In this document: in pieces, positions 1 to 64,000 of the stretch
Layout: every line of letters begins with the position of its first letter
Numbering within the stretch: position 1 is the first letter of the stretch
From: an uncultured Porphyromonadaceae bacterium
GTDB lineage: Bacteria; Bacteroidota; Bacteroidia; Bacteroidales; Muribaculaceae
DNA: 64,000 nt
Direction: 5' to 3'
Assembly: GCA_947073495.1 (NCBI GenBank)
Contig: CAMTMX010000001.1
Location: 38,812 to 102,811 of the forward strand
Translations under genes and position numbers: made by a program
The notes under the pieces: generated by a model
Database searches by the model: none
The model's input: the letters and a program-made list of their open reading frames with translations, nothing else
What the model was told of the DNA's origin: nothing

Positions 1-910
1 CATCGACGGGATATAATTTTCGCATAGTGCGGAAATCGTTGTGAGCCCTTATCACTGCCTTTGCATTTGCAAAATCAAATTTAGCCACAAACATCCCAAA
101 TGCAAGTGTGTCCATAAGACGACGCCAAAAGAGTATCTTCCCTCTTTTGCCTGACGGTAAATTTTTATGAAGCAGCAAAAGATTATTGCGGAAATTCAGA
201 TACGTCTTCTTCGGATTTCCCTGATTTAAGGATGCCCCGCCGACATGATACACTTCCGAATCGCTTAAAGCCACCACCCGATATCCGGAAGCCAAAATGC
301 GGCAGCAAAGGTCGATCTCTTCCATGTGAGCGAAAAAACGCGGGTCAAGACCACCTAATTTTTTATATAGGTCTGTACGTACGAGCAATGCTGCGCCTGA
401 TGCCCATGTTATATCAACCGGATCCCCGTCATATTGCCCGTTGTCTTTCTCAACACAATCAAAAAGTCTACCTCGACAATAAGGATAGCCCAACCGGTCG
501 AGATAACCGCCGGCTGCCCCTGCATATTCAAAGCTTGTTTTATCCTTAAACGATTTGATCTTCGGTTGAAGCGCCCCGACATCAGGATTATCTTCCATGA
601 ATTTCAGCAATGGCTGCCACCAACCGGGAGTAACCTCGACATCACTGTTAAGGAGAAGAGTATAGGGATAATCCGAGGTCTCTATTGCTCGGTTGTAGCC
701 TTCGGCAAAACCATAATTCTCCTTAAATGCAATTGTCTTAATCTCAGGATAGTTTTCCCTCAGCCATACCAATGAATCGTCGGTCGAGCCATTGTCGGCA
801 ACAATAAGATCAACCTCGTCTCCCTGTGTGTATCTGAAAGCTGAAGGAATGAATTGCTTTAACAGACCGACACCGTTCCAGTTCAATATGATTACCGCAA
901 GACGCCCCAT
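1..910 (-). CDS. Glycosyltransferase family 2, C-terminus cut by window edge
   Basis: The minus strand reads from an ATG at 910 without a stop to base 1, about 303 residues, so the C-terminus lies outside the window. The N-terminus reads MGRLAVIILNWNGV, the usual opening of a GT-A rhamnosyl-type transferase, followed by VADNGSTDDS, the nucleotide-sugar binding loop. Further on LLLNSDVEV resembles the metal-binding region, and an acidic FFAHMEEIDLC stretch matches the catalytic-base region of WcaA/WbbL-like enzymes. It probably transfers a sugar from an NDP donor at the cytoplasmic membrane during surface glycan synthesis. It lies some 13 kb from the capsule locus and has no glycan neighbours in view. 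Acceptor and sugar cannot be told from sequence. The plus-strand open frames inside it are shadows. Confidence 0.85.
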   Translation of the reverse strand, partial: MGRLAVIILNWNGVGLLKQFIPSAFRYTQGDEVDLIVADNGSTDDSLVWLRENYPEIKTIAFKENYGFAEGYNRAIETSDYPYTLLLNSDVEVTPGWWQPLLKFMEDNPDVGALQPKIKSFKDKTSFEYAGAAGGYLDRLGYPYCRGRLFDCVEKDNGQYDGDPVDITWASGAALLVRTDLYKKLGGLDPRFFAHMEEIDLCCRILASGYRVVALSDSEVYHVGGASLNQGNPKKTYLNFRNNLLLLHKNLPSGKRGKILFWRRLMDTLAFGMFVAKFDFANAKAVIRAHNDFRTMRKLYPVD

Positions 911-1024
911 GGTTAATGTTGAATTTTGAATTGTGAATTCTTATAATTCGGATTATTCGGATTAGTCTTATTGGAATTATGAATTCTTAAAACTATTATA
1001 TCTCTTATAAGGGGTTAAAAGGAT

Positions 1025-2338
1025 TCATATTTCCGAGATTATCAATTCAGGCTCGTCGGGATGTATGGAGACAAGACGCGCGGCAGCTACCATATTAATC
1101 AAAGATAGATCAAGAGGTGCCTCCACACGTAGATAATTATCTGTCAGACCATGCATGCACCCTTCTCCAGAAGACTGCTCCCAAAGTACAGGTCGCACGC
1201 TTCCCAAATTCTTTTTCATAAACGATTCCATCTTCATGTCGGAAAGCTTTGTAAGCAACCCTACACGTCGATGCTTCTCTTCCTGACTGACAATATCCCC
1301 AAGCAATAGTGCCTTTGTGCCGGGACGCTCGGAATATGGAAAAACGTGATAGCGTGTGACATCGAGGCTTTCGGCAAAAGCTAAACTTTTATCCCATTCC
1401 TGAGAAGTCTCGCCCCTTGCGCCAGCAATGATATCCACACCGATAAAAGCATTGGGTATCAAGTCACGGATAGCGGAGATACGGGATGCAAAGAGCGATG
1501 TGTCGTAACGGCGGTTCATCAGTTTGAGCACAGCATCCGATCCCGACTGAAGGGGAATATGGAAATGCGGCATAAAAGCACGTGCCTCTTCAGCTATCCA
1601 TCTGATAATCTCTTCTGTGAGAAGGTTCGGTTCAATGGATGATATTCGATATCGTTCTATCCCCTCCACCTCATCAAGACGCCTGAGAAGAGTGAACAGA
1701 TCCTGACCGTTATCCCTGCCATATTCACCAATGTTCACGCCAGTGATTACTATCTCTTTCCCACCTGCCGCCGCAGCTTCTCGCGCCATTTTCACAAGAT
1801 CTTCCGTGACTCCGGAACGAGAGCGGCCCCGTGCGTAAGGTATCGTGCAATATGTGCAGAAATAGTTACACCCATCCTGCACTTTCAGAAAGAATCTTGT
1901 GCGGTCTCCCCTCTCACACGACGGACGAAATTCACTGATAGAAAACACCGGAGTGACTTCAGTGCGCTTCTTTTTGTCTTCAAGCCAACGGTCTATATAT
2001 TCCGCCATGAGAAGTTTCTCATTTGAACCAAGCACAATATCCACCCCCGGCAAAGCTGAAACCTCTTCCGGCTTCAGCTGCGCATAGCATCCGGTCACAA
2101 CTATTGAGGCATCCGGGTATCTTGTGGCAAGGGAACGGATAAGGCGTCGTCCTTTCTTGTCTGCCATTTCAGTAACAGAACAGGTGTTGACGATACATAA
2201 ATCCGGCTTTTCACCTTTTGCTGCGCGCGTTATTCCTCTGCCTGAAAGAATTTTTCCAATAGTAGATGTCTCGGCAAAATTAAGCTTACACCCAAGGGTG
2301 AAATATGCAGCCTTAAGATTATTTGTCTGGTCGGTCAT
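1025..2338 (-). CDS. mtaB: tRNA (N6-L-threonylcarbamoyladenosine-2-methylthio)-methyltransferase MtaB
   Basis: A 437-residue radical-SAM methylthiotransferase that adds a methylthio group to t6A37 of ANN-decoding tRNAs in the cytoplasm. The N-terminal UPF0004 domain has the three cluster-binding cysteines at about C17, C53 and C84. The radical SAM motif CNYFCTYC provides C157, C161 and C164. A TRAM-like domain ends the protein. NTCSVTEMADKKGRR fits the MtaB rather than the MiaB branch. An in-frame extension to 2482 exists, but it would run into the divergent surE gene and has no family similarity, so the ATG at 2338 is chosen. A TAATTTTG -7-like box ends only 7 bases before this ATG, so the mRNA may be leaderless or nearly so. 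Confidence 0.9.
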   Translation of the reverse strand: MTDQTNNLKAAYFTLGCKLNFAETSTIGKILSGRGITRAAKGEKPDLCIVNTCSVTEMADKKGRRLIRSLATRYPDASIVVTGCYAQLKPEEVSALPGVDIVLGSNEKLLMAEYIDRWLEDKKKRTEVTPVFSISEFRPSCERGDRTRFFLKVQDGCNYFCTYCTIPYARGRSRSGVTEDLVKMAREAAAAGGKEIVITGVNIGEYGRDNGQDLFTLLRRLDEVEGIERYRISSIEPNLLTEEIIRWIAEEARAFMPHFHIPLQSGSDAVLKLMNRRYDTSLFASRISAIRDLIPNAFIGVDIIAGARGETSQEWDKSLAFAESLDVTRYHVFPYSERPGTKALLLGDIVSQEEKHRRVGLLTKLSDMKMESFMKKNLGSVRPVLWEQSSGEGCMHGLTDNYLRVEAPLDLSLINMVAAARLVSIHPDEPELIISEI

Positions 2339-2344
2339 AATATG

Positions 2345-2352
2345 CAAAATTA
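2345..2352 (-). promoter_or_regulatory. Candidate -7 box of mtaB
   Basis: On the minus strand this reads TAATTTTG, matching the Bacteroidetes -7 consensus TAnnTTTG. It ends 7 bases before the mtaB ATG. No TTTG is seen 19 bases upstream. If used, the transcript would have almost no leader. Confidence 0.35.
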
Positions 2353-2404
2353 CAACTTTTTTTTGAGACTGAGCAGACACACCAAGAGATTCAACTTTTT
2401 TTAT

Positions 2405-2412
2405 TATTTTTG
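2405..2412 (+). promoter_or_regulatory. Candidate -7 box of surE
   Basis: TATTTTTG matches TAnnTTTG and lies 16 bases before the surE ATG, which gives a leader of about 10 bases. The -33 TTTG element is not evident in the T-rich stretch upstream. It is divergent from the mtaB box. Confidence 0.35.
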
Positions 2413-2428
2413 TTGAAAATACGTTTTT

Positions 2429-3202
2429 ATGAAAAAGAATATGAAACCCCTCATACTTGTCAGCAATGACGATGGCATACAAGCATCAGGAGTACACTCG
2501 CTTATAGATGTGCTTGTCAAATTAGGTGAAGTTGTAGTGGTGTGTCCGGATTCACCGCAATCAGGGCAGTCAATGGCTATCACCTCCAACTCTCCGTTAA
2601 GAATCAAGCCTGTGGAAGATTACAATGGCGCAAAGATGTATAAAGTGAACGGGACTCCTGTGGATTGTATCAAATTGGCAATGCATACCGTAATAGACCG
2701 CAAGCCGGATCTTGTGGTATCCGGCATCAACCACGGCTCAAACGCCTCTATCAATGCAATGTATTCCGGCACTATGGGAGCCGCTTTCGAAGGATGTGCC
2801 TTTGGAATCCCCTCAATCGGTTTTTCCCTCACCAATCATTCAGCAGATGCCGATTTCTCCCCTTGCCTTCCATTTGTAGAAGCTATCTCCAGACAGGTTC
2901 TTGAGAATGGACTCCCTGAAGGAGTGGCACTTAATGTCAACATTCCTGATTGCATTCCCCACCCTACCGAAATGCGACTCACCAAAGGGTGTAAAGGGAG
3001 ATGGACTCACGAATACAAGGAGTATGTCGATCCACTTGGACAAAAATTTTATTGGCTTACAGGCAGTTTCATCAATGAAGAGCCCGAGAATACCGACACC
3101 GATGAATGGTGCCTTTCTCATGGCATAGTTTCAGTGGTGCCTGTCGCCCTTGACAGGACCGCACAAATTGACGATTTCAAAATTTTACAATTATTAACAT
3201 AA
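2429..3202 (+). CDS. surE: 5'/3'-nucleotidase SurE
   Basis: A 257-residue SurE-family metal-dependent nucleoside 5'-monophosphate phosphatase, a cytoplasmic survival and nucleotide-pool enzyme. The N-terminal LVSNDDGIQASG carries the metal-binding Asp pair. VVCPDSPQSGQSMA, NGTPVDCIKLA and VVSGINHGSN followed by YSGTMGAAFEG are the diagnostic active-site blocks in order. The length is normal. The ATG at 2429 gives MKKNMKPLIL; an internal ATG at codon 5 would also fit the family start. It is divergent from mtaB with 90 bases between them. The stop codon is embedded in an AT-only inverted repeat with 11-base arms (3194-3204 and 3213-3223), which may help end transcription. Confidence 0.93.
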   Translation: MKKNMKPLILVSNDDGIQASGVHSLIDVLVKLGEVVVVCPDSPQSGQSMAITSNSPLRIKPVEDYNGAKMYKVNGTPVDCIKLAMHTVIDRKPDLVVSGINHGSNASINAMYSGTMGAAFEGCAFGIPSIGFSLTNHSADADFSPCLPFVEAISRQVLENGLPEGVALNVNIPDCIPHPTEMRLTKGCKGRWTHEYKEYVDPLGQKFYWLTGSFINEEPENTDTDEWCLSHGIVSVVPVALDRTAQIDDFKILQLLT

Positions 3203-3479
3203 TTATTTATAGAATTATGTTAATTAACTAAAAATTATCCAATAAATATTTATGAAAGCAAAGTTTTTATTGTTAACTTTGCGACATTAATCAAATGAAA
3301 TTGTTCAGACTTTTTTTACAAGAATAAATTTTCTAATAACCGTTTTATTTTAAAGAGGTCTAAATAGTTTCAATAGATATAATGCTCTCTCCAAATCCCA
3401 ATTAGCGAAAACGAAACAGAATAGGAATTCTTTTCATAAAACCATTCAATCGTTTCATTGACAATTTTATTGTTGCATT

Positions 3480-3592
3480 AGTAAAGTTATGGATTAATAG
3501 TTAAAATTAGGATTAGGACCAACAATGCTCTCCGAAGTGGTTCGGGGGACATTGGAAAACTGGGGAGCGTAGTGATTACACGCCCCTTTTTT
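3480..3592 (+). ncRNA. Candidate small RNA with hairpin and intrinsic terminator
   Basis: A long imperfect hairpin at 3519-3555 pairs CCAA with TTGG and TCTCCGAA with TTCGGGGGA around a GTGG loop, with small bulges. It is followed seven bases later by a GC-rich stem and a run of six T. Surrounding DNA is AT-rich, so this structured GC island stands out. The 5' end is uncertain: a weak TATTGTTG box at 3468-3475 would give about 110 nt, and a TAACTTTG box at 3274-3281 would give about 300 nt. The phrase AATGCTCTC occurs both near 3380 and at 3524, perhaps as alternative pairing partners. The size of the long form and the dead-end terminator would suit a 6S-like RNA, but no family signature was recognised. 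Confidence 0.35.
3562..3592 (+). terminator. Rho-independent terminator
   Basis: The stem GGG plus GCGT pairs with ACGC plus CCC, with one bulged A and a nine-base loop, and is followed directly by TTTTTT. It cannot terminate surE efficiently because it lies about 360 bases downstream, so it more likely ends an independent transcript. Confidence 0.6.
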
Positions 3593-3608
3593 ATGCCTAT
3601 AATTAATT

Positions 3609-3664
3609 CAACTTTCGCAAGCGAAAGTTGAGGGTTATAAGGTTAAGTGAACTTGCTTAAATTA
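3609..3664 (+). repeat. Dispersed palindromic intergenic repeat, short copy A
   Basis: Starts with a palindrome whose arms are CAACTTTCGC and GCGAAAGTTG with a two-base centre (3609-3630). This is followed by AGGGTTATAAGG, then TTAAGTGAACTTGC and TTAAAT. The first and last parts match the two ends of the full-length copies at 6478-6622 and 31232-31390, so this looks like the same element with about 100 internal bases deleted. Confidence 0.7.
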
Positions 3665-3773
3665 TAACTAAAATTAAGCATTTATAGTTCTGATTTGTTT
3701 TATTAATATAGAAATTGTAATTTTGAATCCAAATTTCCACCTTTCTCTCCCTCATATTGCATAATCGCTTGTT

Positions 3774-6248
3774 ATGAAAGCTACTATCTCTGAAATCGCT
3801 TCAGCATTGGGTCTTAAGAATGACTCTAAAACCATAATCGATACTCTTCTCACCGATTCCCGCAGTCTTATCCGTCCTGAATCTTCATTATTTTTCGCCA
3901 TACACACTCCCGGAGGAAACGACGGACATAAATTCATGCGTGTGCTTTACGACAAAGGAGTGAGATGTTTTGTGGCTGAATATGTGCCGACAGACATGGA
4001 GACATGTACGGATGCCATTATCCTTAAGACAGACAACACTGTCCGTGCCTTAAGGGAGACATCATCCCTTGCCAGGAACAAACCGTGTGAGAGGGTTGCA
4101 ATCACCGGCAGCCGAGGGAAAACCACCTTAAAAGAGTGGATTTTTCAGTTAATGGAGCCATTGAAAGAAATAGCCCGCTCCCCCAGAAGTTATAACTCTC
4201 AGATAGGGGTGCCACTTTCAATGTGGGAGATAGAAAATTCCACAGCCATAGCTGTCATTGAAGCCGGAATCTCCCGAAAAGGAGAAATGAATGCCCTTGC
4301 TGAATGTATCTGTCCTGACACCGTGATATTCACAAATATCGGGGATGCACATTCCGAGGGGTTTGAATCCTTGGAAGAAAAGAGTGCGGAAAAAGCATTG
4401 CTCGCCGGTGGAGATAATGTAAAAAATATAATTTTCAATGCCGATTCTAATTTGCTTGGAACCGCACTTGCACCATACCTCAAGGGTAAAAATGTTATAG
4501 CATGGTCAACAACCGACCCATCCGCAGCTCTTTATATCAACTGCAGACAATCCGACAGCTCAGAATTAAAGGTGTTCTCATGGACTTTCAAGGGAGAAAC
4601 ACATTCTTTCGAAGCATCCTTGAAAAGTGGTGCAGACATCGAAAATGCAGCAGGAGCACTTGCCTTCATGCTTCTTGAAGGAGTGAGTGCCGAAGTGATA
4701 GCCGAAAGATTTAAAAGTCTTCATAAAATAGGCACCCGACTCAATGTCAGCGAAGGTGTGAACGGCTGCTCCGTTATCTTTGATTCCTACACAAGCGATT
4801 TCTCATCACTTCTTCCTGCTGTCAACTTCATGATGCGTAGAAAAATGCCGGAACAGCATTCAACTCTCGTGATGAGCGACATAAGGCATGAGACATCGCC
4901 TCTGACTGATATTTATACCGCAATCGCCACTGCTGTAAAAGAATCAGGGGTGGAACGTTTTATTGGCGTTGGGAAAGAAATGAGGAAACATGCAGGTCTA
5001 TTTCCTGAAGGCTCTCAATTTTTTGAAAACACCGACATGCTTCTTGCATCCCTTTCTCCATCTGATTTTGTATCGGAAATCATTTTGCTGAAAGGTGCTC
5101 CGGAATTTGAATTTGAACGTATAAACGAGCTTCTTGAGGCGCGTAAACATGAAACTGTGCTTGAAGTGAATCTTGATGCGATAGTCAGCAATTATAATTA
5201 TTTCCGCAGCCATCTTCCATCGGGAACAGGAATTGTGGCAATGGTTAAAGCATCGGGATATGGAGCCGGAAGCTATGAGATTGCCAAAACGATGCAGGAT
5301 TGCGGAGCCGCCTACCTTGCGGTGGCTGTACTCGATGAAGGGATTGATCTTCGCAAAAACGGCATCACCATGCCTATCATGGTGATGAATCCGAAGGTGG
5401 TGAACTACAGGTCAATGTTTGCCAATCATCTTGAACCTGAGATTTACAGCATGGAGATGCTCAGAGACGTGATCAGGGAGGCAGAGAAAAACGGAATAGA
5501 AAACTATCCGATCCATCTGAAACTTGACACAGGGATGCACCGCACCGGATTTATTCCGGAAGAACTTGACAAGGTTATAGAAGTCATTTCAAGGCAAAAG
5601 GCTGTGAAATTATCCTCAATGTTCTCTCATCTTGCAACTTCCGACTGCATCGACATGGATGACTATACCGAACTCCAGCTCTCCCGCTTCAAAAAGATGA
5701 CAGAACATATTCTTTCAAAGATTCCATATCCGGTGAAACGCCATGTGCTCAACAGCGCCGGGATTTTACGTTTTCCGGAACACCATTATGACATGGCACG
5801 CCTCGGTATCGGATTGTATGGAGCCAACACATTGCCGGAAGAGATTGAAAAACCACTTGCTGTGGTATCAACACTTCGTACTGTCATCATCGCCATTAGG
5901 GAATGGGAAGAAGGAGAGACCATCGGATATGGAAGAAAGGGCGTGTTAAAACGCAGGTCAAAGATAGCCACGATCCCTATCGGATATGCCGACGGCATGA
6001 ACCGACATTTCGGCAGAGGCAACATCTGCGTAAAAGTAAACGGTAAAGACGCGCCGACAATCGGAAATATCTGCATGGATGCATGTATGATCGATGTCAC
6101 TGGTATCGATTGCAAAGTCGGGGATGCTGTTGAGATATTCGGTCCACACGCGCCAGTGCAACGTCTTGCCGACCTTCTTGACACAATACCTTACGAAATC
6201 CTTACCTCCGTATCTCCACGTGTAAAGAGGGTGTACTATCGTGAGTAA
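3774..6248 (+). CDS. Bifunctional MurF ligase / alanine racemase
   Basis: An 824-residue fusion that is standard in Bacteroidetes. It supplies both D-alanine and its attachment to the peptidoglycan precursor. The first ~460 residues are the Mur ligase, which joins D-Ala-D-Ala to UDP-MurNAc-tripeptide with ATP. The P-loop reads ITGSRGKTTLKEW and the central domain has NIGDAHSEGFES. From about residue 465 the PLP-dependent alanine racemase begins (LEVNLDAIVSNYNYF). The PLP lysine is K492 in MVKASGYGAG, and IGYGRKG matches the catalytic-tyrosine region. It acts in the cytoplasm. The N-terminal half departs from some Mur consensus positions, but the nucleotide-binding loop is intact. It converges on xseB with a 10-base gap. 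Confidence 0.93.
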   Translation: MKATISEIASALGLKNDSKTIIDTLLTDSRSLIRPESSLFFAIHTPGGNDGHKFMRVLYDKGVRCFVAEYVPTDMETCTDAIILKTDNTVRALRETSSLARNKPCERVAITGSRGKTTLKEWIFQLMEPLKEIARSPRSYNSQIGVPLSMWEIENSTAIAVIEAGISRKGEMNALAECICPDTVIFTNIGDAHSEGFESLEEKSAEKALLAGGDNVKNIIFNADSNLLGTALAPYLKGKNVIAWSTTDPSAALYINCRQSDSSELKVFSWTFKGETHSFEASLKSGADIENAAGALAFMLLEGVSAEVIAERFKSLHKIGTRLNVSEGVNGCSVIFDSYTSDFSSLLPAVNFMMRRKMPEQHSTLVMSDIRHETSPLTDIYTAIATAVKESGVERFIGVGKEMRKHAGLFPEGSQFFENTDMLLASLSPSDFVSEIILLKGAPEFEFERINELLEARKHETVLEVNLDAIVSNYNYFRSHLPSGTGIVAMVKASGYGAGSYEIAKTMQDCGAAYLAVAVLDEGIDLRKNGITMPIMVMNPKVVNYRSMFANHLEPEIYSMEMLRDVIREAEKNGIENYPIHLKLDTGMHRTGFIPEELDKVIEVISRQKAVKLSSMFSHLATSDCIDMDDYTELQLSRFKKMTEHILSKIPYPVKRHVLNSAGILRFPEHHYDMARLGIGLYGANTLPEEIEKPLAVVSTLRTVIIAIREWEEGETIGYGRKGVLKRRSKIATIPIGYADGMNRHFGRGNICVKVNGKDAPTIGNICMDACMIDVTGIDCKVGDAVEIFGPHAPVQRLADLLDTIPYEILTSVSPRVKRVYYRE

Positions 6249-6258
6249 AGGTTGTCGG

Positions 6259-6462
6259 TTACATTGATGTGTTTAAAGCCTCAAGACATTTCTTGACCTC
6301 CTGATCTGTGGTAAAGAGCTTTTCTTTGCAATACTTCAGGAGTTCAAGAGCGCGAGAGGTGTAGCCGGCAAGACTGTCGATATCGCAATCATCACTTTGC
6401 ATTTTAGCGACAATGGCTTCGAGTTCGGCAATAGCCTTGCCGTATGAAAGCTGCTGATCCAT
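6259..6462 (-). CDS. xseB: Exodeoxyribonuclease VII small subunit
   Basis: A 67-residue protein matching the three-helix XseB family: SYGKAIAELEAIVAKMQS is the typical first helix, followed by LAGYTSRALELLKYCKEKL. It binds XseA to form exonuclease VII, which degrades single-stranded DNA into oligonucleotides. It is read in the same direction as xseA, 166 bases upstream. The gap is filled by a dispersed palindromic repeat rather than the usual near-overlap. Confidence 0.88.
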   Translation of the reverse strand: MDQQLSYGKAIAELEAIVAKMQSDDCDIDSLAGYTSRALELLKYCKEKLFTTDQEVKKCLEALNTSM

Positions 6463-6477
6463 AACTATATTTTTTAT

Positions 6478-6622
6478 TTATTTAAGTTTCGCAAGCTCAC
6501 TTAAGATTTGAAGGTTAAGGGGTTATATTTACACATGATCCTTAAAAGGAACCTGAACTCTATCCACAATTGTAGATTAACCTTTTAACCTCATAACCCT
6601 CAACTTTCGCATGCGAAAGTTG
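6478..6622 (-). repeat. Dispersed palindromic intergenic repeat, full copy B (inverted)
   Basis: Read on the minus strand it begins with the palindrome (arms CAACTTTCGC and GCGAAAGTTG, centre AT, 6601-6622). It continues with GGGTTATGAGGTTAAAAGG, then ATTGTGGATAGAG, and ends with CTTAAGTGAGCTTGC and ACTTAAAT. The same blocks occur in the same order at 31232-31390 on the plus strand. The copy sits exactly between xseA and xseB and encodes no protein. Confidence 0.75.
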
Positions 6623-6628
6623 AATTAT

Positions 6629-8017
6629 TTATATTATTTCAGATTCTATCGTTCCCTTGTGCAGACAGGTGGAGATCCTCGTGCCGCTCGATAATGAGGC
6701 GGCATCGGTGACAGCCTTCCCGTTCACACGTGTTATTGAATACCCCCTTTTGAGGGTGTTTTCAGGACTTAGGATTCCTATCATCCCTTCGAGACTCTCA
6801 AGTTTTGCGGTGTGACGCTTCATAGTCGAATCAGCCGCCATAGATAATCTTGCAGACAACTCATCCAGTCGATCTGCCGATCTTTCACAAGTTTTTGGAG
6901 CCAGTGTCTGCAAAAGCTGTCTAAACATCTCCACCTTTCCATTCGCCTGGGCGATCCTGGCTGAGACGATGGCGGGGATACGGGAAATTTCCCTCTCAAG
7001 CAAAGACCTCGCCGAAGCTATTCTTGTCTCGGCAAGTGCAGGAATCAAAGCTTCGCAATTTGAAAGCCTTCTCATCTCTCCGGAAATTCGATCATTGACA
7101 TAGCGGGTAATCGTATCAACAAGCTCCCCGGTCTTATTATAAGCGTTTCTTAAAGAATCCACAAAAAACGCCGCCACCGCCGTAGGTGTCTTCAATCGAG
7201 TGTGGGCGATCTCATCGAGCACCGTTCGGTCGCGTTCATGACCTATACCCACCACTATCGGAAGGGGAAACACCGCCACTTCCCTTGCAAGCTCATAATC
7301 ATCAAAGCCATTAAGGTCGGTTGTTGCGCCACCACCCCTGAGAATTGCCACGCAATCCCACAAGTCAATTGTCTGTTCCACAAACTTCAAAGCCTCTCTC
7401 ACGGAGAGTGATGTACGTTCCCCCTGCATTATAGCCGGCACGAGGAAGGGATAAAAAATAAAACCTTCCTGATTTGACATAAGATGATTCATGAAATCAC
7501 CATAACCTGCCGCACCTGCCGCAGAGATTACGGCTATCCGCTGTGGAGCCACAGGCATCGCCTTCAACCTGTTTAATCCGAGCACACCTTCATTATGGAG
7601 CTTCATAAGAATCTCCCGCCTGAGACGCTCCATGTCTCCGAGAGTGTATGACGGATCTATATCATTGACAGTAAATGACAATCCGTATAGCTGATGATGA
7701 TTTGCAGTGCCATTGAGCATCACCTTCAGACCGGTCATTATGTCCCGACCGGTTGCCGCATAAAATTTTTGACGAATATATTGAAACCGGGATTGCCAGA
7801 TAGTCGCCCTAAGCTTCGCTACAGTTTGTCCGGATTGATTTTTTTCAATCAACTCCATATAACAGTGTCCTCCATTGACACGGACATCGCTGAGTTCTGC
7901 AATGACCCAAGCCCCCTGCAATACAGGAGACCGTCTGACTGCGTCTCCGATGGCTGTCGTATATTGAGAAAGCGTCATCGGTGCAGGAGTGGCACCAAAC
8001 AAATTCTGAGAGGTCAT
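6629..8017 (-). CDS. xseA: Exodeoxyribonuclease VII large subunit
   Basis: About 462 residues, the catalytic subunit of exonuclease VII. The N-terminal OB fold (LSQYTTAIGDAVRRSP, WVIAELSDVRVNGGHCYMEL) binds single-stranded DNA. The catalytic domain follows with IAVISAAGAAGYGDF and LRGGGATTDLNGFDD, then ALPIVVGIGHERD-like residues and HTRLKTPTAVAAFF. A coiled-coil-forming C-terminal region and a GYSITRVNGK tail complete the family layout. The ATG at 8017 is chosen; an in-frame GTG at 8026 overlaps the stop of the preceding DUF4831 gene by four bases and would add three residues. Its partner xseB lies downstream beyond a repeat insertion. Confidence 0.93.
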   Translation of the reverse strand: MTSQNLFGATPAPMTLSQYTTAIGDAVRRSPVLQGAWVIAELSDVRVNGGHCYMELIEKNQSGQTVAKLRATIWQSRFQYIRQKFYAATGRDIMTGLKVMLNGTANHHQLYGLSFTVNDIDPSYTLGDMERLRREILMKLHNEGVLGLNRLKAMPVAPQRIAVISAAGAAGYGDFMNHLMSNQEGFIFYPFLVPAIMQGERTSLSVREALKFVEQTIDLWDCVAILRGGGATTDLNGFDDYELAREVAVFPLPIVVGIGHERDRTVLDEIAHTRLKTPTAVAAFFVDSLRNAYNKTGELVDTITRYVNDRISGEMRRLSNCEALIPALAETRIASARSLLEREISRIPAIVSARIAQANGKVEMFRQLLQTLAPKTCERSADRLDELSARLSMAADSTMKRHTAKLESLEGMIGILSPENTLKRGYSITRVNGKAVTDAASLSSGTRISTCLHKGTIESEII

Positions 8018-8022
8018 TTCTT

Positions 8023-9111
8023 TCACTCCTCTTCCCTAACCGCTCCTATTTCTTTCAAGGCTCCTGTGGCAGGATCAAACACTGCATAAGAAGGCTCTTT
8101 TTTATCGCTGAACACAGATGGGTTAAGCCCGAAGACTACCCCGAACTGCGACATTTCCAATTCCTGTTGCCAAAGTGCATTTCCTTGGAAAGATACCGTC
8201 ACTTCCGCAGCACCGGGCACGCAATACGCAACAGCATCTTTGGGCAGTTTCTTTTCTTCTCCCTTGGAATCAACCGGAAGAGTCCCTTTATTCGTGATGT
8301 TTACCGAAATGTATACCGGTTCTCCCGAATAATCATCCGCACCTACAAACCCATTGAAATTGCTAAGCCGAAATAATGTCTTCTTTCCGTTTTCTGCAGG
8401 AACAAATGTAAAATTACGAACTACGGTCTCTTTTGTGATATTGCCGAGAAAAGCTGCCGTGAGAGTAGCCTCCTGATGTGCGAGGGAATTTAGCATCAGT
8501 TCAAGTTGCTTTCCATCTGTGGGCATAGTCTCGGCAGTGCCCCTTGTAAGGGAAATCTTGGCATCCCTAATCTCCATAAGATTTTCAGCGAGCATCTGTG
8601 CCTGCTTGGCAGAAGACTGGGAAGCAATAAAATCCTCATCAACATATTGGAGATACTCGTTATCTCCAATCTTTTCACCTTCAAACATGTCGACAGCAGC
8701 ATCCTCTTCCACCGGCAATTCAGGAGTTTTGTTGATGGAAAGAAGCATTCCGTCGGCATCAACCCCGATATATGTTGTGGACCCCGGCTTAAGTTGCATC
8801 AAATAACGGGAATCAGGATCCGGGATGCCATAGGGACGCACCTTCACCGATTTAATAGTCCATATTTCAGCATCATTTTTGACAACTTTGTCGGTGCCCA
8901 TATATTTTTTAGCATACTGATAATATGGTCCTGCCTTAAGGGTTTCTTTTACAGCCGTCACCTCAACATCCAATGCCGTGATTGGAAGAGTATATATCAA
9001 GCCGTATTCATTATGTTTCTCTGCGGTAAGTATTTTTGTCTGTTGTGCAGAGACCGGGACAAGCGATGCAAGAAGCATCACAGAGGTTAGAATGTTTTTT
9101 ATCATATTCAT
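8023..9111 (-). CDS. DUF4831 family protein
   Basis: A 362-residue secreted or periplasmic protein of the Bacteroidetes DUF4831 family. The N-terminal signal peptide ends near VPVSAQQ. The body contains LTAEKHNEYGLIYTLPIT and AGPYYQYAKKYMG, typical of the family. The function is unknown; a beta-rich envelope protein is likely. It lies between nnr and xseA on the same strand, 7 bases after nnr, so the three may share a transcript. An ATG two codons inside is an equally good start. Confidence 0.8.
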   Translation of the reverse strand: MNMIKNILTSVMLLASLVPVSAQQTKILTAEKHNEYGLIYTLPITALDVEVTAVKETLKAGPYYQYAKKYMGTDKVVKNDAEIWTIKSVKVRPYGIPDPDSRYLMQLKPGSTTYIGVDADGMLLSINKTPELPVEEDAAVDMFEGEKIGDNEYLQYVDEDFIASQSSAKQAQMLAENLMEIRDAKISLTRGTAETMPTDGKQLELMLNSLAHQEATLTAAFLGNITKETVVRNFTFVPAENGKKTLFRLSNFNGFVGADDYSGEPVYISVNITNKGTLPVDSKGEEKKLPKDAVAYCVPGAAEVTVSFQGNALWQQELEMSQFGVVFGLNPSVFSDKKEPSYAVFDPATGALKEIGAVREEE

Positions 9112-9118
9112 TGTTTTG

Positions 9119-10651
9119 TCATATATGAGAGGATTCCCTGTTTATAATAGCGCGTATCGCCCGACCGCAATAATTTGCAATGTCGGAAGCCACAAGACCG
9201 TATTCACCAAATTCTCTGACCGCCATGTCTCCGGCAAGCCCATGGACATATACCCCGGTATATGCCGCATGCTCGGGTCTGAAACCCTGGGCAAGGAAAG
9301 CGGCGATCACGCCTGTGAGCACATCTCCAGAGCCGGCGGTAGCCATACCGGGATTGCCCGTGGAATTGAAATATGCTTTCCCGGTGGGACAAGCAGTAAC
9401 AGTGTAATGACCTTTCAATACAATAATGATGCTGTAATATTTAGCCATCTCGATCGCCTTTTTAAGACGATCTTCAGAATTTTCATGTGATCCGAAAAGG
9501 CGGTCGAATTCTCCTATATGAGGAGTTATTATTGTCTGAGAAGGGAGAACTGATAGAAGCTGAGGACGTTTCGAAATACAGTTTAAAGCATCCGCATCCA
9601 GGATTAGCGGAGACTTACAATTCTTAAGAAGAGACTCAAGTGCGTCAAGCGTCCGGTCGTTCGTACCGATACCGGGACCCACAGCCACAGCCTGATGACT
9701 ATGATGGATCGTCATATCTGAAATATAATGGTCGTTCCGGTCAGGTTCAAACATAGCCTCGGGCACAGCGGTCTGCAAAATCTGCATACCCAGGCGGGCA
9801 CTATGCACGGTTACAAGCCCGGCACCACTTTTAAGGCAGGCACGTGCCGACATGACCGCGGCACCCATCATACCGGTGCTTCCGGTAAGCATCAAGACCG
9901 ACCCGTAGTCTCTTTTCCCTGTAAATTTACCTCTTGGTTTCAAAAGAGCACGCACATTTTTTGCCTCCACAAGATAATAATCTGTGGGAACCTCTTTCAT
10001 TTTTGCTTTATCAAGCTCTATGTCAAGAAGTTTCCACTCACCTATTATATCCGCATTCTCTCCAAAGAAAAATGAAAGCCGAGGAGTCTGGAATGACAGT
10101 GTAAGGTTGGCATGGACCATATCCCGACGGTTGACGTTGGCGTTCCATTCTCCGAAGAGACCGGACGGGATATCAATGGAAATGACATAAGCACCTGATT
10201 CATTTATATAGCGGGCAAGGACCATGAAACCACCCTGAAGTGGCTGCCGAAGTCCCGAGCCAAATATTCCATCGACCACTACATCATTTTCACTCAAGTA
10301 AGGGGGCTGGAAATCACGTTTCACCTCAGTGAAATCAATACCGTCCATCGTGATTAACTTCTTCCTTTCCAAGTCGCAGTCATGACTTAGTTTACCTACG
10401 ACATTAAAAAGGAAAACTTCCACTTTCTTATAGCCCTGTTCAAAAAGGATGCGCGCCACAGCGAGCGCATCGCCTCCATTATTGCCGGGCCCTGCAACCA
10501 CAACAATTCTTTGGGTGGGGAGAAAACGTGAAATGATTTCACATGCCACAGCATTGGCGGCACGCTCCATGAGTTGAAGCGAATCTATATTTTGAGCCTC
10601 GCATGTGGCATTGTCAATTTCGTGTATAGTGTGAGATTCAAATATTTTCAT
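9119..10651 (-). CDS. nnr: Bifunctional NAD(P)H-hydrate epimerase / ADP-dependent NAD(P)H-hydrate dehydratase
   Basis: About 510 residues with two domains that repair hydrated nicotinamide nucleotides (NADHX and NADPHX). The N-terminal epimerase (YjeF_N) shows VVAGPGNNGGDALAVARIL and VVDGIFGSGLRQPLQG. From about residue 230 the ribokinase-like dehydratase has GSVLMLTGSTGMMGAAV, ITPHIGEFDRLFG and the phosphate-binding AGSGDVLTGVIAAFLAQG. Both catalytic regions look complete. The start MKIFESHTI at 10651 matches family members; an upstream in-frame ATG at 10681 would add ten unconserved residues. It is the first gene of a minus-strand run toward DUF4831 and xseA. Confidence 0.92.
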   Translation of the reverse strand: MKIFESHTIHEIDNATCEAQNIDSLQLMERAANAVACEIISRFLPTQRIVVVAGPGNNGGDALAVARILFEQGYKKVEVFLFNVVGKLSHDCDLERKKLITMDGIDFTEVKRDFQPPYLSENDVVVDGIFGSGLRQPLQGGFMVLARYINESGAYVISIDIPSGLFGEWNANVNRRDMVHANLTLSFQTPRLSFFFGENADIIGEWKLLDIELDKAKMKEVPTDYYLVEAKNVRALLKPRGKFTGKRDYGSVLMLTGSTGMMGAAVMSARACLKSGAGLVTVHSARLGMQILQTAVPEAMFEPDRNDHYISDMTIHHSHQAVAVGPGIGTNDRTLDALESLLKNCKSPLILDADALNCISKRPQLLSVLPSQTIITPHIGEFDRLFGSHENSEDRLKKAIEMAKYYSIIIVLKGHYTVTACPTGKAYFNSTGNPGMATAGSGDVLTGVIAAFLAQGFRPEHAAYTGVYVHGLAGDMAVREFGEYGLVASDIANYCGRAIRAIINRESSHI

Positions 10652-10867
10652 AGCGCAATATGAAGAGATTTTACTCTGCATTATTTTTCGGCATAAGAGA
10701 CGCCTGGCATCCCATCAGCATTTCTGCCTAAAAATAAATTACAAAATTAACGCTAACCTGTGAAATCTGCAAAATCATTTTGAATTTATTTGCGTGCAGG
10801 AGTCTTTTATATACACTCAATTTGCATCCATTTCATCATAAGAGCGTGTTCCTTTTATTTTTTTCGC

Positions 10868-10875
10868 TATATTTG
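10868..10875 (+). promoter_or_regulatory. Candidate -7 box of the epimerase gene
   Basis: TATATTTG fits TAnnTTTG and lies 91 bases before the chosen ATG at 10967. The -33 position is weak. Its placement supports the start at 10967 over an upstream in-frame codon at 10790, which lies before the box. Confidence 0.4.
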
Positions 10876-10966
10876 CACCCCCATTAGACGGAATCTTTTG
10901 CCATCTTCATTCAGAAGAGAGGCAAGGTTGGGTCCGCGCCATCAAATAACAATTATAAACAATATA

Positions 10967-12019
10967 ATGAAAATACTTGTTACAGGAGCTGCCGGCTTTA
11001 TAGGTGCCGCGGTGTTGAATCGACTCCTAAAAGAGCGACACGACATCGTGGGGATCGACAACTTCAGCAATTATTACGATCCGTCCATGAAATTCGCAAG
11101 ACTGGACCAACTCGGGATATCTGGTAGAGACATCCCGTCTGAAACTCCTGTGGCGAGCAGCATATATCCCCGATTGACATTTATAAAAACAGATCTTGAA
11201 GATTCAGAAGCCACCGACAGATTATTTGAAGGAAACTGCTTTGACATCGTGATCCATCTTGCCGGGCAACCCGGAGTCAGGCATTCCATTTCAAATCCGA
11301 GGTCGTATATATCCAACAATATAGATGTATTCGTGAATATTCTTGAAGGATGCCGCAATCATGCGATAAAACACCTTGTCTTCGCTTCTTCGTCAAGTGT
11401 ATATGGATTAAATGCCAAGGTTCCTTTTTCCGAAAACGACAGCATAGCGCATCCAGTGAGCCTGTATGCAGCAACAAAAAAAAGCAACGAGCTCATGGCG
11501 CACGTATATTCTCAGCTTTATAATCTGCCTGTGACGGGGTTGAGATTCTTTACCGTATATGGACCTTGGGGAAGACCGGACATGTCGCCACATCTGTTTA
11601 TCGATGCCATACTGCATGACCGTCCCATCAAAGTTTTCAACAACGGAGACATGTTGCGTGACTTTACATATATCGACGACATAGCTGAGAGCGTGGCAAG
11701 GATTGCGGGAATTATTCCCCAACGTGACGACAAATGGGATGCACTGTCAGCAGATCCATCAACATCGTGTGCACCTTACAGAATATACAATGTGGGATGC
11801 CAGCACCCCATCCGTCTTATCGACTACGTTTCATGTATAGAGTCTGCAATCGGGAAAGAGGCAAAAAAAATATTCCTTCCCATGCAACCCGGCGATGTCT
11901 ATCAAACCAATTCTGACTCCTCCGCACTCGCATCAGTCACCGGATTCTCCCCATCCACCCCACTTGAGGAGGGGATAAAAAAAACTGTGGAATGGTTTAA
12001 ATCATACTACAAAACATAG
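10967..12019 (+). CDS. NAD-dependent epimerase, UDP-glucuronate 4-epimerase-like
   Basis: A 350-residue short-chain dehydrogenase of the extended type. MKILVTGAAGFIGAAVL is the NAD-binding Rossmann start. The serine region SSSSVYG and the YAATKKSNE motif supply the catalytic Ser, Tyr and Lys. DNFSNYYDPSMKFARLDQL and FTVYGPWGRPDMSPHLF are characteristic of CapI/GAE-like UDP-glucuronate 4-epimerases, giving UDP-galacturonate for surface glycans. Substrate assignment rests on these blocks only. Frame-extension upstream to 10790 is rejected because the Rossmann motif must be N-terminal. The stop is TAG, which matters for judging the TAG inside the susC gene at 44014. It is probably linked functionally to nearby glycan genes but not in their operon. 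Confidence 0.88.
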   Translation: MKILVTGAAGFIGAAVLNRLLKERHDIVGIDNFSNYYDPSMKFARLDQLGISGRDIPSETPVASSIYPRLTFIKTDLEDSEATDRLFEGNCFDIVIHLAGQPGVRHSISNPRSYISNNIDVFVNILEGCRNHAIKHLVFASSSSVYGLNAKVPFSENDSIAHPVSLYAATKKSNELMAHVYSQLYNLPVTGLRFFTVYGPWGRPDMSPHLFIDAILHDRPIKVFNNGDMLRDFTYIDDIAESVARIAGIIPQRDDKWDALSADPSTSCAPYRIYNVGCQHPIRLIDYVSCIESAIGKEAKKIFLPMQPGDVYQTNSDSSALASVTGFSPSTPLEEGIKKTVEWFKSYYKT

Positions 12020-12067
12020 AAATTTATCTCCCTTCATATTTTTATTTAATTATTTTCTCGCATTAAT

Positions 12068-12098
12068 TTTGTGAAGAGAAGCTTTTTTTGTATTTTTG
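12068..12098 (+). promoter_or_regulatory. Consensus sigma-ABfr promoter of fba
   Basis: TTTG at 12068-12071 is followed after exactly 19 bases by TATTTTTG at 12091-12098, a full match to the Bacteroidetes primary promoter (TTTG, N19, TAnnTTTG). Transcription should begin near 12103-12105, with a leader of about 35 bases to the fba ATG. Confidence 0.75.
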
Positions 12099-12138
12099 CA
12101 ACAAATTGTGCATTGCACAGAAAGATTAGACATTTATC

Positions 12139-13137
12139 ATGGTAGATTACAAGAAACTTGGCCTTGTCAACACAAAAGAGATGTTTGCCAAGGCAGTGCA
12201 TGGCGGCTATGCCATCCCCGCATTCAACTTCAACAACATGGAGCAGCTCCAGGCTATCATCAAAGCTGCAGCTGACACCAAATCACCCGTTATTCTTCAG
12301 GTATCAAAGGGCGCACGCAACTATGCAAACCCCATCCTTCTCCGCTATATGGCTCAGGGTGCTGTAGAATATGCAAAGTCTCTCGGTTGGAATGATCCTC
12401 AGATTGTTCTTCACCTTGACCACGGTGATTCTTTCGAGATTTGCAAGGATTGCATCGACAACGGTTTCTCTTCCGTTATGATCGACGGCAGCCACCTTCC
12501 TTATGAGGAGAACGTAGCTCTTACAAAGAAAGTTGTTGACTACGCTCATCAGTATGATGTGACTGTTGAGGGCGAGCTTGGTGTTCTTGCAGGTGTTGAA
12601 GACGAGGTTAGCTCCGACCACCACACCTATACAGACCCTGAGGAGGTAATCGACTTCGTTACCCGCACAGGTTGCGACAGCCTTGCTATTTCTATCGGTA
12701 CATCTCACGGTGCTTACAAGTTCACTCCCGAACAGTGCACACGCGACCCGAAGACCGGTCTTCTCGTTCCCCCTCCATTGGCATTCGACGTGCTTGAGAA
12801 AGTTGAGGCAAAACTTCCCGACTTCCCCATCGTGCTCCACGGTTCTTCTTCAGTTCCCCAGGAGTATGTCAAGATCATCAACGAGAACGGCGGCAAATTG
12901 CCTGACGCTATCGGTATTCCAGAAGAGCAGCTCCGCAAGGCAGCCAAGATGGACGTTTGCAAGATCAACATCGACTCTGACAGCCGTCTTGCAATGACTG
13001 CAGCAGTCCGCAAGGTATTTGCTGAGAAGCCAGCAGAGTTCGACCCCCGCAAATATCTCGGTCCGGCTCGCGACGAAATGGAGAAACTCTACAAGCACAA
13101 AATCATCAACGTGCTTGGTTCTGACGGCAAGGCTTAA
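12139..13137 (+). CDS. fba: Class II fructose-bisphosphate aldolase
   Basis: A 332-residue zinc-dependent glycolytic/gluconeogenic aldolase that interconverts fructose 1,6-bisphosphate with dihydroxyacetone phosphate and glyceraldehyde 3-phosphate. AIPAFNFNNMEQLQAI, LHLDHGDSFE (zinc-binding His), VMIDGSHLPYEENV, VEGELGVLAGVED and LHGSSSVPQEYV occur in the expected order, and NIDSDSR binds phosphate. Codon use is strongly biased toward a few C-ending codons, unlike the neighbours, as expected for a highly expressed gene. It has its own consensus promoter and intrinsic terminator, so it is monocistronic. Confidence 0.96.
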   Translation: MVDYKKLGLVNTKEMFAKAVHGGYAIPAFNFNNMEQLQAIIKAAADTKSPVILQVSKGARNYANPILLRYMAQGAVEYAKSLGWNDPQIVLHLDHGDSFEICKDCIDNGFSSVMIDGSHLPYEENVALTKKVVDYAHQYDVTVEGELGVLAGVEDEVSSDHHTYTDPEEVIDFVTRTGCDSLAISIGTSHGAYKFTPEQCTRDPKTGLLVPPPLAFDVLEKVEAKLPDFPIVLHGSSSVPQEYVKIINENGGKLPDAIGIPEEQLRKAAKMDVCKINIDSDSRLAMTAAVRKVFAEKPAEFDPRKYLGPARDEMEKLYKHKIINVLGSDGKA

Positions 13138-13162
13138 TAGAAGAGCTTAAACCAACTAATAA

Positions 13163-13198
13163 AAGAGGGATTTAGAAAATTCTATTTCCCTCTTTTTT
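13163..13198 (+). terminator. Rho-independent terminator of fba
   Basis: The stem AGAGGGA pairs with TCCCTCT, extended inward by TAGAA with TTCTA. It is followed by a run of six T. It begins about 25 bases after the fba stop. Confidence 0.8.
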
Positions 13199-13213
13199 AC
13201 TTTTAATGAAGTC

Positions 13214-14332
13214 GTGAAGCATCTAAGGATTTTACATGTCATAAATTCTCTTGAAACCGGTGGAGCGCAAAGACTAATCGGGGATCTGCTTACCGCGCTT
13301 GACGCCGCTACACCTGCATCCGTATCGGTGCTGGTGTTTCATCATTCTGATTCTGAAATAGAATCCCATCTAAAGAAAAAGGGTATAACCGTCATATGTC
13401 TGAATGCCAAGGAAAGATCATTATCAGCGATTGCAAAATTAATTCCGCATATAAAGAAGGCCGACATAATACACGCTCATCTTTTTCCGACATGCTATAT
13501 GGTGGCATTGGCAAATATTGTTTGTCGCAAGCCTTTGATTTACACTGAACATAGCACTCATAATAGGCGAAGAAACCACAGATGGCTGAAGCCTTTGGAA
13601 AAATTAATATACGGAAGATATCACCGCTTAATATGTATCAGCGATGCAACTGCCTTCAATCTTGAAAAATGGATAGGCAACAAAATATGTGATAATAAAA
13701 TCAGAATTATTCACAACGGAACAGATCTATCCAAATTCCGACACATAAAGCCGTCAAATCAAACCTCATTATTCGGAAGAAGCGGCATTCCTATTTTAAT
13801 GATATCCAGATTTACTGCATCAAAAGATCATGCCACGGTCATCAAGGCATTATCATTGATAAAAAATAGTGATGTCTTTGTAGCTTTCGCAGGCGACGGA
13901 GGCACTTTGTCTGAAATGAAAGCCTTGACTAATGAATACAAACTATCAGACAGGGTTTTATTCCTTGGTAATCGGGAAGATATCCCTCAACTGATAAAAG
14001 CGTCATATCTCGGCATTCAATCGTCGAGATGGGAAGGGTTCGGACTTACTGTCGTAGAAATGATGGCGGGCAAAATTCCTGTTATCGTTTCAGACATAGA
14101 AGGATTGAGAGAAATTTCTGCCGGCGCCACTCTTACTTTCAATCCCGGAGATCACAAAACATTGGCGCGACTGATTGATGCTCTTTTGAAAGACCCATTG
14201 AAATATAAAGAAATCGCTAACCGATGTGCAGAAAGAGCTAAAGCCTTTTCAATCACCGACACAGTTGCCAGACATATAGAGTTGTATAATGATCTGATGA
14301 CTCAATTTTACGGATCGAAAGAGTTAGGCTAA
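13214..14332 (+). CDS. Glycosyltransferase family 4
   Basis: A 372-residue GT-B transferase. The N-terminus LRILHVINSLETGGAQRL is the classic acceptor-domain start. Further on FHHSD, YTEHSTHNRRR and NGTDLSKF lead into the donor domain with ISRFTASKDH, FAGDGG and the E-x7-E region SSRWEGFGLTVVEMMAGKIPVI. It is a cytoplasmic or peripheral membrane enzyme that adds a sugar to a lipid-linked glycan. The start codon is GTG at 13214; the nearest ATG just upstream runs into a stop after three codons, so GTG is forced. It converges on and overlaps the last capsule-locus gene by nine bases. Confidence 0.9.
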   Translation: MKHLRILHVINSLETGGAQRLIGDLLTALDAATPASVSVLVFHHSDSEIESHLKKKGITVICLNAKERSLSAIAKLIPHIKKADIIHAHLFPTCYMVALANIVCRKPLIYTEHSTHNRRRNHRWLKPLEKLIYGRYHRLICISDATAFNLEKWIGNKICDNKIRIIHNGTDLSKFRHIKPSNQTSLFGRSGIPILMISRFTASKDHATVIKALSLIKNSDVFVAFAGDGGTLSEMKALTNEYKLSDRVLFLGNREDIPQLIKASYLGIQSSRWEGFGLTVVEMMAGKIPVIVSDIEGLREISAGATLTFNPGDHKTLARLIDALLKDPLKYKEIANRCAERAKAFSITDTVARHIELYNDLMTQFYGSKELG

Positions 14333-15460
14333 GTTAGCCTTTGCCCATAGTTTTTCGTAGATTTCAAGATGTCTCGACGCAACATCGTTGACGTCGTAAT
14401 CTCTTTCCGCTATCGATCTTGAAACCACACCCATTGATTCACGTAGTTTAGGACTGTCTATCAGCAATTTCAGTGCTTGTGCCAATTTTTGAGGAGAATG
14501 AGGTGGCACTATAATACCATTTTTCCCATCCAAGACTGTATCTCTACATCCTACAGAATCAGTGGTTATTATAGGTCTGCCAATAGCAGATGCCTCGATC
14601 AAAGATTTTGGCACCCCTTCACGATAATAGCTTGGGAAACACATGATGGAAGACTGTTGCAAAAGCTCTTTAATATCGTCACGGTGACCAAGCCATTTAA
14701 TATATGATCCGTCAATCATGCTTTCGATTTCATCTTCTTTCACTCCGGACGGATTATTTGAAAGTCCACCGCATAACCAAAATTCTATCTTGCCTTCGTA
14801 GTCGCCTCTTAATAATTCGGCAGCCTCAACGAGATCTGTCACCCCTTTCTCCCTTAACATCCGCGCCGTGAAAATGATAATTAATGGTGAGGAAGATGGC
14901 ATCGGAGTAAATGCATACTCACCCATATCAACCCCCGACCCCTTAATATAGCATGTCTTTGAAGGGGCAATCAATCCGTTGCTTACGAACATGTCTTCAT
15001 CATCATGATTTTGAAATATCGCCATTACGTTATCTCTCTTCATGGCAAACTTCAACATCTTCTGAATTAACAAAGATAGCTTCCCGTTATGACATTCTCC
15101 GAACAACGTACCCAATCCGCTTACCGCATACACAACACCACGAGAAGCCGTCATCAGACTTGCAATACCCCCCCACAGCATATTTTTCAATCCTACCAGA
15201 TGAATGATGGCAGAGGGATGCTTGCGATATAAATTTAATAAAAATCGAAATGTTTTAAGTTCATCCTTAAGATTCATTCCTGTCGGATTTATTGGAAGTT
15301 CGATATACTGAAACCCCATGTTTTCAATCTCATTCCTGAATCCGGTGTCTTTTGTCACAAGTGTCACCCTCCATCCATGCCTGGCGGCATTAACAGCTAT
15401 CCGGGTTCTATGTGACAAAAAAAAACTATCTTCATTGATCACCAACAACAATTCTTTCAT
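14324..15460 (-). CDS. Glycosyltransferase family 4, last gene of capsule operon
   Basis: A 378-residue GT-B enzyme. The N-terminus MKELLLVINEDSFFLSHRT is of the kind seen in WbpH/WlbA-locus GT4 enzymes, where an acceptor-binding FLSHR motif is common. YAVSGLGTLFG, FTARMLREKGVTDLVEAA and CFPSYYREGVPKSLIEASAIGRPIITTD follow, the last being the E-x7-E donor site. It probably adds one residue to the undecaprenyl-linked repeat unit. It lies 26 bases after the polymerase gene and ends nine bases inside the convergent GT4 gene, so it marks the 3' end of the polysaccharide operon. Confidence 0.88.
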   Translation of the reverse strand: MKELLLVINEDSFFLSHRTRIAVNAARHGWRVTLVTKDTGFRNEIENMGFQYIELPINPTGMNLKDELKTFRFLLNLYRKHPSAIIHLVGLKNMLWGGIASLMTASRGVVYAVSGLGTLFGECHNGKLSLLIQKMLKFAMKRDNVMAIFQNHDDEDMFVSNGLIAPSKTCYIKGSGVDMGEYAFTPMPSSSPLIIIFTARMLREKGVTDLVEAAELLRGDYEGKIEFWLCGGLSNNPSGVKEDEIESMIDGSYIKWLGHRDDIKELLQQSSIMCFPSYYREGVPKSLIEASAIGRPIITTDSVGCRDTVLDGKNGIIVPPHSPQKLAQALKLLIDSPKLRESMGVVSRSIAERDYDVNDVASRHLEIYEKLWAKANLA

Positions 15461-15486
15461 CTCTTGAGAATCAGATATATTTATGA

Positions 15487-16707
15487 TTAATAAGATCTAT
15501 TATATCTCAATAATTTTTCCCTGTCTGCATCCCTGTTCATATCTATACGGCTATAATATGGATAATATGCCATATAGGTTTTCAAGGTTCCACTTTTATT
15601 TGCATTTGAAAAGTATCCTCCATAAATCTGAAGCCCGATAAGAGGTGTAAAAAACAACATCCAATATAGGAAATTCAATCTCACCTTCCTAACTCCTACG
15701 GATATTTTTGAAAATGCAAAATCACTGATCAGGAGTATGGCAAATATAAAGAAATAGTTCTGATATCGGGAGAATATAGTTATCATGATAGAGACAATAC
15801 TGATGAATATGCTGACCATAACCATCAACTCGACATCACAGAATTTAACGCCGTGATTTGGGGATTTAACGTTATTGTCCTTTTTAAGGAAATAAAGAGC
15901 GATCACAGGATATGCAATATATCTCACTATCTGCCCTAAGACTCCTACCATGTTCACTGTCGTGCCTGCCAGATCCGTCTTTGAATAAACCTCTGCCCTT
16001 TCAGAAATATTTTCAGATATCGCCAACAACTGTATATATTGGAAAAACATCTTCTGTATGGCATAAACCACTAAAATCAGGACAACACACACGGGAATGG
16101 TTCTCAGTCCAAAAACAAATATATTTCTAAACCCTGGAACACAACAGACGGGCAGAACCAACATCATTACCGCCGAAGTGTGAAACAGTATGGCAATCAC
16201 ACTCATACCATACCATAGCAGCCAATTCCTCTTACAATAGTATCTCCAAGAAAGAAGGAAAACGCAAACTGCCAGAGATTCTCTCAACACTTCAGTCAAA
16301 AGGGTAAGATATAAAAATATAAAGAACAACAATAATGCAAAAAAGACTTTTTCCGTGTTCCGCCTTATAAACCACCCGACAACCCCTACGACAATTCCGG
16401 CATGCAGAAACTGAAAAATCATGAAATCTGAAGTAAAAGATTTCACTACAGAAGTCAATAAGATGTATAACGGTGCGTATCTTGTGTTTTGAAAATCCGA
16501 TTCATTAAGACTGAAAACAGGGTTTATTTTTTCAAAATAAGTCTCATATCTGACAGAATCCGTACCAATACGATAACGTAACCCGGCAATTAAGATGAAT
16601 AACAATAAGACCGCGAAGAAACTTGCCGCTTTCCATTTGGTCTTGCAGCAATAGTCATATCTGTAGGTGAATATTATTAATAAAACGAATACCGCTAAGT
16701 ATATCAT
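15487..16707 (-). CDS. EpsG/Wzy-like polysaccharide polymerase
   Basis: A 406-residue integral membrane protein with about ten hydrophobic segments. GLRYRIGTDSVRYE after the second helix and LREsLAV in the middle are typical of the EpsG family. It likely polymerises flipped repeat units on the periplasmic side of the inner membrane, with Wzx (21958-23403) and the Wzc kinase controlling length. The membrane topology and its position in an otherwise complete Wzx/Wzy locus support this, and no other polymerase candidate is present. Substrate linkage is unknown. Confidence 0.8.
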   Translation of the reverse strand: MIYLAVFVLLIIFTYRYDYCCKTKWKAASFFAVLLLFILIAGLRYRIGTDSVRYETYFEKINPVFSLNESDFQNTRYAPLYILLTSVVKSFTSDFMIFQFLHAGIVVGVVGWFIRRNTEKVFFALLLFFIFLYLTLLTEVLRESLAVCVFLLSWRYYCKRNWLLWYGMSVIAILFHTSAVMMLVLPVCCVPGFRNIFVFGLRTIPVCVVLILVVYAIQKMFFQYIQLLAISENISERAEVYSKTDLAGTTVNMVGVLGQIVRYIAYPVIALYFLKKDNNVKSPNHGVKFCDVELMVMVSIFISIVSIMITIFSRYQNYFFIFAILLISDFAFSKISVGVRKVRLNFLYWMLFFTPLIGLQIYGGYFSNANKSGTLKTYMAYYPYYSRIDMNRDADREKLLRYNRSY

Positions 16708-16860
16708 GTCGGAATATGTGGATACTTATTTGTTACGTTAATTTTATATGCTTTATTGTGGATTATATTAAAATATAGGTACCCACCATATGCACATTTA
16801 TTCTTCGTAGTTATCATATTACAACGCCATGTCGAGCCGGCTGTCCGAAAGAGATATCTA

Positions 16861-18090
16861 TCAATATGACACAAACTTTTGTTTGATTTTCTTTAATTTA
16901 TAAAGGAATGACTTCCCTCCCATCTTTTTTATTGATTTGTATGCGAAATCAAACAACAGATTATTTTTCACTTTTTCCACAGGAAAATATTTGTGATCAA
17001 ATGGAAGCTCCATCACTTCTTTATGCCGGATGAAATTCGCCGTTTCGACAATCGGGGTTTGACAGGATCTCAGTTTCCTTCGTTCTTCTCTCGTATTATA
17101 GACCACACCCAGCAATTCGCTTACAGGCACGGGAGATTCGACAGACGTCCTATACAACCTGTTTTCAGTGGTCTCCCCCAAAATGCCGATTCCCATATGG
17201 TCAGTGACATCAATAGTGATCGACGGCACCCTCTCCTTGAATGCCATAAATGCACTTCCGGCACAACCGACAAAGACATCAGAGCGTTCAAAAAGCTGCT
17301 TGGGAATCGGAAATGTATATCCCCAAAAGACAGTGTTTAGATTTTCAATTTCATCGATGCCTTTAAACAATGAATCCCTCACCTTCTTTTGATTGGTATC
17401 GCCAACGATTATAAAATGAACAGGCTCACAACAAGATGCTGCAAATTTTTTCACCTCTTCAAATAATTTGGGCATATATAATTTTTCCAATCTCCCTATA
17501 CTTAAAATCGTAAAGCCCGCCTTTGGAATAGTTTCAAGCCTACTGTCATAAATATCGGGGGCGTTACGCTGACTACACCCTTCCGCCCTCAGGAATGTAT
17601 CCGATCCATTTGCCTCCGGCAAAACTGACGGTATGCTTTGAGGCGAGATTCCATACAAAAGCTTTTGCTTCAATTTAAAAAGTAAAAATTGCCGCATGGA
17701 AGCCGTTATTTTAGGCTTTGACTCATTAATGAAATAGCAAATATTCTTGCCATTGGTTATTTTTGCAAGAAACTCGCCCCATAATCCCATCTGACAAGAA
17801 TAAGATTCGAACACAACGTTCGCTCCGGAGGGAATGTTTCTCGTTATAAATGCCGCAGTTTCATTGCGCTCTTCAGGAGAAAGGGATGCAAACCTAAATT
17901 CGAAATTTCTTACATAATTACATTCGAATCTCTTTAAATTCTCAAGCATTACAGGCGTTTGATAGAAATAATATACATCTACATCCCACCCTTCAGATTC
18001 AAGCCAATCCACTTTTGAAGAAAGATACAGCTGCCCTCCTCCTACACTGCCGATGTCATTGATCAGGAATATATATTTCTTTATTTCCAT
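16861..18090 (-). CDS. Glycosyltransferase, GT4-like, divergent
   Basis: A 409-residue protein with a GT-B layout. The glycine-rich N-terminus reads FLINDIGSVGGGQLYLS. The second half has FTILSIGRLEKLYMP, FIIVGDTNQKK and ERSDVFVGCAGSAFMAFKE, and the last stretch sits where GT4 enzymes have their donor-binding EAMA block but is degenerate. It likely acts on the lipid-linked repeat unit. The 153-base gap to the downstream polymerase gene is AT-rich and shows no promoter or terminator. Family assignment is tentative because the E-x7-E motif is not clear. Confidence 0.7.
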   Translation of the reverse strand: MEIKKYIFLINDIGSVGGGQLYLSSKVDWLESEGWDVDVYYFYQTPVMLENLKRFECNYVRNFEFRFASLSPEERNETAAFITRNIPSGANVVFESYSCQMGLWGEFLAKITNGKNICYFINESKPKITASMRQFLLFKLKQKLLYGISPQSIPSVLPEANGSDTFLRAEGCSQRNAPDIYDSRLETIPKAGFTILSIGRLEKLYMPKLFEEVKKFAASCCEPVHFIIVGDTNQKKVRDSLFKGIDEIENLNTVFWGYTFPIPKQLFERSDVFVGCAGSAFMAFKERVPSITIDVTDHMGIGILGETTENRLYRTSVESPVPVSELLGVVYNTREERRKLRSCQTPIVETANFIRHKEVMELPFDHKYFPVEKVKNNLLFDFAYKSIKKMGGKSFLYKLKKIKQKFVSY

Positions 18091-18099
18091 AACGACCTA

Positions 18100-18594
18100 T
18101 CAGAAATCATAAGTATTGAGATATTTGAAATCACATTTTCTACATTCCATCCTAATCTTTTCATCACCCACGCCTACCGGCTTGAATCCCAACTTTTCAT
18201 ATAACCTTATTGCCGAAACATTTTTTACGTTTACATTAAGAGTCACTTTCCCAACCTTTAAATCCTTAAATGCATAATTAAGAATTATAATAGAAGCTTT
18301 ACTTCCGATTCCTTTTCCCCAATATTCCTTTTCCCCTATAAAAATGTGATATGCAGCAGATGTCTCCGTTATGTCTGTGAGATAAATATTTCCAACATAT
18401 ACACCATCCGCAAGTATCGCACACCTGTATTCATTCGGGTTGTTCAACACTTTTTTAATCCAGTCCAATTCGGATTCCACTGTAACTTCATGGGCATAGG
18501 TATTTGCTGTATATTTAAACACCGCTTTATCATTTCTCCATGCTACAGAGGTATACGCATCCTTAACCTCAAGGCGTCTTATCTGCACATCCAT
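18100..18594 (-). CDS. GNAT family N-acetyltransferase
   Basis: A 164-residue RimJ/RimL-type acetyltransferase. YWGKGIGSKAS is the acetyl-CoA pyrophosphate-binding loop (Q/R-x-x-G-x-G/A), preceded by IFIGEKE and followed by VNVKNVSAIRLYEKLGFKPVG, the usual last strand and helix. Within this locus it probably N-acylates an amino-sugar made by the nearby aminotransferase, as WecD and PglD do. It overlaps the end of the upstream DegT-like gene by 16 bases, indicating translational coupling. Confidence 0.82.
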   Translation of the reverse strand: MDVQIRRLEVKDAYTSVAWRNDKAVFKYTANTYAHEVTVESELDWIKKVLNNPNEYRCAILADGVYVGNIYLTDITETSAAYHIFIGEKEYWGKGIGSKASIIILNYAFKDLKVGKVTLNVNVKNVSAIRLYEKLGFKPVGVGDEKIRMECRKCDFKYLNTYDF

Positions 18595-19547
18595 CCTTCA
18601 ATAGTTTTTATTATATAGTTCATTTCTTCCTCACCATATCTTTGATCGGTAGGCAAAGCAAGTATTGATTCCGACAATTGTCTTGCAACTTCCCCACTAT
18701 CGGCATTATCTAAGACATCCTGCCAATAGACAGGAACAAATATCTTATTATCAATCAAATATTTTCTCAATCCCGGACTATCCGTCCAATATGGATATGT
18801 CATACTGCATTCATATGAACCTGGATGAGGCAGTTCAAGCATATTGCTATTTTGCAATGCGCTATGCAAAATAGCAAAATTACGACATCTAATCTTTTTC
18901 GCCACAGAATAATCTATGGATTCAAGCAATCTTCGTGTCAAGTTCGACATTTGCTTAATAGGCATATCTGTAAACCCGGATGATAACCGCTTGAAATCTT
19001 TATATCCTTCCCCGGTAAATCCATCAAGTCTTTTAAGAAGATGTTCCACCCTCTCGTAAGAACAATCCCTGTCAACAGAATAGATACTATTTTTATTTAC
19101 ATAGGCAACACCTCCGTCGGGAACCCCAAAGTATTTCCTCGGACTATAAAAAGATAGACTTGCCGAAGTATTATGAAACCATGCCTGAGTATTGTCTATT
19201 ATAAGCCGATCTTGATATAGATCTATCATCTTTTTAATAAACCCATCTTTAACCCCGAAATAATTATTGATAACAATGTATTCATTATCAGAAAGGGAGG
19301 GTAAATATGCAGGTTCCAATTTTTGATCAACAGGATAGATATCATAGGAGATGTCAAGATCCTCAACCGATTTTCTTATGCTGTTGCAAGTATAATCCGG
19401 CACCCAAACTTTTCGGACAGTTCCAACACTCTTCAATATATATTTCAATGCATTACGTCCGGAGTTAAGCAACATGCCGTCTGAATGCAGAAATTTTTTA
19501 TTTCCGAAGGGTAATTCCAATTCAAAATAACCACCTATCCCTTTCAT
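18579..19547 (-). CDS. DegT-like PLP-fold protein
   Basis: A 322-residue protein resembling DegT/DnrJ sugar aminotransferases but short and divergent. LNSGRNALKYIL matches the cofactor-phosphate region, LIIDNTQAWFH the aspartate that contacts the PLP nitrogen, and SFYSPRKYFGVPDGG the loop carrying the Schiff-base lysine, so catalysis may be retained. DegT enzymes usually have about 370-400 residues, and the C-terminal part is reduced here. It overlaps the ATP-grasp gene by ATGA. It could act on the same sugar as the full-length enzyme at 20752-21867 or on a small-molecule donor for the ATP-grasp ligase. Confidence 0.68.
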   Translation of the reverse strand: MKGIGGYFELELPFGNKKFLHSDGMLLNSGRNALKYILKSVGTVRKVWVPDYTCNSIRKSVEDLDISYDIYPVDQKLEPAYLPSLSDNEYIVINNYFGVKDGFIKKMIDLYQDRLIIDNTQAWFHNTSASLSFYSPRKYFGVPDGGVAYVNKNSIYSVDRDCSYERVEHLLKRLDGFTGEGYKDFKRLSSGFTDMPIKQMSNLTRRLLESIDYSVAKKIRCRNFAILHSALQNSNMLELPHPGSYECSMTYPYWTDSPGLRKYLIDNKIFVPVYWQDVLDNADSGEVARQLSESILALPTDQRYGEEEMNYIIKTIEGWMCR

Positions 19548-20755
19548 CCAATTTCCACTTTAATATATTTGTCGATATCTTCAGAAAAATTTCTCATAAC
19601 ATCCCGTGTCGGGAATTTAAGAAAAACGATTCCCACTGCCTTACCCGCACCGTCGAAGGCTTCAACGATATCACCCCTGTTCTTGTAAACCGATTTTCTA
19701 TAGACAAAAGGCATTATGTCATCATGAAAGCTCACTCCTGCAAAACGCCCCGTTTTATTACAATGCAATACATACGTCATGAAGCATGACGCCGGGATTG
19801 TCGGTCTTAAATTTATTTTCTTTCCCATTGCGGCCAACACATTTGCCTTGATGAGATCAATATCATAAATATCAGAAAGTTGAACAGGAATCATATTACC
19901 GCCGGCACGTGGACCCAGTTCTAAAAAATGAGGTCTATCATCGGAATCTATAATCACTTCAAGATTAAACTCACCATTTTTTATCCCTAACAGACATATC
20001 AGCCGTTCAAGTTCTTTCCTGAGGTTGTATAATTGGATGCTATTCAATCCGTCGGGATATAGTTTCCCTACAGGGATAAGTCCGCTGCCATCTTTATCCC
20101 TCAGGCAAGACATGTGTCCGAACAATGAAATATTCCCCTCCTCTATGAAAATGTCGCCACCTATGACATAAGGAAAACCTTTGCAGACATATTCCTCAGC
20201 AATTAAAATTCCGTTGCGGGAAAACATAGAAGCATGTTCAATCGCTTCATTTATACCCTCAAAATTATTTATCAGACTTATTCCTTTGGAGCCGGATGAA
20301 TCTGTCGGCTTAATTAATATCGGGAGCTTAAAATTTATAATATTTTTTTTAACCGTATCAATTGCCGTATGATTCAGGAAAGAATAATTGTCAGGATATG
20401 CAAAACCATTTTTTTGCAAGAAATGACGAAACTTATGTTTAGTCCCCAAGATTTCAACCGCCTCCACAGGATTCGTAGGAAGAGAAAGACGGGTGGACAC
20501 AATAGCCGCCGTCAAAGCGGCGGGATCTGAAGCATATGGTAGTATGCCGCTCACATTCTCCCTCACTGCAACATCATAGACTGCATCTATATCGGTAGTG
20601 CTCACAGGATACCATTTGTCAGCAACTTTTCTGCCGGGATTATCAGGTAAATAGTCGCATAAGACAGTGATATACCCCAATTCCTTAGCTTTAACAATAG
20701 CCGGGACCTGTTGATAAGAACCACCCAACAACAGTATTTTTTCCTTCCCAATCAT
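19544..20755 (-). CDS. ATP-grasp ligase
   Basis: A 403-residue ATP-grasp enzyme of the carbamoyl-phosphate-synthase-like group. The N-terminal domain starts ILLLGGSYQQVPAIVKAKELGY. The central grasp has LPILIKPTDSSGSKGISL, and the metal site is HFLELGPRAGGNMIP. It should activate a carboxylate and join it to an amine. Sitting between two DegT-like genes and near an acetyltransferase, it is a candidate for coupling an amino acid or other acid to an amino-sugar of the capsule. It overlaps both neighbours by four bases, so it is translated in step with them. The substrates are unknown. Confidence 0.82.
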   Translation of the reverse strand: MIGKEKILLLGGSYQQVPAIVKAKELGYITVLCDYLPDNPGRKVADKWYPVSTTDIDAVYDVAVRENVSGILPYASDPAALTAAIVSTRLSLPTNPVEAVEILGTKHKFRHFLQKNGFAYPDNYSFLNHTAIDTVKKNIINFKLPILIKPTDSSGSKGISLINNFEGINEAIEHASMFSRNGILIAEEYVCKGFPYVIGGDIFIEEGNISLFGHMSCLRDKDGSGLIPVGKLYPDGLNSIQLYNLRKELERLICLLGIKNGEFNLEVIIDSDDRPHFLELGPRAGGNMIPVQLSDIYDIDLIKANVLAAMGKKINLRPTIPASCFMTYVLHCNKTGRFAGVSFHDDIMPFVYRKSVYKNRGDIVEAFDGAGKAVGIVFLKFPTRDVMRNFSEDIDKYIKVEIG

Positions 20756-21867
20756 CTCTTTTCAAAAAATGACAACACCCGTTCCACATCATTATCCGAC
20801 AAAGAATGGTGCAAAGGTAAACAAAGGACTGAATTCGCCAGTCTGTTAGCATTGGGCAAATTATCTATCTTAGCCGATTCAAGGCTTCTATATGTTGAAA
20901 AATGAGTGATGAGTGGATAGAAATATCTTCTTCCATAAATATTCTTCTCTTTCATCTCTTCATACAATCTATCCCTTGTCTTTCCAAACTTTTCCGAATC
21001 GACCATAATAGGGAAATAGGAATAGTTATACTTTATTCCCGGAAATTTTTCAAAAAGAGATATCCCCTCCACATTTTTCAATACAGCCCGGTATCTCTCC
21101 GCCACTCTACGTCGTGATGCTATGGCTGAATCAACAAGACGCAGATTCAAAATACCATAAACCGACCTGATTTCGTCCATCTTTGAGTTTATTCCCGGCG
21201 CCACCACTTCCGTTTCACCGGCAAACCCAAAGTTTTTAAGATAATCTATCCTTTTTTTAGTCTCTTTATCATGCATGACAATAGCTCCCCCCTCTATCGT
21301 GTTGTAAACTTTTGTAGCATGAAATGAAAGGGTCGACAAATCGCCCGCATTTAAAACAGAATCCCCATTTTTCTCCACGCCAAAAGCATGAGCCCCGTCA
21401 TAGATTACTTTCAGACCATATTTATCGGCTATTGACTTGATGGCATCGACATCACAAGGGAATCCATAACAATGCACCGGCAATATTGCAGTTGTTTTCG
21501 GTGTGATGGCGGCTTCTATCATGGAGGGATCCATATTGCATGACGATTCCTCTATATCCACAAAGACGGGTTTAATGCCATTCCACCACAATGAATGTGT
21601 TGTTGCCACAAAGCTATATGGTGTTGTAATAACTTCCCCCGTGATTCTAAGTGCCTGAAATGCTGTAATCAAAGGTAACGTGCCGTTAGTAAACAGGCTA
21701 AGATATGGAACCTTAAGATATGAAGCAAGCTCCTTTTCAAGTTGTCTATGAAACGTTCCGTTGTTTGTTATCCAACGGCTTTTCCATATTTCTTGCAACA
21801 TCTCATGAAATTCATCAAGATCAGGCATGAGGGGAGATGTCACAGTCAAACGTGTTTCTTCTTGCAT
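20752..21867 (-). CDS. DegT/DnrJ/EryC1/StrS sugar aminotransferase
   Basis: A 371-residue PLP-dependent aminotransferase that converts an NDP-keto-sugar to an amino-sugar. NGTLPLITAFQAL, VIYDGAHAFGV (Asp157) and SFHATKVYNTIEGG (Schiff-base Lys186) are all present. HATKVYN and the WITNNG start resemble VioA/FdtB-type dTDP-4-keto-6-deoxyglucose aminotransferases, but the position of the keto group cannot be fixed from sequence. No RmlA/RmlB genes occur in the window, so the keto-sugar must be made elsewhere. It is the first of four overlapping genes (aminotransferase, ATP-grasp, DegT-like, GNAT). Confidence 0.88.
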   Translation of the reverse strand: MQEETRLTVTSPLMPDLDEFHEMLQEIWKSRWITNNGTFHRQLEKELASYLKVPYLSLFTNGTLPLITAFQALRITGEVITTPYSFVATTHSLWWNGIKPVFVDIEESSCNMDPSMIEAAITPKTTAILPVHCYGFPCDVDAIKSIADKYGLKVIYDGAHAFGVEKNGDSVLNAGDLSTLSFHATKVYNTIEGGAIVMHDKETKKRIDYLKNFGFAGETEVVAPGINSKMDEIRSVYGILNLRLVDSAIASRRRVAERYRAVLKNVEGISLFEKFPGIKYNYSYFPIMVDSEKFGKTRDRLYEEMKEKNIYGRRYFYPLITHFSTYRSLESAKIDNLPNANRLANSVLCLPLHHSLSDNDVERVLSFFEKR

Positions 21868-21957
21868 ATTGCATATCTATAAGAGAATTCACACAAAGAT
21901 AATAATTTTAATACAACTTCTAAAGAATTTAATGAAGATGTTTCAACTTCAATAGTT

Positions 21958-23403
21958 TTATTCCGGTTGTCTTAGCACTTTTATCAATTCTATCAATTTT
22001 TTAAATTCTTTAGATCCGCTGATAATCGCAAGACCGAAATACCATAAGATTCCTACCCCAATACCTATTAAGAGTTGTATCCATAATACTTCAAAACAGC
22101 CGATTACCAAATAAGCCACTATACCCATTGTCGAAGAATAAATAAATGGAGGCAAAAGATCTCTCAATTGTCTGAATAATCCCAACCCTATTAGTTTGCC
22201 TGTATAATGCGTGTTTATTACTAAATTTATTATTGAACTTAATACAAGCCCGTAGCACATCCCTAAAATGCCAAAGGGTATTGAGCAAACAAGAATGACC
22301 GTCCCGATCACCTTTTTTACAATTTCAAGCCTAAGGAAGATATCACTCCTACCCTCCACCTGCAATAAATTTAAATTAATTGCCTGCACAGGATATAGCA
22401 TAAACGAAAAGCACAAAATCTGCAGGAGGGGAACAACCGGCAACCATTCATCATTAAGCACCAATAATATTAAAGGCCGTGCCACAACCGCAGTGCCGGT
22501 CATCAATGGAAAAACAAGAAACGCAGCCAATGCAATAAACGACCTGTATCCATTTTTTAACACCTCTTTATCTTCCCTCACCTTACACAGAACAGGAAAC
22601 GCCACACGTTGTAGAACTGTAGTAAAATTCACTGATAAAAATGAACCGAACTGATTTGCCCTTGTATAATACCCCAATTCCGTTGCCCTGAACAGTCTAC
22701 CTATAACGATTAGATACAAATTAGAATATAACGTATTGATCAATCCTGCTATTGCAAGTTTTGAGCCGAACCCGAACAGCTCTTTAAAGGATGCCTTGCT
22801 AAAAACGTATATTGGTCTCCATTTGGAACAAATCCACAATAGTATGGCACTTACTAAAACATTTGACAATTGATATCCAACAATGGCCCAGACCCCTACT
22901 CCTGAATAAGCTAATATAATCCCCAACATACCACTTGCCATTGATGCTATAAGCGACACCCTCGCTTGCGTTTTAAAATCAAGGTCGGAGGTCAGCAATG
23001 CCTTTTGGACAAGCACAAAAGAATTGAATATCACACATAAGGAAACAATTCGCGTCAGCATAACCAATTCCGGCTGATTATAGAAATCTGCAATCAGGGG
23101 AGAGGTGAAATAAAGGAGTAAATAAAACAGCAGTCCGAATGCTATATTAAAATAAAATACTGTAGACATGTCGACTGTGTTTCTATCCTGCTTTCTTATC
23201 AATGCCTGAGAAAAACCACTGTCGACCAAACTTTGTGCCACATCAATAAAAACCACAATCATTCCCACAAGTCCATAATCAGCAGGGGTAAGCACATTTG
23301 CCATCAAGAGCATGACTATAAAACTCACACTCTGCACTGACAAACGCTCCACCATACTCCAGAAGGAACTTTTGATTGTTTGTGATTTTAATGATTCTGC
23401 CAT
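21958..23403 (-). CDS. Wzx-type oligosaccharide flippase
   Basis: A 481-residue MOP-superfamily membrane protein with 12-14 predicted helices. The N-terminus has SSFWSMVERLSVQSVSFIVMLLMANVLTPADYGLVGM and then DSGFSQALIRKQD, characteristic of WzxC-like lipopolysaccharide/colanic-acid flippases. It moves undecaprenyl-linked repeat units across the inner membrane to the polymerase. It lies between GT2 and the sugar-modification cassette in the minus-strand operon. Confidence 0.9.
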   Translation of the reverse strand: MAESLKSQTIKSSFWSMVERLSVQSVSFIVMLLMANVLTPADYGLVGMIVVFIDVAQSLVDSGFSQALIRKQDRNTVDMSTVFYFNIAFGLLFYLLLYFTSPLIADFYNQPELVMLTRIVSLCVIFNSFVLVQKALLTSDLDFKTQARVSLIASMASGMLGIILAYSGVGVWAIVGYQLSNVLVSAILLWICSKWRPIYVFSKASFKELFGFGSKLAIAGLINTLYSNLYLIVIGRLFRATELGYYTRANQFGSFLSVNFTTVLQRVAFPVLCKVREDKEVLKNGYRSFIALAAFLVFPLMTGTAVVARPLILLVLNDEWLPVVPLLQILCFSFMLYPVQAINLNLLQVEGRSDIFLRLEIVKKVIGTVILVCSIPFGILGMCYGLVLSSIINLVINTHYTGKLIGLGLFRQLRDLLPPFIYSSTMGIVAYLVIGCFEVLWIQLLIGIGVGILWYFGLAIISGSKEFKKLIELIKVLRQPE

Positions 23404-23430
23404 GCTGTCAAATTATACATTGATAAATGT

Positions 23431-24471
23431 TCATCTTTTTTGTAAAAGTGCTTTGAATTTCCTGAACATTTTTATCAATCTATATCCGGAATCATTACAA
23501 AATCCAATTATGCCTCCAGCGAATGAGTAACCCTTCAGGCAACATTGCAAATGAATCCTTTCCAAGATATTAAATCGTTTTTCAAGTCTGACCTTATCAT
23601 ACCAATCACCATATCGATTGTAAAACTCACGGTGACTCAGCCTATGCGACTTCAATAATCTATATAGCAATCTGACTACTTTTGCATCCAGGGCATCTTT
23701 CTGAAATTCAGTTGCATTTATCTTTAACCCGGTAATAAATGGGACAAGCACCGCACATTGCTTCTCCATTGTCTCGTCTTTAAGAGAGATCAAGGAGTTG
23801 TTCCTGATTCTGTATTTATAAAACGTTTGATCTAAAATATGGATTTTAGGTTGTTTCATCAATATCTGAAACAATGCCACCTCATCTTCACAATAGCTCG
23901 CCTCCACAGGAAATCTGACATCTTTCAAAAGAGATCTCCGAATCATCTTATTCCACAATGCACCATGCATTGTTTTTCGTGACAATCCACAGATTCGTGC
24001 AAAAAGCTCGTCTGCGCCAATTTCCCCATTCCCTTGATCATAAACCTTGGAACCAATCCCTTTTCCAAATATCTCATATCCGCATACAACGATATCGGAA
24101 GCATAATCCCTGCCTGCCGAATACATCAACTCATAGGCATTCCTATCAACCATATCGTCTGCATCACAAAATATAATCCATTCTCCAGCTGACGCAGAGA
24201 CACCTTCCGACCGTGAAAATGCAACACCCCGGTTTTTAGAATGTCTTATTATTTTTATCCTTTCAAATTTATCGGGATATCTACTTACAGCTTCATTCAG
24301 CCGATCAATACTTTTATCGGATGAGCAATCGTCTATAAATATAAATTCAATATTTTCCAATGACTGTCCCAAAAGAGAATTAACGCAATCTCCTATGTAA
24401 TCCTCACAATTATAGATTGGAGTGATTACAGATAAAAGAGGGTTGCAAAATTCGTCTTTATGATTAGACAT
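23431..24471 (-). CDS. Glycosyltransferase family 2
   Basis: A 346-residue GT-A transferase. LLSVITPIYNCEDYIGDCVNSLL is the donor-binding start, FIDDCSSDKSIDRL the nucleotide loop, and IIFCDADDMVDRNAYE the D-x-D metal site. HGALWNKMIRRSLL and CEDEVALFQIL complete the WaaV/CpsJ-like pattern. It adds one sugar of the repeat unit on the cytoplasmic face. It is 27 bases downstream of nothing but within the same operon, following the phosphatase gene by 12 bases. Confidence 0.88.
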   Translation of the reverse strand: MSNHKDEFCNPLLSVITPIYNCEDYIGDCVNSLLGQSLENIEFIFIDDCSSDKSIDRLNEAVSRYPDKFERIKIIRHSKNRGVAFSRSEGVSASAGEWIIFCDADDMVDRNAYELMYSAGRDYASDIVVCGYEIFGKGIGSKVYDQGNGEIGADELFARICGLSRKTMHGALWNKMIRRSLLKDVRFPVEASYCEDEVALFQILMKQPKIHILDQTFYKYRIRNNSLISLKDETMEKQCAVLVPFITGLKINATEFQKDALDAKVVRLLYRLLKSHRLSHREFYNRYGDWYDKVRLEKRFNILERIHLQCCLKGYSFAGGIIGFCNDSGYRLIKMFRKFKALLQKR

Positions 24472-24483
24472 GCGGGATAATCA

Positions 24484-25206
24484 TTAAAATTTGGTCCGGG
24501 AACCTATATCTATTATTTGTTGAACATATGATTTTTTTCTGGGAGAGAGAGTTATGTTTGCGGTGATGTGGTCGAGGCGGTGGACGTCGCTGCCGGTCAT
24601 GTCGATCATCCCTTTTGACAGTAGCCACTCGGCTTTCTTACGTGCTGTCTCTCCGTATCCACCCACCAAAGAAACAAAATTCATTTGGAAAAGAACTCCT
24701 TTTTCTTTCAACTTGAAATAGTCTTTTTCATCCATATATCTATATCTCTCGGGATGAGCCAATACAGGGAAATAACCGATTCCCTTAATCCTGTCGAGTA
24801 TCTCATCCATACCCATCGGGGGAGTATAATAGGAAGTCTCTACAAGCAAATGATTGCCATCTTCTCCGATGGGCAAAAAATCATTGGATGCGAGACGCTC
24901 CTCAAAAAGACTGTCGAGCATGTTTTCAGATGCAAGCCTGATGTCTAACGAGCCCGTCCAATTATTTTTGAGTTCCTCGAAGCGTTGACGTAAACCATCT
25001 GTAGTGTTCGGATAATCCTCCATGATATGGGGGGTCAGCCATACTTTTTTTAAACCAAGAGCTTCGTATGCATTCAAGACCTTAATGGACTCATCCATGG
25101 TTTTAACACCATCGTCAACACCGGGTAAGATATGGGAATGCCAATCGGTATATCCACTGAAAATACCTGATTCTTTAAGGGATTTCGTTGACTTGAACCA
25201 CCACAT
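24484..25206 (-). CDS. CpsB/YwqE-type tyrosine-protein phosphatase (PHP domain)
   Basis: A 240-residue PHP-domain metallo-phosphatase. TDWHSHILPGVDDGVKTMDES carries the first metal ligands, KVWLTPHIMEDYPNT, YFPVLAHPERY and MTGSDVHRLDHI the others. In Gram-positive and Bacteroidetes capsule loci this protein removes phosphate from the tyrosine-rich tail of the BY-kinase, resetting polymer export. It follows the kinase gene by 21 bases on the same strand, which fits that partnership. Confidence 0.9.
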   Translation of the reverse strand: MWWFKSTKSLKESGIFSGYTDWHSHILPGVDDGVKTMDESIKVLNAYEALGLKKVWLTPHIMEDYPNTTDGLRQRFEELKNNWTGSLDIRLASENMLDSLFEERLASNDFLPIGEDGNHLLVETSYYTPPMGMDEILDRIKGIGYFPVLAHPERYRYMDEKDYFKLKEKGVLFQMNFVSLVGGYGETARKKAEWLLSKGMIDMTGSDVHRLDHITANITLSPRKKSYVQQIIDIGSRTKF

Positions 25207-25227
25207 AATTACTTCTTTTTATTTCCA

Positions 25228-27633
25228 CTATTCGAAACTCTGATAATTTCCATAAGTGTAATACCTGCTATGTATTGCCTCAGTGCCGTTGAGAATAAGA
25301 CTCATATTCTTGAACTTCTTTTCTTCATAGAATTCGTTCAACTCCTTAAGCGCACTTCTTTCCAGAAGCCCAGCCCTAACCACAAACAGGGTCCTGTCGG
25401 CATATTGACCAATTATCTGGGTATCCACAACAATATTAACAGGTGGGCAATCCAGAAAGATGTAATCATATTCTATTTTCGCCTCCTTTAACAATTCGGG
25501 CAGACGACCGTTTTCAAGCAATTCCGCAGGATTGGGAGGCATCTTCCCCACCGGAAGGATCTCAAGATCAGAGCTTCCTGCCGATTTCATCACCAGAGAG
25601 CGCCAATCGTCGGAATTTCCTGTCAGATAATTTGTAAGACCCTTTGACGGCATGCCGACAAACATAGATGCCGACCCGTGGCGAAGGTCACAATCAACGA
25701 GCAACACCCTCTTATGCTTTATAGCGAAACTCAATCCCAAATTGTATGATATGAACGACTTTCCACTTCCGGGATTAAATGAAGTCAACATAATAGTGTG
25801 GCATCCTAAATCTTTGCCAGACATAAAATCTATATTGCTACGGATCACACGGAATGCCTCATTGACCACATCGCGTTTCCCTTCTTCCACAACAGCCAAC
25901 GGAGGTTTTTCTTCCTTCCTTCTTCGATGCCCGACGCTGGTTTCAATCTTTATTTTCTCCTTTTTGCCGACATGAGGGATCTCTCCGGCAAACGGCATCA
26001 ATACGCCATCAAGATCCCGTTTCCCCCTCACTTTTGTATTGCCGGTCTCAACAAGATAAAGTGCAATAAATGGGATTCCAACACCGAGCAACAAAGCTAT
26101 CGCCAATATCAGCTTCTTACGAGGTGACACCGGCTTGAGGGAACCCATAGGGGGAGTTATTATTCTTGTGTTGTCTGCAGTAAATTTCTGGCTGAGCTGA
26201 TTTTCCTCCCTTTTTTGCAACAGGAACAGATATAACCCCTCTTTCACTTTCTGCTGACGCTCCTCGCTCAATAAAGGCAACGCCTTCTCAGATGTGCCGG
26301 CTATCTGTCCCCCTATTTTCTTTTTCTCTGTCTTGACATTACCGATAAGCGTCTTAAGTCCTGATATCTGATTCGATACGCTTTTGGAAATTGACTCCCG
26401 CATAGACTTCAATTGAGAATCATAATCCTCAACCAATGGATTTTTCTCTGAAGAATTGCTGACAAGATTATTTCGCGCGAGAAGCAGAGTGTTGTATGTG
26501 ATGATATCTTTCTCTATGGCGAGATTGTCGATTCCGGTATTGACGGGTATTACATTGAATTTGTTGGCATTGTCATCAAGATACTCTTTCATATATTGAG
26601 CGAGCGCAAGCTGATTGTCAAGTTCAAGGGCATTCTGATCGAGCAACGCCTCTTTCTCTATAGACATCTCAGCCGAGGCTATCAGACTCGGAGTGCCGAC
26701 CTTTGTGCTGTATTTTGCAATATTGGAGTCGACATCACCCAACTCCTGCTCGATAAGACGCAACCTGTCGTCGATAAAGGCAGACGTGGCGACAGCCATC
26801 TTGTTTTTATCTTCGATCCAATTCTCCGTATAGACCACAAGGATCATATTCAGAATGTCCACGGCGCGTTGAACACTGACATCCCTGATGGAAAGCCCTA
26901 TCACATCGGCATCCTGATCCACAAGGTCGCCGTTGAGCTTTTCACCATAAAGCTCAACAGTGGTCTGCATCGGCATTTTTGAAACATCAATTTCGATACT
27001 TTCCGTCAATTGAGGACCGGCATATTCAGTATTTTCAGTGATTTTTATAGCGCCGACAGGAGTAGTGACAATCTCCTTCCCCTTTGCCAAAACCGCCTCA
27101 CCATCTAATTTCTCCTTGCCGTCAAGACTATATCTGACAAACTTCCAAAGGCGTGCCGAGCCGTCGGGATTAAGTTCCATCCTGAACGATGCTGAGCCCT
27201 GTTCCTCCACATCCAGCATATCTACATTGACAGGCAAGGTCTTACCATAAAGCGTCACGGGATGAAACTCACCCCTCTTGTTATAATTCATGTCAAGGTC
27301 AAGACGTTGCGCCACCTCATACATCACTGCGGGAGATTTGAGGGAGATCAGTTCATTATAGACGCTGGTGTTGTTAGAAACAAGTCCGAATGATGAGAAT
27401 GCGTTTTCAATGTCACCAATTCCGCCACCTGCATCCTGATCTTTAATCAATATTTCTTCCGATCTCTCATATTCCGGTTGCTGCCTCAGGATATAAAACA
27501 ATCCCGCCCCGACACAGATAAAAATCGACAACAGGAACCAATACCATTTGGAAATACAGATCTGTAGAAATTCCTTAAACGAAAAATCTACAACATCCGC
27601 GGCATCTTGTGTTTTTTTATTATTGGAATCCAT
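25228..27633 (-). CDS. Wzc-like polysaccharide co-polymerase and tyrosine autokinase
   Basis: An 801-residue inner-membrane protein with an N-terminal Wzz domain (first helix near residues 30-50, second near 515-540) enclosing a long periplasmic coiled-coil region. A cytoplasmic BY-kinase follows: Walker A FNPGSGKSFISYNLG near residue 620, Walker A' LLVDCDLRHGS near 645, and Walker B YDYIFLDCPP. The tail RYYTYGNYQ is the tyrosine cluster for autophosphorylation. It controls chain length and couples Wzy polymerisation to Wza export. The upstream gene is Wza and the downstream gene is its phosphatase, an ordered export module. Confidence 0.93.
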   Translation of the reverse strand: MDSNNKKTQDAADVVDFSFKEFLQICISKWYWFLLSIFICVGAGLFYILRQQPEYERSEEILIKDQDAGGGIGDIENAFSSFGLVSNNTSVYNELISLKSPAVMYEVAQRLDLDMNYNKRGEFHPVTLYGKTLPVNVDMLDVEEQGSASFRMELNPDGSARLWKFVRYSLDGKEKLDGEAVLAKGKEIVTTPVGAIKITENTEYAGPQLTESIEIDVSKMPMQTTVELYGEKLNGDLVDQDADVIGLSIRDVSVQRAVDILNMILVVYTENWIEDKNKMAVATSAFIDDRLRLIEQELGDVDSNIAKYSTKVGTPSLIASAEMSIEKEALLDQNALELDNQLALAQYMKEYLDDNANKFNVIPVNTGIDNLAIEKDIITYNTLLLARNNLVSNSSEKNPLVEDYDSQLKSMRESISKSVSNQISGLKTLIGNVKTEKKKIGGQIAGTSEKALPLLSEERQQKVKEGLYLFLLQKREENQLSQKFTADNTRIITPPMGSLKPVSPRKKLILAIALLLGVGIPFIALYLVETGNTKVRGKRDLDGVLMPFAGEIPHVGKKEKIKIETSVGHRRRKEEKPPLAVVEEGKRDVVNEAFRVIRSNIDFMSGKDLGCHTIMLTSFNPGSGKSFISYNLGLSFAIKHKRVLLVDCDLRHGSASMFVGMPSKGLTNYLTGNSDDWRSLVMKSAGSSDLEILPVGKMPPNPAELLENGRLPELLKEAKIEYDYIFLDCPPVNIVVDTQIIGQYADRTLFVVRAGLLERSALKELNEFYEEKKFKNMSLILNGTEAIHSRYYTYGNYQSFE

Positions 27634-27651
27634 TGATATCAGGAATCTTTT

Positions 27652-28482
27652 TCATTTAAAAATAAGAACCGCCACCGAGGTCAGGAGCGATGCGACCGAC
27701 ACCCAGAAACCGGCAGAAAGAACGTTATTGCCATTGACAGTTGCCTGACGCTTTCTAACCCCATTCGGCTCTACATATATGATGTCTCCCTGCCGGATAT
27801 AATAAGCCGGGGATTTTGTCAATTCCGTAAGATTTGTGAGATCTATCTTGTATGTATGCACACCGTCATTCTCTTCCCTGACCACTTTGATATTGTCCCG
27901 TTTACCCTGTATGGTCAGGTCTCCGGCAAGCGACAACGCCTCAAGCACGTTCAATTTGTCTTTATTTATATCATATCTCCCCGCCTTGTTGACTTCCCCC
28001 ATCACCGAAAAACCGGTGTTGATAAATTCAACGGTCACGACAGGGTCTTTAACGAGTTCCTTTCCCATCAGTTCCCCCTTGATAAAACCGGCGAGTTCAC
28101 TTCTTGTCATGCCTTCTATCTTGAGGACTCCAAGAACCGGGAAATCGATTGTACCTTCCGGAGTGACCGTATAGGAAGAAATTCCCTGAGACGTGAAAGA
28201 CGAACCGTTGATCACACTTCCGGTACCGTTTATGGGAGTATCGAGTCCCAGACGGTCGGCAGATACCGAAAGATTAAAGAGGCTTGACAATGCCGGATCT
28301 TTCGATTTGACGATTATCGACAATTTATCGAGGGGTGCAATCTTTATCTGTCCGGATTCTGCAGGCACAACAGCCTCAACGGTGTCCTGAAAATAAGCAA
28401 TGTTTTTGGGAGCGCCACAGGATACTGTCGCCAAAATCAGAATTACGGGAACCAATAATTGGGTAATATATATTTTTTTCAT
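27652..28482 (-). CDS. Wza-like polysaccharide export lipoprotein
   Basis: A 276-residue lipoprotein with lipobox ending at Cys22 (TVSC). The PES domain starts at KIAPLDKLSIIVKSKDPALSS, has TVTPEGTIDFPVLGVLKIEGMT, and is followed by an SLBB domain (VMGEVNKAGRYDI). GDIIYVEPNG closes it, and a C-terminal hydrophobic segment ends the protein. It forms the outer-membrane exit channel for the capsule or exopolysaccharide, docking with Wzc. It is shorter than E. coli Wza (about 380 residues), as is normal in Bacteroidetes. Confidence 0.9.
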   Translation of the reverse strand: MKKIYITQLLVPVILILATVSCGAPKNIAYFQDTVEAVVPAESGQIKIAPLDKLSIIVKSKDPALSSLFNLSVSADRLGLDTPINGTGSVINGSSFTSQGISSYTVTPEGTIDFPVLGVLKIEGMTRSELAGFIKGELMGKELVKDPVVTVEFINTGFSVMGEVNKAGRYDINKDKLNVLEALSLAGDLTIQGKRDNIKVVREENDGVHTYKIDLTNLTELTKSPAYYIRQGDIIYVEPNGVRKRQATVNGNNVLSAGFWVSVASLLTSVAVLIFK

Positions 28483-28506
28483 GAACAGGTCTGTTTAATA
28501 TGGCGA

Positions 28507-29634
28507 TCAATCAAACAAGTGTTGATTTAATCTTTTCTCTCTGGCAGTGATACGGCGGGAAAGCAGGATATTCACAATTGTCCATATAGCCACATCCATA
28601 GCGATGAGTGCCGTCGGATTTATAATGGAAGACAACCCCACATTGACAAAGATGAACAGTGCCGCCCACATCATAATCACAATGAGCGCCATCCTCTGGT
28701 TCAATCCCAAAGCCAACAGCTTGTGATGGATATGGCATTTATCGGGCAGAAACGGATTACGATGACGCCTGACCCTATGAATGTAGACCCTCACTACATC
28801 AAAACATGGAATAATCAACGGAGACAACGCCATGACAAAAGGGTTGAAATCATGCGTAAACACCGCTGAATCGACATGAAGCATGGCTATTGCACAAAAG
28901 ACCATTATCATGCCTGTGGTCAAAGCCCCGGTGTCGCCCATAAATATTTTTTTCTGTTTTTTTGCGTTGCCAAACACGTTGTAATAAAAGAATGGCAAAA
29001 GCGTGCCTGCCGCAGCCGAGGCGAGCATGGAATAGACATGCTCCCCGCTTATATAAAACAAGACGGCATAAAACATCAATGCCACAGTGCTCAGTCCTGA
29101 CGCAAGTCCGTCGATACCGTCTATAAGATTAATTGCGTTGACCACATATACCACAGCGAACATAGTAGTGAGCCACCCGAACCATGCCGGCAATTCCCAC
29201 ATCCACAGGAATCCATACAGATCATCTATATACATCCCTGACGCAACTATAAGCAACGACGCGATTATCTGGACAAGAAACTTTGCCATATAGCGCACAC
29301 CGACAAGATCATCAGCCATGCCGACAAGAAACATCAGCAACACGGCACAGACCATAAAATACATCGGGACAATGGCATCATTCATCTCCATCCACATTCC
29401 GACGCCTCCGAATTTAAGGTTAAAACCCACAACCATCGCAATTGAAAAAAGGATGGATGGAAGAAAGGCAATACCTCCAAGACGGGGGACCACCCCTTTG
29501 TGTATCTTACGTTCGTCTATTTCATCAAACAGTTTCTTTCTGAACGCTATAAGTAAAATTTGAGGAATCAAGATTCCAGCAAGCACAAGTGCTATGAGAA
29601 AAGAAAGAATATCGTTGGTCAACCAATTGATCAT
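28507..29634 (-). CDS. WecA/MraY-family undecaprenyl-phosphate sugar-1-phosphate transferase
   Basis: A 375-residue polytopic membrane enzyme. ADDLVGVRYMAKF (metal-binding Asp pair), NAINLIDGIDGLASGLS, MGDTGALTTG and the cytoplasmic HIHHKLLALG motif are those of WecA/TagO-type transferases. It places GlcNAc-1-P (or a related HexNAc-1-P) on undecaprenyl phosphate and so begins repeat-unit synthesis. It is the first gene of the long minus-strand operon and divergent from the Wzi-like gene, with 93 bases between them. No upxY/upxZ-type antiterminator gene precedes it, unlike many Bacteroides capsule operons. Confidence 0.9.
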   Translation of the reverse strand: MINWLTNDILSFLIALVLAGILIPQILLIAFRKKLFDEIDERKIHKGVVPRLGGIAFLPSILFSIAMVVGFNLKFGGVGMWMEMNDAIVPMYFMVCAVLLMFLVGMADDLVGVRYMAKFLVQIIASLLIVASGMYIDDLYGFLWMWELPAWFGWLTTMFAVVYVVNAINLIDGIDGLASGLSTVALMFYAVLFYISGEHVYSMLASAAAGTLLPFFYYNVFGNAKKQKKIFMGDTGALTTGMIMVFCAIAMLHVDSAVFTHDFNPFVMALSPLIIPCFDVVRVYIHRVRRHRNPFLPDKCHIHHKLLALGLNQRMALIVIMMWAALFIFVNVGLSSIINPTALIAMDVAIWTIVNILLSRRITAREKRLNQHLFD

Positions 29635-29727
29635 AAAAGTATCTTTTTAAATCCCTGCATCCACACAATTGTCTACATGACAAAAACGTTATTTTATTGT
29701 TTTTATTGAATATTCCCATAAAGCCTG

Positions 29728-31218
29728 ATGAAATTATATCAAAAATTTAAATCATTTCCCCACTCGGCATATATCATTGTCATGATCATTGTCGCCATGA
29801 CCCTTTCATGCCGCGCATCTGATAATGATTCCGTTAGATATTTGGGTGAAGTGCGTGCCACTTTCTCCGGAGGGGAAAACACTCCTTTCTGGCTGGTGAG
29901 CAACCTTCAGGGGCTTGGATCTCCTGAAAAGAACTACGGATATGTGCGTGGCGCCCTCTTCCGCGAAATCAACAAAGAAAAGCGTTTCTCCTGGGGCGGA
30001 GGTATAGATCTTGCAGGAGCGTGGAGATCATCGTCACCTTTTTACATCCACCAATTGTATGGCGAAGTGAAATATCGGTCGCTCGGGGCGATGTTGGGGA
30101 GCAAGGAAATTTGGGGAGAGCTGAGCGATCCCAAGCTTTCTTCCGGCAACCTTCTCTATTCCGGCAATGCGATGCCGATCCCTCAGTTAAGGTTAGGAAT
30201 CTTTGATTATGCCGACTTTTGGGGAACCAAAGGATGGTTTGCCGTCAAGGGGTATATTTCCTACGGCATGTTTACCGATTCCGGTTGGCAAAGATCGTGG
30301 GCAGCGGAAGGCTCGAAGCGTACAAAAAATGTGTTGTACCATTCCAAGGGGCTATGGCTGCGCGGCGGTAACCCGTCAAAGTTCCCTCTGACAGGAGAAA
30401 TCGGTATCGAGATGGCGACTCAGTTTGGAGGGAAGGCTTATCAAAGCGGGGAATCTCTTGATTTGGGACATGGTCTGAAAAACTGGTTCAAAGCCTTTTT
30501 CCCATCCACCACCAAGAAAAAAACTTTTTTAGGGGAACAGACGAGTGTGGAAGGGAACATGGTCGGAGCCTATAACATAGCCGTTTCATGGCTGCCTCAG
30601 TCTGACTGGAGCATCAAGGCATACTTTCAACATTATTTTGAAGACCATTCGCAGATGACATTCGAATATGGATGGAAAGACGGGTTGTGGGGTGTGGAAG
30701 CCCAACTCCCGCGAAATCCGTTTGTCACTTCTGTGGTCTATGAGTTCCTGTGTTCAAAAGATCAGACCGGAGCTGTGAACAACGACAGTTCTGACAAAAT
30801 CCCGGAACAGGTGAGCGGAAGAGACAACTATTATAACCACTCGATCTACACGGGATGGCAACATTGGGGAATGGGTATCGGGAATCCCCTTGCAATCTCT
30901 CCGATATATAATCATAACCATCTAATCACTTTTTTAGACACCCGGATTGTAGCGCACCATTTCGGGATTTCCGGGTCTCCGCATCCGGAGATTGATTACA
31001 GGATCCTCCTCTCTTTCTCAAGGAACTGGGGAACATATCAATATCCTTTGGAGGAGGTGCTTAACAATTTCAACGGCTTGCTTGAGGTGACATGGAAACC
31101 TAAAAAGTTAAAAGGTTGGTTTGCATCCGCCGCTATCGCGGGAGATTCCGGTAAGCTTTTAGGAAACAGTTTCGGGGGTATGATAACCATAGGTAAAACA
31201 GGTTGGATAAGTTTTTAG
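29728..31218 (+). CDS. Wzi-like capsule assembly outer-membrane protein
   Basis: A 496-residue predicted outer-membrane beta-barrel. After a hydrophobic leader (cleavage near SCRASD), LGEVRATFSGGENTPFWLVSNLQGL is the hallmark of the Bacteroidetes Wzi family, followed by many amphipathic strands and a terminal aromatic-rich strand. E. coli Wzi anchors group 1 capsule to the cell surface. The gene is divergent from the WecA-like gene that starts the polysaccharide operon, consistent with a role in displaying its product. Its stop is TAG at 31216-31218. Confidence 0.85.
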   Translation: MKLYQKFKSFPHSAYIIVMIIVAMTLSCRASDNDSVRYLGEVRATFSGGENTPFWLVSNLQGLGSPEKNYGYVRGALFREINKEKRFSWGGGIDLAGAWRSSSPFYIHQLYGEVKYRSLGAMLGSKEIWGELSDPKLSSGNLLYSGNAMPIPQLRLGIFDYADFWGTKGWFAVKGYISYGMFTDSGWQRSWAAEGSKRTKNVLYHSKGLWLRGGNPSKFPLTGEIGIEMATQFGGKAYQSGESLDLGHGLKNWFKAFFPSTTKKKTFLGEQTSVEGNMVGAYNIAVSWLPQSDWSIKAYFQHYFEDHSQMTFEYGWKDGLWGVEAQLPRNPFVTSVVYEFLCSKDQTGAVNNDSSDKIPEQVSGRDNYYNHSIYTGWQHWGMGIGNPLAISPIYNHNHLITFLDTRIVAHHFGISGSPHPEIDYRILLSFSRNWGTYQYPLEEVLNNFNGLLEVTWKPKKLKGWFASAAIAGDSGKLLGNSFGGMITIGKTGWISF

Positions 31219-31231
31219 AATGTGGCTTATT

Positions 31232-31390
31232 CAACTTTCGCAAGCGAAAGTTGAGGGTTATGAGGTTATAGGGTTAAAAGGTTAATCCCCCATTGTGGAT
31301 AGATATCAGCGATTCTTAGAGAATGTTTGGATTTGACTTATGATTACCCTCTTAGCATTCAAACCTTAAGTAAGCTTGAGAACTTAAATC
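31232..31390 (+). repeat. Dispersed palindromic intergenic repeat, full copy C
   Basis: The palindrome at 31232-31253 has arms CAACTTTCGC and GCGAAAGTTG. After it come GGGTTATGAGG, GGGTTAAAAGGTTAATC, CATTGTGGATAGA and the closing blocks CCTTAAGTAAGCTTG and ACTTAAAT. Block order matches inverted copy B at 6478-6622. It fills the gap between the Wzi-like gene and the next lipoprotein gene. Confidence 0.75.
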
Positions 31391-31400
31391 GAAGTAGAGT

Positions 31401-31811
31401 ATGAAACTAAAATTTTATATTTATATAATTGTCCTGACAGGGTTACTCATTACAATGGCAGGTTGTCAGAAATCTCCTGTCAATGGGGACCTTGATGGTC
31501 AATGGCAGGTGATGACAGTAGAGCCGGAGGCTCCTGAAACAATAATTCAGGACCGGATATATCTATGCATCTCCCTGCATACCTGTCAGCTTTCAGTTTA
31601 TGGTTCCGGAATCTGGACATCGGGGAATATGAGCTATTCAGACGATAAATTGACAATGGAATTTCCCAATGCAAATTCACCTGAGTCAATAGCAAGACTT
31701 AAGCAATATGGCATCTATAGCAATCCTGTGACATTTACAGTTGTTTTCCCGGGAAAAGATAAACTTGTTTTAAAAGACAAGGACGCAGTCGTCACCCTCA
31801 GAAAATTTTAA
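31401..31811 (+). CDS. Lipocalin-like lipoprotein
   Basis: A 136-residue protein with lipobox ending at Cys22 (ITMAGC). The mature part opens DLDGQWQVMTVEP and ends KLVLKDKDAVVTLRKF, with evenly spaced beta strands between. This is the usual pattern of Bacteroidetes lipocalin-like (DUF-type) lipoproteins of about 130 residues. The ligand is unknown. It is flanked on both sides by intergenic repeats (copies C and D) and is probably monocistronic. Confidence 0.65.
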   Translation: MKLKFYIYIIVLTGLLITMAGCQKSPVNGDLDGQWQVMTVEPEAPETIIQDRIYLCISLHTCQLSVYGSGIWTSGNMSYSDDKLTMEFPNANSPESIARLKQYGIYSNPVTFTVVFPGKDKLVLKDKDAVVTLRKF

Positions 31812-31816
31812 TAATT

Positions 31817-31861
31817 CAGCGTTCGCTTTGCGAATGCTGAGGGTTATAGGGTTAAAAGGTT
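31817..31861 (+). repeat. Dispersed palindromic repeat, variant copy D
   Basis: Arms CAGCGTTCGC and GCGAATGCTG (31817-31839) around TTT, followed by AGGGTTATAGGGTTAAAAGG. The flank matches copies A-C, while the arms differ in sequence but still pair, with the outer A-T pair of the other copies replaced here by G-C. Confidence 0.6.
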
Positions 31862-31862
31862 A

Positions 31863-31985
31863 TAGTTTAGGGTGGAGGGTTTAGGGTTTAGAGTTTAGAG
31901 TTGAGGTTTAGAGTATATGGTTTATGGTTTAAGAATTATGTGTCGCTTCAAATGGTTCTTAAACCATAAACCATAAACTATATAC
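31863..31985. repeat. G-rich TTTAGGG/TTTAGAG tract plus long inverted repeat
   Basis: Seven-base steps such as GTTTAGG and GTTTAGA recur through 31866-31912. They are followed by an inverted repeat with 17-base arms: GGTTTATGGTTTAAGAA at 31919-31935 and its complement at 31957-31973. A near copy of the heptamer tract and the first arm recurs at 34287-34345. Confidence 0.65.
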
Positions 31986-32134
31986 CATAAACTTATCCGA
32001 TAAACTCTCAAAACACCACTCAAAAATTAGATAGTAATCGGAATTTCGGGCATTTATTGTTGTCAATCAACTTTTTCTATTATTTTTTTGCCAAAATAAT
32101 TTTTTATTTAAGAAATTTATAATAGATTTGCAAA

Positions 32135-33010
32135 ATGAAATATATAAACCTTAAAATACTGCCAAATTTAATCGTTTTATCAATTATCCTTTCATCATGT
32201 CACAATATAAGGAAAGATGATAGAAACGCTGTCCTCAACCTGACAGGTAAGGAAATCATATTGCCCGATAGTCTTGGGGTCATGATTCAGGATGTCCCGG
32301 TGGAATATGATTTCTCATTCGCCGATTATAAGGTTGTGACATATATCGACTCCAAAGGGTGCACGACTTGCAGCATGAAACTTACACCATGGAATGACTT
32401 GATAAATGAGTTCAAGACGATAGAGGGTATCGATGTCAACTTTCTGATGATTCTCAATAAAGATGCGGATGTGGATTTAATATCTGCGTTGAAGCTGAAT
32501 TTCTTCAGGCATCCAGTGATGTTTGATCCGCAAGGCAGATTCAAAGAGAAAAACTCACTGCCGTCTTCGCCAGCATACCATACAATGCTTCTTGACAGCG
32601 ACAACAAGGTCGTTGCGGTTGGGAACCCTGTATTAAGCCCCAAAATCAAGGATCTATACCGACAGATCCTCACAGAGAACGGCACCGAAAGATCATCCGA
32701 ACTATGTCAGAAACCTGTTGTCGCATTAGGCGTGGTAAATGCCGGGGATTCGGTTGTCAGGCAATTCAATCTTGTCAACAACGGTAAAGATATATGGAAT
32801 GTACAAGGGATAACCACGTCATGCGACTGCGTTTCAGCCACAATATCTTCCGAGATGATAAATCCTGGAGACACAGCCGTTCTGACGATGAGTTTCCTTG
32901 CGGATACAATCCCGGGATATTTTTCAAAATATGCCGATATATACTTTCAAGAAAAAGAAAATTCTGAACATTTACTTGTTCATGGATTCATAGTTAACTG
33001 TATTAATTAA
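32135..33010 (+). CDS. Thioredoxin-like / DUF1573 lipoprotein
   Basis: A 291-residue lipoprotein with lipobox at SSC22. The N-terminal half resembles a thioredoxin/AhpC fold: VVTYIDSKGCTTC places a CxxC at Cys76-Cys79 after the first strand, then NFLMILNKD and FRHPVMFDPQGRF. The C-terminal ~95 residues are a DUF1573 immunoglobulin-like domain (FNLVNNGKDIWNVQGITTSCDC, then NPGDTAVLTMSF). This pairing is frequent in Bacteroidetes envelope proteins next to propeller lipoproteins, but its job is not established. A redox role at the outer membrane or periplasm is inference. It precedes the NVEALA-like gene by 17 bases. Confidence 0.75.
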   Translation: MKYINLKILPNLIVLSIILSSCHNIRKDDRNAVLNLTGKEIILPDSLGVMIQDVPVEYDFSFADYKVVTYIDSKGCTTCSMKLTPWNDLINEFKTIEGIDVNFLMILNKDADVDLISALKLNFFRHPVMFDPQGRFKEKNSLPSSPAYHTMLLDSDNKVVAVGNPVLSPKIKDLYRQILTENGTERSSELCQKPVVALGVVNAGDSVVRQFNLVNNGKDIWNVQGITTSCDCVSATISSEMINPGDTAVLTMSFLADTIPGYFSKYADIYFQEKENSEHLLVHGFIVNCIN

Positions 33011-33027
33011 CCCTCAAAAACAATGGC

Positions 33028-33264
33028 ATGAAAAAACAAATCATGTGGATCGCTTTTGCGACGATAGCCGCCGCTGTAGCAGTTGCCGGCTACTACGACC
33101 ATTCTCAGACGGAAGGTCTCACCCCGCTCCAGATCGCCAACATCGAGAGCCTTTCTGCTTCGCCGGATATGCCTCTGTTCGATAAGGCATGCGTTGTAGG
33201 AGACAAGTATTGCATTCCAAACTACATGGGTGTGATAGAGTTTTCAGAACCTCGAAATGATTGA
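33028..33264 (+). CDS. NVEALA-like small secreted peptide
   Basis: A 78-residue protein. A hydrophobic N-terminus (IMWIAFATIAAAVAVAGYY) precedes LTPLQIANIESLSAS, which matches the NVEALA signature (LxxLxLxNVEALA) with substitutions. The C-terminal 30 residues carry a Cys pair (Cys-VVGDKY-Cys), as in NVEALA proteins whose tails hold cysteines. The family is confined to Bacteroidetes and has no known biochemical role. It is sandwiched between the DUF1573 gene and the propeller lipoprotein, two bases from the latter, which is the arrangement usually seen for this family. Confidence 0.62.
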   Translation: MKKQIMWIAFATIAAAVAVAGYYDHSQTEGLTPLQIANIESLSASPDMPLFDKACVVGDKYCIPNYMGVIEFSEPRND

Positions 33265-33266
33265 AC

Positions 33267-34286
33267 ATGAAGAATTGCAGTGTTGTCAGAATCGTTCTGA
33301 CAATCGCATTGCTGGTGGGGTTCCTGTCTTGCGGGAGGAACCCCGCCTCTCCCATTGTGGAGCATTGCGGGAAAAGAGACCGGATAGTGGAGGCGGTATT
33401 ACATTCCATAGAGGATAATTTGCCTGAAATACATGCCTACGCAGATGTGAATATTTTAGGAGACACATTGATAATTCATGATCATAGGTCGACTAACAAA
33501 CGTTTTTTTGTATATGATATAAAAGAAGACAGGTATCTCGGTAATTTCGGAAAATTTGGAGAGGGTCCCGGAGAGATTGCAAATTTCGGAAGTATCGTGA
33601 TAGATCCGGTGAAACATATTCTTTACGGGATGGGGTATTCCACTTGGTATATGTCGGGATTCGATATAAGGGAGGCGTTGTCTGATCCGGAGTACAAGGC
33701 ATTTTACAAAATGACCCCCAAGAAAATCATGGGGGTCACGCCGGTTCTTGGATCAGGAGACTGGATTAATGATTCAACAGCATATTACGAGGTGGATGTC
33801 CCCAATGAAGATTGGACGGAATTTGACAACAGGATCGGACGTGTCAATCTCAACGACGGCAGTATAACATTGATTGAAGATAACGGTTTTGGCAAAAATT
33901 CTGACAACAGATTAACAATCTCTCTTAGAAATAAACTTATGGTTTCTGCCGGCAGAGTGCACGATCAGATACGGATATTTGATCTTGAAGGGAACTTAAA
34001 GAAAATTATATATGGTCCCGATTATCAAAAGGAACGAAAGAAACCACGGTTTAAATATTTCAGTCTGGTCTGTATCGGGAAGGATGAGATTTATGCTACT
34101 TATCTGAATGATTATGTTGTGAACGGATCATTCGCTGAAGACATAATCGTAATGGATCTTGAAGGGAGATACAAGAAGACTCTTCATGTCGGAAAACCGA
34201 TATGCGGTATGGAATATAATGAGAATTTCAATCGATTGTACCTCAGCACCAACGATTATCCCCAGTTCGGATACATACAATTGTAA
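33267..34286 (+). CDS. Six-bladed beta-propeller lipoprotein (BF3164/TolB-like)
   Basis: A 339-residue lipoprotein (lipobox to Cys22, FLSC). The mature protein is rich in repeated beta blades: FFVYDIKEDRYLGNFGKFGEGPGEI, IRIFDLEGNLKKIIYG and IVMDLEGRYKKTLHVG. The blade phrase KFGEGPGEI is typical of the Bacteroidetes 6-bladed propeller family seen beside NVEALA genes. The ATG at 33267 is chosen over an in-frame TTG at 33261 that overlaps the upstream stop. Likely on the periplasmic or surface side of the outer membrane. Ligand unknown. Confidence 0.75.
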   Translation: MKNCSVVRIVLTIALLVGFLSCGRNPASPIVEHCGKRDRIVEAVLHSIEDNLPEIHAYADVNILGDTLIIHDHRSTNKRFFVYDIKEDRYLGNFGKFGEGPGEIANFGSIVIDPVKHILYGMGYSTWYMSGFDIREALSDPEYKAFYKMTPKKIMGVTPVLGSGDWINDSTAYYEVDVPNEDWTEFDNRIGRVNLNDGSITLIEDNGFGKNSDNRLTISLRNKLMVSAGRVHDQIRIFDLEGNLKKIIYGPDYQKERKKPRFKYFSLVCIGKDEIYATYLNDYVVNGSFAEDIIVMDLEGRYKKTLHVGKPICGMEYNENFNRLYLSTNDYPQFGYIQL

Positions 34287-34400
34287 GGGGTTTAGAGTTG
34301 AGAGTTTAGGGGTTAGTTTATAGTATATGGTTTATGGTTTAAGAGTAATCTGAAAATCAGGAAATCTGATGATCTGTAAATTTGAAAATCTGATGATCTG
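34287..34400. repeat. G-rich heptamer tract and short direct repeats
   Basis: GGGGTTTAGAGTTGAGAG and GTTTATAGTATATGG then TTTATGGTTTAAG echo 31863-31935. After that AAATCTGATGATCTG occurs twice about 26 bases apart (near 34358 and 34384). No gene is visible. Confidence 0.55.
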
Positions 34401-34487
34401 AAGTTATGACTGATGTAACCGTCACAAAGTGACGATCACCGGAAATTCAAAATCAAACAACAAAAATCAACAAAAACTATCAAAAAT

Positions 34488-35081
34488 ATGAAACCAATTA
34501 GCCTGATTATTCCCACAGGAATTCTGATTGCAATGAATATTGCATTGACGAGTTCCTGCAGTTCCGCAGCCAAGAATGATAACAGCGATGAAGATTCACT
34601 GACTGTCAAAGTTGAGGAGCGCGGCTATGAGTATAGTATATTCTATGACTCAAAAAATGCTCAAAACACCCTTCCATACAAGAAAGGGGTAAAGAATGAC
34701 TCCCCTCTATCTCTCAAAGACTGCCATTCACGTCGATTAGAGGGGACGGATATCGATGATGTATGGGGAATGAAGATGAACGGAGTCCCGACTTATAGCG
34801 TGATGTTGATCAACACGACAAACGACTCAATAGTAATCGAATCGCTCGAACTGCCCGACACCCGTTTCAAAGTGTCACTCGGAACTCCCGTTTATGAAAA
34901 AGGGATGCTTGCACCCGTCACATTTTTTACTGACAGTCTGACGAATATAAATGATTATCGCTTCATAATAAACTATAAAGGCGACAAATATCCTCCGCAG
35001 ACTTTTCATGTGAACTTTTACAGGGACAAAGCTTCCGCCGACAAGGCATACGAGGAGCGCACATCCGGCGTGGTGGAATGA
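34488..35081 (+). CDS. Uncharacterised lipoprotein
   Basis: A 197-residue protein with a signal peptide and a lipobox ending at about Cys24 (LTSSC). No family was recognised. The C-terminal half alternates polar and apolar residues in a beta-sandwich pattern (YSVMLINTTNDSIVIESLEL, then FHVNFYRDK), loosely like the Ig-like domain of the DUF1573 protein three genes upstream, but without its CDC motif. Acidic residues follow the lipobox, which often marks surface export in Bacteroidetes. It is probably expressed from its own promoter, since a 200-base repeat-bearing gap separates it from the propeller gene. Confidence 0.6.
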   Translation: MKPISLIIPTGILIAMNIALTSSCSSAAKNDNSDEDSLTVKVEERGYEYSIFYDSKNAQNTLPYKKGVKNDSPLSLKDCHSRRLEGTDIDDVWGMKMNGVPTYSVMLINTTNDSIVIESLELPDTRFKVSLGTPVYEKGMLAPVTFFTDSLTNINDYRFIINYKGDKYPPQTFHVNFYRDKASADKAYEERTSGVVE

Positions 35082-35088
35082 TCTTTTC

Positions 35089-35125
35089 ATACGCACAACT
35101 TTCGCTTCCGGAAGTTGTGCGTATG
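35089..35125. terminator. Strong hairpin between convergent genes
   Basis: Perfect 14-base arms: CATACGCACAACTT at 35089-35102 and its complement at 35112-35125. There is no T-run on either strand. It lies between converging genes and shares ACAACTTTCGCTT with the palindromic repeat family, so it may be a relative acting as a bidirectional transcript end. Confidence 0.5.
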
Positions 35126-35154
35126 ACACACCCCAATATTATAAAATCATATCA

Positions 35155-36678
35155 TTATCTCAATTTCTTACCCCATACCGATCTTCCATTTGAGTCGAGA
35201 CCTGTAAACAATATGGTGTCGGTCTCTCTTTCCCAGTCATGGCCCGCATGGAGAATCAGGTCAGTGATTATTTCTCCATTTATAGTGACATTGAGTAACT
35301 GACCTTTTTCATCAAGTTCCCATTTATCTTTCACTGTGCCCTTTCCGGAAATGGTTTCACCGTATGTGACATTATCCAACTTTAATGTGCCGTCACAGGA
35401 AAAAGACACGGAAAAAGAATCGTTCCACTCCCCTTTCTTCAAATCTCCTTCTCCCCATAAAATCTGACCCGCCTCAAGCCGGCGTTCCGCACGAGGTTCG
35501 GATACTCTTATAAATTCCCATTCCCCCTGCAAGTCTGAGGAAGAAAATTTCTTTGGATTCACTCCGGCGTATCTTTCGGGAGAAACGACCGGCCATCCGG
35601 ATGGAGTCATGAACACTTGTCTCAGATGAAGCACCATTAACCCTGAATCTTTAGCATACCTTCCCTGATGTGCCATGAAATAATTACCTTCCCCGTCGTC
35701 AAACACGCCACAATGAGCAGTCCCTACCCACCCGGAATGATTCTCAAATCTATAGGGTGCCGTCAGGATCGGGAAATTGTTGGTGGTGTCGCTCACTACA
35801 TTCCCTTTGAAATCGTAGAACGGACCCTCGGCACTCTCGGCACGCGCAACACGCACGTTGTAAGTGGTCATCAGGGGTTCGTAGCTTTGGAAAAGATAAT
35901 ACTTTCCGGTTGTCTCATGCCGGATTATCTCGGGAGCTTCCAGATTGTCTTTTCTCCAGTTTGCACGACGCGCCACGAGATGCCCCTGATCACCTGCTTT
36001 CATGACGAGTCCGGTCGCGGGATTCAGTTCCACACAATACAATCCTCCGAAATAAGATCCGTAATGCATCCATTGTTTCCCGTTTTCATCGGTAATTACA
36101 GAAGGGTCTATTGCGTTCATTTTAGAACTTTTGTCAGTGCGTACCACCGCACCTTTCTGAATCCAGGGACCTTCAGGAGAAGCCGCTTCTGCCATACCGA
36201 TATAAGAAGTGTTCATTCCGAATGCCGATACACAATAATACAGACGGAAATTGCCGTCGCCGCAGTCTACCATATAAGGAGCCCATATATTGGTGGCTCC
36301 TTTGCCGTCAGCTTTCTCTTTGACCCAAGCAACCGCCTCTGCAGGGATCTCCGGGAATACCCATCCGAGAAATTCCCAGTTGACGAGATCTTTCGATCTC
36401 CGCATCTGGATATATCCTAACGGAACATTTTTCTCCCGAGCCGCCTTGCGGTTTTCACGGTAGATGGCGTCAGTGGAATACATATAATAATAATCGCCCA
36501 CCTTTCGGCAAGCCGGATCGTGGACATTATATGTGCCCCAGTCTTTCCAGTTTTCCATCCCGGAGAGGTGGGTGTAGTCATCAGTCCAGGGGTTCGGTCT
36601 TGAAACCGGCGTGAAACCTTCCGACAGCATGGGAAGCGCAAAGAATGCCGCAAGACATATAGATGTAAAGAATTTCAT
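35155..36678 (-). CDS. Glycoside hydrolase family 43 with C-terminal lipocalin-like module
   Basis: A 507-residue secreted enzyme (signal peptide ends near LSEGF). The five-bladed GH43 propeller shows NVHDPACRKVGDYYYMYSTDA with the base Asp at about residue 54, NAIDPSVITDENGKQW with the second Asp, and LEAPEIIRHETTGKYY with the acid Glu. From about residue 400 a beta-rich module follows (LQGEWEFIRVSEP to the C-terminus), also present in the GH43 at 53347-55251. This layout is typical of endo-1,5-alpha-L-arabinanases. Specificity is inference. It is divergent from the HTCS gene, and its promoter carries the same operator as the SusCD operon. Confidence 0.85.
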   Translation of the reverse strand: MKFFTSICLAAFFALPMLSEGFTPVSRPNPWTDDYTHLSGMENWKDWGTYNVHDPACRKVGDYYYMYSTDAIYRENRKAAREKNVPLGYIQMRRSKDLVNWEFLGWVFPEIPAEAVAWVKEKADGKGATNIWAPYMVDCGDGNFRLYYCVSAFGMNTSYIGMAEAASPEGPWIQKGAVVRTDKSSKMNAIDPSVITDENGKQWMHYGSYFGGLYCVELNPATGLVMKAGDQGHLVARRANWRKDNLEAPEIIRHETTGKYYLFQSYEPLMTTYNVRVARAESAEGPFYDFKGNVVSDTTNNFPILTAPYRFENHSGWVGTAHCGVFDDGEGNYFMAHQGRYAKDSGLMVLHLRQVFMTPSGWPVVSPERYAGVNPKKFSSSDLQGEWEFIRVSEPRAERRLEAGQILWGEGDLKKGEWNDSFSVSFSCDGTLKLDNVTYGETISGKGTVKDKWELDEKGQLLNVTINGEIITDLILHAGHDWERETDTILFTGLDSNGRSVWGKKLR

Positions 36679-36788
36679 GAAGATAATAGATTTGTTATGT
36701 AGATTGATAAATTCTCTTTATTGGGAAATACTCCCATCAGTTCCATTTGCAAAATTATCTAATCGCATCCTTAATGAGGTGTAATATT

Positions 36789-36845
36789 CAATCTTATTTG
36801 ACTGAAAGGGAGGTGTAGGGTGGATTTTTGAATAGAAAAGGTGGA
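36789..36845 (-). promoter_or_regulatory. Putative HTCS operator and -7 box of the GH43 gene
   Basis: On the minus strand TCCACC occurs at 36845-36840 and again at 36824-36819, exactly 21 bases apart, within TTTTTCCACC and AAAATCCACC. A -7-like box TAAGATTG (one mismatch to TAnnTTTG) begins 23 bases after the second copy, at 36796-36789. Repeat spacing and distance to the box are almost the same as at 41248-41306. The site may also serve the divergent HTCS gene. Confidence 0.6.
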
Positions 36846-36894
36846 AAAAATAAGTTATGAGGGTGAAAATGTATAAAATGGTCAAAAAATGTTA

Positions 36895-36902
36895 TAAATT
36901 TG
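36895..36902 (+). promoter_or_regulatory. Candidate -7 box of the HTCS gene
   Basis: TAAATTTG fits TAnnTTTG and lies 75 bases before the HTCS ATG. The TCCACC pair ends 50 bases upstream, so autoregulation is possible. Confidence 0.4.
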
Positions 36903-36977
36903 TACATCTAAAAAGGGACTTTACTCCCGAATGCTTTCATAGCGACTGACATATTCACTGACCTTACTGAATCGTGC

Positions 36978-39900
36978 ATGAAACTCAACCGACTCATAAC
37001 TTTACTGGCAATCTCTTTGGCGTGGCTGTTTTCAAAAGCGGCATATCCACAAACCATATCCCTGATAAATACGTTTCCCGAAAACTATTCCGTCAGCTTC
37101 ATCACGATGCAGGAAGGATTGTCGCACAATTTTGTGGAAGACATCTTCCGTGACAGTAAGGGATATATGTGGATTGCCACATCCAGTTCCTTGTCACGTT
37201 ATGACGGCTATGAATTTGTGAATTTCACACCAAATTCTATTTCCAGACATATAAAAAGCACGTTTGTACGCAAAGTTGCGGAAGACAAGTTCGGGCGCCT
37301 GTGGGTTGCCAGCGACGGCGGTGTCGACATAATCAACCTTAATGACCTTAGCCCCGTAGATCTCTCCGCCGACAAGACCTTTAAGGAAATAGCCATGACG
37401 CCTGCTTTCTATATCACTTCGGATAAGGATTCAAATATATGGCTCAGAAACAGTAAAGATGTGGTCTGCGTTCAATTTGATGATAACGGAAATATACGCG
37501 ATATAGCGACTCTTCCTCACCAAACCACCGCCACAATCACATTGGGAGCCATCGAGTCATTGCCGGGGATAGACAAGGGGGTGTTGACAGGTGTTGCCGG
37601 GAATATATGTCTGCTGACTATTGAAGCCGGCAAAATAAATTCGAAGCCATTGTCTCCCGCCCTGTCGCTCGACCCTTCGAACTATATAGCAGATTTCATA
37701 CAGGCGGGCAATCATATATGGATAGCCACGGATGCCGGTCTTTATTGTTACGACATCTCTTCTCAGAATGTGAAGGTTTATAACGGAGGAGACGGAAAGC
37801 CGGGAAGTCTTTCCCAGACATTTGTCACGTCTTTGGAATTGACGGGCAACGGAGAGCTTATCGCGGGATGTCTTAACGGCATCAATATCTATGACCCTGC
37901 AACAGACGGGTTTTATCCGGTATCGGCATCCGACATCGACGGCAGACCCCATGGTCTTAACAATGATTTCATAAACTGTCTTATTGCCGAGGGGGATAAT
38001 CTTTGGGTAGGGACCGAGGGGTGTGGAATCAATTTATTTTCTCCCCGCAAACTCTATTCAAAGATGTTGCGTCATGATTCTTCCAATCCAGAATCCCTTT
38101 CGCCGCACCCGGTCAATGCAATTTTTGAGGATGGCGACGGGACCTTATGGGTCGGGACAGTTGAAGGGGGATTGAACAAAGGCATGAGCGGATATGACAA
38201 CGGGTTCATGCATTTCACGTCTGCCAACGGAGCCCTCCCCCATAATTCTGTCAGTGCCATCACTGCCGACCATACGGGACACTTATGGGTCGGGACATGG
38301 GGAGGGGGATTGTGTATGCTCGACAAGAGTAATCCCACCAAGACCTTACGGCTTCTCAATAAGGTAGAGGATGGAAGACGTCTGGAATATATAGGAGCAT
38401 TGGCGTATGATCCATATAACAACCTTATATGGATAGGGGCTAATTTTGGAATATTCATATACGACATCACAACCGACAAACTGTCGGTCCCGTTTAAGGA
38501 TGCAGACATTATCAGGGGAAGCGTTTCCATGGTCTTGGCTCCCGACGGCAGACTCTGGATAGGCGGTCTTGAAGGCGTTTTGGCTGTCAATCTCAAGAGA
38601 AGTGTGCGGAGTGGAGATTTTGAATTTGTGCATTACCCCAATAAACTTGATAATCCTGACTCTTCTGTCAATGAGAAGGTGACTTGTATAGCCCTTGCCC
38701 ATGACGGCACGATATGGGTGGGGACAAACGGGAATGGAATATACTGTTTTGACGGGGATGTAGCCTCCGGCAGGTTTGTAAACTACAATTCGTCTGACGG
38801 ATTGCCCAACGATGTGGTTCATGGCATAGCCGAAGATCCACATGGAAACCTCTGGATCGCTACATATCATGGGTTATCCTGTATGACGGCAACAGGAAAT
38901 TTTATTAATTTCGGACTAAACAACGGTCTGGATACAGAGCAGTTTTATTGGAATGCCTATCGCCGTCTTGCCAACGGTGATATCCTTTTCGGCAGTGTTG
39001 ACGGAATGTTGGCGATCAAGGGTCTTTCCGCCTCGGGACTTACACCGTATCCTGTTCATTTCACTTTTCTGACTGTAGACAATGACAAGACTTATGGAAA
39101 TCCGGTCTCTGCCAGCATACCTGAGAATGACCGTTCGTTTGAGATCGGTTTTTCGTCGTTCGATTATGCCGGCGAATCAAACGGCAGGTATCTTTATCGG
39201 ATGGTGGGATATGAGGAGGAATGGAAAGAGTTGGCAGCCGGCAGACATAGCGTAGCTTATATGAATCTATCCCCCGGAGACTACAGGCTTGAAGTCAAAT
39301 ATGTGGGACATGGACAATCTGCCGATTCGGCGCCGGTTTCAAGTTTTGAAATAGAGATAGTGCCCCATTTTTATAAGAGATGGTGGTTTATAATTCTTGT
39401 TGCCGCCGCCCTCTTGGTAAGTGTGCTTGCCGTATATAAATGGAGAATAAAAGACTTGACCCGTCAGCGCAACGAACTCAAGAAGGCTGTCGACGAGAGT
39501 GTCAAAGAGATTACAGAACAGAAATCGCTTCTCGAAGTGCATGCGCATGAATTGAGTGAGCAAAATATAGAATTGAAGCTGCGCAACGAGCAGATAAGCG
39601 AGCAGAAGAGTCAGCTTTCCGAAATGGCGGGGAAGGTGCAACAGCTCACCGCCGACCGTATTTCATTCTTTACAAATATCACACATGAATTCCGCACGCC
39701 GATCACATTAATTATCGGTCCGATAGAGCGTGCCTTGAAACTTAGCACCAATCCCAAGGTGATAGAACAGTTGAATTTTGTGGAGCGTAATTCACGCTAT
39801 CTCCTGTCGCTTATCAATCAGTTGATGGATTTCCGCAAGATAGAGTCCGGAAAAATGGAGAAAGTGACAGTAAAAGGTAATATCCGCACATTGATCGACG

Positions 39901-41207
39901 AGATCATCCTCCCCTTCCGTGCATACGCCGAGGAAAGGGGGATAGAGATACGCGCCATGTATCATCTTTCCACTCCGGTGTTTAATTTCAATGAAGACGC
40001 CATACGGAAAGTGCTTACCAATCTTTTGGGGAATGCAATCAAGTTCACTCCCGATAATGGAAAGGTTTCTGTCTATGCGTCGATCTTCAGGAATGAAAAA
40101 TGTGGAGACGGCAATATCTTTTATCTTTGTGTAAGCGACACGGGATGCGGACTGAAAGAAGACGAGACGGATAAGGTGTTTGATCATTTCTATCAGGGAC
40201 AAAGCCAGATAAAATATCCGCTAATCGGGGCAGCCGACAGCGGAATAGGGCTATATCTGTGCCGTAGGCTTGTGGAGGTGTATGGCGGCACAATCAACGC
40301 ACGCAACAACCATGGCACGGGGTGCTCGTTTAGAGTGCTTATGCGGGTGGATGGAGCAGAGATAGAAAATTTACCAGCAGGTGGCTCATTGCTGTTGCCG
40401 GCGGCTTCACATGAAGAAAACCAGTCAGACCGCCGTCAGACCGTGCTTGTGGTGGAAGACAATCCCGATATGAGGGGCTTCATGCGATCTGTGCTTGGAG
40501 ACCATTATAGTGTGGAAGAGGCGGGGAACGGGGAGGAGGCGCTTCTCCTTCTTGAAAAGAAAGACGTGGATTTCATTATCAGCGACCTTATGATGCCGGT
40601 GATGGATGGTCTTGAACTTGCGGGTAAAGTGAAGGAAAATTTTGCAATATCCCACATCCCGTTCATCATGCTTACAGCAAAGACTTCGCAGGAATCAAGG
40701 ATGGAGGGGTATCGCAAAGGAGTAGACGACTATATATTAAAGCCGTTTGACGAAGAAATGTTGCTTACAAGAATAAACAATATCCTTGCCAACAAGCGCC
40801 GTTATCAGCGGAAATTTGTGTCAGACATGCAGGTCGATCATCTTGAAATAAAAGAGGAGAGCCGCGACAAAAAGTTTGTCAATAAGGTGATGGAGGTTTT
40901 GAAGGATAATTATACCAATTCATATTACGAGGTTGGAGAGTTTGCGGATGCTCTCGGCGTTAGCAGGAGTCTTCTCAACAAGAAACTCCAGAGCCTTATG
41001 GGACAAGGGGCAAACCAGCTGATGCGCATGTATCGTCTTAAGGTGGCGCATGAATTGATCATGCAAAATCAGGGAACGAAGAATATGAACGTATCGGAAG
41101 TTGCATTTCAAGTAGGGTTTAACGATTCAAAATATTTTACCCGCTGTTTCACCAAACAATACGGAGTGAATCCGAGTGTATTGCTTAAAGGGGCGCCCAA
41201 TAATTAA
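36978..41207 (+). CDS. Hybrid two-component system regulator (HTCS)
   Basis: A 1409-residue one-protein signalling system. A signal peptide (to about residue 25) leads to a periplasmic sensor of repeated propeller blades (GLSHNFVEDIFRDSKGYMWIAT and many GxLWVGT phrases), then a Y_Y_Y domain and a membrane helix at about 802-824. The cytoplasmic part has a coiled coil, HisKA (phospho-His903 in THEFRTP), an ATPase domain (NLLGNAIKF, DTGCGL, GIGLYL), a receiver (phospho-Asp1203 in ISDLMMP) and a C-terminal AraC-type DNA-binding domain (VSEVAFQVGFNDSKYFTRCF). It should sense an oligosaccharide in the periplasm and activate the flanking GH43 and SusCD genes. All key residues are present. Confidence 0.95.
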   Translation: MKLNRLITLLAISLAWLFSKAAYPQTISLINTFPENYSVSFITMQEGLSHNFVEDIFRDSKGYMWIATSSSLSRYDGYEFVNFTPNSISRHIKSTFVRKVAEDKFGRLWVASDGGVDIINLNDLSPVDLSADKTFKEIAMTPAFYITSDKDSNIWLRNSKDVVCVQFDDNGNIRDIATLPHQTTATITLGAIESLPGIDKGVLTGVAGNICLLTIEAGKINSKPLSPALSLDPSNYIADFIQAGNHIWIATDAGLYCYDISSQNVKVYNGGDGKPGSLSQTFVTSLELTGNGELIAGCLNGINIYDPATDGFYPVSASDIDGRPHGLNNDFINCLIAEGDNLWVGTEGCGINLFSPRKLYSKMLRHDSSNPESLSPHPVNAIFEDGDGTLWVGTVEGGLNKGMSGYDNGFMHFTSANGALPHNSVSAITADHTGHLWVGTWGGGLCMLDKSNPTKTLRLLNKVEDGRRLEYIGALAYDPYNNLIWIGANFGIFIYDITTDKLSVPFKDADIIRGSVSMVLAPDGRLWIGGLEGVLAVNLKRSVRSGDFEFVHYPNKLDNPDSSVNEKVTCIALAHDGTIWVGTNGNGIYCFDGDVASGRFVNYNSSDGLPNDVVHGIAEDPHGNLWIATYHGLSCMTATGNFINFGLNNGLDTEQFYWNAYRRLANGDILFGSVDGMLAIKGLSASGLTPYPVHFTFLTVDNDKTYGNPVSASIPENDRSFEIGFSSFDYAGESNGRYLYRMVGYEEEWKELAAGRHSVAYMNLSPGDYRLEVKYVGHGQSADSAPVSSFEIEIVPHFYKRWWFIILVAAALLVSVLAVYKWRIKDLTRQRNELKKAVDESVKEITEQKSLLEVHAHELSEQNIELKLRNEQISEQKSQLSEMAGKVQQLTADRISFFTNITHEFRTPITLIIGPIERALKLSTNPKVIEQLNFVERNSRYLLSLINQLMDFRKIESGKMEKVTVKGNIRTLIDEIILPFRAYAEERGIEIRAMYHLSTPVFNFNEDAIRKVLTNLLGNAIKFTPDNGKVSVYASIFRNEKCGDGNIFYLCVSDTGCGLKEDETDKVFDHFYQGQSQIKYPLIGAADSGIGLYLCRRLVEVYGGTINARNNHGTGCSFRVLMRVDGAEIENLPAGGSLLLPAASHEENQSDRRQTVLVVEDNPDMRGFMRSVLGDHYSVEEAGNGEEALLLLEKKDVDFIISDLMMPVMDGLELAGKVKENFAISHIPFIMLTAKTSQESRMEGYRKGVDDYILKPFDEEMLLTRINNILANKRRYQRKFVSDMQVDHLEIKEESRDKKFVNKVMEVLKDNYTNSYYEVGEFADALGVSRSLLNKKLQSLMGQGANQLMRMYRLKVAHELIMQNQGTKNMNVSEVAFQVGFNDSKYFTRCFTKQYGVNPSVLLKGAPNN

Positions 41208-41247
41208 GTTTTTAACCAATACTTAAAAATTTTTAAGGAATTTTAGT

Positions 41248-41306
41248 TTGTCCACCACCTTTACTCAATTGTCCACCATATACGCGCGTGGAAACACCTA
41301 ATTTTG
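41248..41306 (+). promoter_or_regulatory. Putative HTCS operator and promoter of the SusCD operon
   Basis: TTGTCCACCA is repeated directly at 41248-41257 and 41269-41278, a 21-base period that places both copies on the same DNA face. A TAATTTTG -7 box follows at 41299-41306, 22 bases after the second TCCACC. No -33 TTTG is present, fitting an activator-dependent promoter where the second repeat occupies that region. The predicted leader is about 70 bases. Confidence 0.65.
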
Positions 41307-41384
41307 CGACTGTAAAATGGGTTAATCCCGTAGTTGCAAACCAAAAACAGAAATATTTTAACCTCTTAACAACCTAATATCATC

Positions 41385-43214
41385 ATGAAGACAGAGAAAT
41401 GGATGCCAGCGGCAGCCCTTGCTGTTCTACTGACCACGATGACATCTTGCGAAGACTGGGGACAACAGGACCCGCCTGCAGGAAATCAGGTTTATCCAAC
41501 CCTGGAAAACGTGGCGGCTTTTGATTTTGATGCGGATGAGGGACTGGATCTTGCCATGTTCACCCCAGTCGCGAATCCCGGCGGGAGCACTCCCCAGATT
41601 ATTGAAGACGAAATCAAGGGGAAAGTGCTTGAACTTAACAACGGACATGTGTTTTTATCCAACCCGTTTTCGAAGACGACACTTCAGAAGGCGGCTTCTT
41701 TCACATTCTGGATGAAACAGCCGGTGCAGACCGTCACCGACACAGATGGAAATGAGGTGAATGAGCCTCAGGATCTGTCTGCAACTCTATTGATGTTTGA
41801 AAACGAGACCGGCAACGGAACTCTTTCAATCAATGCCAACGGAGGAATCAAATATTCGGCGGCAGACGGGGAATGGACCGAAAACGATCCTTCTTCGGTA
41901 ACTACCGGCTACATGACTCCCGGTGACTGGCATTATGTAGCTGTCGTTCTCAATAATGACGGCTATGAATGGTATGTTGACGGTGACAGAAAGGTAAGCA
42001 AGACTGTCACAGAATTCGATTGCTCGAAACTTGTGAAGTTTGCCAACAATGTGCCCACGATGATTATCGGCGGCACAGAAAATTCATCGCTGTTGCTTGT
42101 GGATGATCTGAAAATCTATCGCAACGCCTTGACGGAAAAAGAGATCGCTCGTCCTAATCTTGGAGGTGGTGAAGGTCCTTCCGGTCCGGATTTAAGCACC
42201 TGGACTCTTGTCGGGCTTGAAGACAACACCACAGGATTCTGGAGCATGTGGGCGGATTACGTAAACCTTACCGGAGACGGCACCGTACATTATGATTTCT
42301 ACAACTATCATGGCGGAAAGAATGATAACTGGTGCAACTGGGGACTTGTGCTCACCAACGGTCCGGAGCGTGGAGCCGACGGTTATGCGGAATATCTCTA
42401 CCTGCGCGCAGACGCCTACGGATGGGGCAACAACTATAACGGCGACAATATCACCCATGATTTCGATTGGGGTACCTTCATGTCGGAAATGGACGGAGCG
42501 TTTGTGTCTCTTGATATTACGAGGAAAGGGACAGATGTGACGGTGACAGCTCTTGTTACTGCCGAAAACGGCACCGAAAGACACTATTCTATCCGTGTTG
42601 AGGGTGTAGACAGCGAAGTGCTTGGCACATTCCTTACATGCGAGGGTTCACACCTGCTTATCAATCCGCAGACAGTATTCGTGGGTCAGACATATACCGC
42701 CGGGCAATATGTCACCGGACAGACTGACTGCAGCACAGGATGGTGGTCGGCACATTCACCCAACAACCGTTTCGACGGCAATTTCAAGAACTGGGGAGTA
42801 GAATTTGTGAACCATACGACAGGTGCAGGTGCCAACTGGAACAACTGGCTCCTCGTATGTTCCAATGGCCCATGGGTAGGAGAAGCAGGTTATGCCGAGA
42901 ACTTTGTGCTCCGTTCTGATGCCTACGGCTGGGGCGCAAGCTTCGATGGTGGCAACACTACAATGGAACAGGCTTTTGATTGGGAAACTTATGTGGCCGA
43001 CATGAAAGATGCCAATGTAAAGATTCTCTTCTCATACTCGGCAGGGACTCTTGACATGTATTGCACCCAGACCACTGCCGACGGCAGGGAGATGCCCCCT
43101 TATAAATTCTCGGCAAGTTCACTGACAGCCCCTATAGGACTTTTCTTCACATGCGAGCTGGCATGGCTTGAGTTCAGCAAGGTGGGATATTATCCCTGGG
43201 CGACTATGGAATAA
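41385..43214 (+). CDS. LamG-containing surface glycan-binding lipoprotein
   Basis: A 609-residue lipoprotein (lipobox to Cys22, TMTSC). Residues ~45-265 form a LamG/concanavalin-like fold (FTFWMKQPV, GDWHYVAVVLNNDGYEWYVDG, VDDLKIYRNALTEKEI). Two tandem copies of a beta-sandwich module follow (about 273-432 and 433-609). They share NW-x-L-V-x-x-NGP, GYAE, LR-x-DAYGWG, FDW and a final FLTCE or FFTCE. The conserved aromatics suggest carbohydrate binding. It has no catalytic motif. As first gene of the operon, directly before susC, it probably acts as a cell-surface glycan-binding protein, although such proteins more often follow susD. The repeated module was not recognised as a named family. Confidence 0.75.
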   Translation: MKTEKWMPAAALAVLLTTMTSCEDWGQQDPPAGNQVYPTLENVAAFDFDADEGLDLAMFTPVANPGGSTPQIIEDEIKGKVLELNNGHVFLSNPFSKTTLQKAASFTFWMKQPVQTVTDTDGNEVNEPQDLSATLLMFENETGNGTLSINANGGIKYSAADGEWTENDPSSVTTGYMTPGDWHYVAVVLNNDGYEWYVDGDRKVSKTVTEFDCSKLVKFANNVPTMIIGGTENSSLLLVDDLKIYRNALTEKEIARPNLGGGEGPSGPDLSTWTLVGLEDNTTGFWSMWADYVNLTGDGTVHYDFYNYHGGKNDNWCNWGLVLTNGPERGADGYAEYLYLRADAYGWGNNYNGDNITHDFDWGTFMSEMDGAFVSLDITRKGTDVTVTALVTAENGTERHYSIRVEGVDSEVLGTFLTCEGSHLLINPQTVFVGQTYTAGQYVTGQTDCSTGWWSAHSPNNRFDGNFKNWGVEFVNHTTGAGANWNNWLLVCSNGPWVGEAGYAENFVLRSDAYGWGASFDGGNTTMEQAFDWETYVADMKDANVKILFSYSAGTLDMYCTQTTADGREMPPYKFSASSLTAPIGLFFTCELAWLEFSKVGYYPWATME

Positions 43215-43245
43215 TAAGTAACTTAAAATCTAACCATACATCATA

Positions 43246-46200
43246 ATGGATAAAAAAGGAATAACAGCCGAAGGACGGCGGGGCAATATGCTCCTCCTCC
43301 TCCTCCCGGTTCTCCTTCTGATGCTTGCCGTATTCCCGGCGGGCGCGGAAATTGTGAAAGGAGTGGTCAGCGACGCTTCAGGAGAACCTCTTATTGGCGC
43401 TACAGTCATAGAAAAAGGAACAACCAACGGCACAGCTACCGATATCGACGGTTTCTTCCAGTTAAATCTGAAAGACGCCAAGAAAGGTGTGCTTGTGGTG
43501 TCATACGTTGGTTATGCCACCCAGGAGGTGGAAGTGAAAGGACAGACAGATCTACAGATCACTCTCCAGGAGGAATCTTCTCTTCTTAACGAAGTAGTGG
43601 TGGTAGGTTATGGTCAGCAAAAGAAAGAGTCGGTGGTGGGAGCAATCTCCCAGGTCAATTCCGGCGATCTTCTGGAGACTCCCTCCGCCAACCTTTCCCA
43701 GGCGATCACCGGCAAGATTCCCGGTGTGATCACTTCTCAGACTTCGGGTGCGCCCGGTGCGGACGACGCCTCGATCTACATCCGCGGACGTGCAACATTC
43801 GCAGGTGACGCCCAGCCTCTTATCCTTGTTGACGGCGTTGAGCGTTCTTTCTCCCAGATCGCGCCAGACGATATCGAGACAATCTCTGTGCTTAAGGATG
43901 CTTCGGCAACTGCCGTATATGGCGTGCGAGGTGCGAACGGCGTTATGCTTATCACCACAAAACGAGGTAAGGAACAAAAACCGATCGTGAACCTTACCGC
44001 CTCATGGCAGTTCTAGACCCCTACCCGCAAGAATACGTATCTGAACTCATATGAGTCGGTCTCCCTTCTTGAGGAGGCTCTTGCCAACGACGGTCTTCCC
44101 TCTCAGTATTCCTCGTATGACCTCGACATGTATCAAAAATCAGTCAACGGTCAGTTGAGCGGAGTTGAGGCTCTCCTTTACCCCAACGTAGACTGGTATG
44201 ACGAGATTCTGCGCTCTTCCGCCCCCTCGCAGCGCTACAACGCAAGTGTACGCGGCGGAACAAAGAGAATGCGTTACTACGCTTCTTTAGAATATTACGA
44301 TCAGGAATCTCTTTTCAAGAATCTTTCAAAAGACCCTTACGGCAACTCCACATCTTTGAATTATAAAAGATATGGTTTCCGTGCGAACGCCGATTTCTTC
44401 CTGACAAAAGATCTTCAGTTGTCAGTGAATTTCGGAACCCGTTTCGAGGAACGCCGAGGCCCTAACTCAGACGAAAGAGACGACGGTTCATACAGTAATG
44501 TATTCTATCAGCTGAACCATACGCCGGGATGGCTTTTCCCCGTGGCATACGAGGTGCAGAACGGAGAGACAACCAAGACTCTCTACGGAGGAAGCTCACA
44601 ATATCAGAGCAATGTCTATGCCACTCTTGCCGAATCGGGATACTACAAGGGAGTCAATACTGTCAACGAAACGAACTTTATTGCAGACTACAAGATGGAT
44701 TGGCTAACCCCGGGACTTTCGGCACGAGGGATGGTGAGCTTCGACTATGAAAATTATCATAAGACCACCTACAGCAAGTCTTTTGCCACATACGAGCTTA
44801 ACGACCGTGACAACTACCAGAGCATTGACGCCTATAACCGGTTTAATACCGATGGCACAATGACGAGCAGAAAAACCAGCTTCACTGTCTATAAGCTTTA
44901 TATGGAGGCTCAGTTGAACTATGCACGTAAGTTCGCAGATCTCCATGACGTGACAGCCATGGTGCTTTATATGCAGAACGACTATCGCTACCAGAGCGAC
45001 CTCGCCAAACGTTATCAAGGTGTGGTAGGGCGTGTCACATATGCATACGACGACCGCTATCTTTTCGAGTTCAATGCCGGATACAACGGTTCCGAGAACT
45101 TTATGAAAGGTAAACGTTTCGGTTTCTTCCCCGCATTCTCGGCAGGTTGGCGAATCACTCAGGAGAAATTTATGGAAAATTCCACCGATTGGCTCAACAA
45201 CCTTAAACTGCGCGCATCATACGGTCAGGTAGGTAATGATGTATATCAGGTCGGGGGTGTGCAGCAGCGATTCCTTTATGAGCAGAAATGGAGTCAGATC
45301 GCAAACGATTACTACTTTGGCACATCCGGTCAGACAGGTATTTTTGAAGAACAGTATCCTAACTATGGGGTGACCTGGGAACGTGCCCATAAATACAATG
45401 TGGGTCTTGAATTCGGGCTGTTCAACAATTCGCTTAGCGGTAATATCGATTTCTTCTGGGAAAAGCGCAACAATATTCTTACGGAATATCTCACACGTCC
45501 ATGGTGGTTTGGTGTGACATCTGCAGCCGGAAACCTTGGTAAGACTGAAAACAAGGGTTTTGAAATCGAACTTCATTACAGCAACAAAATCGGAAACGAT
45601 TTCAAATATAACATAGGGGGAACCTACTCTCACGCGAAGAACAAGATCACAGAGATGGACGAACCTGCCAACAAAACGGACTACCGCAAGCGTACAGGCC
45701 ATGCAATCGGTCAGTATTTCGGGCTTGTGGCAGACGGATTCGTGACTCAGGCTGACATCGATGGCGGAAATCTGCCCACATCTACATTCGGCACCGTGAA
45801 GCCCGGCGATCTCAAATATCGCGACATGAACGGCGACGGATTTATTGACGACCGCGACGAGACATTTATAGGATATTCCGATATTCCGGAAAACACATAC
45901 GCCATCACTCTCGGCGCGGAATGGAAAGGTATCGGATTCAGCATCATGTTCCAAGGTGTGGATCACGTGAGCCGCTATTATGATGCGGAAGCGATGTATG
46001 CCTTTGTCAACGGCGGCAAGGTGAAAGAACATCATCTTGACCGTTGGAACCCTGCACTTTCAGAATCGGAGAATCTCGCGAATGCCAAATATCCCCTCCT
46101 TCACTACGACAGCTATGGCGACCATAACCAGCGGACCAACTCCTTCTTCCTGAAGAACGGTTCATTCTTCCGTCTGAAGAATATCGAACTCTCCTATTCC

Positions 46201-46374
46201 CTCCCGGAAAAATGGATCAAACACGCTTACATGAGCCAGTGCCGTTTCTTCGTAAACGCCAACAACCTCGTGACATGGGATCATCTTAACGGGCTGACCG
46301 ACCCTGAGAGCAACGGGTCGAACCGCTATCCTATCTGCAAGACTGTCAACTTTGGTGTCAACATCCAATTCTAA
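43246..46374 (+). pseudogene. SusC-like TonB-dependent transporter interrupted by an in-frame TAG
   Basis: The frame encodes a full SusC-like outer-membrane transporter (1042 residues) except for TAG at 44014-44016. Before it are a signal peptide, a carboxypeptidase-like domain (VVSDASGEPLIGATVIEKG), the SusC signature NEVVVVGYGQQKKESVVGAI and the plug (ILVDGVERSFSQIAPDDIETISVLKDASATAVYGVRGANGV). The barrel continues in the same frame to 46374 and ends VNFGVNIQF. Upstream context W-Q-F-stop-T-P-T-R matches the paralogue's VGFQTLTG, so the ancestral codon was probably CAG. As written, translation gives a 256-residue plug fragment. The remaining barrel has no start with a signal peptide. It may be a real loss, a strain variant or a sequencing error. 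Confidence 0.85.
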
Positions 46375-46386
46375 TCTGATATCGAA

Positions 46387-48156
46387 ATGAAAAAATCATA
46401 TAAATTCTTAGCGTTGGCTTTCATGCTCAGTGGTGTCTCCGCGTTGACTTCGTGTGGAGACTTCCTCGACAAGCAGCCGTCTAACGAGCTTACAGAAGAT
46501 AAGACTCTCGGCAGCTGGAGCATGTTTGAATATTTCCACAACGATACATATAATTTTATTCGTCATGGCGCCAACCGTATAAATGGCTCATGGCTGGATG
46601 CCGCCACGGATCTTGCCGAGACGTCGTTCGCTACCGGAGGCGCCCGCACAACCTTTAATATAGGCAACTATTACGGAGGCGGAGGCACCTCGGAATTCAA
46701 TGACACATGGGAATCACGTTATCGTGCCATCCGCAAATGCAACAGGGTGATCAATCAGATGGATCTCGTGCCTAAAGATATCACAAAAACCGAAGAGCAG
46801 GAGTTGCGCGACCGTGCCATAATGCGTGCGGAGGCTCGCACATTCCGCGCATATTTCTATTGGGAGTTGTTTCTCCGTTTCGGTCCGCTGCCTATTGTGA
46901 CAGAGGTGCTCGATCCGGACGAAGATATGATCTCCCCCTATTCAAAGCGTCCTTCTGTGAGGGAATATGTGGTTGATTTCATTCTTAAAGAGTTGGAAGA
47001 ATCAGAGCCGGACCTGCTTTCATATACAGATGCCTGGAGCGCCAACAGAATCGGAAGGCTTTCCCAGCCAATGGCCCGGGCTCTTGCCTCACGAATTAAA
47101 CTCTATATGGCTTCTCCGAGATATGCCGCCGAAAGCGGAGTGACCTGGCAGGATGCCGCTGATGCCGCCAACAGTTTCATTCAGGACTTCGGCGCCAATT
47201 TCGGTCTGTTTTCTGAAGCAAATATCGACCCTGCCGAGAATTATGCCAATGCAGTGCTCCGCACACAATATACCGGTAATAACAACGAGGTCATCTTTTT
47301 CCGTAACGATGTGGCTATCGGATGGGCTAATATATCTCAGGATACTCCTGTAGGAGAAGGCGGGAGCGGAGGAAACTGTCCCTCTCAGAATCTTGTGGAT
47401 ATGTATGACATGATCGACGGCTCGTCTCCATTCGCGCAGTATGACGCCACCGGCGCGCCGGTTTATCCTTCAGGCTCACTGGTGCCGGCAATCAATGAGG
47501 AAAGCGGATATAGCGATGCGGAGATGTGGGAGAACCGCGATCCTCGTTTGAGGGCTACAGTGCTTTATCAAGGCACTCCTTGGGGAACAACGCGCGACAA
47601 CAGTACAATCGACGTACGTCCCGGAATGGCAGACAATCCAACCGGCAATGCCAATGCAACTCCGACAGGCTATTATATGCGCAAATATATCCCCGCTTCT
47701 ATCCTTAGCTCGAACCATAGCGGATCTGCCTACCGCCTTTGGACCGTCATCCGATATGCGGAGATCCTTATGAACTATGCGGAGGCTATGAACGAGGTCA
47801 ACGGTCCCTGCCAACAGGTTTTTGATATGCTTGACCAGGTGCGCCATCGCGCCGGTATAACCGGAAGCGTAGCCGATCGTCAGGACCTTTCGAGCAAGGA
47901 AGCCATGCGTAATTTCATTCACAAGGAGCGCACGGTGGAATTCGCTTTTGAAGAGCACCGTTCTTGGGATGTACGCCGCTGGAATGTGGCTGTCGAGGCT
48001 CTCAGCCGTCCGATCTATGGAGTGAATGTCGCTATGGACGGCACAGTGACCCGCAAGAAAGCTCAGGATCGTGTGTTTGAAGAGCGTATGTATCTCTATC
48101 CAATACCAGAGGGAGAGATCTGGAAGACAAATCTGGAAAACAATCCGGGATGGTAA
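46387..48156 (+). CDS. SusD/RagB-family glycan-binding lipoprotein
   Basis: A 589-residue lipoprotein (lipobox to Cys23, LTSC) in the SusD family. The N-terminus CGDFLDKQPSNELTEDKT is diagnostic. TPR-like helices include RAEARTFRAYFYWELFLRFGPLPIV, and the C-terminal part has YAEILMNYAEAMNEVNG, VRHRAGI and ERTVEFAFEEHRSWDVRRW. It caps a SusC barrel and delivers oligosaccharide to it. It starts 12 bases after the interrupted susC and is intact itself. Confidence 0.93.
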   Translation: MKKSYKFLALAFMLSGVSALTSCGDFLDKQPSNELTEDKTLGSWSMFEYFHNDTYNFIRHGANRINGSWLDAATDLAETSFATGGARTTFNIGNYYGGGGTSEFNDTWESRYRAIRKCNRVINQMDLVPKDITKTEEQELRDRAIMRAEARTFRAYFYWELFLRFGPLPIVTEVLDPDEDMISPYSKRPSVREYVVDFILKELEESEPDLLSYTDAWSANRIGRLSQPMARALASRIKLYMASPRYAAESGVTWQDAADAANSFIQDFGANFGLFSEANIDPAENYANAVLRTQYTGNNNEVIFFRNDVAIGWANISQDTPVGEGGSGGNCPSQNLVDMYDMIDGSSPFAQYDATGAPVYPSGSLVPAINEESGYSDAEMWENRDPRLRATVLYQGTPWGTTRDNSTIDVRPGMADNPTGNANATPTGYYMRKYIPASILSSNHSGSAYRLWTVIRYAEILMNYAEAMNEVNGPCQQVFDMLDQVRHRAGITGSVADRQDLSSKEAMRNFIHKERTVEFAFEEHRSWDVRRWNVAVEALSRPIYGVNVAMDGTVTRKKAQDRVFEERMYLYPIPEGEIWKTNLENNPGW

Positions 48157-48213
48157 TAAAGTTGTTAAGACAGCTTTAATCCTTAAAAATGAAACAGAAA
48201 AATTCGAACATAT

Positions 48214-51200
48214 ATGAACCACATCATAAATCATATAAGGAACAAGGTAAAACCCGCTTTCACGGCAGCTGTCATCACCGGCTGGTCTGTAGCGGCGTTT
48301 GCCGCCCCTACAGGAAATATCCTCAAAGGTCGTGTAGTCGATCCTGAAGGGAATCCTATCCCGGGGGCTGTGGTGAATCTTGCCGAGCAAAGCAAAGTCG
48401 TGTTCACCAACGAAAACGGAGAGTTCTCTATTAAAGACGCCAACTATGACGATGAGGTCAACGCCACCTGCACGGGCTACCTTACATCAATAATTCCTGT
48501 TGAGGATTTCAGTGCGCCGATCGAGATCGTGTTGCAGCCGGACACTGATCCTTATGCGCATCTTGCGCCGGTGGCTTTCGGGGAACAGCAGAAAAAATTG
48601 CTTACCGATTCCCGTTCAGTAGTGACCGGCGAGGAGCTTCAGCGTTATCCCGTCACTGTGCTTCAGAATGCCTTCAACTCCCTTTTGACAGGCGTGGAGA
48701 CATATGAGGTGTCTTCAGAACCTGGCTGGTCTGAGACTAAAATGTATGTGCGCGGTATCCGCACCCTTAACTCAAATGCACGCAACCCTCTGGTCATAGT
48801 CGATAATGTGGAGCGAGACCTCTCCTTCCTCGACGCTTTCCCTATTGAATCCGTGACAGTGCTGAAGGATGCTGCCGCCACTGCACTTTATGGCATGCGA
48901 GGAGCGAATGGCGTCATCCTGGTGACCACTAAACGAGGCGAGGCGGGAAAGACGCACATCAATTTCACTCAGGAGGTAGGTTTCCAGACTCTCACTGGCA
49001 AAGTGGAAAACCAGAATTCCTATAATCTTGCGTTGACAAAGAATCAGGTGCGTTATCTTGATGGAAAAGACCCAATCTATTCCCCGGAACAGATTGAGAA
49101 ATATCGTCGCGTATGTTCCGGAGAGACCCTTGATGGTATGGACCGTTACCGTTATTTCAATACCAATTGGTTTGATGAGCTTTATCGCGAGACAGCCCCT
49201 GTGGTCAAGACCAACCTCCAGATTTCGGGAGGCAACAACCGCGCGCGATACTATGTGTCGTTCTCATATCTACGTCAGGAAGGTATGTGGAACTCTAAAG
49301 GCACGAGTTTTAATGATCGTTTTTCGACACAACATGTTCTCAACCGTTGGAACCTGCGTTCCAACCTTGACATTAATGTCAACAAATATCTCCGTGTAGG
49401 TCTTGACCTCGGCGGACGTATTGATAATATTCTTCAACCCACCACCAGGGTGTTTGACCTTACTACCTTCGGCGCCGTGGAAGCGGATCCCATGCGTCCG
49501 GTCTATTGCCCGAACGGCGAACTGTATGTGGACGGAAGCGCCAACAACCCTACATTTCAACTTGGGTCGTCAGGTCAGGAGAAGAACCGCAGACGCCAGC
49601 TTTATTCAACTGTCGATGTGACAGGAATACTTGATCCGATCACCAAAGGTCTGGAAGCAAATCTTGTTGTCAGCTTTGATGCATTCGATGTGTTCCAGTC
49701 GACTCAGACAAACCGTGTCAACTCATATTCTTATGATTTCACAAATATGGCGGTGGAGAATGTGGATGACTTCACCTATACTCAGACCAACCGTTATTCT
49801 GAATTGACTAATCCTTCCGCTAACGAACGCGCCAATTCCTGGACCCTCAACACCCGGTTCGGGTTCAAGTATGACCGTGAATTCGGAGATCACCGAGTAC
49901 AGGCAAACGCTTTCATCCGTGCCTATCAGCAACGTCTCAATGTGAAGGAGGCGAATACCGACAATTCGATGTATTCATCCGACCGTTATCTTTCCTACAA
50001 CGGATCGCTTGCATATATCTACGGCGGACGTTATATCGTGTCTGGAAATATCTCCCGTATGGGTAATGACAACTTCGCCCCCGGCGACCAATGGGGCACA
50101 TTCTGGGGAGCATCTCTCGGTTGGGTGCTTTCGGAAGAAAAATTCCTGAGGAATCCGAATATCGATCTTCTGAAATTCCGTGCCTCCTATGGTAAGTCGG
50201 GTATGAGCGACACAGGCGCAGGACGCTATCCCTATCAGTCTACTTTTGCAACTTCAGGAGGTTACAGTTTCGGACACAATGCCACACTTGTGCCGGGATT
50301 TATAGAAAGTGTAGCCGGCAATCCTAACAGCAAATGGGAGATTTCGAAGATGCTCAACCTTGGACTTGACTGGGACTTCTGGCATCACCGCCTCTATGGT
50401 TCGTTTGATGTCTTCAAGGAATGGCGTAGCGACATCCTCATAGAACGCTCCACAAACCCCGATATCCTCGGTATCACTTTCGCCCGCGATTCATATGGCA
50501 AGGTGGAGAGCCGTGGTCTTGAACTGACAATCGGTCATTCAAACAAGATCGGCAACGTAACCTACACGGTGGAAGGTATGCTTTCATGGAACAAGAACAA
50601 GATTATAGAGATGGATGAGATCGCGCCCTCTGTAGAATGGCAGCGCAAGACAGGAGACCGCATCCGTGATTATGCTTCCGTGGCTTCTATCTACGAATGG
50701 GAAAACAGGGACGTTGTCGGCGGTTGGAACGCTTACCGCTTCAACGGCTGGGCTTCAGATCCCGCACTCATCTCGACTTCACAGGCTGACGCTATCGCGC
50801 ACCCCGAGAAATATCCTTACAACACATTTTCGGGAGGAGGCCAGAAACTCGGCACGGCGGTGTTCCGCGATCTTAACGGAGACCGTCAGATCGACTCACG
50901 CGACATGGAACCCTACGGATATACCCTTATCCCTGATCTCACGCCCTCTATCTCGATTTATGCCGCCTACAAGGGATTCGACCTGAAAGTGATAGGCACC
51001 GCATATCTGAACCGCTCAGTGTTCCTTTCCCCTTCAATGACATTCTCCGAATGGGGTAACAACAATGCCACTCACGAGGTTACGAAAGCATGGGGCTACT
51101 ACACGGACGATCCTATGGATCCGCGTAATATCAATGCAAAATATCCGCGTCTGAGCTATACCTATAACACAGAAGATTCTTCACGTGACAACGGTTCTTA

Positions 51201-51447
51201 TCAGAACGATATATGGATCATGAACGGTGATTATTTCTCACTCCGGAACATAGAGTTCGGCTATTCTCTCCCGACAAGCCTTATCTCCAAAATCCACATG
51301 AGCCAATGCCGCTTCTATTTCAGCGCATACAACATTGCCAACTGGAGCCACATGCCTGAGGGTATGGATCCGGAGAAGCCGATGTCTTATTGCTGGTGGT
51401 ATCCTAAAACCCGCACGTTTAATTTCGGTCTTCACATTGAATTCTAA
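48214..51447 (+). CDS. SusC-like TonB-dependent transporter
   Basis: A 1077-residue outer-membrane transporter. The signal peptide ends near AAFAAP. A carboxypeptidase-like domain (LKGRVVDPEGNPIPGAVVNL) precedes the plug (NPLVIVDNVERDLSFLDAFPIESVTVLKDAAATALYGMRGANGV) and a 22-strand barrel that ends in TRTFNFGLHIEF. The typical VVVVGYG phrase is replaced by LAPVAFGEQQKK, so the N-terminal part is divergent. It imports oligosaccharides with TonB energy together with the SusD at 51532. It is the only intact SusC in this locus. Confidence 0.94.
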   Translation: MNHIINHIRNKVKPAFTAAVITGWSVAAFAAPTGNILKGRVVDPEGNPIPGAVVNLAEQSKVVFTNENGEFSIKDANYDDEVNATCTGYLTSIIPVEDFSAPIEIVLQPDTDPYAHLAPVAFGEQQKKLLTDSRSVVTGEELQRYPVTVLQNAFNSLLTGVETYEVSSEPGWSETKMYVRGIRTLNSNARNPLVIVDNVERDLSFLDAFPIESVTVLKDAAATALYGMRGANGVILVTTKRGEAGKTHINFTQEVGFQTLTGKVENQNSYNLALTKNQVRYLDGKDPIYSPEQIEKYRRVCSGETLDGMDRYRYFNTNWFDELYRETAPVVKTNLQISGGNNRARYYVSFSYLRQEGMWNSKGTSFNDRFSTQHVLNRWNLRSNLDINVNKYLRVGLDLGGRIDNILQPTTRVFDLTTFGAVEADPMRPVYCPNGELYVDGSANNPTFQLGSSGQEKNRRRQLYSTVDVTGILDPITKGLEANLVVSFDAFDVFQSTQTNRVNSYSYDFTNMAVENVDDFTYTQTNRYSELTNPSANERANSWTLNTRFGFKYDREFGDHRVQANAFIRAYQQRLNVKEANTDNSMYSSDRYLSYNGSLAYIYGGRYIVSGNISRMGNDNFAPGDQWGTFWGASLGWVLSEEKFLRNPNIDLLKFRASYGKSGMSDTGAGRYPYQSTFATSGGYSFGHNATLVPGFIESVAGNPNSKWEISKMLNLGLDWDFWHHRLYGSFDVFKEWRSDILIERSTNPDILGITFARDSYGKVESRGLELTIGHSNKIGNVTYTVEGMLSWNKNKIIEMDEIAPSVEWQRKTGDRIRDYASVASIYEWENRDVVGGWNAYRFNGWASDPALISTSQADAIAHPEKYPYNTFSGGGQKLGTAVFRDLNGDRQIDSRDMEPYGYTLIPDLTPSISIYAAYKGFDLKVIGTAYLNRSVFLSPSMTFSEWGNNNATHEVTKAWGYYTDDPMDPRNINAKYPRLSYTYNTEDSSRDNGSYQNDIWIMNGDYFSLRNIEFGYSLPTSLISKIHMSQCRFYFSAYNIANWSHMPEGMDPEKPMSYCWWYPKTRTFNFGLHIEF

Positions 51448-51531
51448 ATTATGATAATGGTTTCAGATCTATGACTCGTCGGATATCGACGGGCATAGAC
51501 TGAAAACCGGATCAACAAAATCAAGATTATC

Positions 51532-53310
51532 ATGAACTCCAAAATATTATCAATAGCGGCTGTGGGTCTCCTCTCCCTGGGGGCGGCTTCCTGCAGCGAT
51601 TATCTCGACAAGGAGGTCGACCTAACCCTTCAGGCAGAGAATGTCTTTTCAGACTATGACCGTACGCGAGGCTATCTCGCCCAGCTCTACGATTATCTTC
51701 CCGATGCTTTTCAAGGTTATAACGATACTCAATATCGACTCTCACAAGATTGCATGACCGATAATGCAGTAGATTACTGGGGTGTGGCAAGATACCATTC
51801 CGTCATGGCTGATGCCTATGACGCCACCAACCATTGGTTTGCCGATTTTTATTGGTCAAGAGATTACTCCGGTATCCGTGGAGTCAACCAGTATCTCCTC
51901 AATGCACGTCCGGATGTTGTTGGAAATGCAGAAAAAACGGGCGATGACAGCCGCCTTTACGACCGATGGGATGCCGAAGCGAGAATATTGCGTGCCATTC
52001 TTCATTTTGACCTGCTATGCTGGTATGGCGATATCCCCATTGTGGCGGATGATGAAAACGGCACTCCGATAATCCTTGCGCCGTCTACCCCTCTACCCAA
52101 ACGCACGGCTGCTGCCGATGTCCTTAAATGGATTGCGGATGAATGTGACAAATATAAGGACAATCTCCCCTTCCGCTACAGTGATGAAACAGAGAACTGG
52201 GGCAGAATAAACGGTGCAGCCGCATACGCACTCAAAACACGCGCGCTTCTTTTCCGCGCATCTCCCCTCTTCAACCCCGGGAACGACGTTTCACGCTGGA
52301 CGGAAGCCGCAAATGCCGCAAAGGATTTCATAGCCAAGAACAGGATGCAAAGCAATCCCTATAGGCTTTATACAACCGACAGTAATGATCCCTCGCAGAA
52401 CTATTATCAGTGTTTTATTTCAAACCCTGTGCTCAACAACGAGTATATTCTGAGCCGTTCTGTCTGGACCACTCTTCAGATAGAGTTTTTCAATGCCCCC
52501 TGCGGCTTCACCGGCTCTATCAGCGCGACAGGTTATCTCAACCCGACACAGAATCTTGTGGATGCATACGAGACAATCAATGGTCTTCCGATTGATCAAG
52601 ATCCGTCGTATGATGCCCAAAATCCATATGTAAACCGTGACCCGCGTCTTGAGCAGACCATTCTCCACCATGGTTCCATATGGGGCGACGGCGATGAGGC
52701 GCGTCCGATAGACGTAAACAACGACGACACCCGTACCGGAGCGGATTATGCACGTGGCAACGGAGGAACCGCCACCGGTTATTATTCTAAAAAGTATCTT
52801 CACAACATCCGCTGGGACGGCACTGTGGGCAATCAGCGCCATGCGTGTCCGATTTTCCGCTACGCCGAGATACTCCTTGCCGCTGCGGAAGCGCTCAATG
52901 AGTCGGGACAGACCGGAGAGGCATACGACTATGTCAATCAGGTGCGTGCACGTGTAGGTATGCCTGCTTATTCAGGAATGAGCCAGGAGCAGTTGCGTGA
53001 GCGCATACAGAATGAAATTAGAATTGAATTCTGTTTTGAAGACCACAGGTATTTCGACATGCGTCGTTGGAAATTGTTTGAAAAGAATGGCGGCAGTGCG
53101 TCTGCCGAGGCGTCTCTTCCTCGCTATCGCCAGGTGTTCACACTTTACGGTGTTGCTGTAAGGGAAGGCTCTTCCCAGACTTTCAACTATGGTCTGAGCG
53201 ATATTGATTCTCACTATTCGTTTACAGCCCCGAAGAATTATTTCTTCCCGATTCCTTATGATGAGCTTCAAAAGACGGGATATCCTCAGACGCCCGGCTG
53301 GGAGCTTTAA
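51532..53310 (+). CDS. SusD/RagB-family glycan-binding lipoprotein
   Basis: A 592-residue SusD-like lipoprotein (lipobox to Cys21, AASC). CSDYLDKEVDLTLQAENVF is the family N-terminus, followed by AEARILRAILHFDLLCWYGDIPIV, then FRYAEILLAAAEALNESGQ, VRARVGM and RIEFCFEDHRYFDMRRWK. It pairs with the SusC encoded 84 bases upstream. It differs clearly in sequence from the SusD at 46387, so the two pairs probably bind different parts or sizes of the same glycan. Confidence 0.93.
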   Translation: MNSKILSIAAVGLLSLGAASCSDYLDKEVDLTLQAENVFSDYDRTRGYLAQLYDYLPDAFQGYNDTQYRLSQDCMTDNAVDYWGVARYHSVMADAYDATNHWFADFYWSRDYSGIRGVNQYLLNARPDVVGNAEKTGDDSRLYDRWDAEARILRAILHFDLLCWYGDIPIVADDENGTPIILAPSTPLPKRTAAADVLKWIADECDKYKDNLPFRYSDETENWGRINGAAAYALKTRALLFRASPLFNPGNDVSRWTEAANAAKDFIAKNRMQSNPYRLYTTDSNDPSQNYYQCFISNPVLNNEYILSRSVWTTLQIEFFNAPCGFTGSISATGYLNPTQNLVDAYETINGLPIDQDPSYDAQNPYVNRDPRLEQTILHHGSIWGDGDEARPIDVNNDDTRTGADYARGNGGTATGYYSKKYLHNIRWDGTVGNQRHACPIFRYAEILLAAAEALNESGQTGEAYDYVNQVRARVGMPAYSGMSQEQLRERIQNEIRIEFCFEDHRYFDMRRWKLFEKNGGSASAEASLPRYRQVFTLYGVAVREGSSQTFNYGLSDIDSHYSFTAPKNYFFPIPYDELQKTGYPQTPGWEL

Positions 53311-53346
53311 TTCAATTATTAATTGATAATTAGTAATTTGATATTT

Positions 53347-55251
53347 ATGAAATTAACTAAATATTTATCTATCGCGTTTGCTGCAGGTCTCCTTTTTATG
53401 GGGGCTTGTAGCGATGACGATAATGTGAATTATCCCGAAGGTCAAGGGATAGTACTGGAGACTCCTCATGCAGTTGACTGTGGCGGCAGCTATGCCTCGT
53501 TTGCGACTATCTTCCACATGAAAAACGACGCCCACTACACAAAGGCAGGTTATGTGATCTCGGAAACTCCGAACCCTACAATATATGGCAGCGTGTATGA
53601 TGCCACAATAAGCGGAGACACGATCAAGGCAACTATCGTTGACCTCGCGCCGGGCCGCGAATATCATGTGAGGGCGTTTGTCAATGAATATAAAGGTGAC
53701 GTGATTTATTCTTCCGATTTCGTTTTTAAAACAGGGGAAGGCTCTCTCCAGGAGCAACTCGATCATTATCGCGGACCATCCTATCCTGATTATTATGTGG
53801 ATATTGCAGGGTGGGGAAACCGCAGCCAATGGAACCTTGCCAATGTGCACGACCCCTCGGTTGTGAAAGCGGCAGACGGTTACTATTATATGTATCAGAC
53901 TGATGCTTCATACGGTAACGCCCATGTGGAAGGGGGACATTTCCATGGCCGCCGCTCAATAGACCTTGTAAATTGGGAGTATCTCGGCGGCACGATGCAG
54001 GCTCTCCCTGAATGGGTTGTGCCTAAGCTCAACGAAATCCGCGAAGGTATGGGACTCGCAGCCGTTACTCCCGATGTGAACGCTTTCGGATACTGGGCTC
54101 CGAGTGTGGTTAAGGTCAACGACAACCTCTATCGCATGTATTATTCCATTGTTGTGCCCGGTCTTATAGACGGAGATAATTCATGGGGTGAGCGTGCTTT
54201 CATCGGCATGATGGAAAACTCTGATCCCGCCAATAATGAAGGTTGGGAAGACAAGGGTTATGTGATCACAAATGCATCTGACAAGGGTCTTGACTTCAAT
54301 GTGGCACCCAACGACTGGGGTAACTGCTACTATAAGTATAATGCAATCGACCCGTCGGTCATCATCACTGAAAACGGTGAGCACTGGATGATCTATGGCT
54401 CCTGGAACAGCGGTATCGCAGCAGTGAAGTTGAATCCCGAGACCGGCAAGGTGGCGGCAGAACTGGGCAATCCCTGGGGCACTGACGCGGAAATAGCTCC
54501 TTATGGCAAATTGATCGCCACCCGTCAGATGGGCAACCGCTGGCAGGCTTCAGAGGGTCCGGAGGTGATTTATCGTGACGGTTATTATTATCTCTTCCTT
54601 GCATATGACGCTCTCGAGGTTGCCTACAATACCAGAGTGGCGCGCAGCCGTAACATTGAAGGCCCGTATGTGGATATCAACGGCACAAACATCACCGACA
54701 ATGGCGGGGACGCGCTTCCGGTTGTGACGCATCCGTATATGTTTGCCAATTCGCAGGGATGGGTAGGTTTCTCCCATTGCACAGTGTTTAATGACGGGGA
54801 TGGAAACTGGTTTTATGCATCGCAGGCACGTTTCCCCTCCGGTGTCAACGGTAATGACGCGAGCAATGCCCTTATGATGGGTCATGTGCGTTCCATCGTA
54901 TGGACTAAAGACGGCTGGCCTCTTGTAATGCCCGAGCGCTACGGCGCTGTTCCGCAGCTCCCGATAACAGAGGAAGAGCTTGTTGGCAGTTGGGAAATTA
55001 TAGATATGGCATATTCCTATGCACAGATGAAGGAATCGTCCAATAGCGTGCTTACAGCCGATCATTTGGTAAGCGGCGGAGTATGGGACGGAGAAGCGTG
55101 GAATTACGATGCACAGAGCCAGATTTTAAAAGTTGGAGACGTTGAGCTTTATCTCAAGCGTGAATGCGACTGGGAGAATTCCGAACGCCGTGCCACAATC
55201 GTTTGCGCCGGCATTTCCAACACTACCTGGTGGGGTAAAAAATCGATATAA
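53347..55251 (+). CDS. GH43 lipoprotein with N-terminal FN3-like and C-terminal lipocalin-like modules
   Basis: A 634-residue lipoprotein (lipobox to Cys21, MGAC). Residues ~30-135 form an FN3-like domain (LAPGREYHVRAFVNEYKGD). The GH43 propeller follows with NVHDPSVVKAADGYYYMYQTDAS (base Asp), NAIDPSVIITENGEHW and SEGPEVIYRDGYYY (acid Glu). From about residue 540 the module beginning LVGSWEIIDM and ending NTTWWGKK mirrors that of the GH43 at 35155-36678. Likely a surface endo-acting arabinanase-type enzyme that cuts polymer for the SusCD complexes. The ATG at 53347 is used; an in-frame TTG at 53323 adds eight unconserved residues. It is the last gene of the operon. Confidence 0.85.
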   Translation: MKLTKYLSIAFAAGLLFMGACSDDDNVNYPEGQGIVLETPHAVDCGGSYASFATIFHMKNDAHYTKAGYVISETPNPTIYGSVYDATISGDTIKATIVDLAPGREYHVRAFVNEYKGDVIYSSDFVFKTGEGSLQEQLDHYRGPSYPDYYVDIAGWGNRSQWNLANVHDPSVVKAADGYYYMYQTDASYGNAHVEGGHFHGRRSIDLVNWEYLGGTMQALPEWVVPKLNEIREGMGLAAVTPDVNAFGYWAPSVVKVNDNLYRMYYSIVVPGLIDGDNSWGERAFIGMMENSDPANNEGWEDKGYVITNASDKGLDFNVAPNDWGNCYYKYNAIDPSVIITENGEHWMIYGSWNSGIAAVKLNPETGKVAAELGNPWGTDAEIAPYGKLIATRQMGNRWQASEGPEVIYRDGYYYLFLAYDALEVAYNTRVARSRNIEGPYVDINGTNITDNGGDALPVVTHPYMFANSQGWVGFSHCTVFNDGDGNWFYASQARFPSGVNGNDASNALMMGHVRSIVWTKDGWPLVMPERYGAVPQLPITEEELVGSWEIIDMAYSYAQMKESSNSVLTADHLVSGGVWDGEAWNYDAQSQILKVGDVELYLKRECDWENSERRATIVCAGISNTTWWGKKSI

Positions 55252-55296
55252 TTCAGTGTAAACAGTTACTTAAGGTAAAAAGATTAGTTATAAAAA

Positions 55297-55339
55297 TATA
55301 ACCGGCAGAGTGATATTTATCTGCCGGTTATATTTTTTT
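55297..55339. terminator. Bidirectional intrinsic terminator
   Basis: A perfect 13-base stem (TATAACCGGCAGA at 55297-55309 and its complement at 55320-55332) with a ten-base loop. It is followed by seven T on the plus strand. It ends the SusCD operon and lies between convergent GH43 genes. Confidence 0.85.
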
Positions 55340-56420
55340 ATTTCCAATGATTTTCAAGGGCTTCTTTTTCTGAAGCAGTAATTTGTATTATGGCTCCATG
55401 CTTGGGGGAAGTGAAGTTTGTGGTCTTCATGGGCCCCTCGTTGAAATGTCCGAGATTTTTGAAAGTCTTGAAGTCTGAGGTCTCTGCAAACCCGAAGTTA
55501 TGGGGATTGATGCTGTAGACGTCATACATCACTACATATTTGTCTTCCCCGATACGTTTCCAGACATTAGGTGCCTCACAAGCCCCCGGTTCGAAATCGA
55601 TGAAATCGGGAGCATATTCCCATCCCGAATTGATATTGTCGGAGAAAGCCATCTTTATTCCGGGAGTGCCGTCGTGAGCCACGTATGTGAGGCACCATCT
55701 TCCATCGTTCGTGCGGGATATATCCGCATCAAGAACAGCTTTGCTTGCATCCGGATATTGATAAAGGATCTTGGGTTCCGTCACGAGTTTTGTGAAATCG
55801 TCGTCCGTATAGGCATAATAAAGATTTGACGGTTGCACTCCATTCCTCATGGTGAAATATATCATCATCTTTTTCTCCACAGGATCATAGGTTGTCTCAG
55901 GTGCCCATGCACACCCGATGTTGCCGAATTTTTCAGGAAAAAGTTTGTCGATGCGGAGGTTAGAGCGTTTCCAGTTGATAAGGTCAGACGATTTCATCAA
56001 CACCAGCCCGCGGTTGTTTCCCCATCCATAGTCTTCTCCGGGGCGTTCCCATTCGGAGTCGCGCAGACCTTCCCGCTGTGCGTAAATGTGGAGGTCTGTC
56101 ATTGCGAGATAGAATGCGCCGTCGGGACCTCGCGAGATGTGTGGGTCCCGTATCCCTTTCTGTTCAGCAATTGAGTCGCCGGCAATCACCGGTTTGCCAT
56201 CGTTTACAGCGGTGAAAGTGTATCCGTCGGGACTTGTAGCCATGAAGAGGTCATGAGTCTCGTCTGTGAAAAACACCATCAGGTATGCCGACATATCTTT
56301 ATCGGCACAATTCCCGCAACATTGCTTAGTTTCCGCAGGAGGCGGAACAGGCGGTAAGGATGCCGCCATTGCCGGCAAAGAGGCACAACCTAAAATAGAC
56401 AATAAAATCGATTTATACAT
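55338..56420 (-). CDS. Secreted glycoside hydrolase family 43
   Basis: A 360-residue enzyme with signal peptide (to about AMAAS), a proline-rich linker and a CCGNC cluster before the catalytic domain. The propeller shows KGIRDPHISRGPDGAFYLAMTD (base Asp), AWAPETTYDPVEKK, VLDADISRTNDGRWC and CEAPNVWKRIGEDKY (acid Glu). It is shorter than the other two GH43 proteins, lacks their C-terminal module, and belongs to a different subfamily, likely an exo-acting arabinofuranosidase or xylosidase. It has its own promoter with a palindromic operator rather than the TCCACC pair, so it may answer to another regulator. Confidence 0.82.
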   Translation of the reverse strand: MYKSILLSILGCASLPAMAASLPPVPPPAETKQCCGNCADKDMSAYLMVFFTDETHDLFMATSPDGYTFTAVNDGKPVIAGDSIAEQKGIRDPHISRGPDGAFYLAMTDLHIYAQREGLRDSEWERPGEDYGWGNNRGLVLMKSSDLINWKRSNLRIDKLFPEKFGNIGCAWAPETTYDPVEKKMMIYFTMRNGVQPSNLYYAYTDDDFTKLVTEPKILYQYPDASKAVLDADISRTNDGRWCLTYVAHDGTPGIKMAFSDNINSGWEYAPDFIDFEPGACEAPNVWKRIGEDKYVVMYDVYSINPHNFGFAETSDFKTFKNLGHFNEGPMKTTNFTSPKHGAIIQITASEKEALENHWK

Positions 56421-56486
56421 TTTGTAGATTTATTAGTTGGAAATAATTGGTATGGAATGTATATAAGTTGTCTGCCAACCCATATG

Positions 56487-56526
56487 CAAAAATACAAAAT
56501 CAAACCGACACTTGTGTGTCAGTTTG
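56487..56526 (-). promoter_or_regulatory. -7 box and palindromic operator of the GH43 gene
   Basis: The -7 box TATTTTTG is at 56494-56487 on the minus strand. Just upstream lies an inverted repeat with 11-base arms, CAAACCGACAC (56501-56511) and GTGTCAGTTTG (56516-56526), four bases apart with one mismatch. It covers the -33 region and is not within the GH43 transcript, so it is more likely a protein-binding site than an RNA hairpin. Confidence 0.6.
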
Positions 56527-56963
56527 TATCATATACGTCTAATAACACTTCTTATACACAAATATCCACCAAAAAAGTCTTGAAACCATGATTTTGGAAA
56601 GACATAACCTTATGCCTGCCTTGTCTCAATTTATAGACATATTCAGTAAAATTTTGGAACGCTCTCATAAGAGCGACAAGTTATGTCGTTTGCGGATTGT
56701 AATTTTGTGCAAACTTGAAAAAGCCTGTGAAATAGAGAATCATGAAAGAAACTGTTTGACAGTCTGTTGTCTTGTAATTTAGGTCTTTGTTGGCATCTTT
56801 AAGATATTTATTCAGTCATTAAGGAACTCCATGACTCCATTATAATATCAAAAAACTACCTGACAAATACTCTCAATTCCTTCGACAAATAAATTTATAC
56901 AGTTTCCAAGAGACTTCAATTATTCACAATCGGCTTAAATACTTATCTTAAAATCATTAAAAT
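56527..56963. other. 437-bp intergenic region upstream of the LRR gene
   Basis: No confident gene. Two small hairpins stand side by side: CGCTCT/AGAGCG at 56660-56675 and CGACA/TGTCG at 56674-56688. A 64-codon open frame at 56588-56782 overlaps both and resembles nothing recognised. The last 150 bases are AT-rich and probably carry the promoter of the next gene. Confidence 0.5.
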
Positions 56964-58688
56964 ATGACTGCTAAACAATCACCGTCAGCTAAAGGAATGA
57001 ATTTATTTCTTCGTGTCTTTTGGGAAAAGTATGGAATGATGAAGTCAATTATGATATTGTCTTCAGTAATGTTCTCGGTTTCTGCACACGCATATAGATA
57101 TGATTTTGAGTATGACGGTATGTATTTTTTACTATTATCGCTTGAGAAGCAGGAGTGTGTACTTACCGGATTTAATTCTGTTTCCAGAGATACAGTTGTT
57201 ATTCCGGAAATAATAAATTATTTGGGAAGAGAGATAAAAGTGGTTGATATTTTCGATGGTTGGGAACTTGAAAAGGTATATGATACAATTAAATACCTAT
57301 CTATTCCCGGTTCTATAAATTTGTTGAATTCTAATATTTTTGCAGATCTTCCTGAATTAAGAACGCTTGTTATCGAGGGAGCTGGAAGAGAGTTGCGTTT
57401 TTATGGTGATTGCCAATATCCCAAATTGGAGTATTTAAAGCTTGGAAGAGATGTAGAACCTCCCATATTTAAGGAACATCCTATGCTAAAGAAAGTGGAA
57501 ATATGTGATTCTTTAGAATATTTGCAAGAACATTATTTTGAAGGGTGTACAAATCTGGAAAGTGTGGATCTCGGTGACCATTTGAAATATGTAGGGGCTG
57601 ATGCATTTTCATACACCAAGATCGACAGCCTCGAGGTGCCTCCAAATGTGGAGAGAATTGTTGGAGGTGCCTTTGAAAACACTCCTCTTAAATACGTACA
57701 TATTCAAAAAAGTCAGGACGGATTGTCAGAACCATTCGTAATGGAGCGGGCATTCGGACAAATGTTGGAAAAGATAGTGATTGAACGACCGATCACTACA
57801 ATTGATTATAATGTCGAAGTGTTATCCCCCTTGAGATCGGATCAATTGAAAGATATTGAGCTGATTAATATAGGCAAAATCCCCAAAATGCTGTTTAATG
57901 GTTGCAAAGGGATAAAAACCATTAAAATCAGTGGGGAGATAAGTGAGATTGGGAGTTGCGCGTTTAAGCAATGTGAGGAGTTGGAAAGTTTTCAAAATAT
58001 TGAAGGTTTGGAGCCGTATAATTTTGACAATATCGCTTACATTGGTTCGAATGCATTTGGAGGTTGTAAAAATATGACTCATCTTATAATGCCTGAAAGT
58101 TTGACCACTATTGAACGTGGAGTATATTCTGGTTGTACATTCCCGGAAATCCTTGTAATCCCGGATGCGGTTAAGGCGATTGAGGAGGAAGCGTTTAGGG
58201 GATGTGAGAATGTCAAATTGTTGAAAATAGGGAAAAATTGCAAGAGAATCGGGAAGATGGCGTTTTATAAAGATGGAATTATTCCTGAATCAAATGGAAT
58301 TATTCCTGAAATAATGTGTGAGTCGGTGGTGCCTCCGGGCATTTTAGACTACACATTCTCCGGTGCGACTTTTATGCATGCCGTGCTGTATGTGCCGGAA
58401 GAATCGTTGGAGGCATATTCTTCTGCTGCAGGGTGGAAACAATTCTGGAATATTAAGACTCTTGATCAGGCAGGTATTGATGAAGTTCATGTAGGAAATA
58501 AATATTCCATACAGGTGCAAGGTGGAGAACTTGTCATTCAAGGGGCTGAAAACTCATCAGTAAGAGTGTTCACGCCGTCGGGAAAGATTGTTTACAATGT
58601 CTCCTGTTATAAGGGAGACCCGATCAGACTCGGCTCAGGTATATATATTATAAATATCAACGGAACATCTCACAAGATTTCATTATAA
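56964..58688 (+). CDS. BspA-like leucine-rich-repeat surface protein
   Basis: A 574-residue protein. A hydrophobic leader (MKSIMILSSVMFSVSAHA) follows an N-terminal extension. A second ATG pair at 57036/57039 would remove that extension and is a good alternative start. The body carries BspA/LRR_5 repeats of about 23 residues (FEGCTNLESVDLGDHLKYVGADAF, FGGCKNMTHLIMPESLTTIERG, FRGCENVKLLKIGKNCKRIGKMAF). The last ~75 residues (VHVGNKYSIQVQGGELVIQG, RVFTPSGKIVYN, LGSGIYIININGTSHKISL) look like a Por/T9SS C-terminal sorting domain. Likely surface-exposed and adhesive. An imperfect 18-base duplication near 58270-58310 gives GIIPESN-GIIPE. Confidence 0.78.
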   Translation: MTAKQSPSAKGMNLFLRVFWEKYGMMKSIMILSSVMFSVSAHAYRYDFEYDGMYFLLLSLEKQECVLTGFNSVSRDTVVIPEIINYLGREIKVVDIFDGWELEKVYDTIKYLSIPGSINLLNSNIFADLPELRTLVIEGAGRELRFYGDCQYPKLEYLKLGRDVEPPIFKEHPMLKKVEICDSLEYLQEHYFEGCTNLESVDLGDHLKYVGADAFSYTKIDSLEVPPNVERIVGGAFENTPLKYVHIQKSQDGLSEPFVMERAFGQMLEKIVIERPITTIDYNVEVLSPLRSDQLKDIELINIGKIPKMLFNGCKGIKTIKISGEISEIGSCAFKQCEELESFQNIEGLEPYNFDNIAYIGSNAFGGCKNMTHLIMPESLTTIERGVYSGCTFPEILVIPDAVKAIEEEAFRGCENVKLLKIGKNCKRIGKMAFYKDGIIPESNGIIPEIMCESVVPPGILDYTFSGATFMHAVLYVPEESLEAYSSAAGWKQFWNIKTLDQAGIDEVHVGNKYSIQVQGGELVIQGAENSSVRVFTPSGKIVYNVSCYKGDPIRLGSGIYIININGTSHKISL

Positions 58689-58715
58689 CTAATCAGGGGT
58701 AGCCGCCCCATAAAT

Positions 58716-58740
58716 ATGGATGATAAAATACTAAAGAAAT
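58716..58740 (+). repeat. Diverged tandem duplicate of the start of the next gene
   Basis: These 25 bases match 58741-58765 at 20 positions and begin with their own ATG. Because 25 is not a multiple of three, this ATG opens an 11-codon frame (MDDKILKKYGR) that stops inside the real gene. It may be a relic of slippage or a leader peptide. Confidence 0.5.
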
Positions 58741-59298
58741 ATGGACGATAAAGTATTAAAGGAAATCGAATCTTTCAAGTTGTTTAATCCCGCTAAGGAT
58801 TCTATGAGAGATCTACCGGATGGGCCGGGAAATTATATAATCCTGTTAGTCCCCGGCTCTATACTCCCTACAAAAATTCAAGGTGTTGAGCCTGAAAATA
58901 TTAGCCGGATTGAATATATGGGGATAACTTATGATGTCATATATACAGGCATCAGCAGTAAGAGTCTGAGAGAACGAGATTATCATCAACATTTTAAAGG
59001 GAACAACGCCGGAAGATCCACGTTGAGAAAATCTCTTGGCAGCCTCATGGGGTTGCAAAAGATTCCCCGTGATGTAAACAACCCTGATAATGGAAAGACC
59101 AAGTTTAGAGACGATGATGAGTCGGAACTTTCGGCATGGATGTGCGCCAATTTATTATTATTGTATAAACCGTCGCTCAAGGCAGCTGAGAAAGAAAAAG
59201 TATTGATCAATAGCCTTAATCCTCCACTAAATATTCAGGGCAACAATAATCTGGAGAACAGAAAATTCCGTGACATGCTTAAAAAACTGAGGAAATGA
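58741..59298 (+). CDS. GIY-YIG-type nuclease domain protein
   Basis: A 185-residue protein with the layout of a stand-alone GIY-YIG endonuclease. PGNYIILL (residues 29-36) replaces GIY, and VIYTGISSKSLRERDYHQHF (66-85) carries the YxG motif, the catalytic Arg77 region and a conserved His. GRSTLRKSLGSLMG and the C-terminal EKEKVLINSLNPPLNIQGN supply the Glu and Asn of the fold. The Ile of GIY is changed to Asn, so activity is likely but not certain. It overlaps the following WYL gene by ATGA, so they are co-translated. Stand-alone members of this group occur in defence and repair settings; the target here is unknown. Confidence 0.7.
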   Translation: MDDKVLKEIESFKLFNPAKDSMRDLPDGPGNYIILLVPGSILPTKIQGVEPENISRIEYMGITYDVIYTGISSKSLRERDYHQHFKGNNAGRSTLRKSLGSLMGLQKIPRDVNNPDNGKTKFRDDDESELSAWMCANLLLLYKPSLKAAEKEKVLINSLNPPLNIQGNNNLENRKFRDMLKKLRK

Positions 59299-60212
59299 GA
59301 TCTCCGGTCGAATCACTCATACGCCAGATGCTCGTTGTAGGAAAGCTGCAACGGGCATCCATGGCTATAGATTCAGATAGTTTGTTGGATTATCTGGAGA
59401 ATGAATGCAGATATCACGACTGCCATTATCCTATGTCGAGGGAGGCTCGGATGAGAATGCTGCAAAGAGACATTCAAGACATTGCAAGGCTATTCCGTAT
59501 CTACATAGAGTGGACCGCCAAAGGATATGAGATAGTTGACAGAGACAACAATCATGTAGTGGATTATGAAAGGTTTTTTGCAGATTTTGAACTTCTGACG
59601 GCTCTTTCTCCGGAAACTGAGATTAGCAAGTATGTATTGCCGGAACGGAGTCACTTTGTAGGAAGCCGACACCTCTCCCCTCTCCTGATCGCCATCAAGA
59701 AGAACCTTGAAGTAGAGTTTGATTATACCAATTATCGTAAAGACAAGACTTTAAGGCATCATATTGTCAATCCTTATTTTTTGAAGGAAGATCAACGCAG
59801 ATGGTATCTTGTTGGGGTAAAGGAAAATAAACCTATGATTTTTGCGCTTGACAGGATATCATCGCTCGATATAACAGGAGAATCTTTCGAGAGAGACACA
59901 ACGTTCTCTCTCAGGGACTATTTTCGCGATAGTTTTGGAATTTGGGTGAGTGAGGAAATACCGGTGGAAGAGGTGGAATTGTCTTATTCCGCGCTGGATG
60001 GATCGTTTTTGAAGACAGTACCGCTCCATCCTTCTCAAACAGTTGTGGCGGATAATGAAAAAGAGTTCAGAATAATTGTCAGGCTGAGGGTTACAAATGA
60101 TTTTATCATGGCGCTTCTTTCACGGAGCGGCTCATTGTCTGTGGTTCGTCCGTTGTGGCTCAGGGAAAAGATAAGGAGGATATGTGAAGAGGCGGCGTTG
60201 AGAAACTCTTAA
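59295..60212 (+). CDS. WYL-domain transcriptional regulator
   Basis: A 305-residue protein. Residues ~1-90 form a winged-helix region (MSREARMRMLQRDIQDIARLF, then GYEIVDRDN). Residues ~125-200 hold the WYL domain, with W170-Y171-L172 in RRWYLVGVKENKPMIFALDRI. A C-terminal WCX-like extension follows (VELSYSALDGSFLKTVPLHPSQ, VRPLWLREKIRRI). Such proteins sense nucleic acid or nucleotide ligands and control DNA-damage or phage-defence genes. It is translationally coupled to the GIY-YIG gene, suggesting it controls that nuclease. The operon ends in a probable terminator at 60369-60405. Confidence 0.85.
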   Translation: MRSPVESLIRQMLVVGKLQRASMAIDSDSLLDYLENECRYHDCHYPMSREARMRMLQRDIQDIARLFRIYIEWTAKGYEIVDRDNNHVVDYERFFADFELLTALSPETEISKYVLPERSHFVGSRHLSPLLIAIKKNLEVEFDYTNYRKDKTLRHHIVNPYFLKEDQRRWYLVGVKENKPMIFALDRISSLDITGESFERDTTFSLRDYFRDSFGIWVSEEIPVEEVELSYSALDGSFLKTVPLHPSQTVVADNEKEFRIIVRLRVTNDFIMALLSRSGSLSVVRPLWLREKIRRICEEAALRNS

Positions 60213-60368
60213 AAAGGAGTGAATTAAAAAACTCCCCTTCTTATCTGTAAATTGGGTAAAAACTTAGGTAAAAATGGTAATATATTGACGGGGGGTGATA
60301 TAATTTCTGATATAGATTGTGCGTTAAGTATTTAACCGAAGTCTTCAATCCTATGAGGATAGGCGGTG

Positions 60369-60405
60369 AGCAGATTTAGGCTTAAACTGCTTTATTATTA
60401 ATCTT
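60369..60405 (+). terminator. Probable intrinsic terminator of the nuclease-WYL operon
   Basis: AGCAG plus TTTA pairs with TAAA plus CTGCT around a GGCT loop, with one bulged A, followed by a T-rich stretch (TTATTATTAATCTTT). It lies about 155 bases after the WYL stop. Confidence 0.45.
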
Positions 60406-60435
60406 TATCATGAAATTTATTATTTTCCTTTCATT

Positions 60436-61941
60436 ATGAAAATATTTACCTTGCGGAGTCTGAGGGTAACCCTCGCCGTGATTTTCTTTCTTTCCATAAC
60501 ATTATTGTTCTTGGATTTTACCGGCACAGTGCATAAGTGGCTCGGATGGATGGCAAAAATCCAGTTTTTGCCGGCTTTACTCGCCTTGAATGTAGGCGTT
60601 GTAGTGGGACTGGTTGTGCTCACTTTGCTTTTCGGACGTATCTATTGTTCGGTGATATGTCCGTTGGGAGTGATGCAAGACGGTTTTGCATGGCTTGGCA
60701 AGAAAAGTAAAAAGAACCGATATTCTTATTCTCCGGCAAAAAATATCCTTCGTTGGATAATGCTCGGACTGATGGGTGTGGCTATCGTTTTGGGGATAGG
60801 TGCGTTTGTCGCCTTGTTCGCTCCTTACAGCGCTTACGGCAGGATCGCTCAGTCATTTCTCTCGCCCATTTGGCTATGGGGCAACAATCTTTTGGCGTAT
60901 TTGGCTGAACGGCAAGAAAGTTATGCCTTCTACACAGTAGATGTGTGGATGCGCGGTGCTGTCACAATGATTGTGGCGGGAGTGACGCTTGTGGCTCTTG
61001 CAATCCTTGCCTGGCGAAACGGAAGGACTTATTGCAACACCATCTGTCCGGTAGGGACAGTGCTTGGTTTCTTCTCGAAATATTCTTTATTCCGACCTGT
61101 GATCGATACATCGAAATGTAACGGTTGCGGGCTTTGCGCGCGCAATTGCAAGGCGGCGTGTATCGACAGCAAGACACACACTATCGACTATTCACGCTGT
61201 GTGGATTGTATGGATTGTATCGGTAAATGCCATAAACAAGCCATCACTTATTCCTTAAGGACAAAACAGCCCAAGACTTCAGAGAATATATCAGGGAAAG
61301 AGGCTGCCGCAGTCGATAGCGGCCGTCGTCAATTCTTTGCAATTACCGCACTTGCAGGTGCTGCCGCCGCAATGAAGGCGCAGGATAAGGTGGACGGCGG
61401 ATTGGCAGAAATCATCGATAAGAAAGCACCTGTCCGCAAGACTCCTATTGTTCCACCCGGAGCTCAAGGCATTCGCAATCTTACGTCTCATTGCACTGCT
61501 TGCCAGCTTTGTGTGTCGGCATGTCCCAACGGGGTGTTGCGTCCCTCGACGGATCTTGAAAGATTGATGCAACCTGAAAGTTCATATGAAAGAGGCTATT
61601 GTCGTCCGGAATGTACCAGATGTTCCGACGTTTGTCCCGCAGGGGCTATAAAACCGATTACGGTAGCGGATAAATCATCCATTCAGATTGGTCATGCAGT
61701 CTGGGTGAAACAAAACTGTGTACCTTTGACAGATGGGGTTGAATGTGGCAACTGTGCCCGTCATTGCCCTGTAGGTGCGATACAGATGATCCTCTCTGAT
61801 CCGGCAAATGAGGAATCGGTGAAGATTCCGGTTGTCAACACCGAGCGGTGCATCGGATGCGGTGCATGCGAGAATTTATGTCCGGCACGTCCTTTCAGCG
61901 CCATTTATGTGGAAGGTCATGAAAATCATAGAACAATCTAA
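60436..61941 (+). CDS. Membrane polyferredoxin with internal Tat-like motif
   Basis: A 501-residue redox protein. Residues 1-210 are a NapH/YccM-like membrane domain of about four helices with two C-x3-CP motifs (Cys71/Cys75 and Cys200/Cys204). A cytoplasmic-type double [4Fe-4S] domain follows from Cys228 to about 265. At 296-313 GRRQFFAITALAGAAAA looks like a twin-arginine signal followed by a hydrophobic stretch. The C-terminal half has further clusters (CTACQLCVSACPNG, CTRCSDVCPAGA, CGNCARHCPVGA, CIGCGACENLCPARP). This suggests a NapH-like and a NapG-like protein fused, carrying electrons from the membrane to the periplasm. The next gene begins ten bases later. Confidence 0.82.
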   Translation: MKIFTLRSLRVTLAVIFFLSITLLFLDFTGTVHKWLGWMAKIQFLPALLALNVGVVVGLVVLTLLFGRIYCSVICPLGVMQDGFAWLGKKSKKNRYSYSPAKNILRWIMLGLMGVAIVLGIGAFVALFAPYSAYGRIAQSFLSPIWLWGNNLLAYLAERQESYAFYTVDVWMRGAVTMIVAGVTLVALAILAWRNGRTYCNTICPVGTVLGFFSKYSLFRPVIDTSKCNGCGLCARNCKAACIDSKTHTIDYSRCVDCMDCIGKCHKQAITYSLRTKQPKTSENISGKEAAAVDSGRRQFFAITALAGAAAAMKAQDKVDGGLAEIIDKKAPVRKTPIVPPGAQGIRNLTSHCTACQLCVSACPNGVLRPSTDLERLMQPESSYERGYCRPECTRCSDVCPAGAIKPITVADKSSIQIGHAVWVKQNCVPLTDGVECGNCARHCPVGAIQMILSDPANEESVKIPVVNTERCIGCGACENLCPARPFSAIYVEGHENHRTI

Positions 61942-61951
61942 ACTGCGACCT

Positions 61952-63388
61952 ATGAAAAAGAATATATTCAACAATAAGGATATCAATAGAAGGGAATTCC
62001 TAAAACGCCTCGGAATGGGGACGGCTGCTGTCTCGGCAGTTTCTCTCACCGGTTGTGGCGCCAAGCAGACCTCATCTTCCGGGAGCAGCAAGGAACTGGG
62101 AGAAATCCCTACCGATCAGATGACATACCGTACAACTCCTACCACGGGAGACAAGGTATCTATCCTCGGATACGGATGTATGCGTTGGCCAACCAAGGAA
62201 AATCCCGATGGGAGTGGAAAGGATATAATTGATCAGGAAACTGTCAATGATCTTGTGGATTACGCCATAGAGCATGGGGTGAACTATTTCGACACGGCTC
62301 CTGTGTATTGTCAGGGCATGTCGGAGACATGTACCGGAATAGCTTTAAAACGGCATCCAAGAGATTCATATTTCATCGCTACCAAGATGTCGAATTTCGG
62401 GGTTGCGGGTAAAGGGCTTTCACCGAAGGAATCTTTCGACACTTCGGTTGAAATGTATAAAAAATCGTTGGCTAACCTCCAGACCGATTATATTGATTAT
62501 TATTTGCTTCATGCAGTCGGTGGAGGCAATGGCATGGAGACCCTCAACGAAAGATTTTTTGACAACGGGCTTATTGATTTCCTGTTGAAGGAAAGGGAGG
62601 CTGGAAGAATCAGGAATCTTGGATTCTCATATCATGGCGACATTGCTGTGTTTGATTATCTGCTCTCGCGCCATGACGAGTTTAAATGGGATTTTGTGCA
62701 GATCCAGATGAATTATCTTGACTGGAAACATGCCAAGGAGATAAACACGAGCAATACCGACGCGGAATATCTTTATGGAGAGCTTGTAAAGCGTAATATA
62801 CCTGCCGTAATCATGGAGCCTCTTCTGGGAGGGCGCCTTTCAAATGTGCCTGACCATATTGTGGCTCGGCTAAAGGAGAAAGATCCTGAACGCAGTGTGG
62901 CTTCATGGGCGTTCCGTTTTGCCGGGACATATCCTGACGTGCTGACAGTGCTTAGCGGAATGACATATAAGGAGCATCTTGAGGACAACCTCAGATCTTA
63001 CTGTCCGCTTGATCCTCTTGATGATGAAGAGTTGAGGTATCTGCAAGACACGGCGGGTCTGATTGTGCAATATCCCACCATCCCTTGCAACGACTGCAAA
63101 TATTGCATGCCATGTCCTTACGGTATTGACATCCCTGCAATATTTGTTCATTATAACAAGTGTGTGAATCAGGGGAATGTGCCCGAAAACAGTCAGGCGG
63201 AAAACTATAGGGAAGCGCGTCAGTCATTCCTTGTGGGGTATGACCGAAGTGTGCCCAAACTCCGACAGGCTAACCATTGTATAGGATGTAGACAATGTGT
63301 CCCCCATTGTCCTCAGAACATTAAGATTCCTCGTGAGCTTCACAGGATTGATAACTTTGTGGAAGAACTCAAACAAGGGAAAGTGTGA
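61952..63388 (+). CDS. Tat-exported aldo-keto reductase with C-terminal ferredoxin domain
   Basis: A 478-residue protein. A Tat motif NRREFLKRLGMG is followed by a lipobox ending at Cys35 (LTGC), predicting a Tat lipoprotein. The aldo-keto reductase barrel spans about 65-390 and keeps the tetrad Asp114, Tyr119, Lys145 and His187 (NYFDTAPVY, ATKM, LLHAVGG). The C-terminus adds two [4Fe-4S] motifs (CNDCKYCMPCPYG and CIGCRQCVPHCPQNI). Periplasmic NAD(P)H is scarce, so electrons may instead come from the polyferredoxin encoded just upstream. Starts at 61919 or 61832 would overlap that gene and place residues before the Tat motif, so the ATG at 61952 is preferred. Confidence 0.85.
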   Translation: MKKNIFNNKDINRREFLKRLGMGTAAVSAVSLTGCGAKQTSSSGSSKELGEIPTDQMTYRTTPTTGDKVSILGYGCMRWPTKENPDGSGKDIIDQETVNDLVDYAIEHGVNYFDTAPVYCQGMSETCTGIALKRHPRDSYFIATKMSNFGVAGKGLSPKESFDTSVEMYKKSLANLQTDYIDYYLLHAVGGGNGMETLNERFFDNGLIDFLLKEREAGRIRNLGFSYHGDIAVFDYLLSRHDEFKWDFVQIQMNYLDWKHAKEINTSNTDAEYLYGELVKRNIPAVIMEPLLGGRLSNVPDHIVARLKEKDPERSVASWAFRFAGTYPDVLTVLSGMTYKEHLEDNLRSYCPLDPLDDEELRYLQDTAGLIVQYPTIPCNDCKYCMPCPYGIDIPAIFVHYNKCVNQGNVPENSQAENYREARQSFLVGYDRSVPKLRQANHCIGCRQCVPHCPQNIKIPRELHRIDNFVEELKQGKV

Positions 63389-63804
63389 TGGAGGAGCTGA
63401 TAGATGTCCTTGTCTCCGGCAATCATTCTTTAGTGGTTGACAATGGGGAAATCCGTACGTTCGACGGCAGAGGTGTCTCTGATTTGTACCGGATGCTTGT
63501 GCAGGATCCCGGGTTTCTTGACAGGGCACGCATCGCTGACAAGGTTGTTGGAAAAGGTGCGGCAGCCTTGATGATCTTAGGGGGTGTCAATGAGGTTTAT
63601 GCCGGAGTGATAAGTGATCCGGCTTTTGCGCTCTTTGAAAAATCCGAAGTCAAGGTGTCATTCGGGAAACGGGTGGAACATATAATCAACCGTAAAGGTG
63701 ACGATATTTGCCCGGTAGAAAAGCTCTGTGCGGGTTGCACCACTCCCGAAGAATGCCTTCCGCTGATAAAGGGTTTTGTTCAATGCATAATTCATAATGC
63801 ATAA
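63388..63804 (+). CDS. DUF1893 family protein
   Basis: A 138-residue protein of the DUF1893 family. SLVVDNGEIRTFDGRGVSDLYRML and DKVVGKGAAALMILGGV are the family core. The C-terminus adds a cysteine-rich tail (CPVEKLCAGCTTPEECLPLIKGF) that could bind a metal. It has no signal peptide, so it is cytoplasmic. The ATG overlaps the stop of the reductase gene by one base, making it the third gene of the redox operon. Its function is not established. Confidence 0.8.
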   Translation: MEELIDVLVSGNHSLVVDNGEIRTFDGRGVSDLYRMLVQDPGFLDRARIADKVVGKGAAALMILGGVNEVYAGVISDPAFALFEKSEVKVSFGKRVEHIINRKGDDICPVEKLCAGCTTPEECLPLIKGFVQCIIHNA

Positions 63805-63812
63805 TGCATAAT
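63784..63812 (+). repeat. Short CATAATG tandem repeat
   Basis: CATAATT-CATAATG-CATAATG-CATAAT spans the end of the DUF1893 gene. It makes the last codons (CIIHNA) suspect of recent slippage. Confidence 0.5.
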
Positions 63813-63839
63813 CTTGCAACTGAACGACATCTTGGCTTT

Positions 63840-64000
63840 GCTCAAACTGAGTTCAAACTGAATTCAAACTGGGTTCAAACTGAGTTCAAACGGGTTCAAA
63901 CTGAGTTCAAACTGAATTCAAACGGGTTCAAACTGAGTTCAAACGGGTTCAAACTGAGTTCAAACTGAATTCAAACGGGTTCAAACTGAGTTCAAACGGG
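63840..64000 (+). repeat. 10/11-bp tandem array with 53-bp higher-order period
   Basis: Units GTTCAAACTGA (11), ATTCAAACGG (10) and GTTCAAACGG (10) alternate in the order 11-11-10-11-10. The 53-base block at 63894-63946 is repeated exactly at 63947-63999, and a variant block of 54 bases precedes it at 63840-63893. The array continues past the window end. It is noncoding as far as can be seen. Confidence 0.9.

Follow-up and report, generated by a model that had tools for sequence, protein, structure and literature searches.

The E. coli regulator AraC, at araI1-I2, places AraC-type domains on direct repeats approximately 21 bp apart, and its downstream half-site overlaps the -35/-33 region. 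In Bacteroides thetaiotaomicron, operators predicted for 16 HTCSs are likewise direct repeats of two conserved sites with a mean period of 21 bp, and the recognized half-site varies by regulator (PMC3878776). The BT0365-60 operon, which encodes an endo-arabinosidase and two SusC/SusD pairs, was placed under HTCS_Ara-1 (PMC3878776). This regulator, BT0366, binds arabino-oligosaccharides and is needed for arabinan induction (PMC3404733, PMC3243724), and its regulatory domains bind at its own PUL by ChIP-seq (PMC3404733). The letters of a 31-bp AraR-site segment from the promoter of BT0365 were published by Chang and others (PMC4666351).

We analyzed a 64-kb stretch of DNA from the family Muribaculaceae (hereafter the window) that contains a locus resembling the HTCS_Ara-1 regulon. 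The HTCS gene (36978-41207, plus strand) encodes a 1409-aa protein with the complete domain set: Reg_prop propeller, Y_Y_Y, HisKA, HATPase_c, receiver and AraC-type DNA-binding domain. Its receiver carries the SHIP sequence, which has been tied to blocked DNA binding until phosphorylation (PMC11253607). The operon that follows on the plus strand encodes a lipoprotein-like LamG-domain protein corresponding in position to BT0365 (41385-43214), SusC-like transporter 1 (43246-46374), SusD-like protein 1 (46387-48156), SusC-like transporter 2 (48214-51447), SusD-like protein 2 (51532-53310) and, in the position of BT0360, an endo-arabinanase-like GH43 with a GH43_C domain (53323-55251). A second GH43 with a GH43_C domain is encoded divergently (35155-36678, minus strand); for both GH43 proteins, the nearest solved structures are mostly endo-arabinanases. 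The gene order matches BT0366 plus BT0365-BT0360, with a surface-protein gene, two SusC/SusD pairs and an endo-arabinanase gene beside the HTCS, a divergent GH43 gene and direct-repeat operators; on sequence grounds, we class it as a BT0366-type (HTCS_Ara-1) arabinan PUL. It differs from the B. thetaiotaomicron system in family, its HTCS being approximately 47% identical to the Bacteroides versions, and in the layout of the GH43 promoter described below. The frame of SusC-like transporter 1 is open apart from one in-frame stop at 44014-44016, which reflects either a sequencing error or a pseudogene. A 66%-identical HTCS orthologue in a congener (L006, genome G016) contains one in-frame TGA.

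Both intergenic regions flanking the HTCS gene contain the direct repeat TCCACC-N15-TCCACC. The predicted operator of the SusCD operon lies at 41251-41277 (plus strand; half-sites 41251-41256 and 41272-41277), is conserved in orthologues and scores 27.7 bits with the matrix described below. A predicted distal operator of the GH43 gene lies at 36819-36845 on the minus strand, with TCCACC copies at 36845-36840 and 36824-36819, scores 13.3 bits and has congener counterparts. A prior sequence-only reading had placed TTGTCCACCA at 41248 and 41269, and TCCACC on the minus strand at 36845 and 36824, with copies 21 bp apart at both sites; all of these positions and spacings are exact. The similarity that it saw between the two repeats also holds, but its count of about 24 of 34 matching positions does not, as the two 34-mers match at 23. 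Apart from TCCACC at a spacing of 21, no 6-mer recurs with the same spacing in the two intergenic regions. Any common 6-mer and spacing arose in 3 of 4000 dinucleotide shuffles, and a common 6-mer with at least three G/C arose in none of 4000.

A matrix was trained on 30 sites from outside the Muribaculaceae and run over the 64-kb window, where only these two repeats exceeded 8 bits. The distal GH43 repeat scores barely above the best of five shuffles (12.7 bits), and its assignment therefore rests chiefly on its counterparts in congeners. As the reading had proposed, we scanned the organism's own genome (3.5 Mb, 183 contigs) for TCCACC-N15-TCCACC, which yielded four exact copies and none for a reversed control; two are those described here, and the other two lie inside long open frames. 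Genus-wide, the 12-base repeat taken alone, with no -7 box required, occurs at near-control frequency and is thus no marker by itself, so we rejected it as unspecific for this use. We also rejected a wider regulon in the organism's own genome, where exact and one-mismatch repeats occur at control frequency (31 versus 27) and those examined for coding overlap open frames.

The relation of the repeat to the promoter is tightly constrained. The SusCD operon has a -7 box, TAATTTTG, at 41299-41306 (plus strand), 21 bp after the second half-site. Of 39 unique sites, 34 are followed by a -7 box (TAnnTTTG) that starts 18-24 bp after copy 2, and all 34 boxes begin either 20 or 21 bp after it (17 each). 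The consensus of both copies is TTT[GA]-TCCACC. Relative to the -7 box, copy 2 falls at about -38 to -33 and copy 1 at about -59 to -54, which puts copy 2 at the place of the -33 element, as expected from the suggestion that the operator replaces a missing -33 element. None of these 34 sites has TTTG at the -33 place, although approximately two occurrences would be expected by chance and this is not a significant depletion alone. The downstream half-site over -33/-35 and the lack of a standard -33 element at these promoters are the features of class II AraC-type activation.

The motif can be connected to B. thetaiotaomicron indirectly, with a locus from another genome, L059, standing for the BT0365 promoter. 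L059 contains the published 31-bp AraR-site segment of that promoter letter for letter, followed after a few bases by a TTTATCCACC...TTTGTCCACC repeat. From this adjacency, the TCCACC repeat very probably corresponds to the motif that was predicted for HTCS_Ara-1 in 2013 (PMC3878776). The 21-bp direct-repeat form of HTCS operators is already published; the window site itself is previously unrecorded. Our literature search returned no relevant paper naming TCCACC together with an HTCS, and in it we found no earlier description of an HTCS operator in the Muribaculaceae.

The promoter of the divergent GH43 gene is arranged differently. The reading had identified a TAnnTTTG-like box after the second repeat copy on both sides of the HTCS gene; the one at 41299 is the SusCD box, whereas the one at 36796 was misassigned. 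That candidate, TAAGATTG (36789-36796, minus strand), has one mismatch to TAnnTTTG and no counterpart in congeners, and we rejected it. A perfect -7 box, TAATTTTG, lies instead at 36750-36757 (minus strand), and a perfect box is also found near the GH43 start in congeners L138, L139/L058, L006 and L007. L139 and L058 are identical in this region and probably represent one species. Exactly 20 bp before the box, these five distinct species have TACACC (three cases), TCCACC or TCTACC; in the window, this promoter-proximal half-site is TACACC (36778-36783, minus strand), and the strong repeat is 41 bp upstream of it. The distal repeat has counterparts in the same congeners, with one copy sometimes TTCACC. 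Genome-wide, TNCACC-N20/21-TAnnTTTG has eight matches, both promoters of the locus among them. A separate match of the proximal half-site and -7 box, on contig 9 of the same genome, overlaps no open frame of at least 80 aa.

We then considered how the repeat is distributed relative to the regulator, using HTCS homologues drawn from the genus, family and order, plus named genomes. The 35 homologue loci contain 34 TCCACC pairs with a separation of 6-60 bp, and in 24 of these pairs the spacing is exactly 21 bp; a few loci represent one species obtained from two sources, so the counts are partly non-independent. The repeat is conserved upstream of matching genes at HTCS homologues in Muribaculaceae, Bacteroidaceae and other families. 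It is usual near homologues with a tblastn score above approximately 1040; among those scoring lower, just two distant HTCSs (L025 and L166) have it. Several close homologues have no site in the DNA examined (L068, L080, L073, L067, L017/L018 and L019/L021). In a C-terminal alignment, the AraC domains of motif-bearing regulators share the helices VS[RK]SLLNKK and GFND[SP]KYF, and on a tree of the sensor and AraC domain the site label is strongly clustered, with 7 changes versus a shuffled mean of 23.4. The operators at L025 and L166 are perfect despite approximately 30% identity of these HTCSs, so the TCCACC specificity either predates the clade or evolved on more than one occasion.

These data bear on whether the repeats could have arisen without a regulatory role or could serve a different protein. 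The shortness of TCCACC, and the occurrence of its bare repeat in the genus at about the control frequency, would fit an origin of the two copies by chance or by a recent DNA duplication; the shuffles, the matrix test and conservation at fixed spacing across families oppose this, the last already refuting it, and we regard its probability as negligible. A different DNA-binding protein, for example a free AraC-type regulator, might instead use the TCCACC repeats while the HTCS acts elsewhere. The full pattern TCCACC-N15-TCCACC-N20/21-TAnnTTTG has 11 matches in 393 genomes of the order (reversed control, none), and two of these have no HTCS within 10 kb, one at a GH127 PUL and one beside proS. 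The other nine, however, are accompanied by an HTCS or HTCS-derived gene, and the site accompanies the regulator in different families and gene layouts, even in relatives reduced to the sensor and AraC domain, leaving use by another protein very improbable.

It is somewhat less improbable, but still unlikely, that the SusCD site is an HTCS operator while the chief target of the repeat at 36819-36845 is the HTCS gene, for instance through autorepression, rather than the GH43 gene. The distal repeat lies approximately 130 bp before the HTCS start codon, and across the genus the strong repeat stands 41-66 bp farther upstream than is canonical for GH43, as this arrangement would allow. Against it, the distal repeat is oriented as an activator site for GH43, the half-site at the GH43 promoter persists in all five congeners, and in Bacteroidaceae the strong repeat occupies the canonical place of the divergent gene.

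We therefore return to the proposal, made in the sequence-only reading, that the repeats are the binding site of the HTCS whose gene they flank. Support comes from the 21-bp period, the constant distance to the -7 box, conservation with the HTCS clade and the nine of 11 order-wide matches, and we consider it highly probable that the TCCACC-N15-TCCACC elements are operators of the intervening HTCS, the Muribaculaceae counterpart of BT0366 (HTCS_Ara-1). In this model, arabino-oligosaccharides would bind the periplasmic propeller of the HTCS, and phosphotransfer would then free its AraC domains. Two such domains would occupy the half-sites on one face of the DNA, two turns apart. As the downstream half-site (about -38 to -33) would stand in for the absent -33 element, the bound dimer is predicted to recruit RNA polymerase to TAnnTTTG in a class II, AraC-like manner. 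The SusCD operon would use a single repeat at the -33-equivalent position, and the GH43 gene would use the weak proximal half-site TACACC at that position together with the strong repeat 41 bp upstream. The half-site geometry is that of AraC at araI, with direct repeats approximately 21 bp apart and the downstream half-site over -35/-33, and direct contact of the DNA-bound dimer with polymerase is thus, by analogy, the most likely mode. In contrast to the window system, whose promoter is of the Bacteroidota type, E. coli AraC is soluble and acts at a sigma-70 promoter. The model provides a testable, letter-level operator for an arabinan HTCS in the Muribaculaceae, placed relative to the -7 box, with which regulon prediction and inducible promoter design become possible.

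Two of the order-wide matches, as noted, have no HTCS in the surrounding 10 kb. At L165:9900-10010, divergent TCCACC operators with -7 boxes are found in a GH127/SusC locus lacking an HTCS over that distance, which suggests that this GH127 PUL is controlled in trans. The match at L167:9992 is a full operator-promoter beside proS with no PUL gene nearby.

Another of the 11 order-wide matches is accompanied by a shortened regulator. L164:4558-7518 encodes a 986-aa protein with a propeller, Y_Y_Y, a membrane segment and an AraC domain and no kinase or receiver. HTCS-like regulators of approximately 1000 aa without kinase or receiver are found in two Bacteroidaceae genera (L164:4558-7518, L172-L194 and L202-L206). 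In the L164 genus, such kinase-less genes are present in 20 of 80 genomes, nearly all at full length, and in six kinase-less regulators scanned further no kinase or receiver domain was detected. TCCACC-N15-TCCACC lies within the 1.5-kb flanks at 15 of the 20 loci, in 14 cases with a -7 box at 20-21 bp. At the loci in G363 and G824, the repeat is 2-4 kb away, and at that in G816 there is no TCCACC repeat in the approximately 6 kb examined on each side. The DNA examined around the L206 regulator likewise contains no TCCACC repeat, and the first recognition helix of this regulator is changed (NRSMLSRRL).

The kinase-less clade of the L164 genus falls inside the TCCACC-bearing HTCS clade, with the Muribaculaceae as the neighboring branch (98% SH-aLRT). 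The linker of the kinase-less clade, LQSRIEDILNNQRKL, is similar to the final receiver helix of the window HTCS, LLTRINNILANKRRYQ. In the second genus (L202-L204), the junction retains the coiled coil that follows the membrane segment and lacks a receiver helix, and the operator is kept. These junctions suggest two separate losses of kinase and receiver; the tree does not reject a single origin (AU p 0.547), nor does it require one, so the case for two origins rests on the differing junctions only.

Judging from these sequences, the operator probably belongs to a modular sensor-to-AraC unit that can work with or without a phosphorelay, the kinase and receiver having been lost in two Bacteroidaceae genera in which most regulators face the same TCCACC-N15-TCCACC-N20-TAnnTTTG promoters. 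If this is true, direct propeller-driven dimerization on DNA could replace HTCS signaling. We found no description of a kinase-less HTCS form in the literature searched, which was mainly open-access. Relatives that keep the operator without the kinase could show, as a natural experiment, whether a glycan signal can pass through an HTCS to DNA in the absence of a phosphorelay. In G824, a second HTCS-like gene (L205:12528-15662) lies immediately upstream of the kinase-less regulator.
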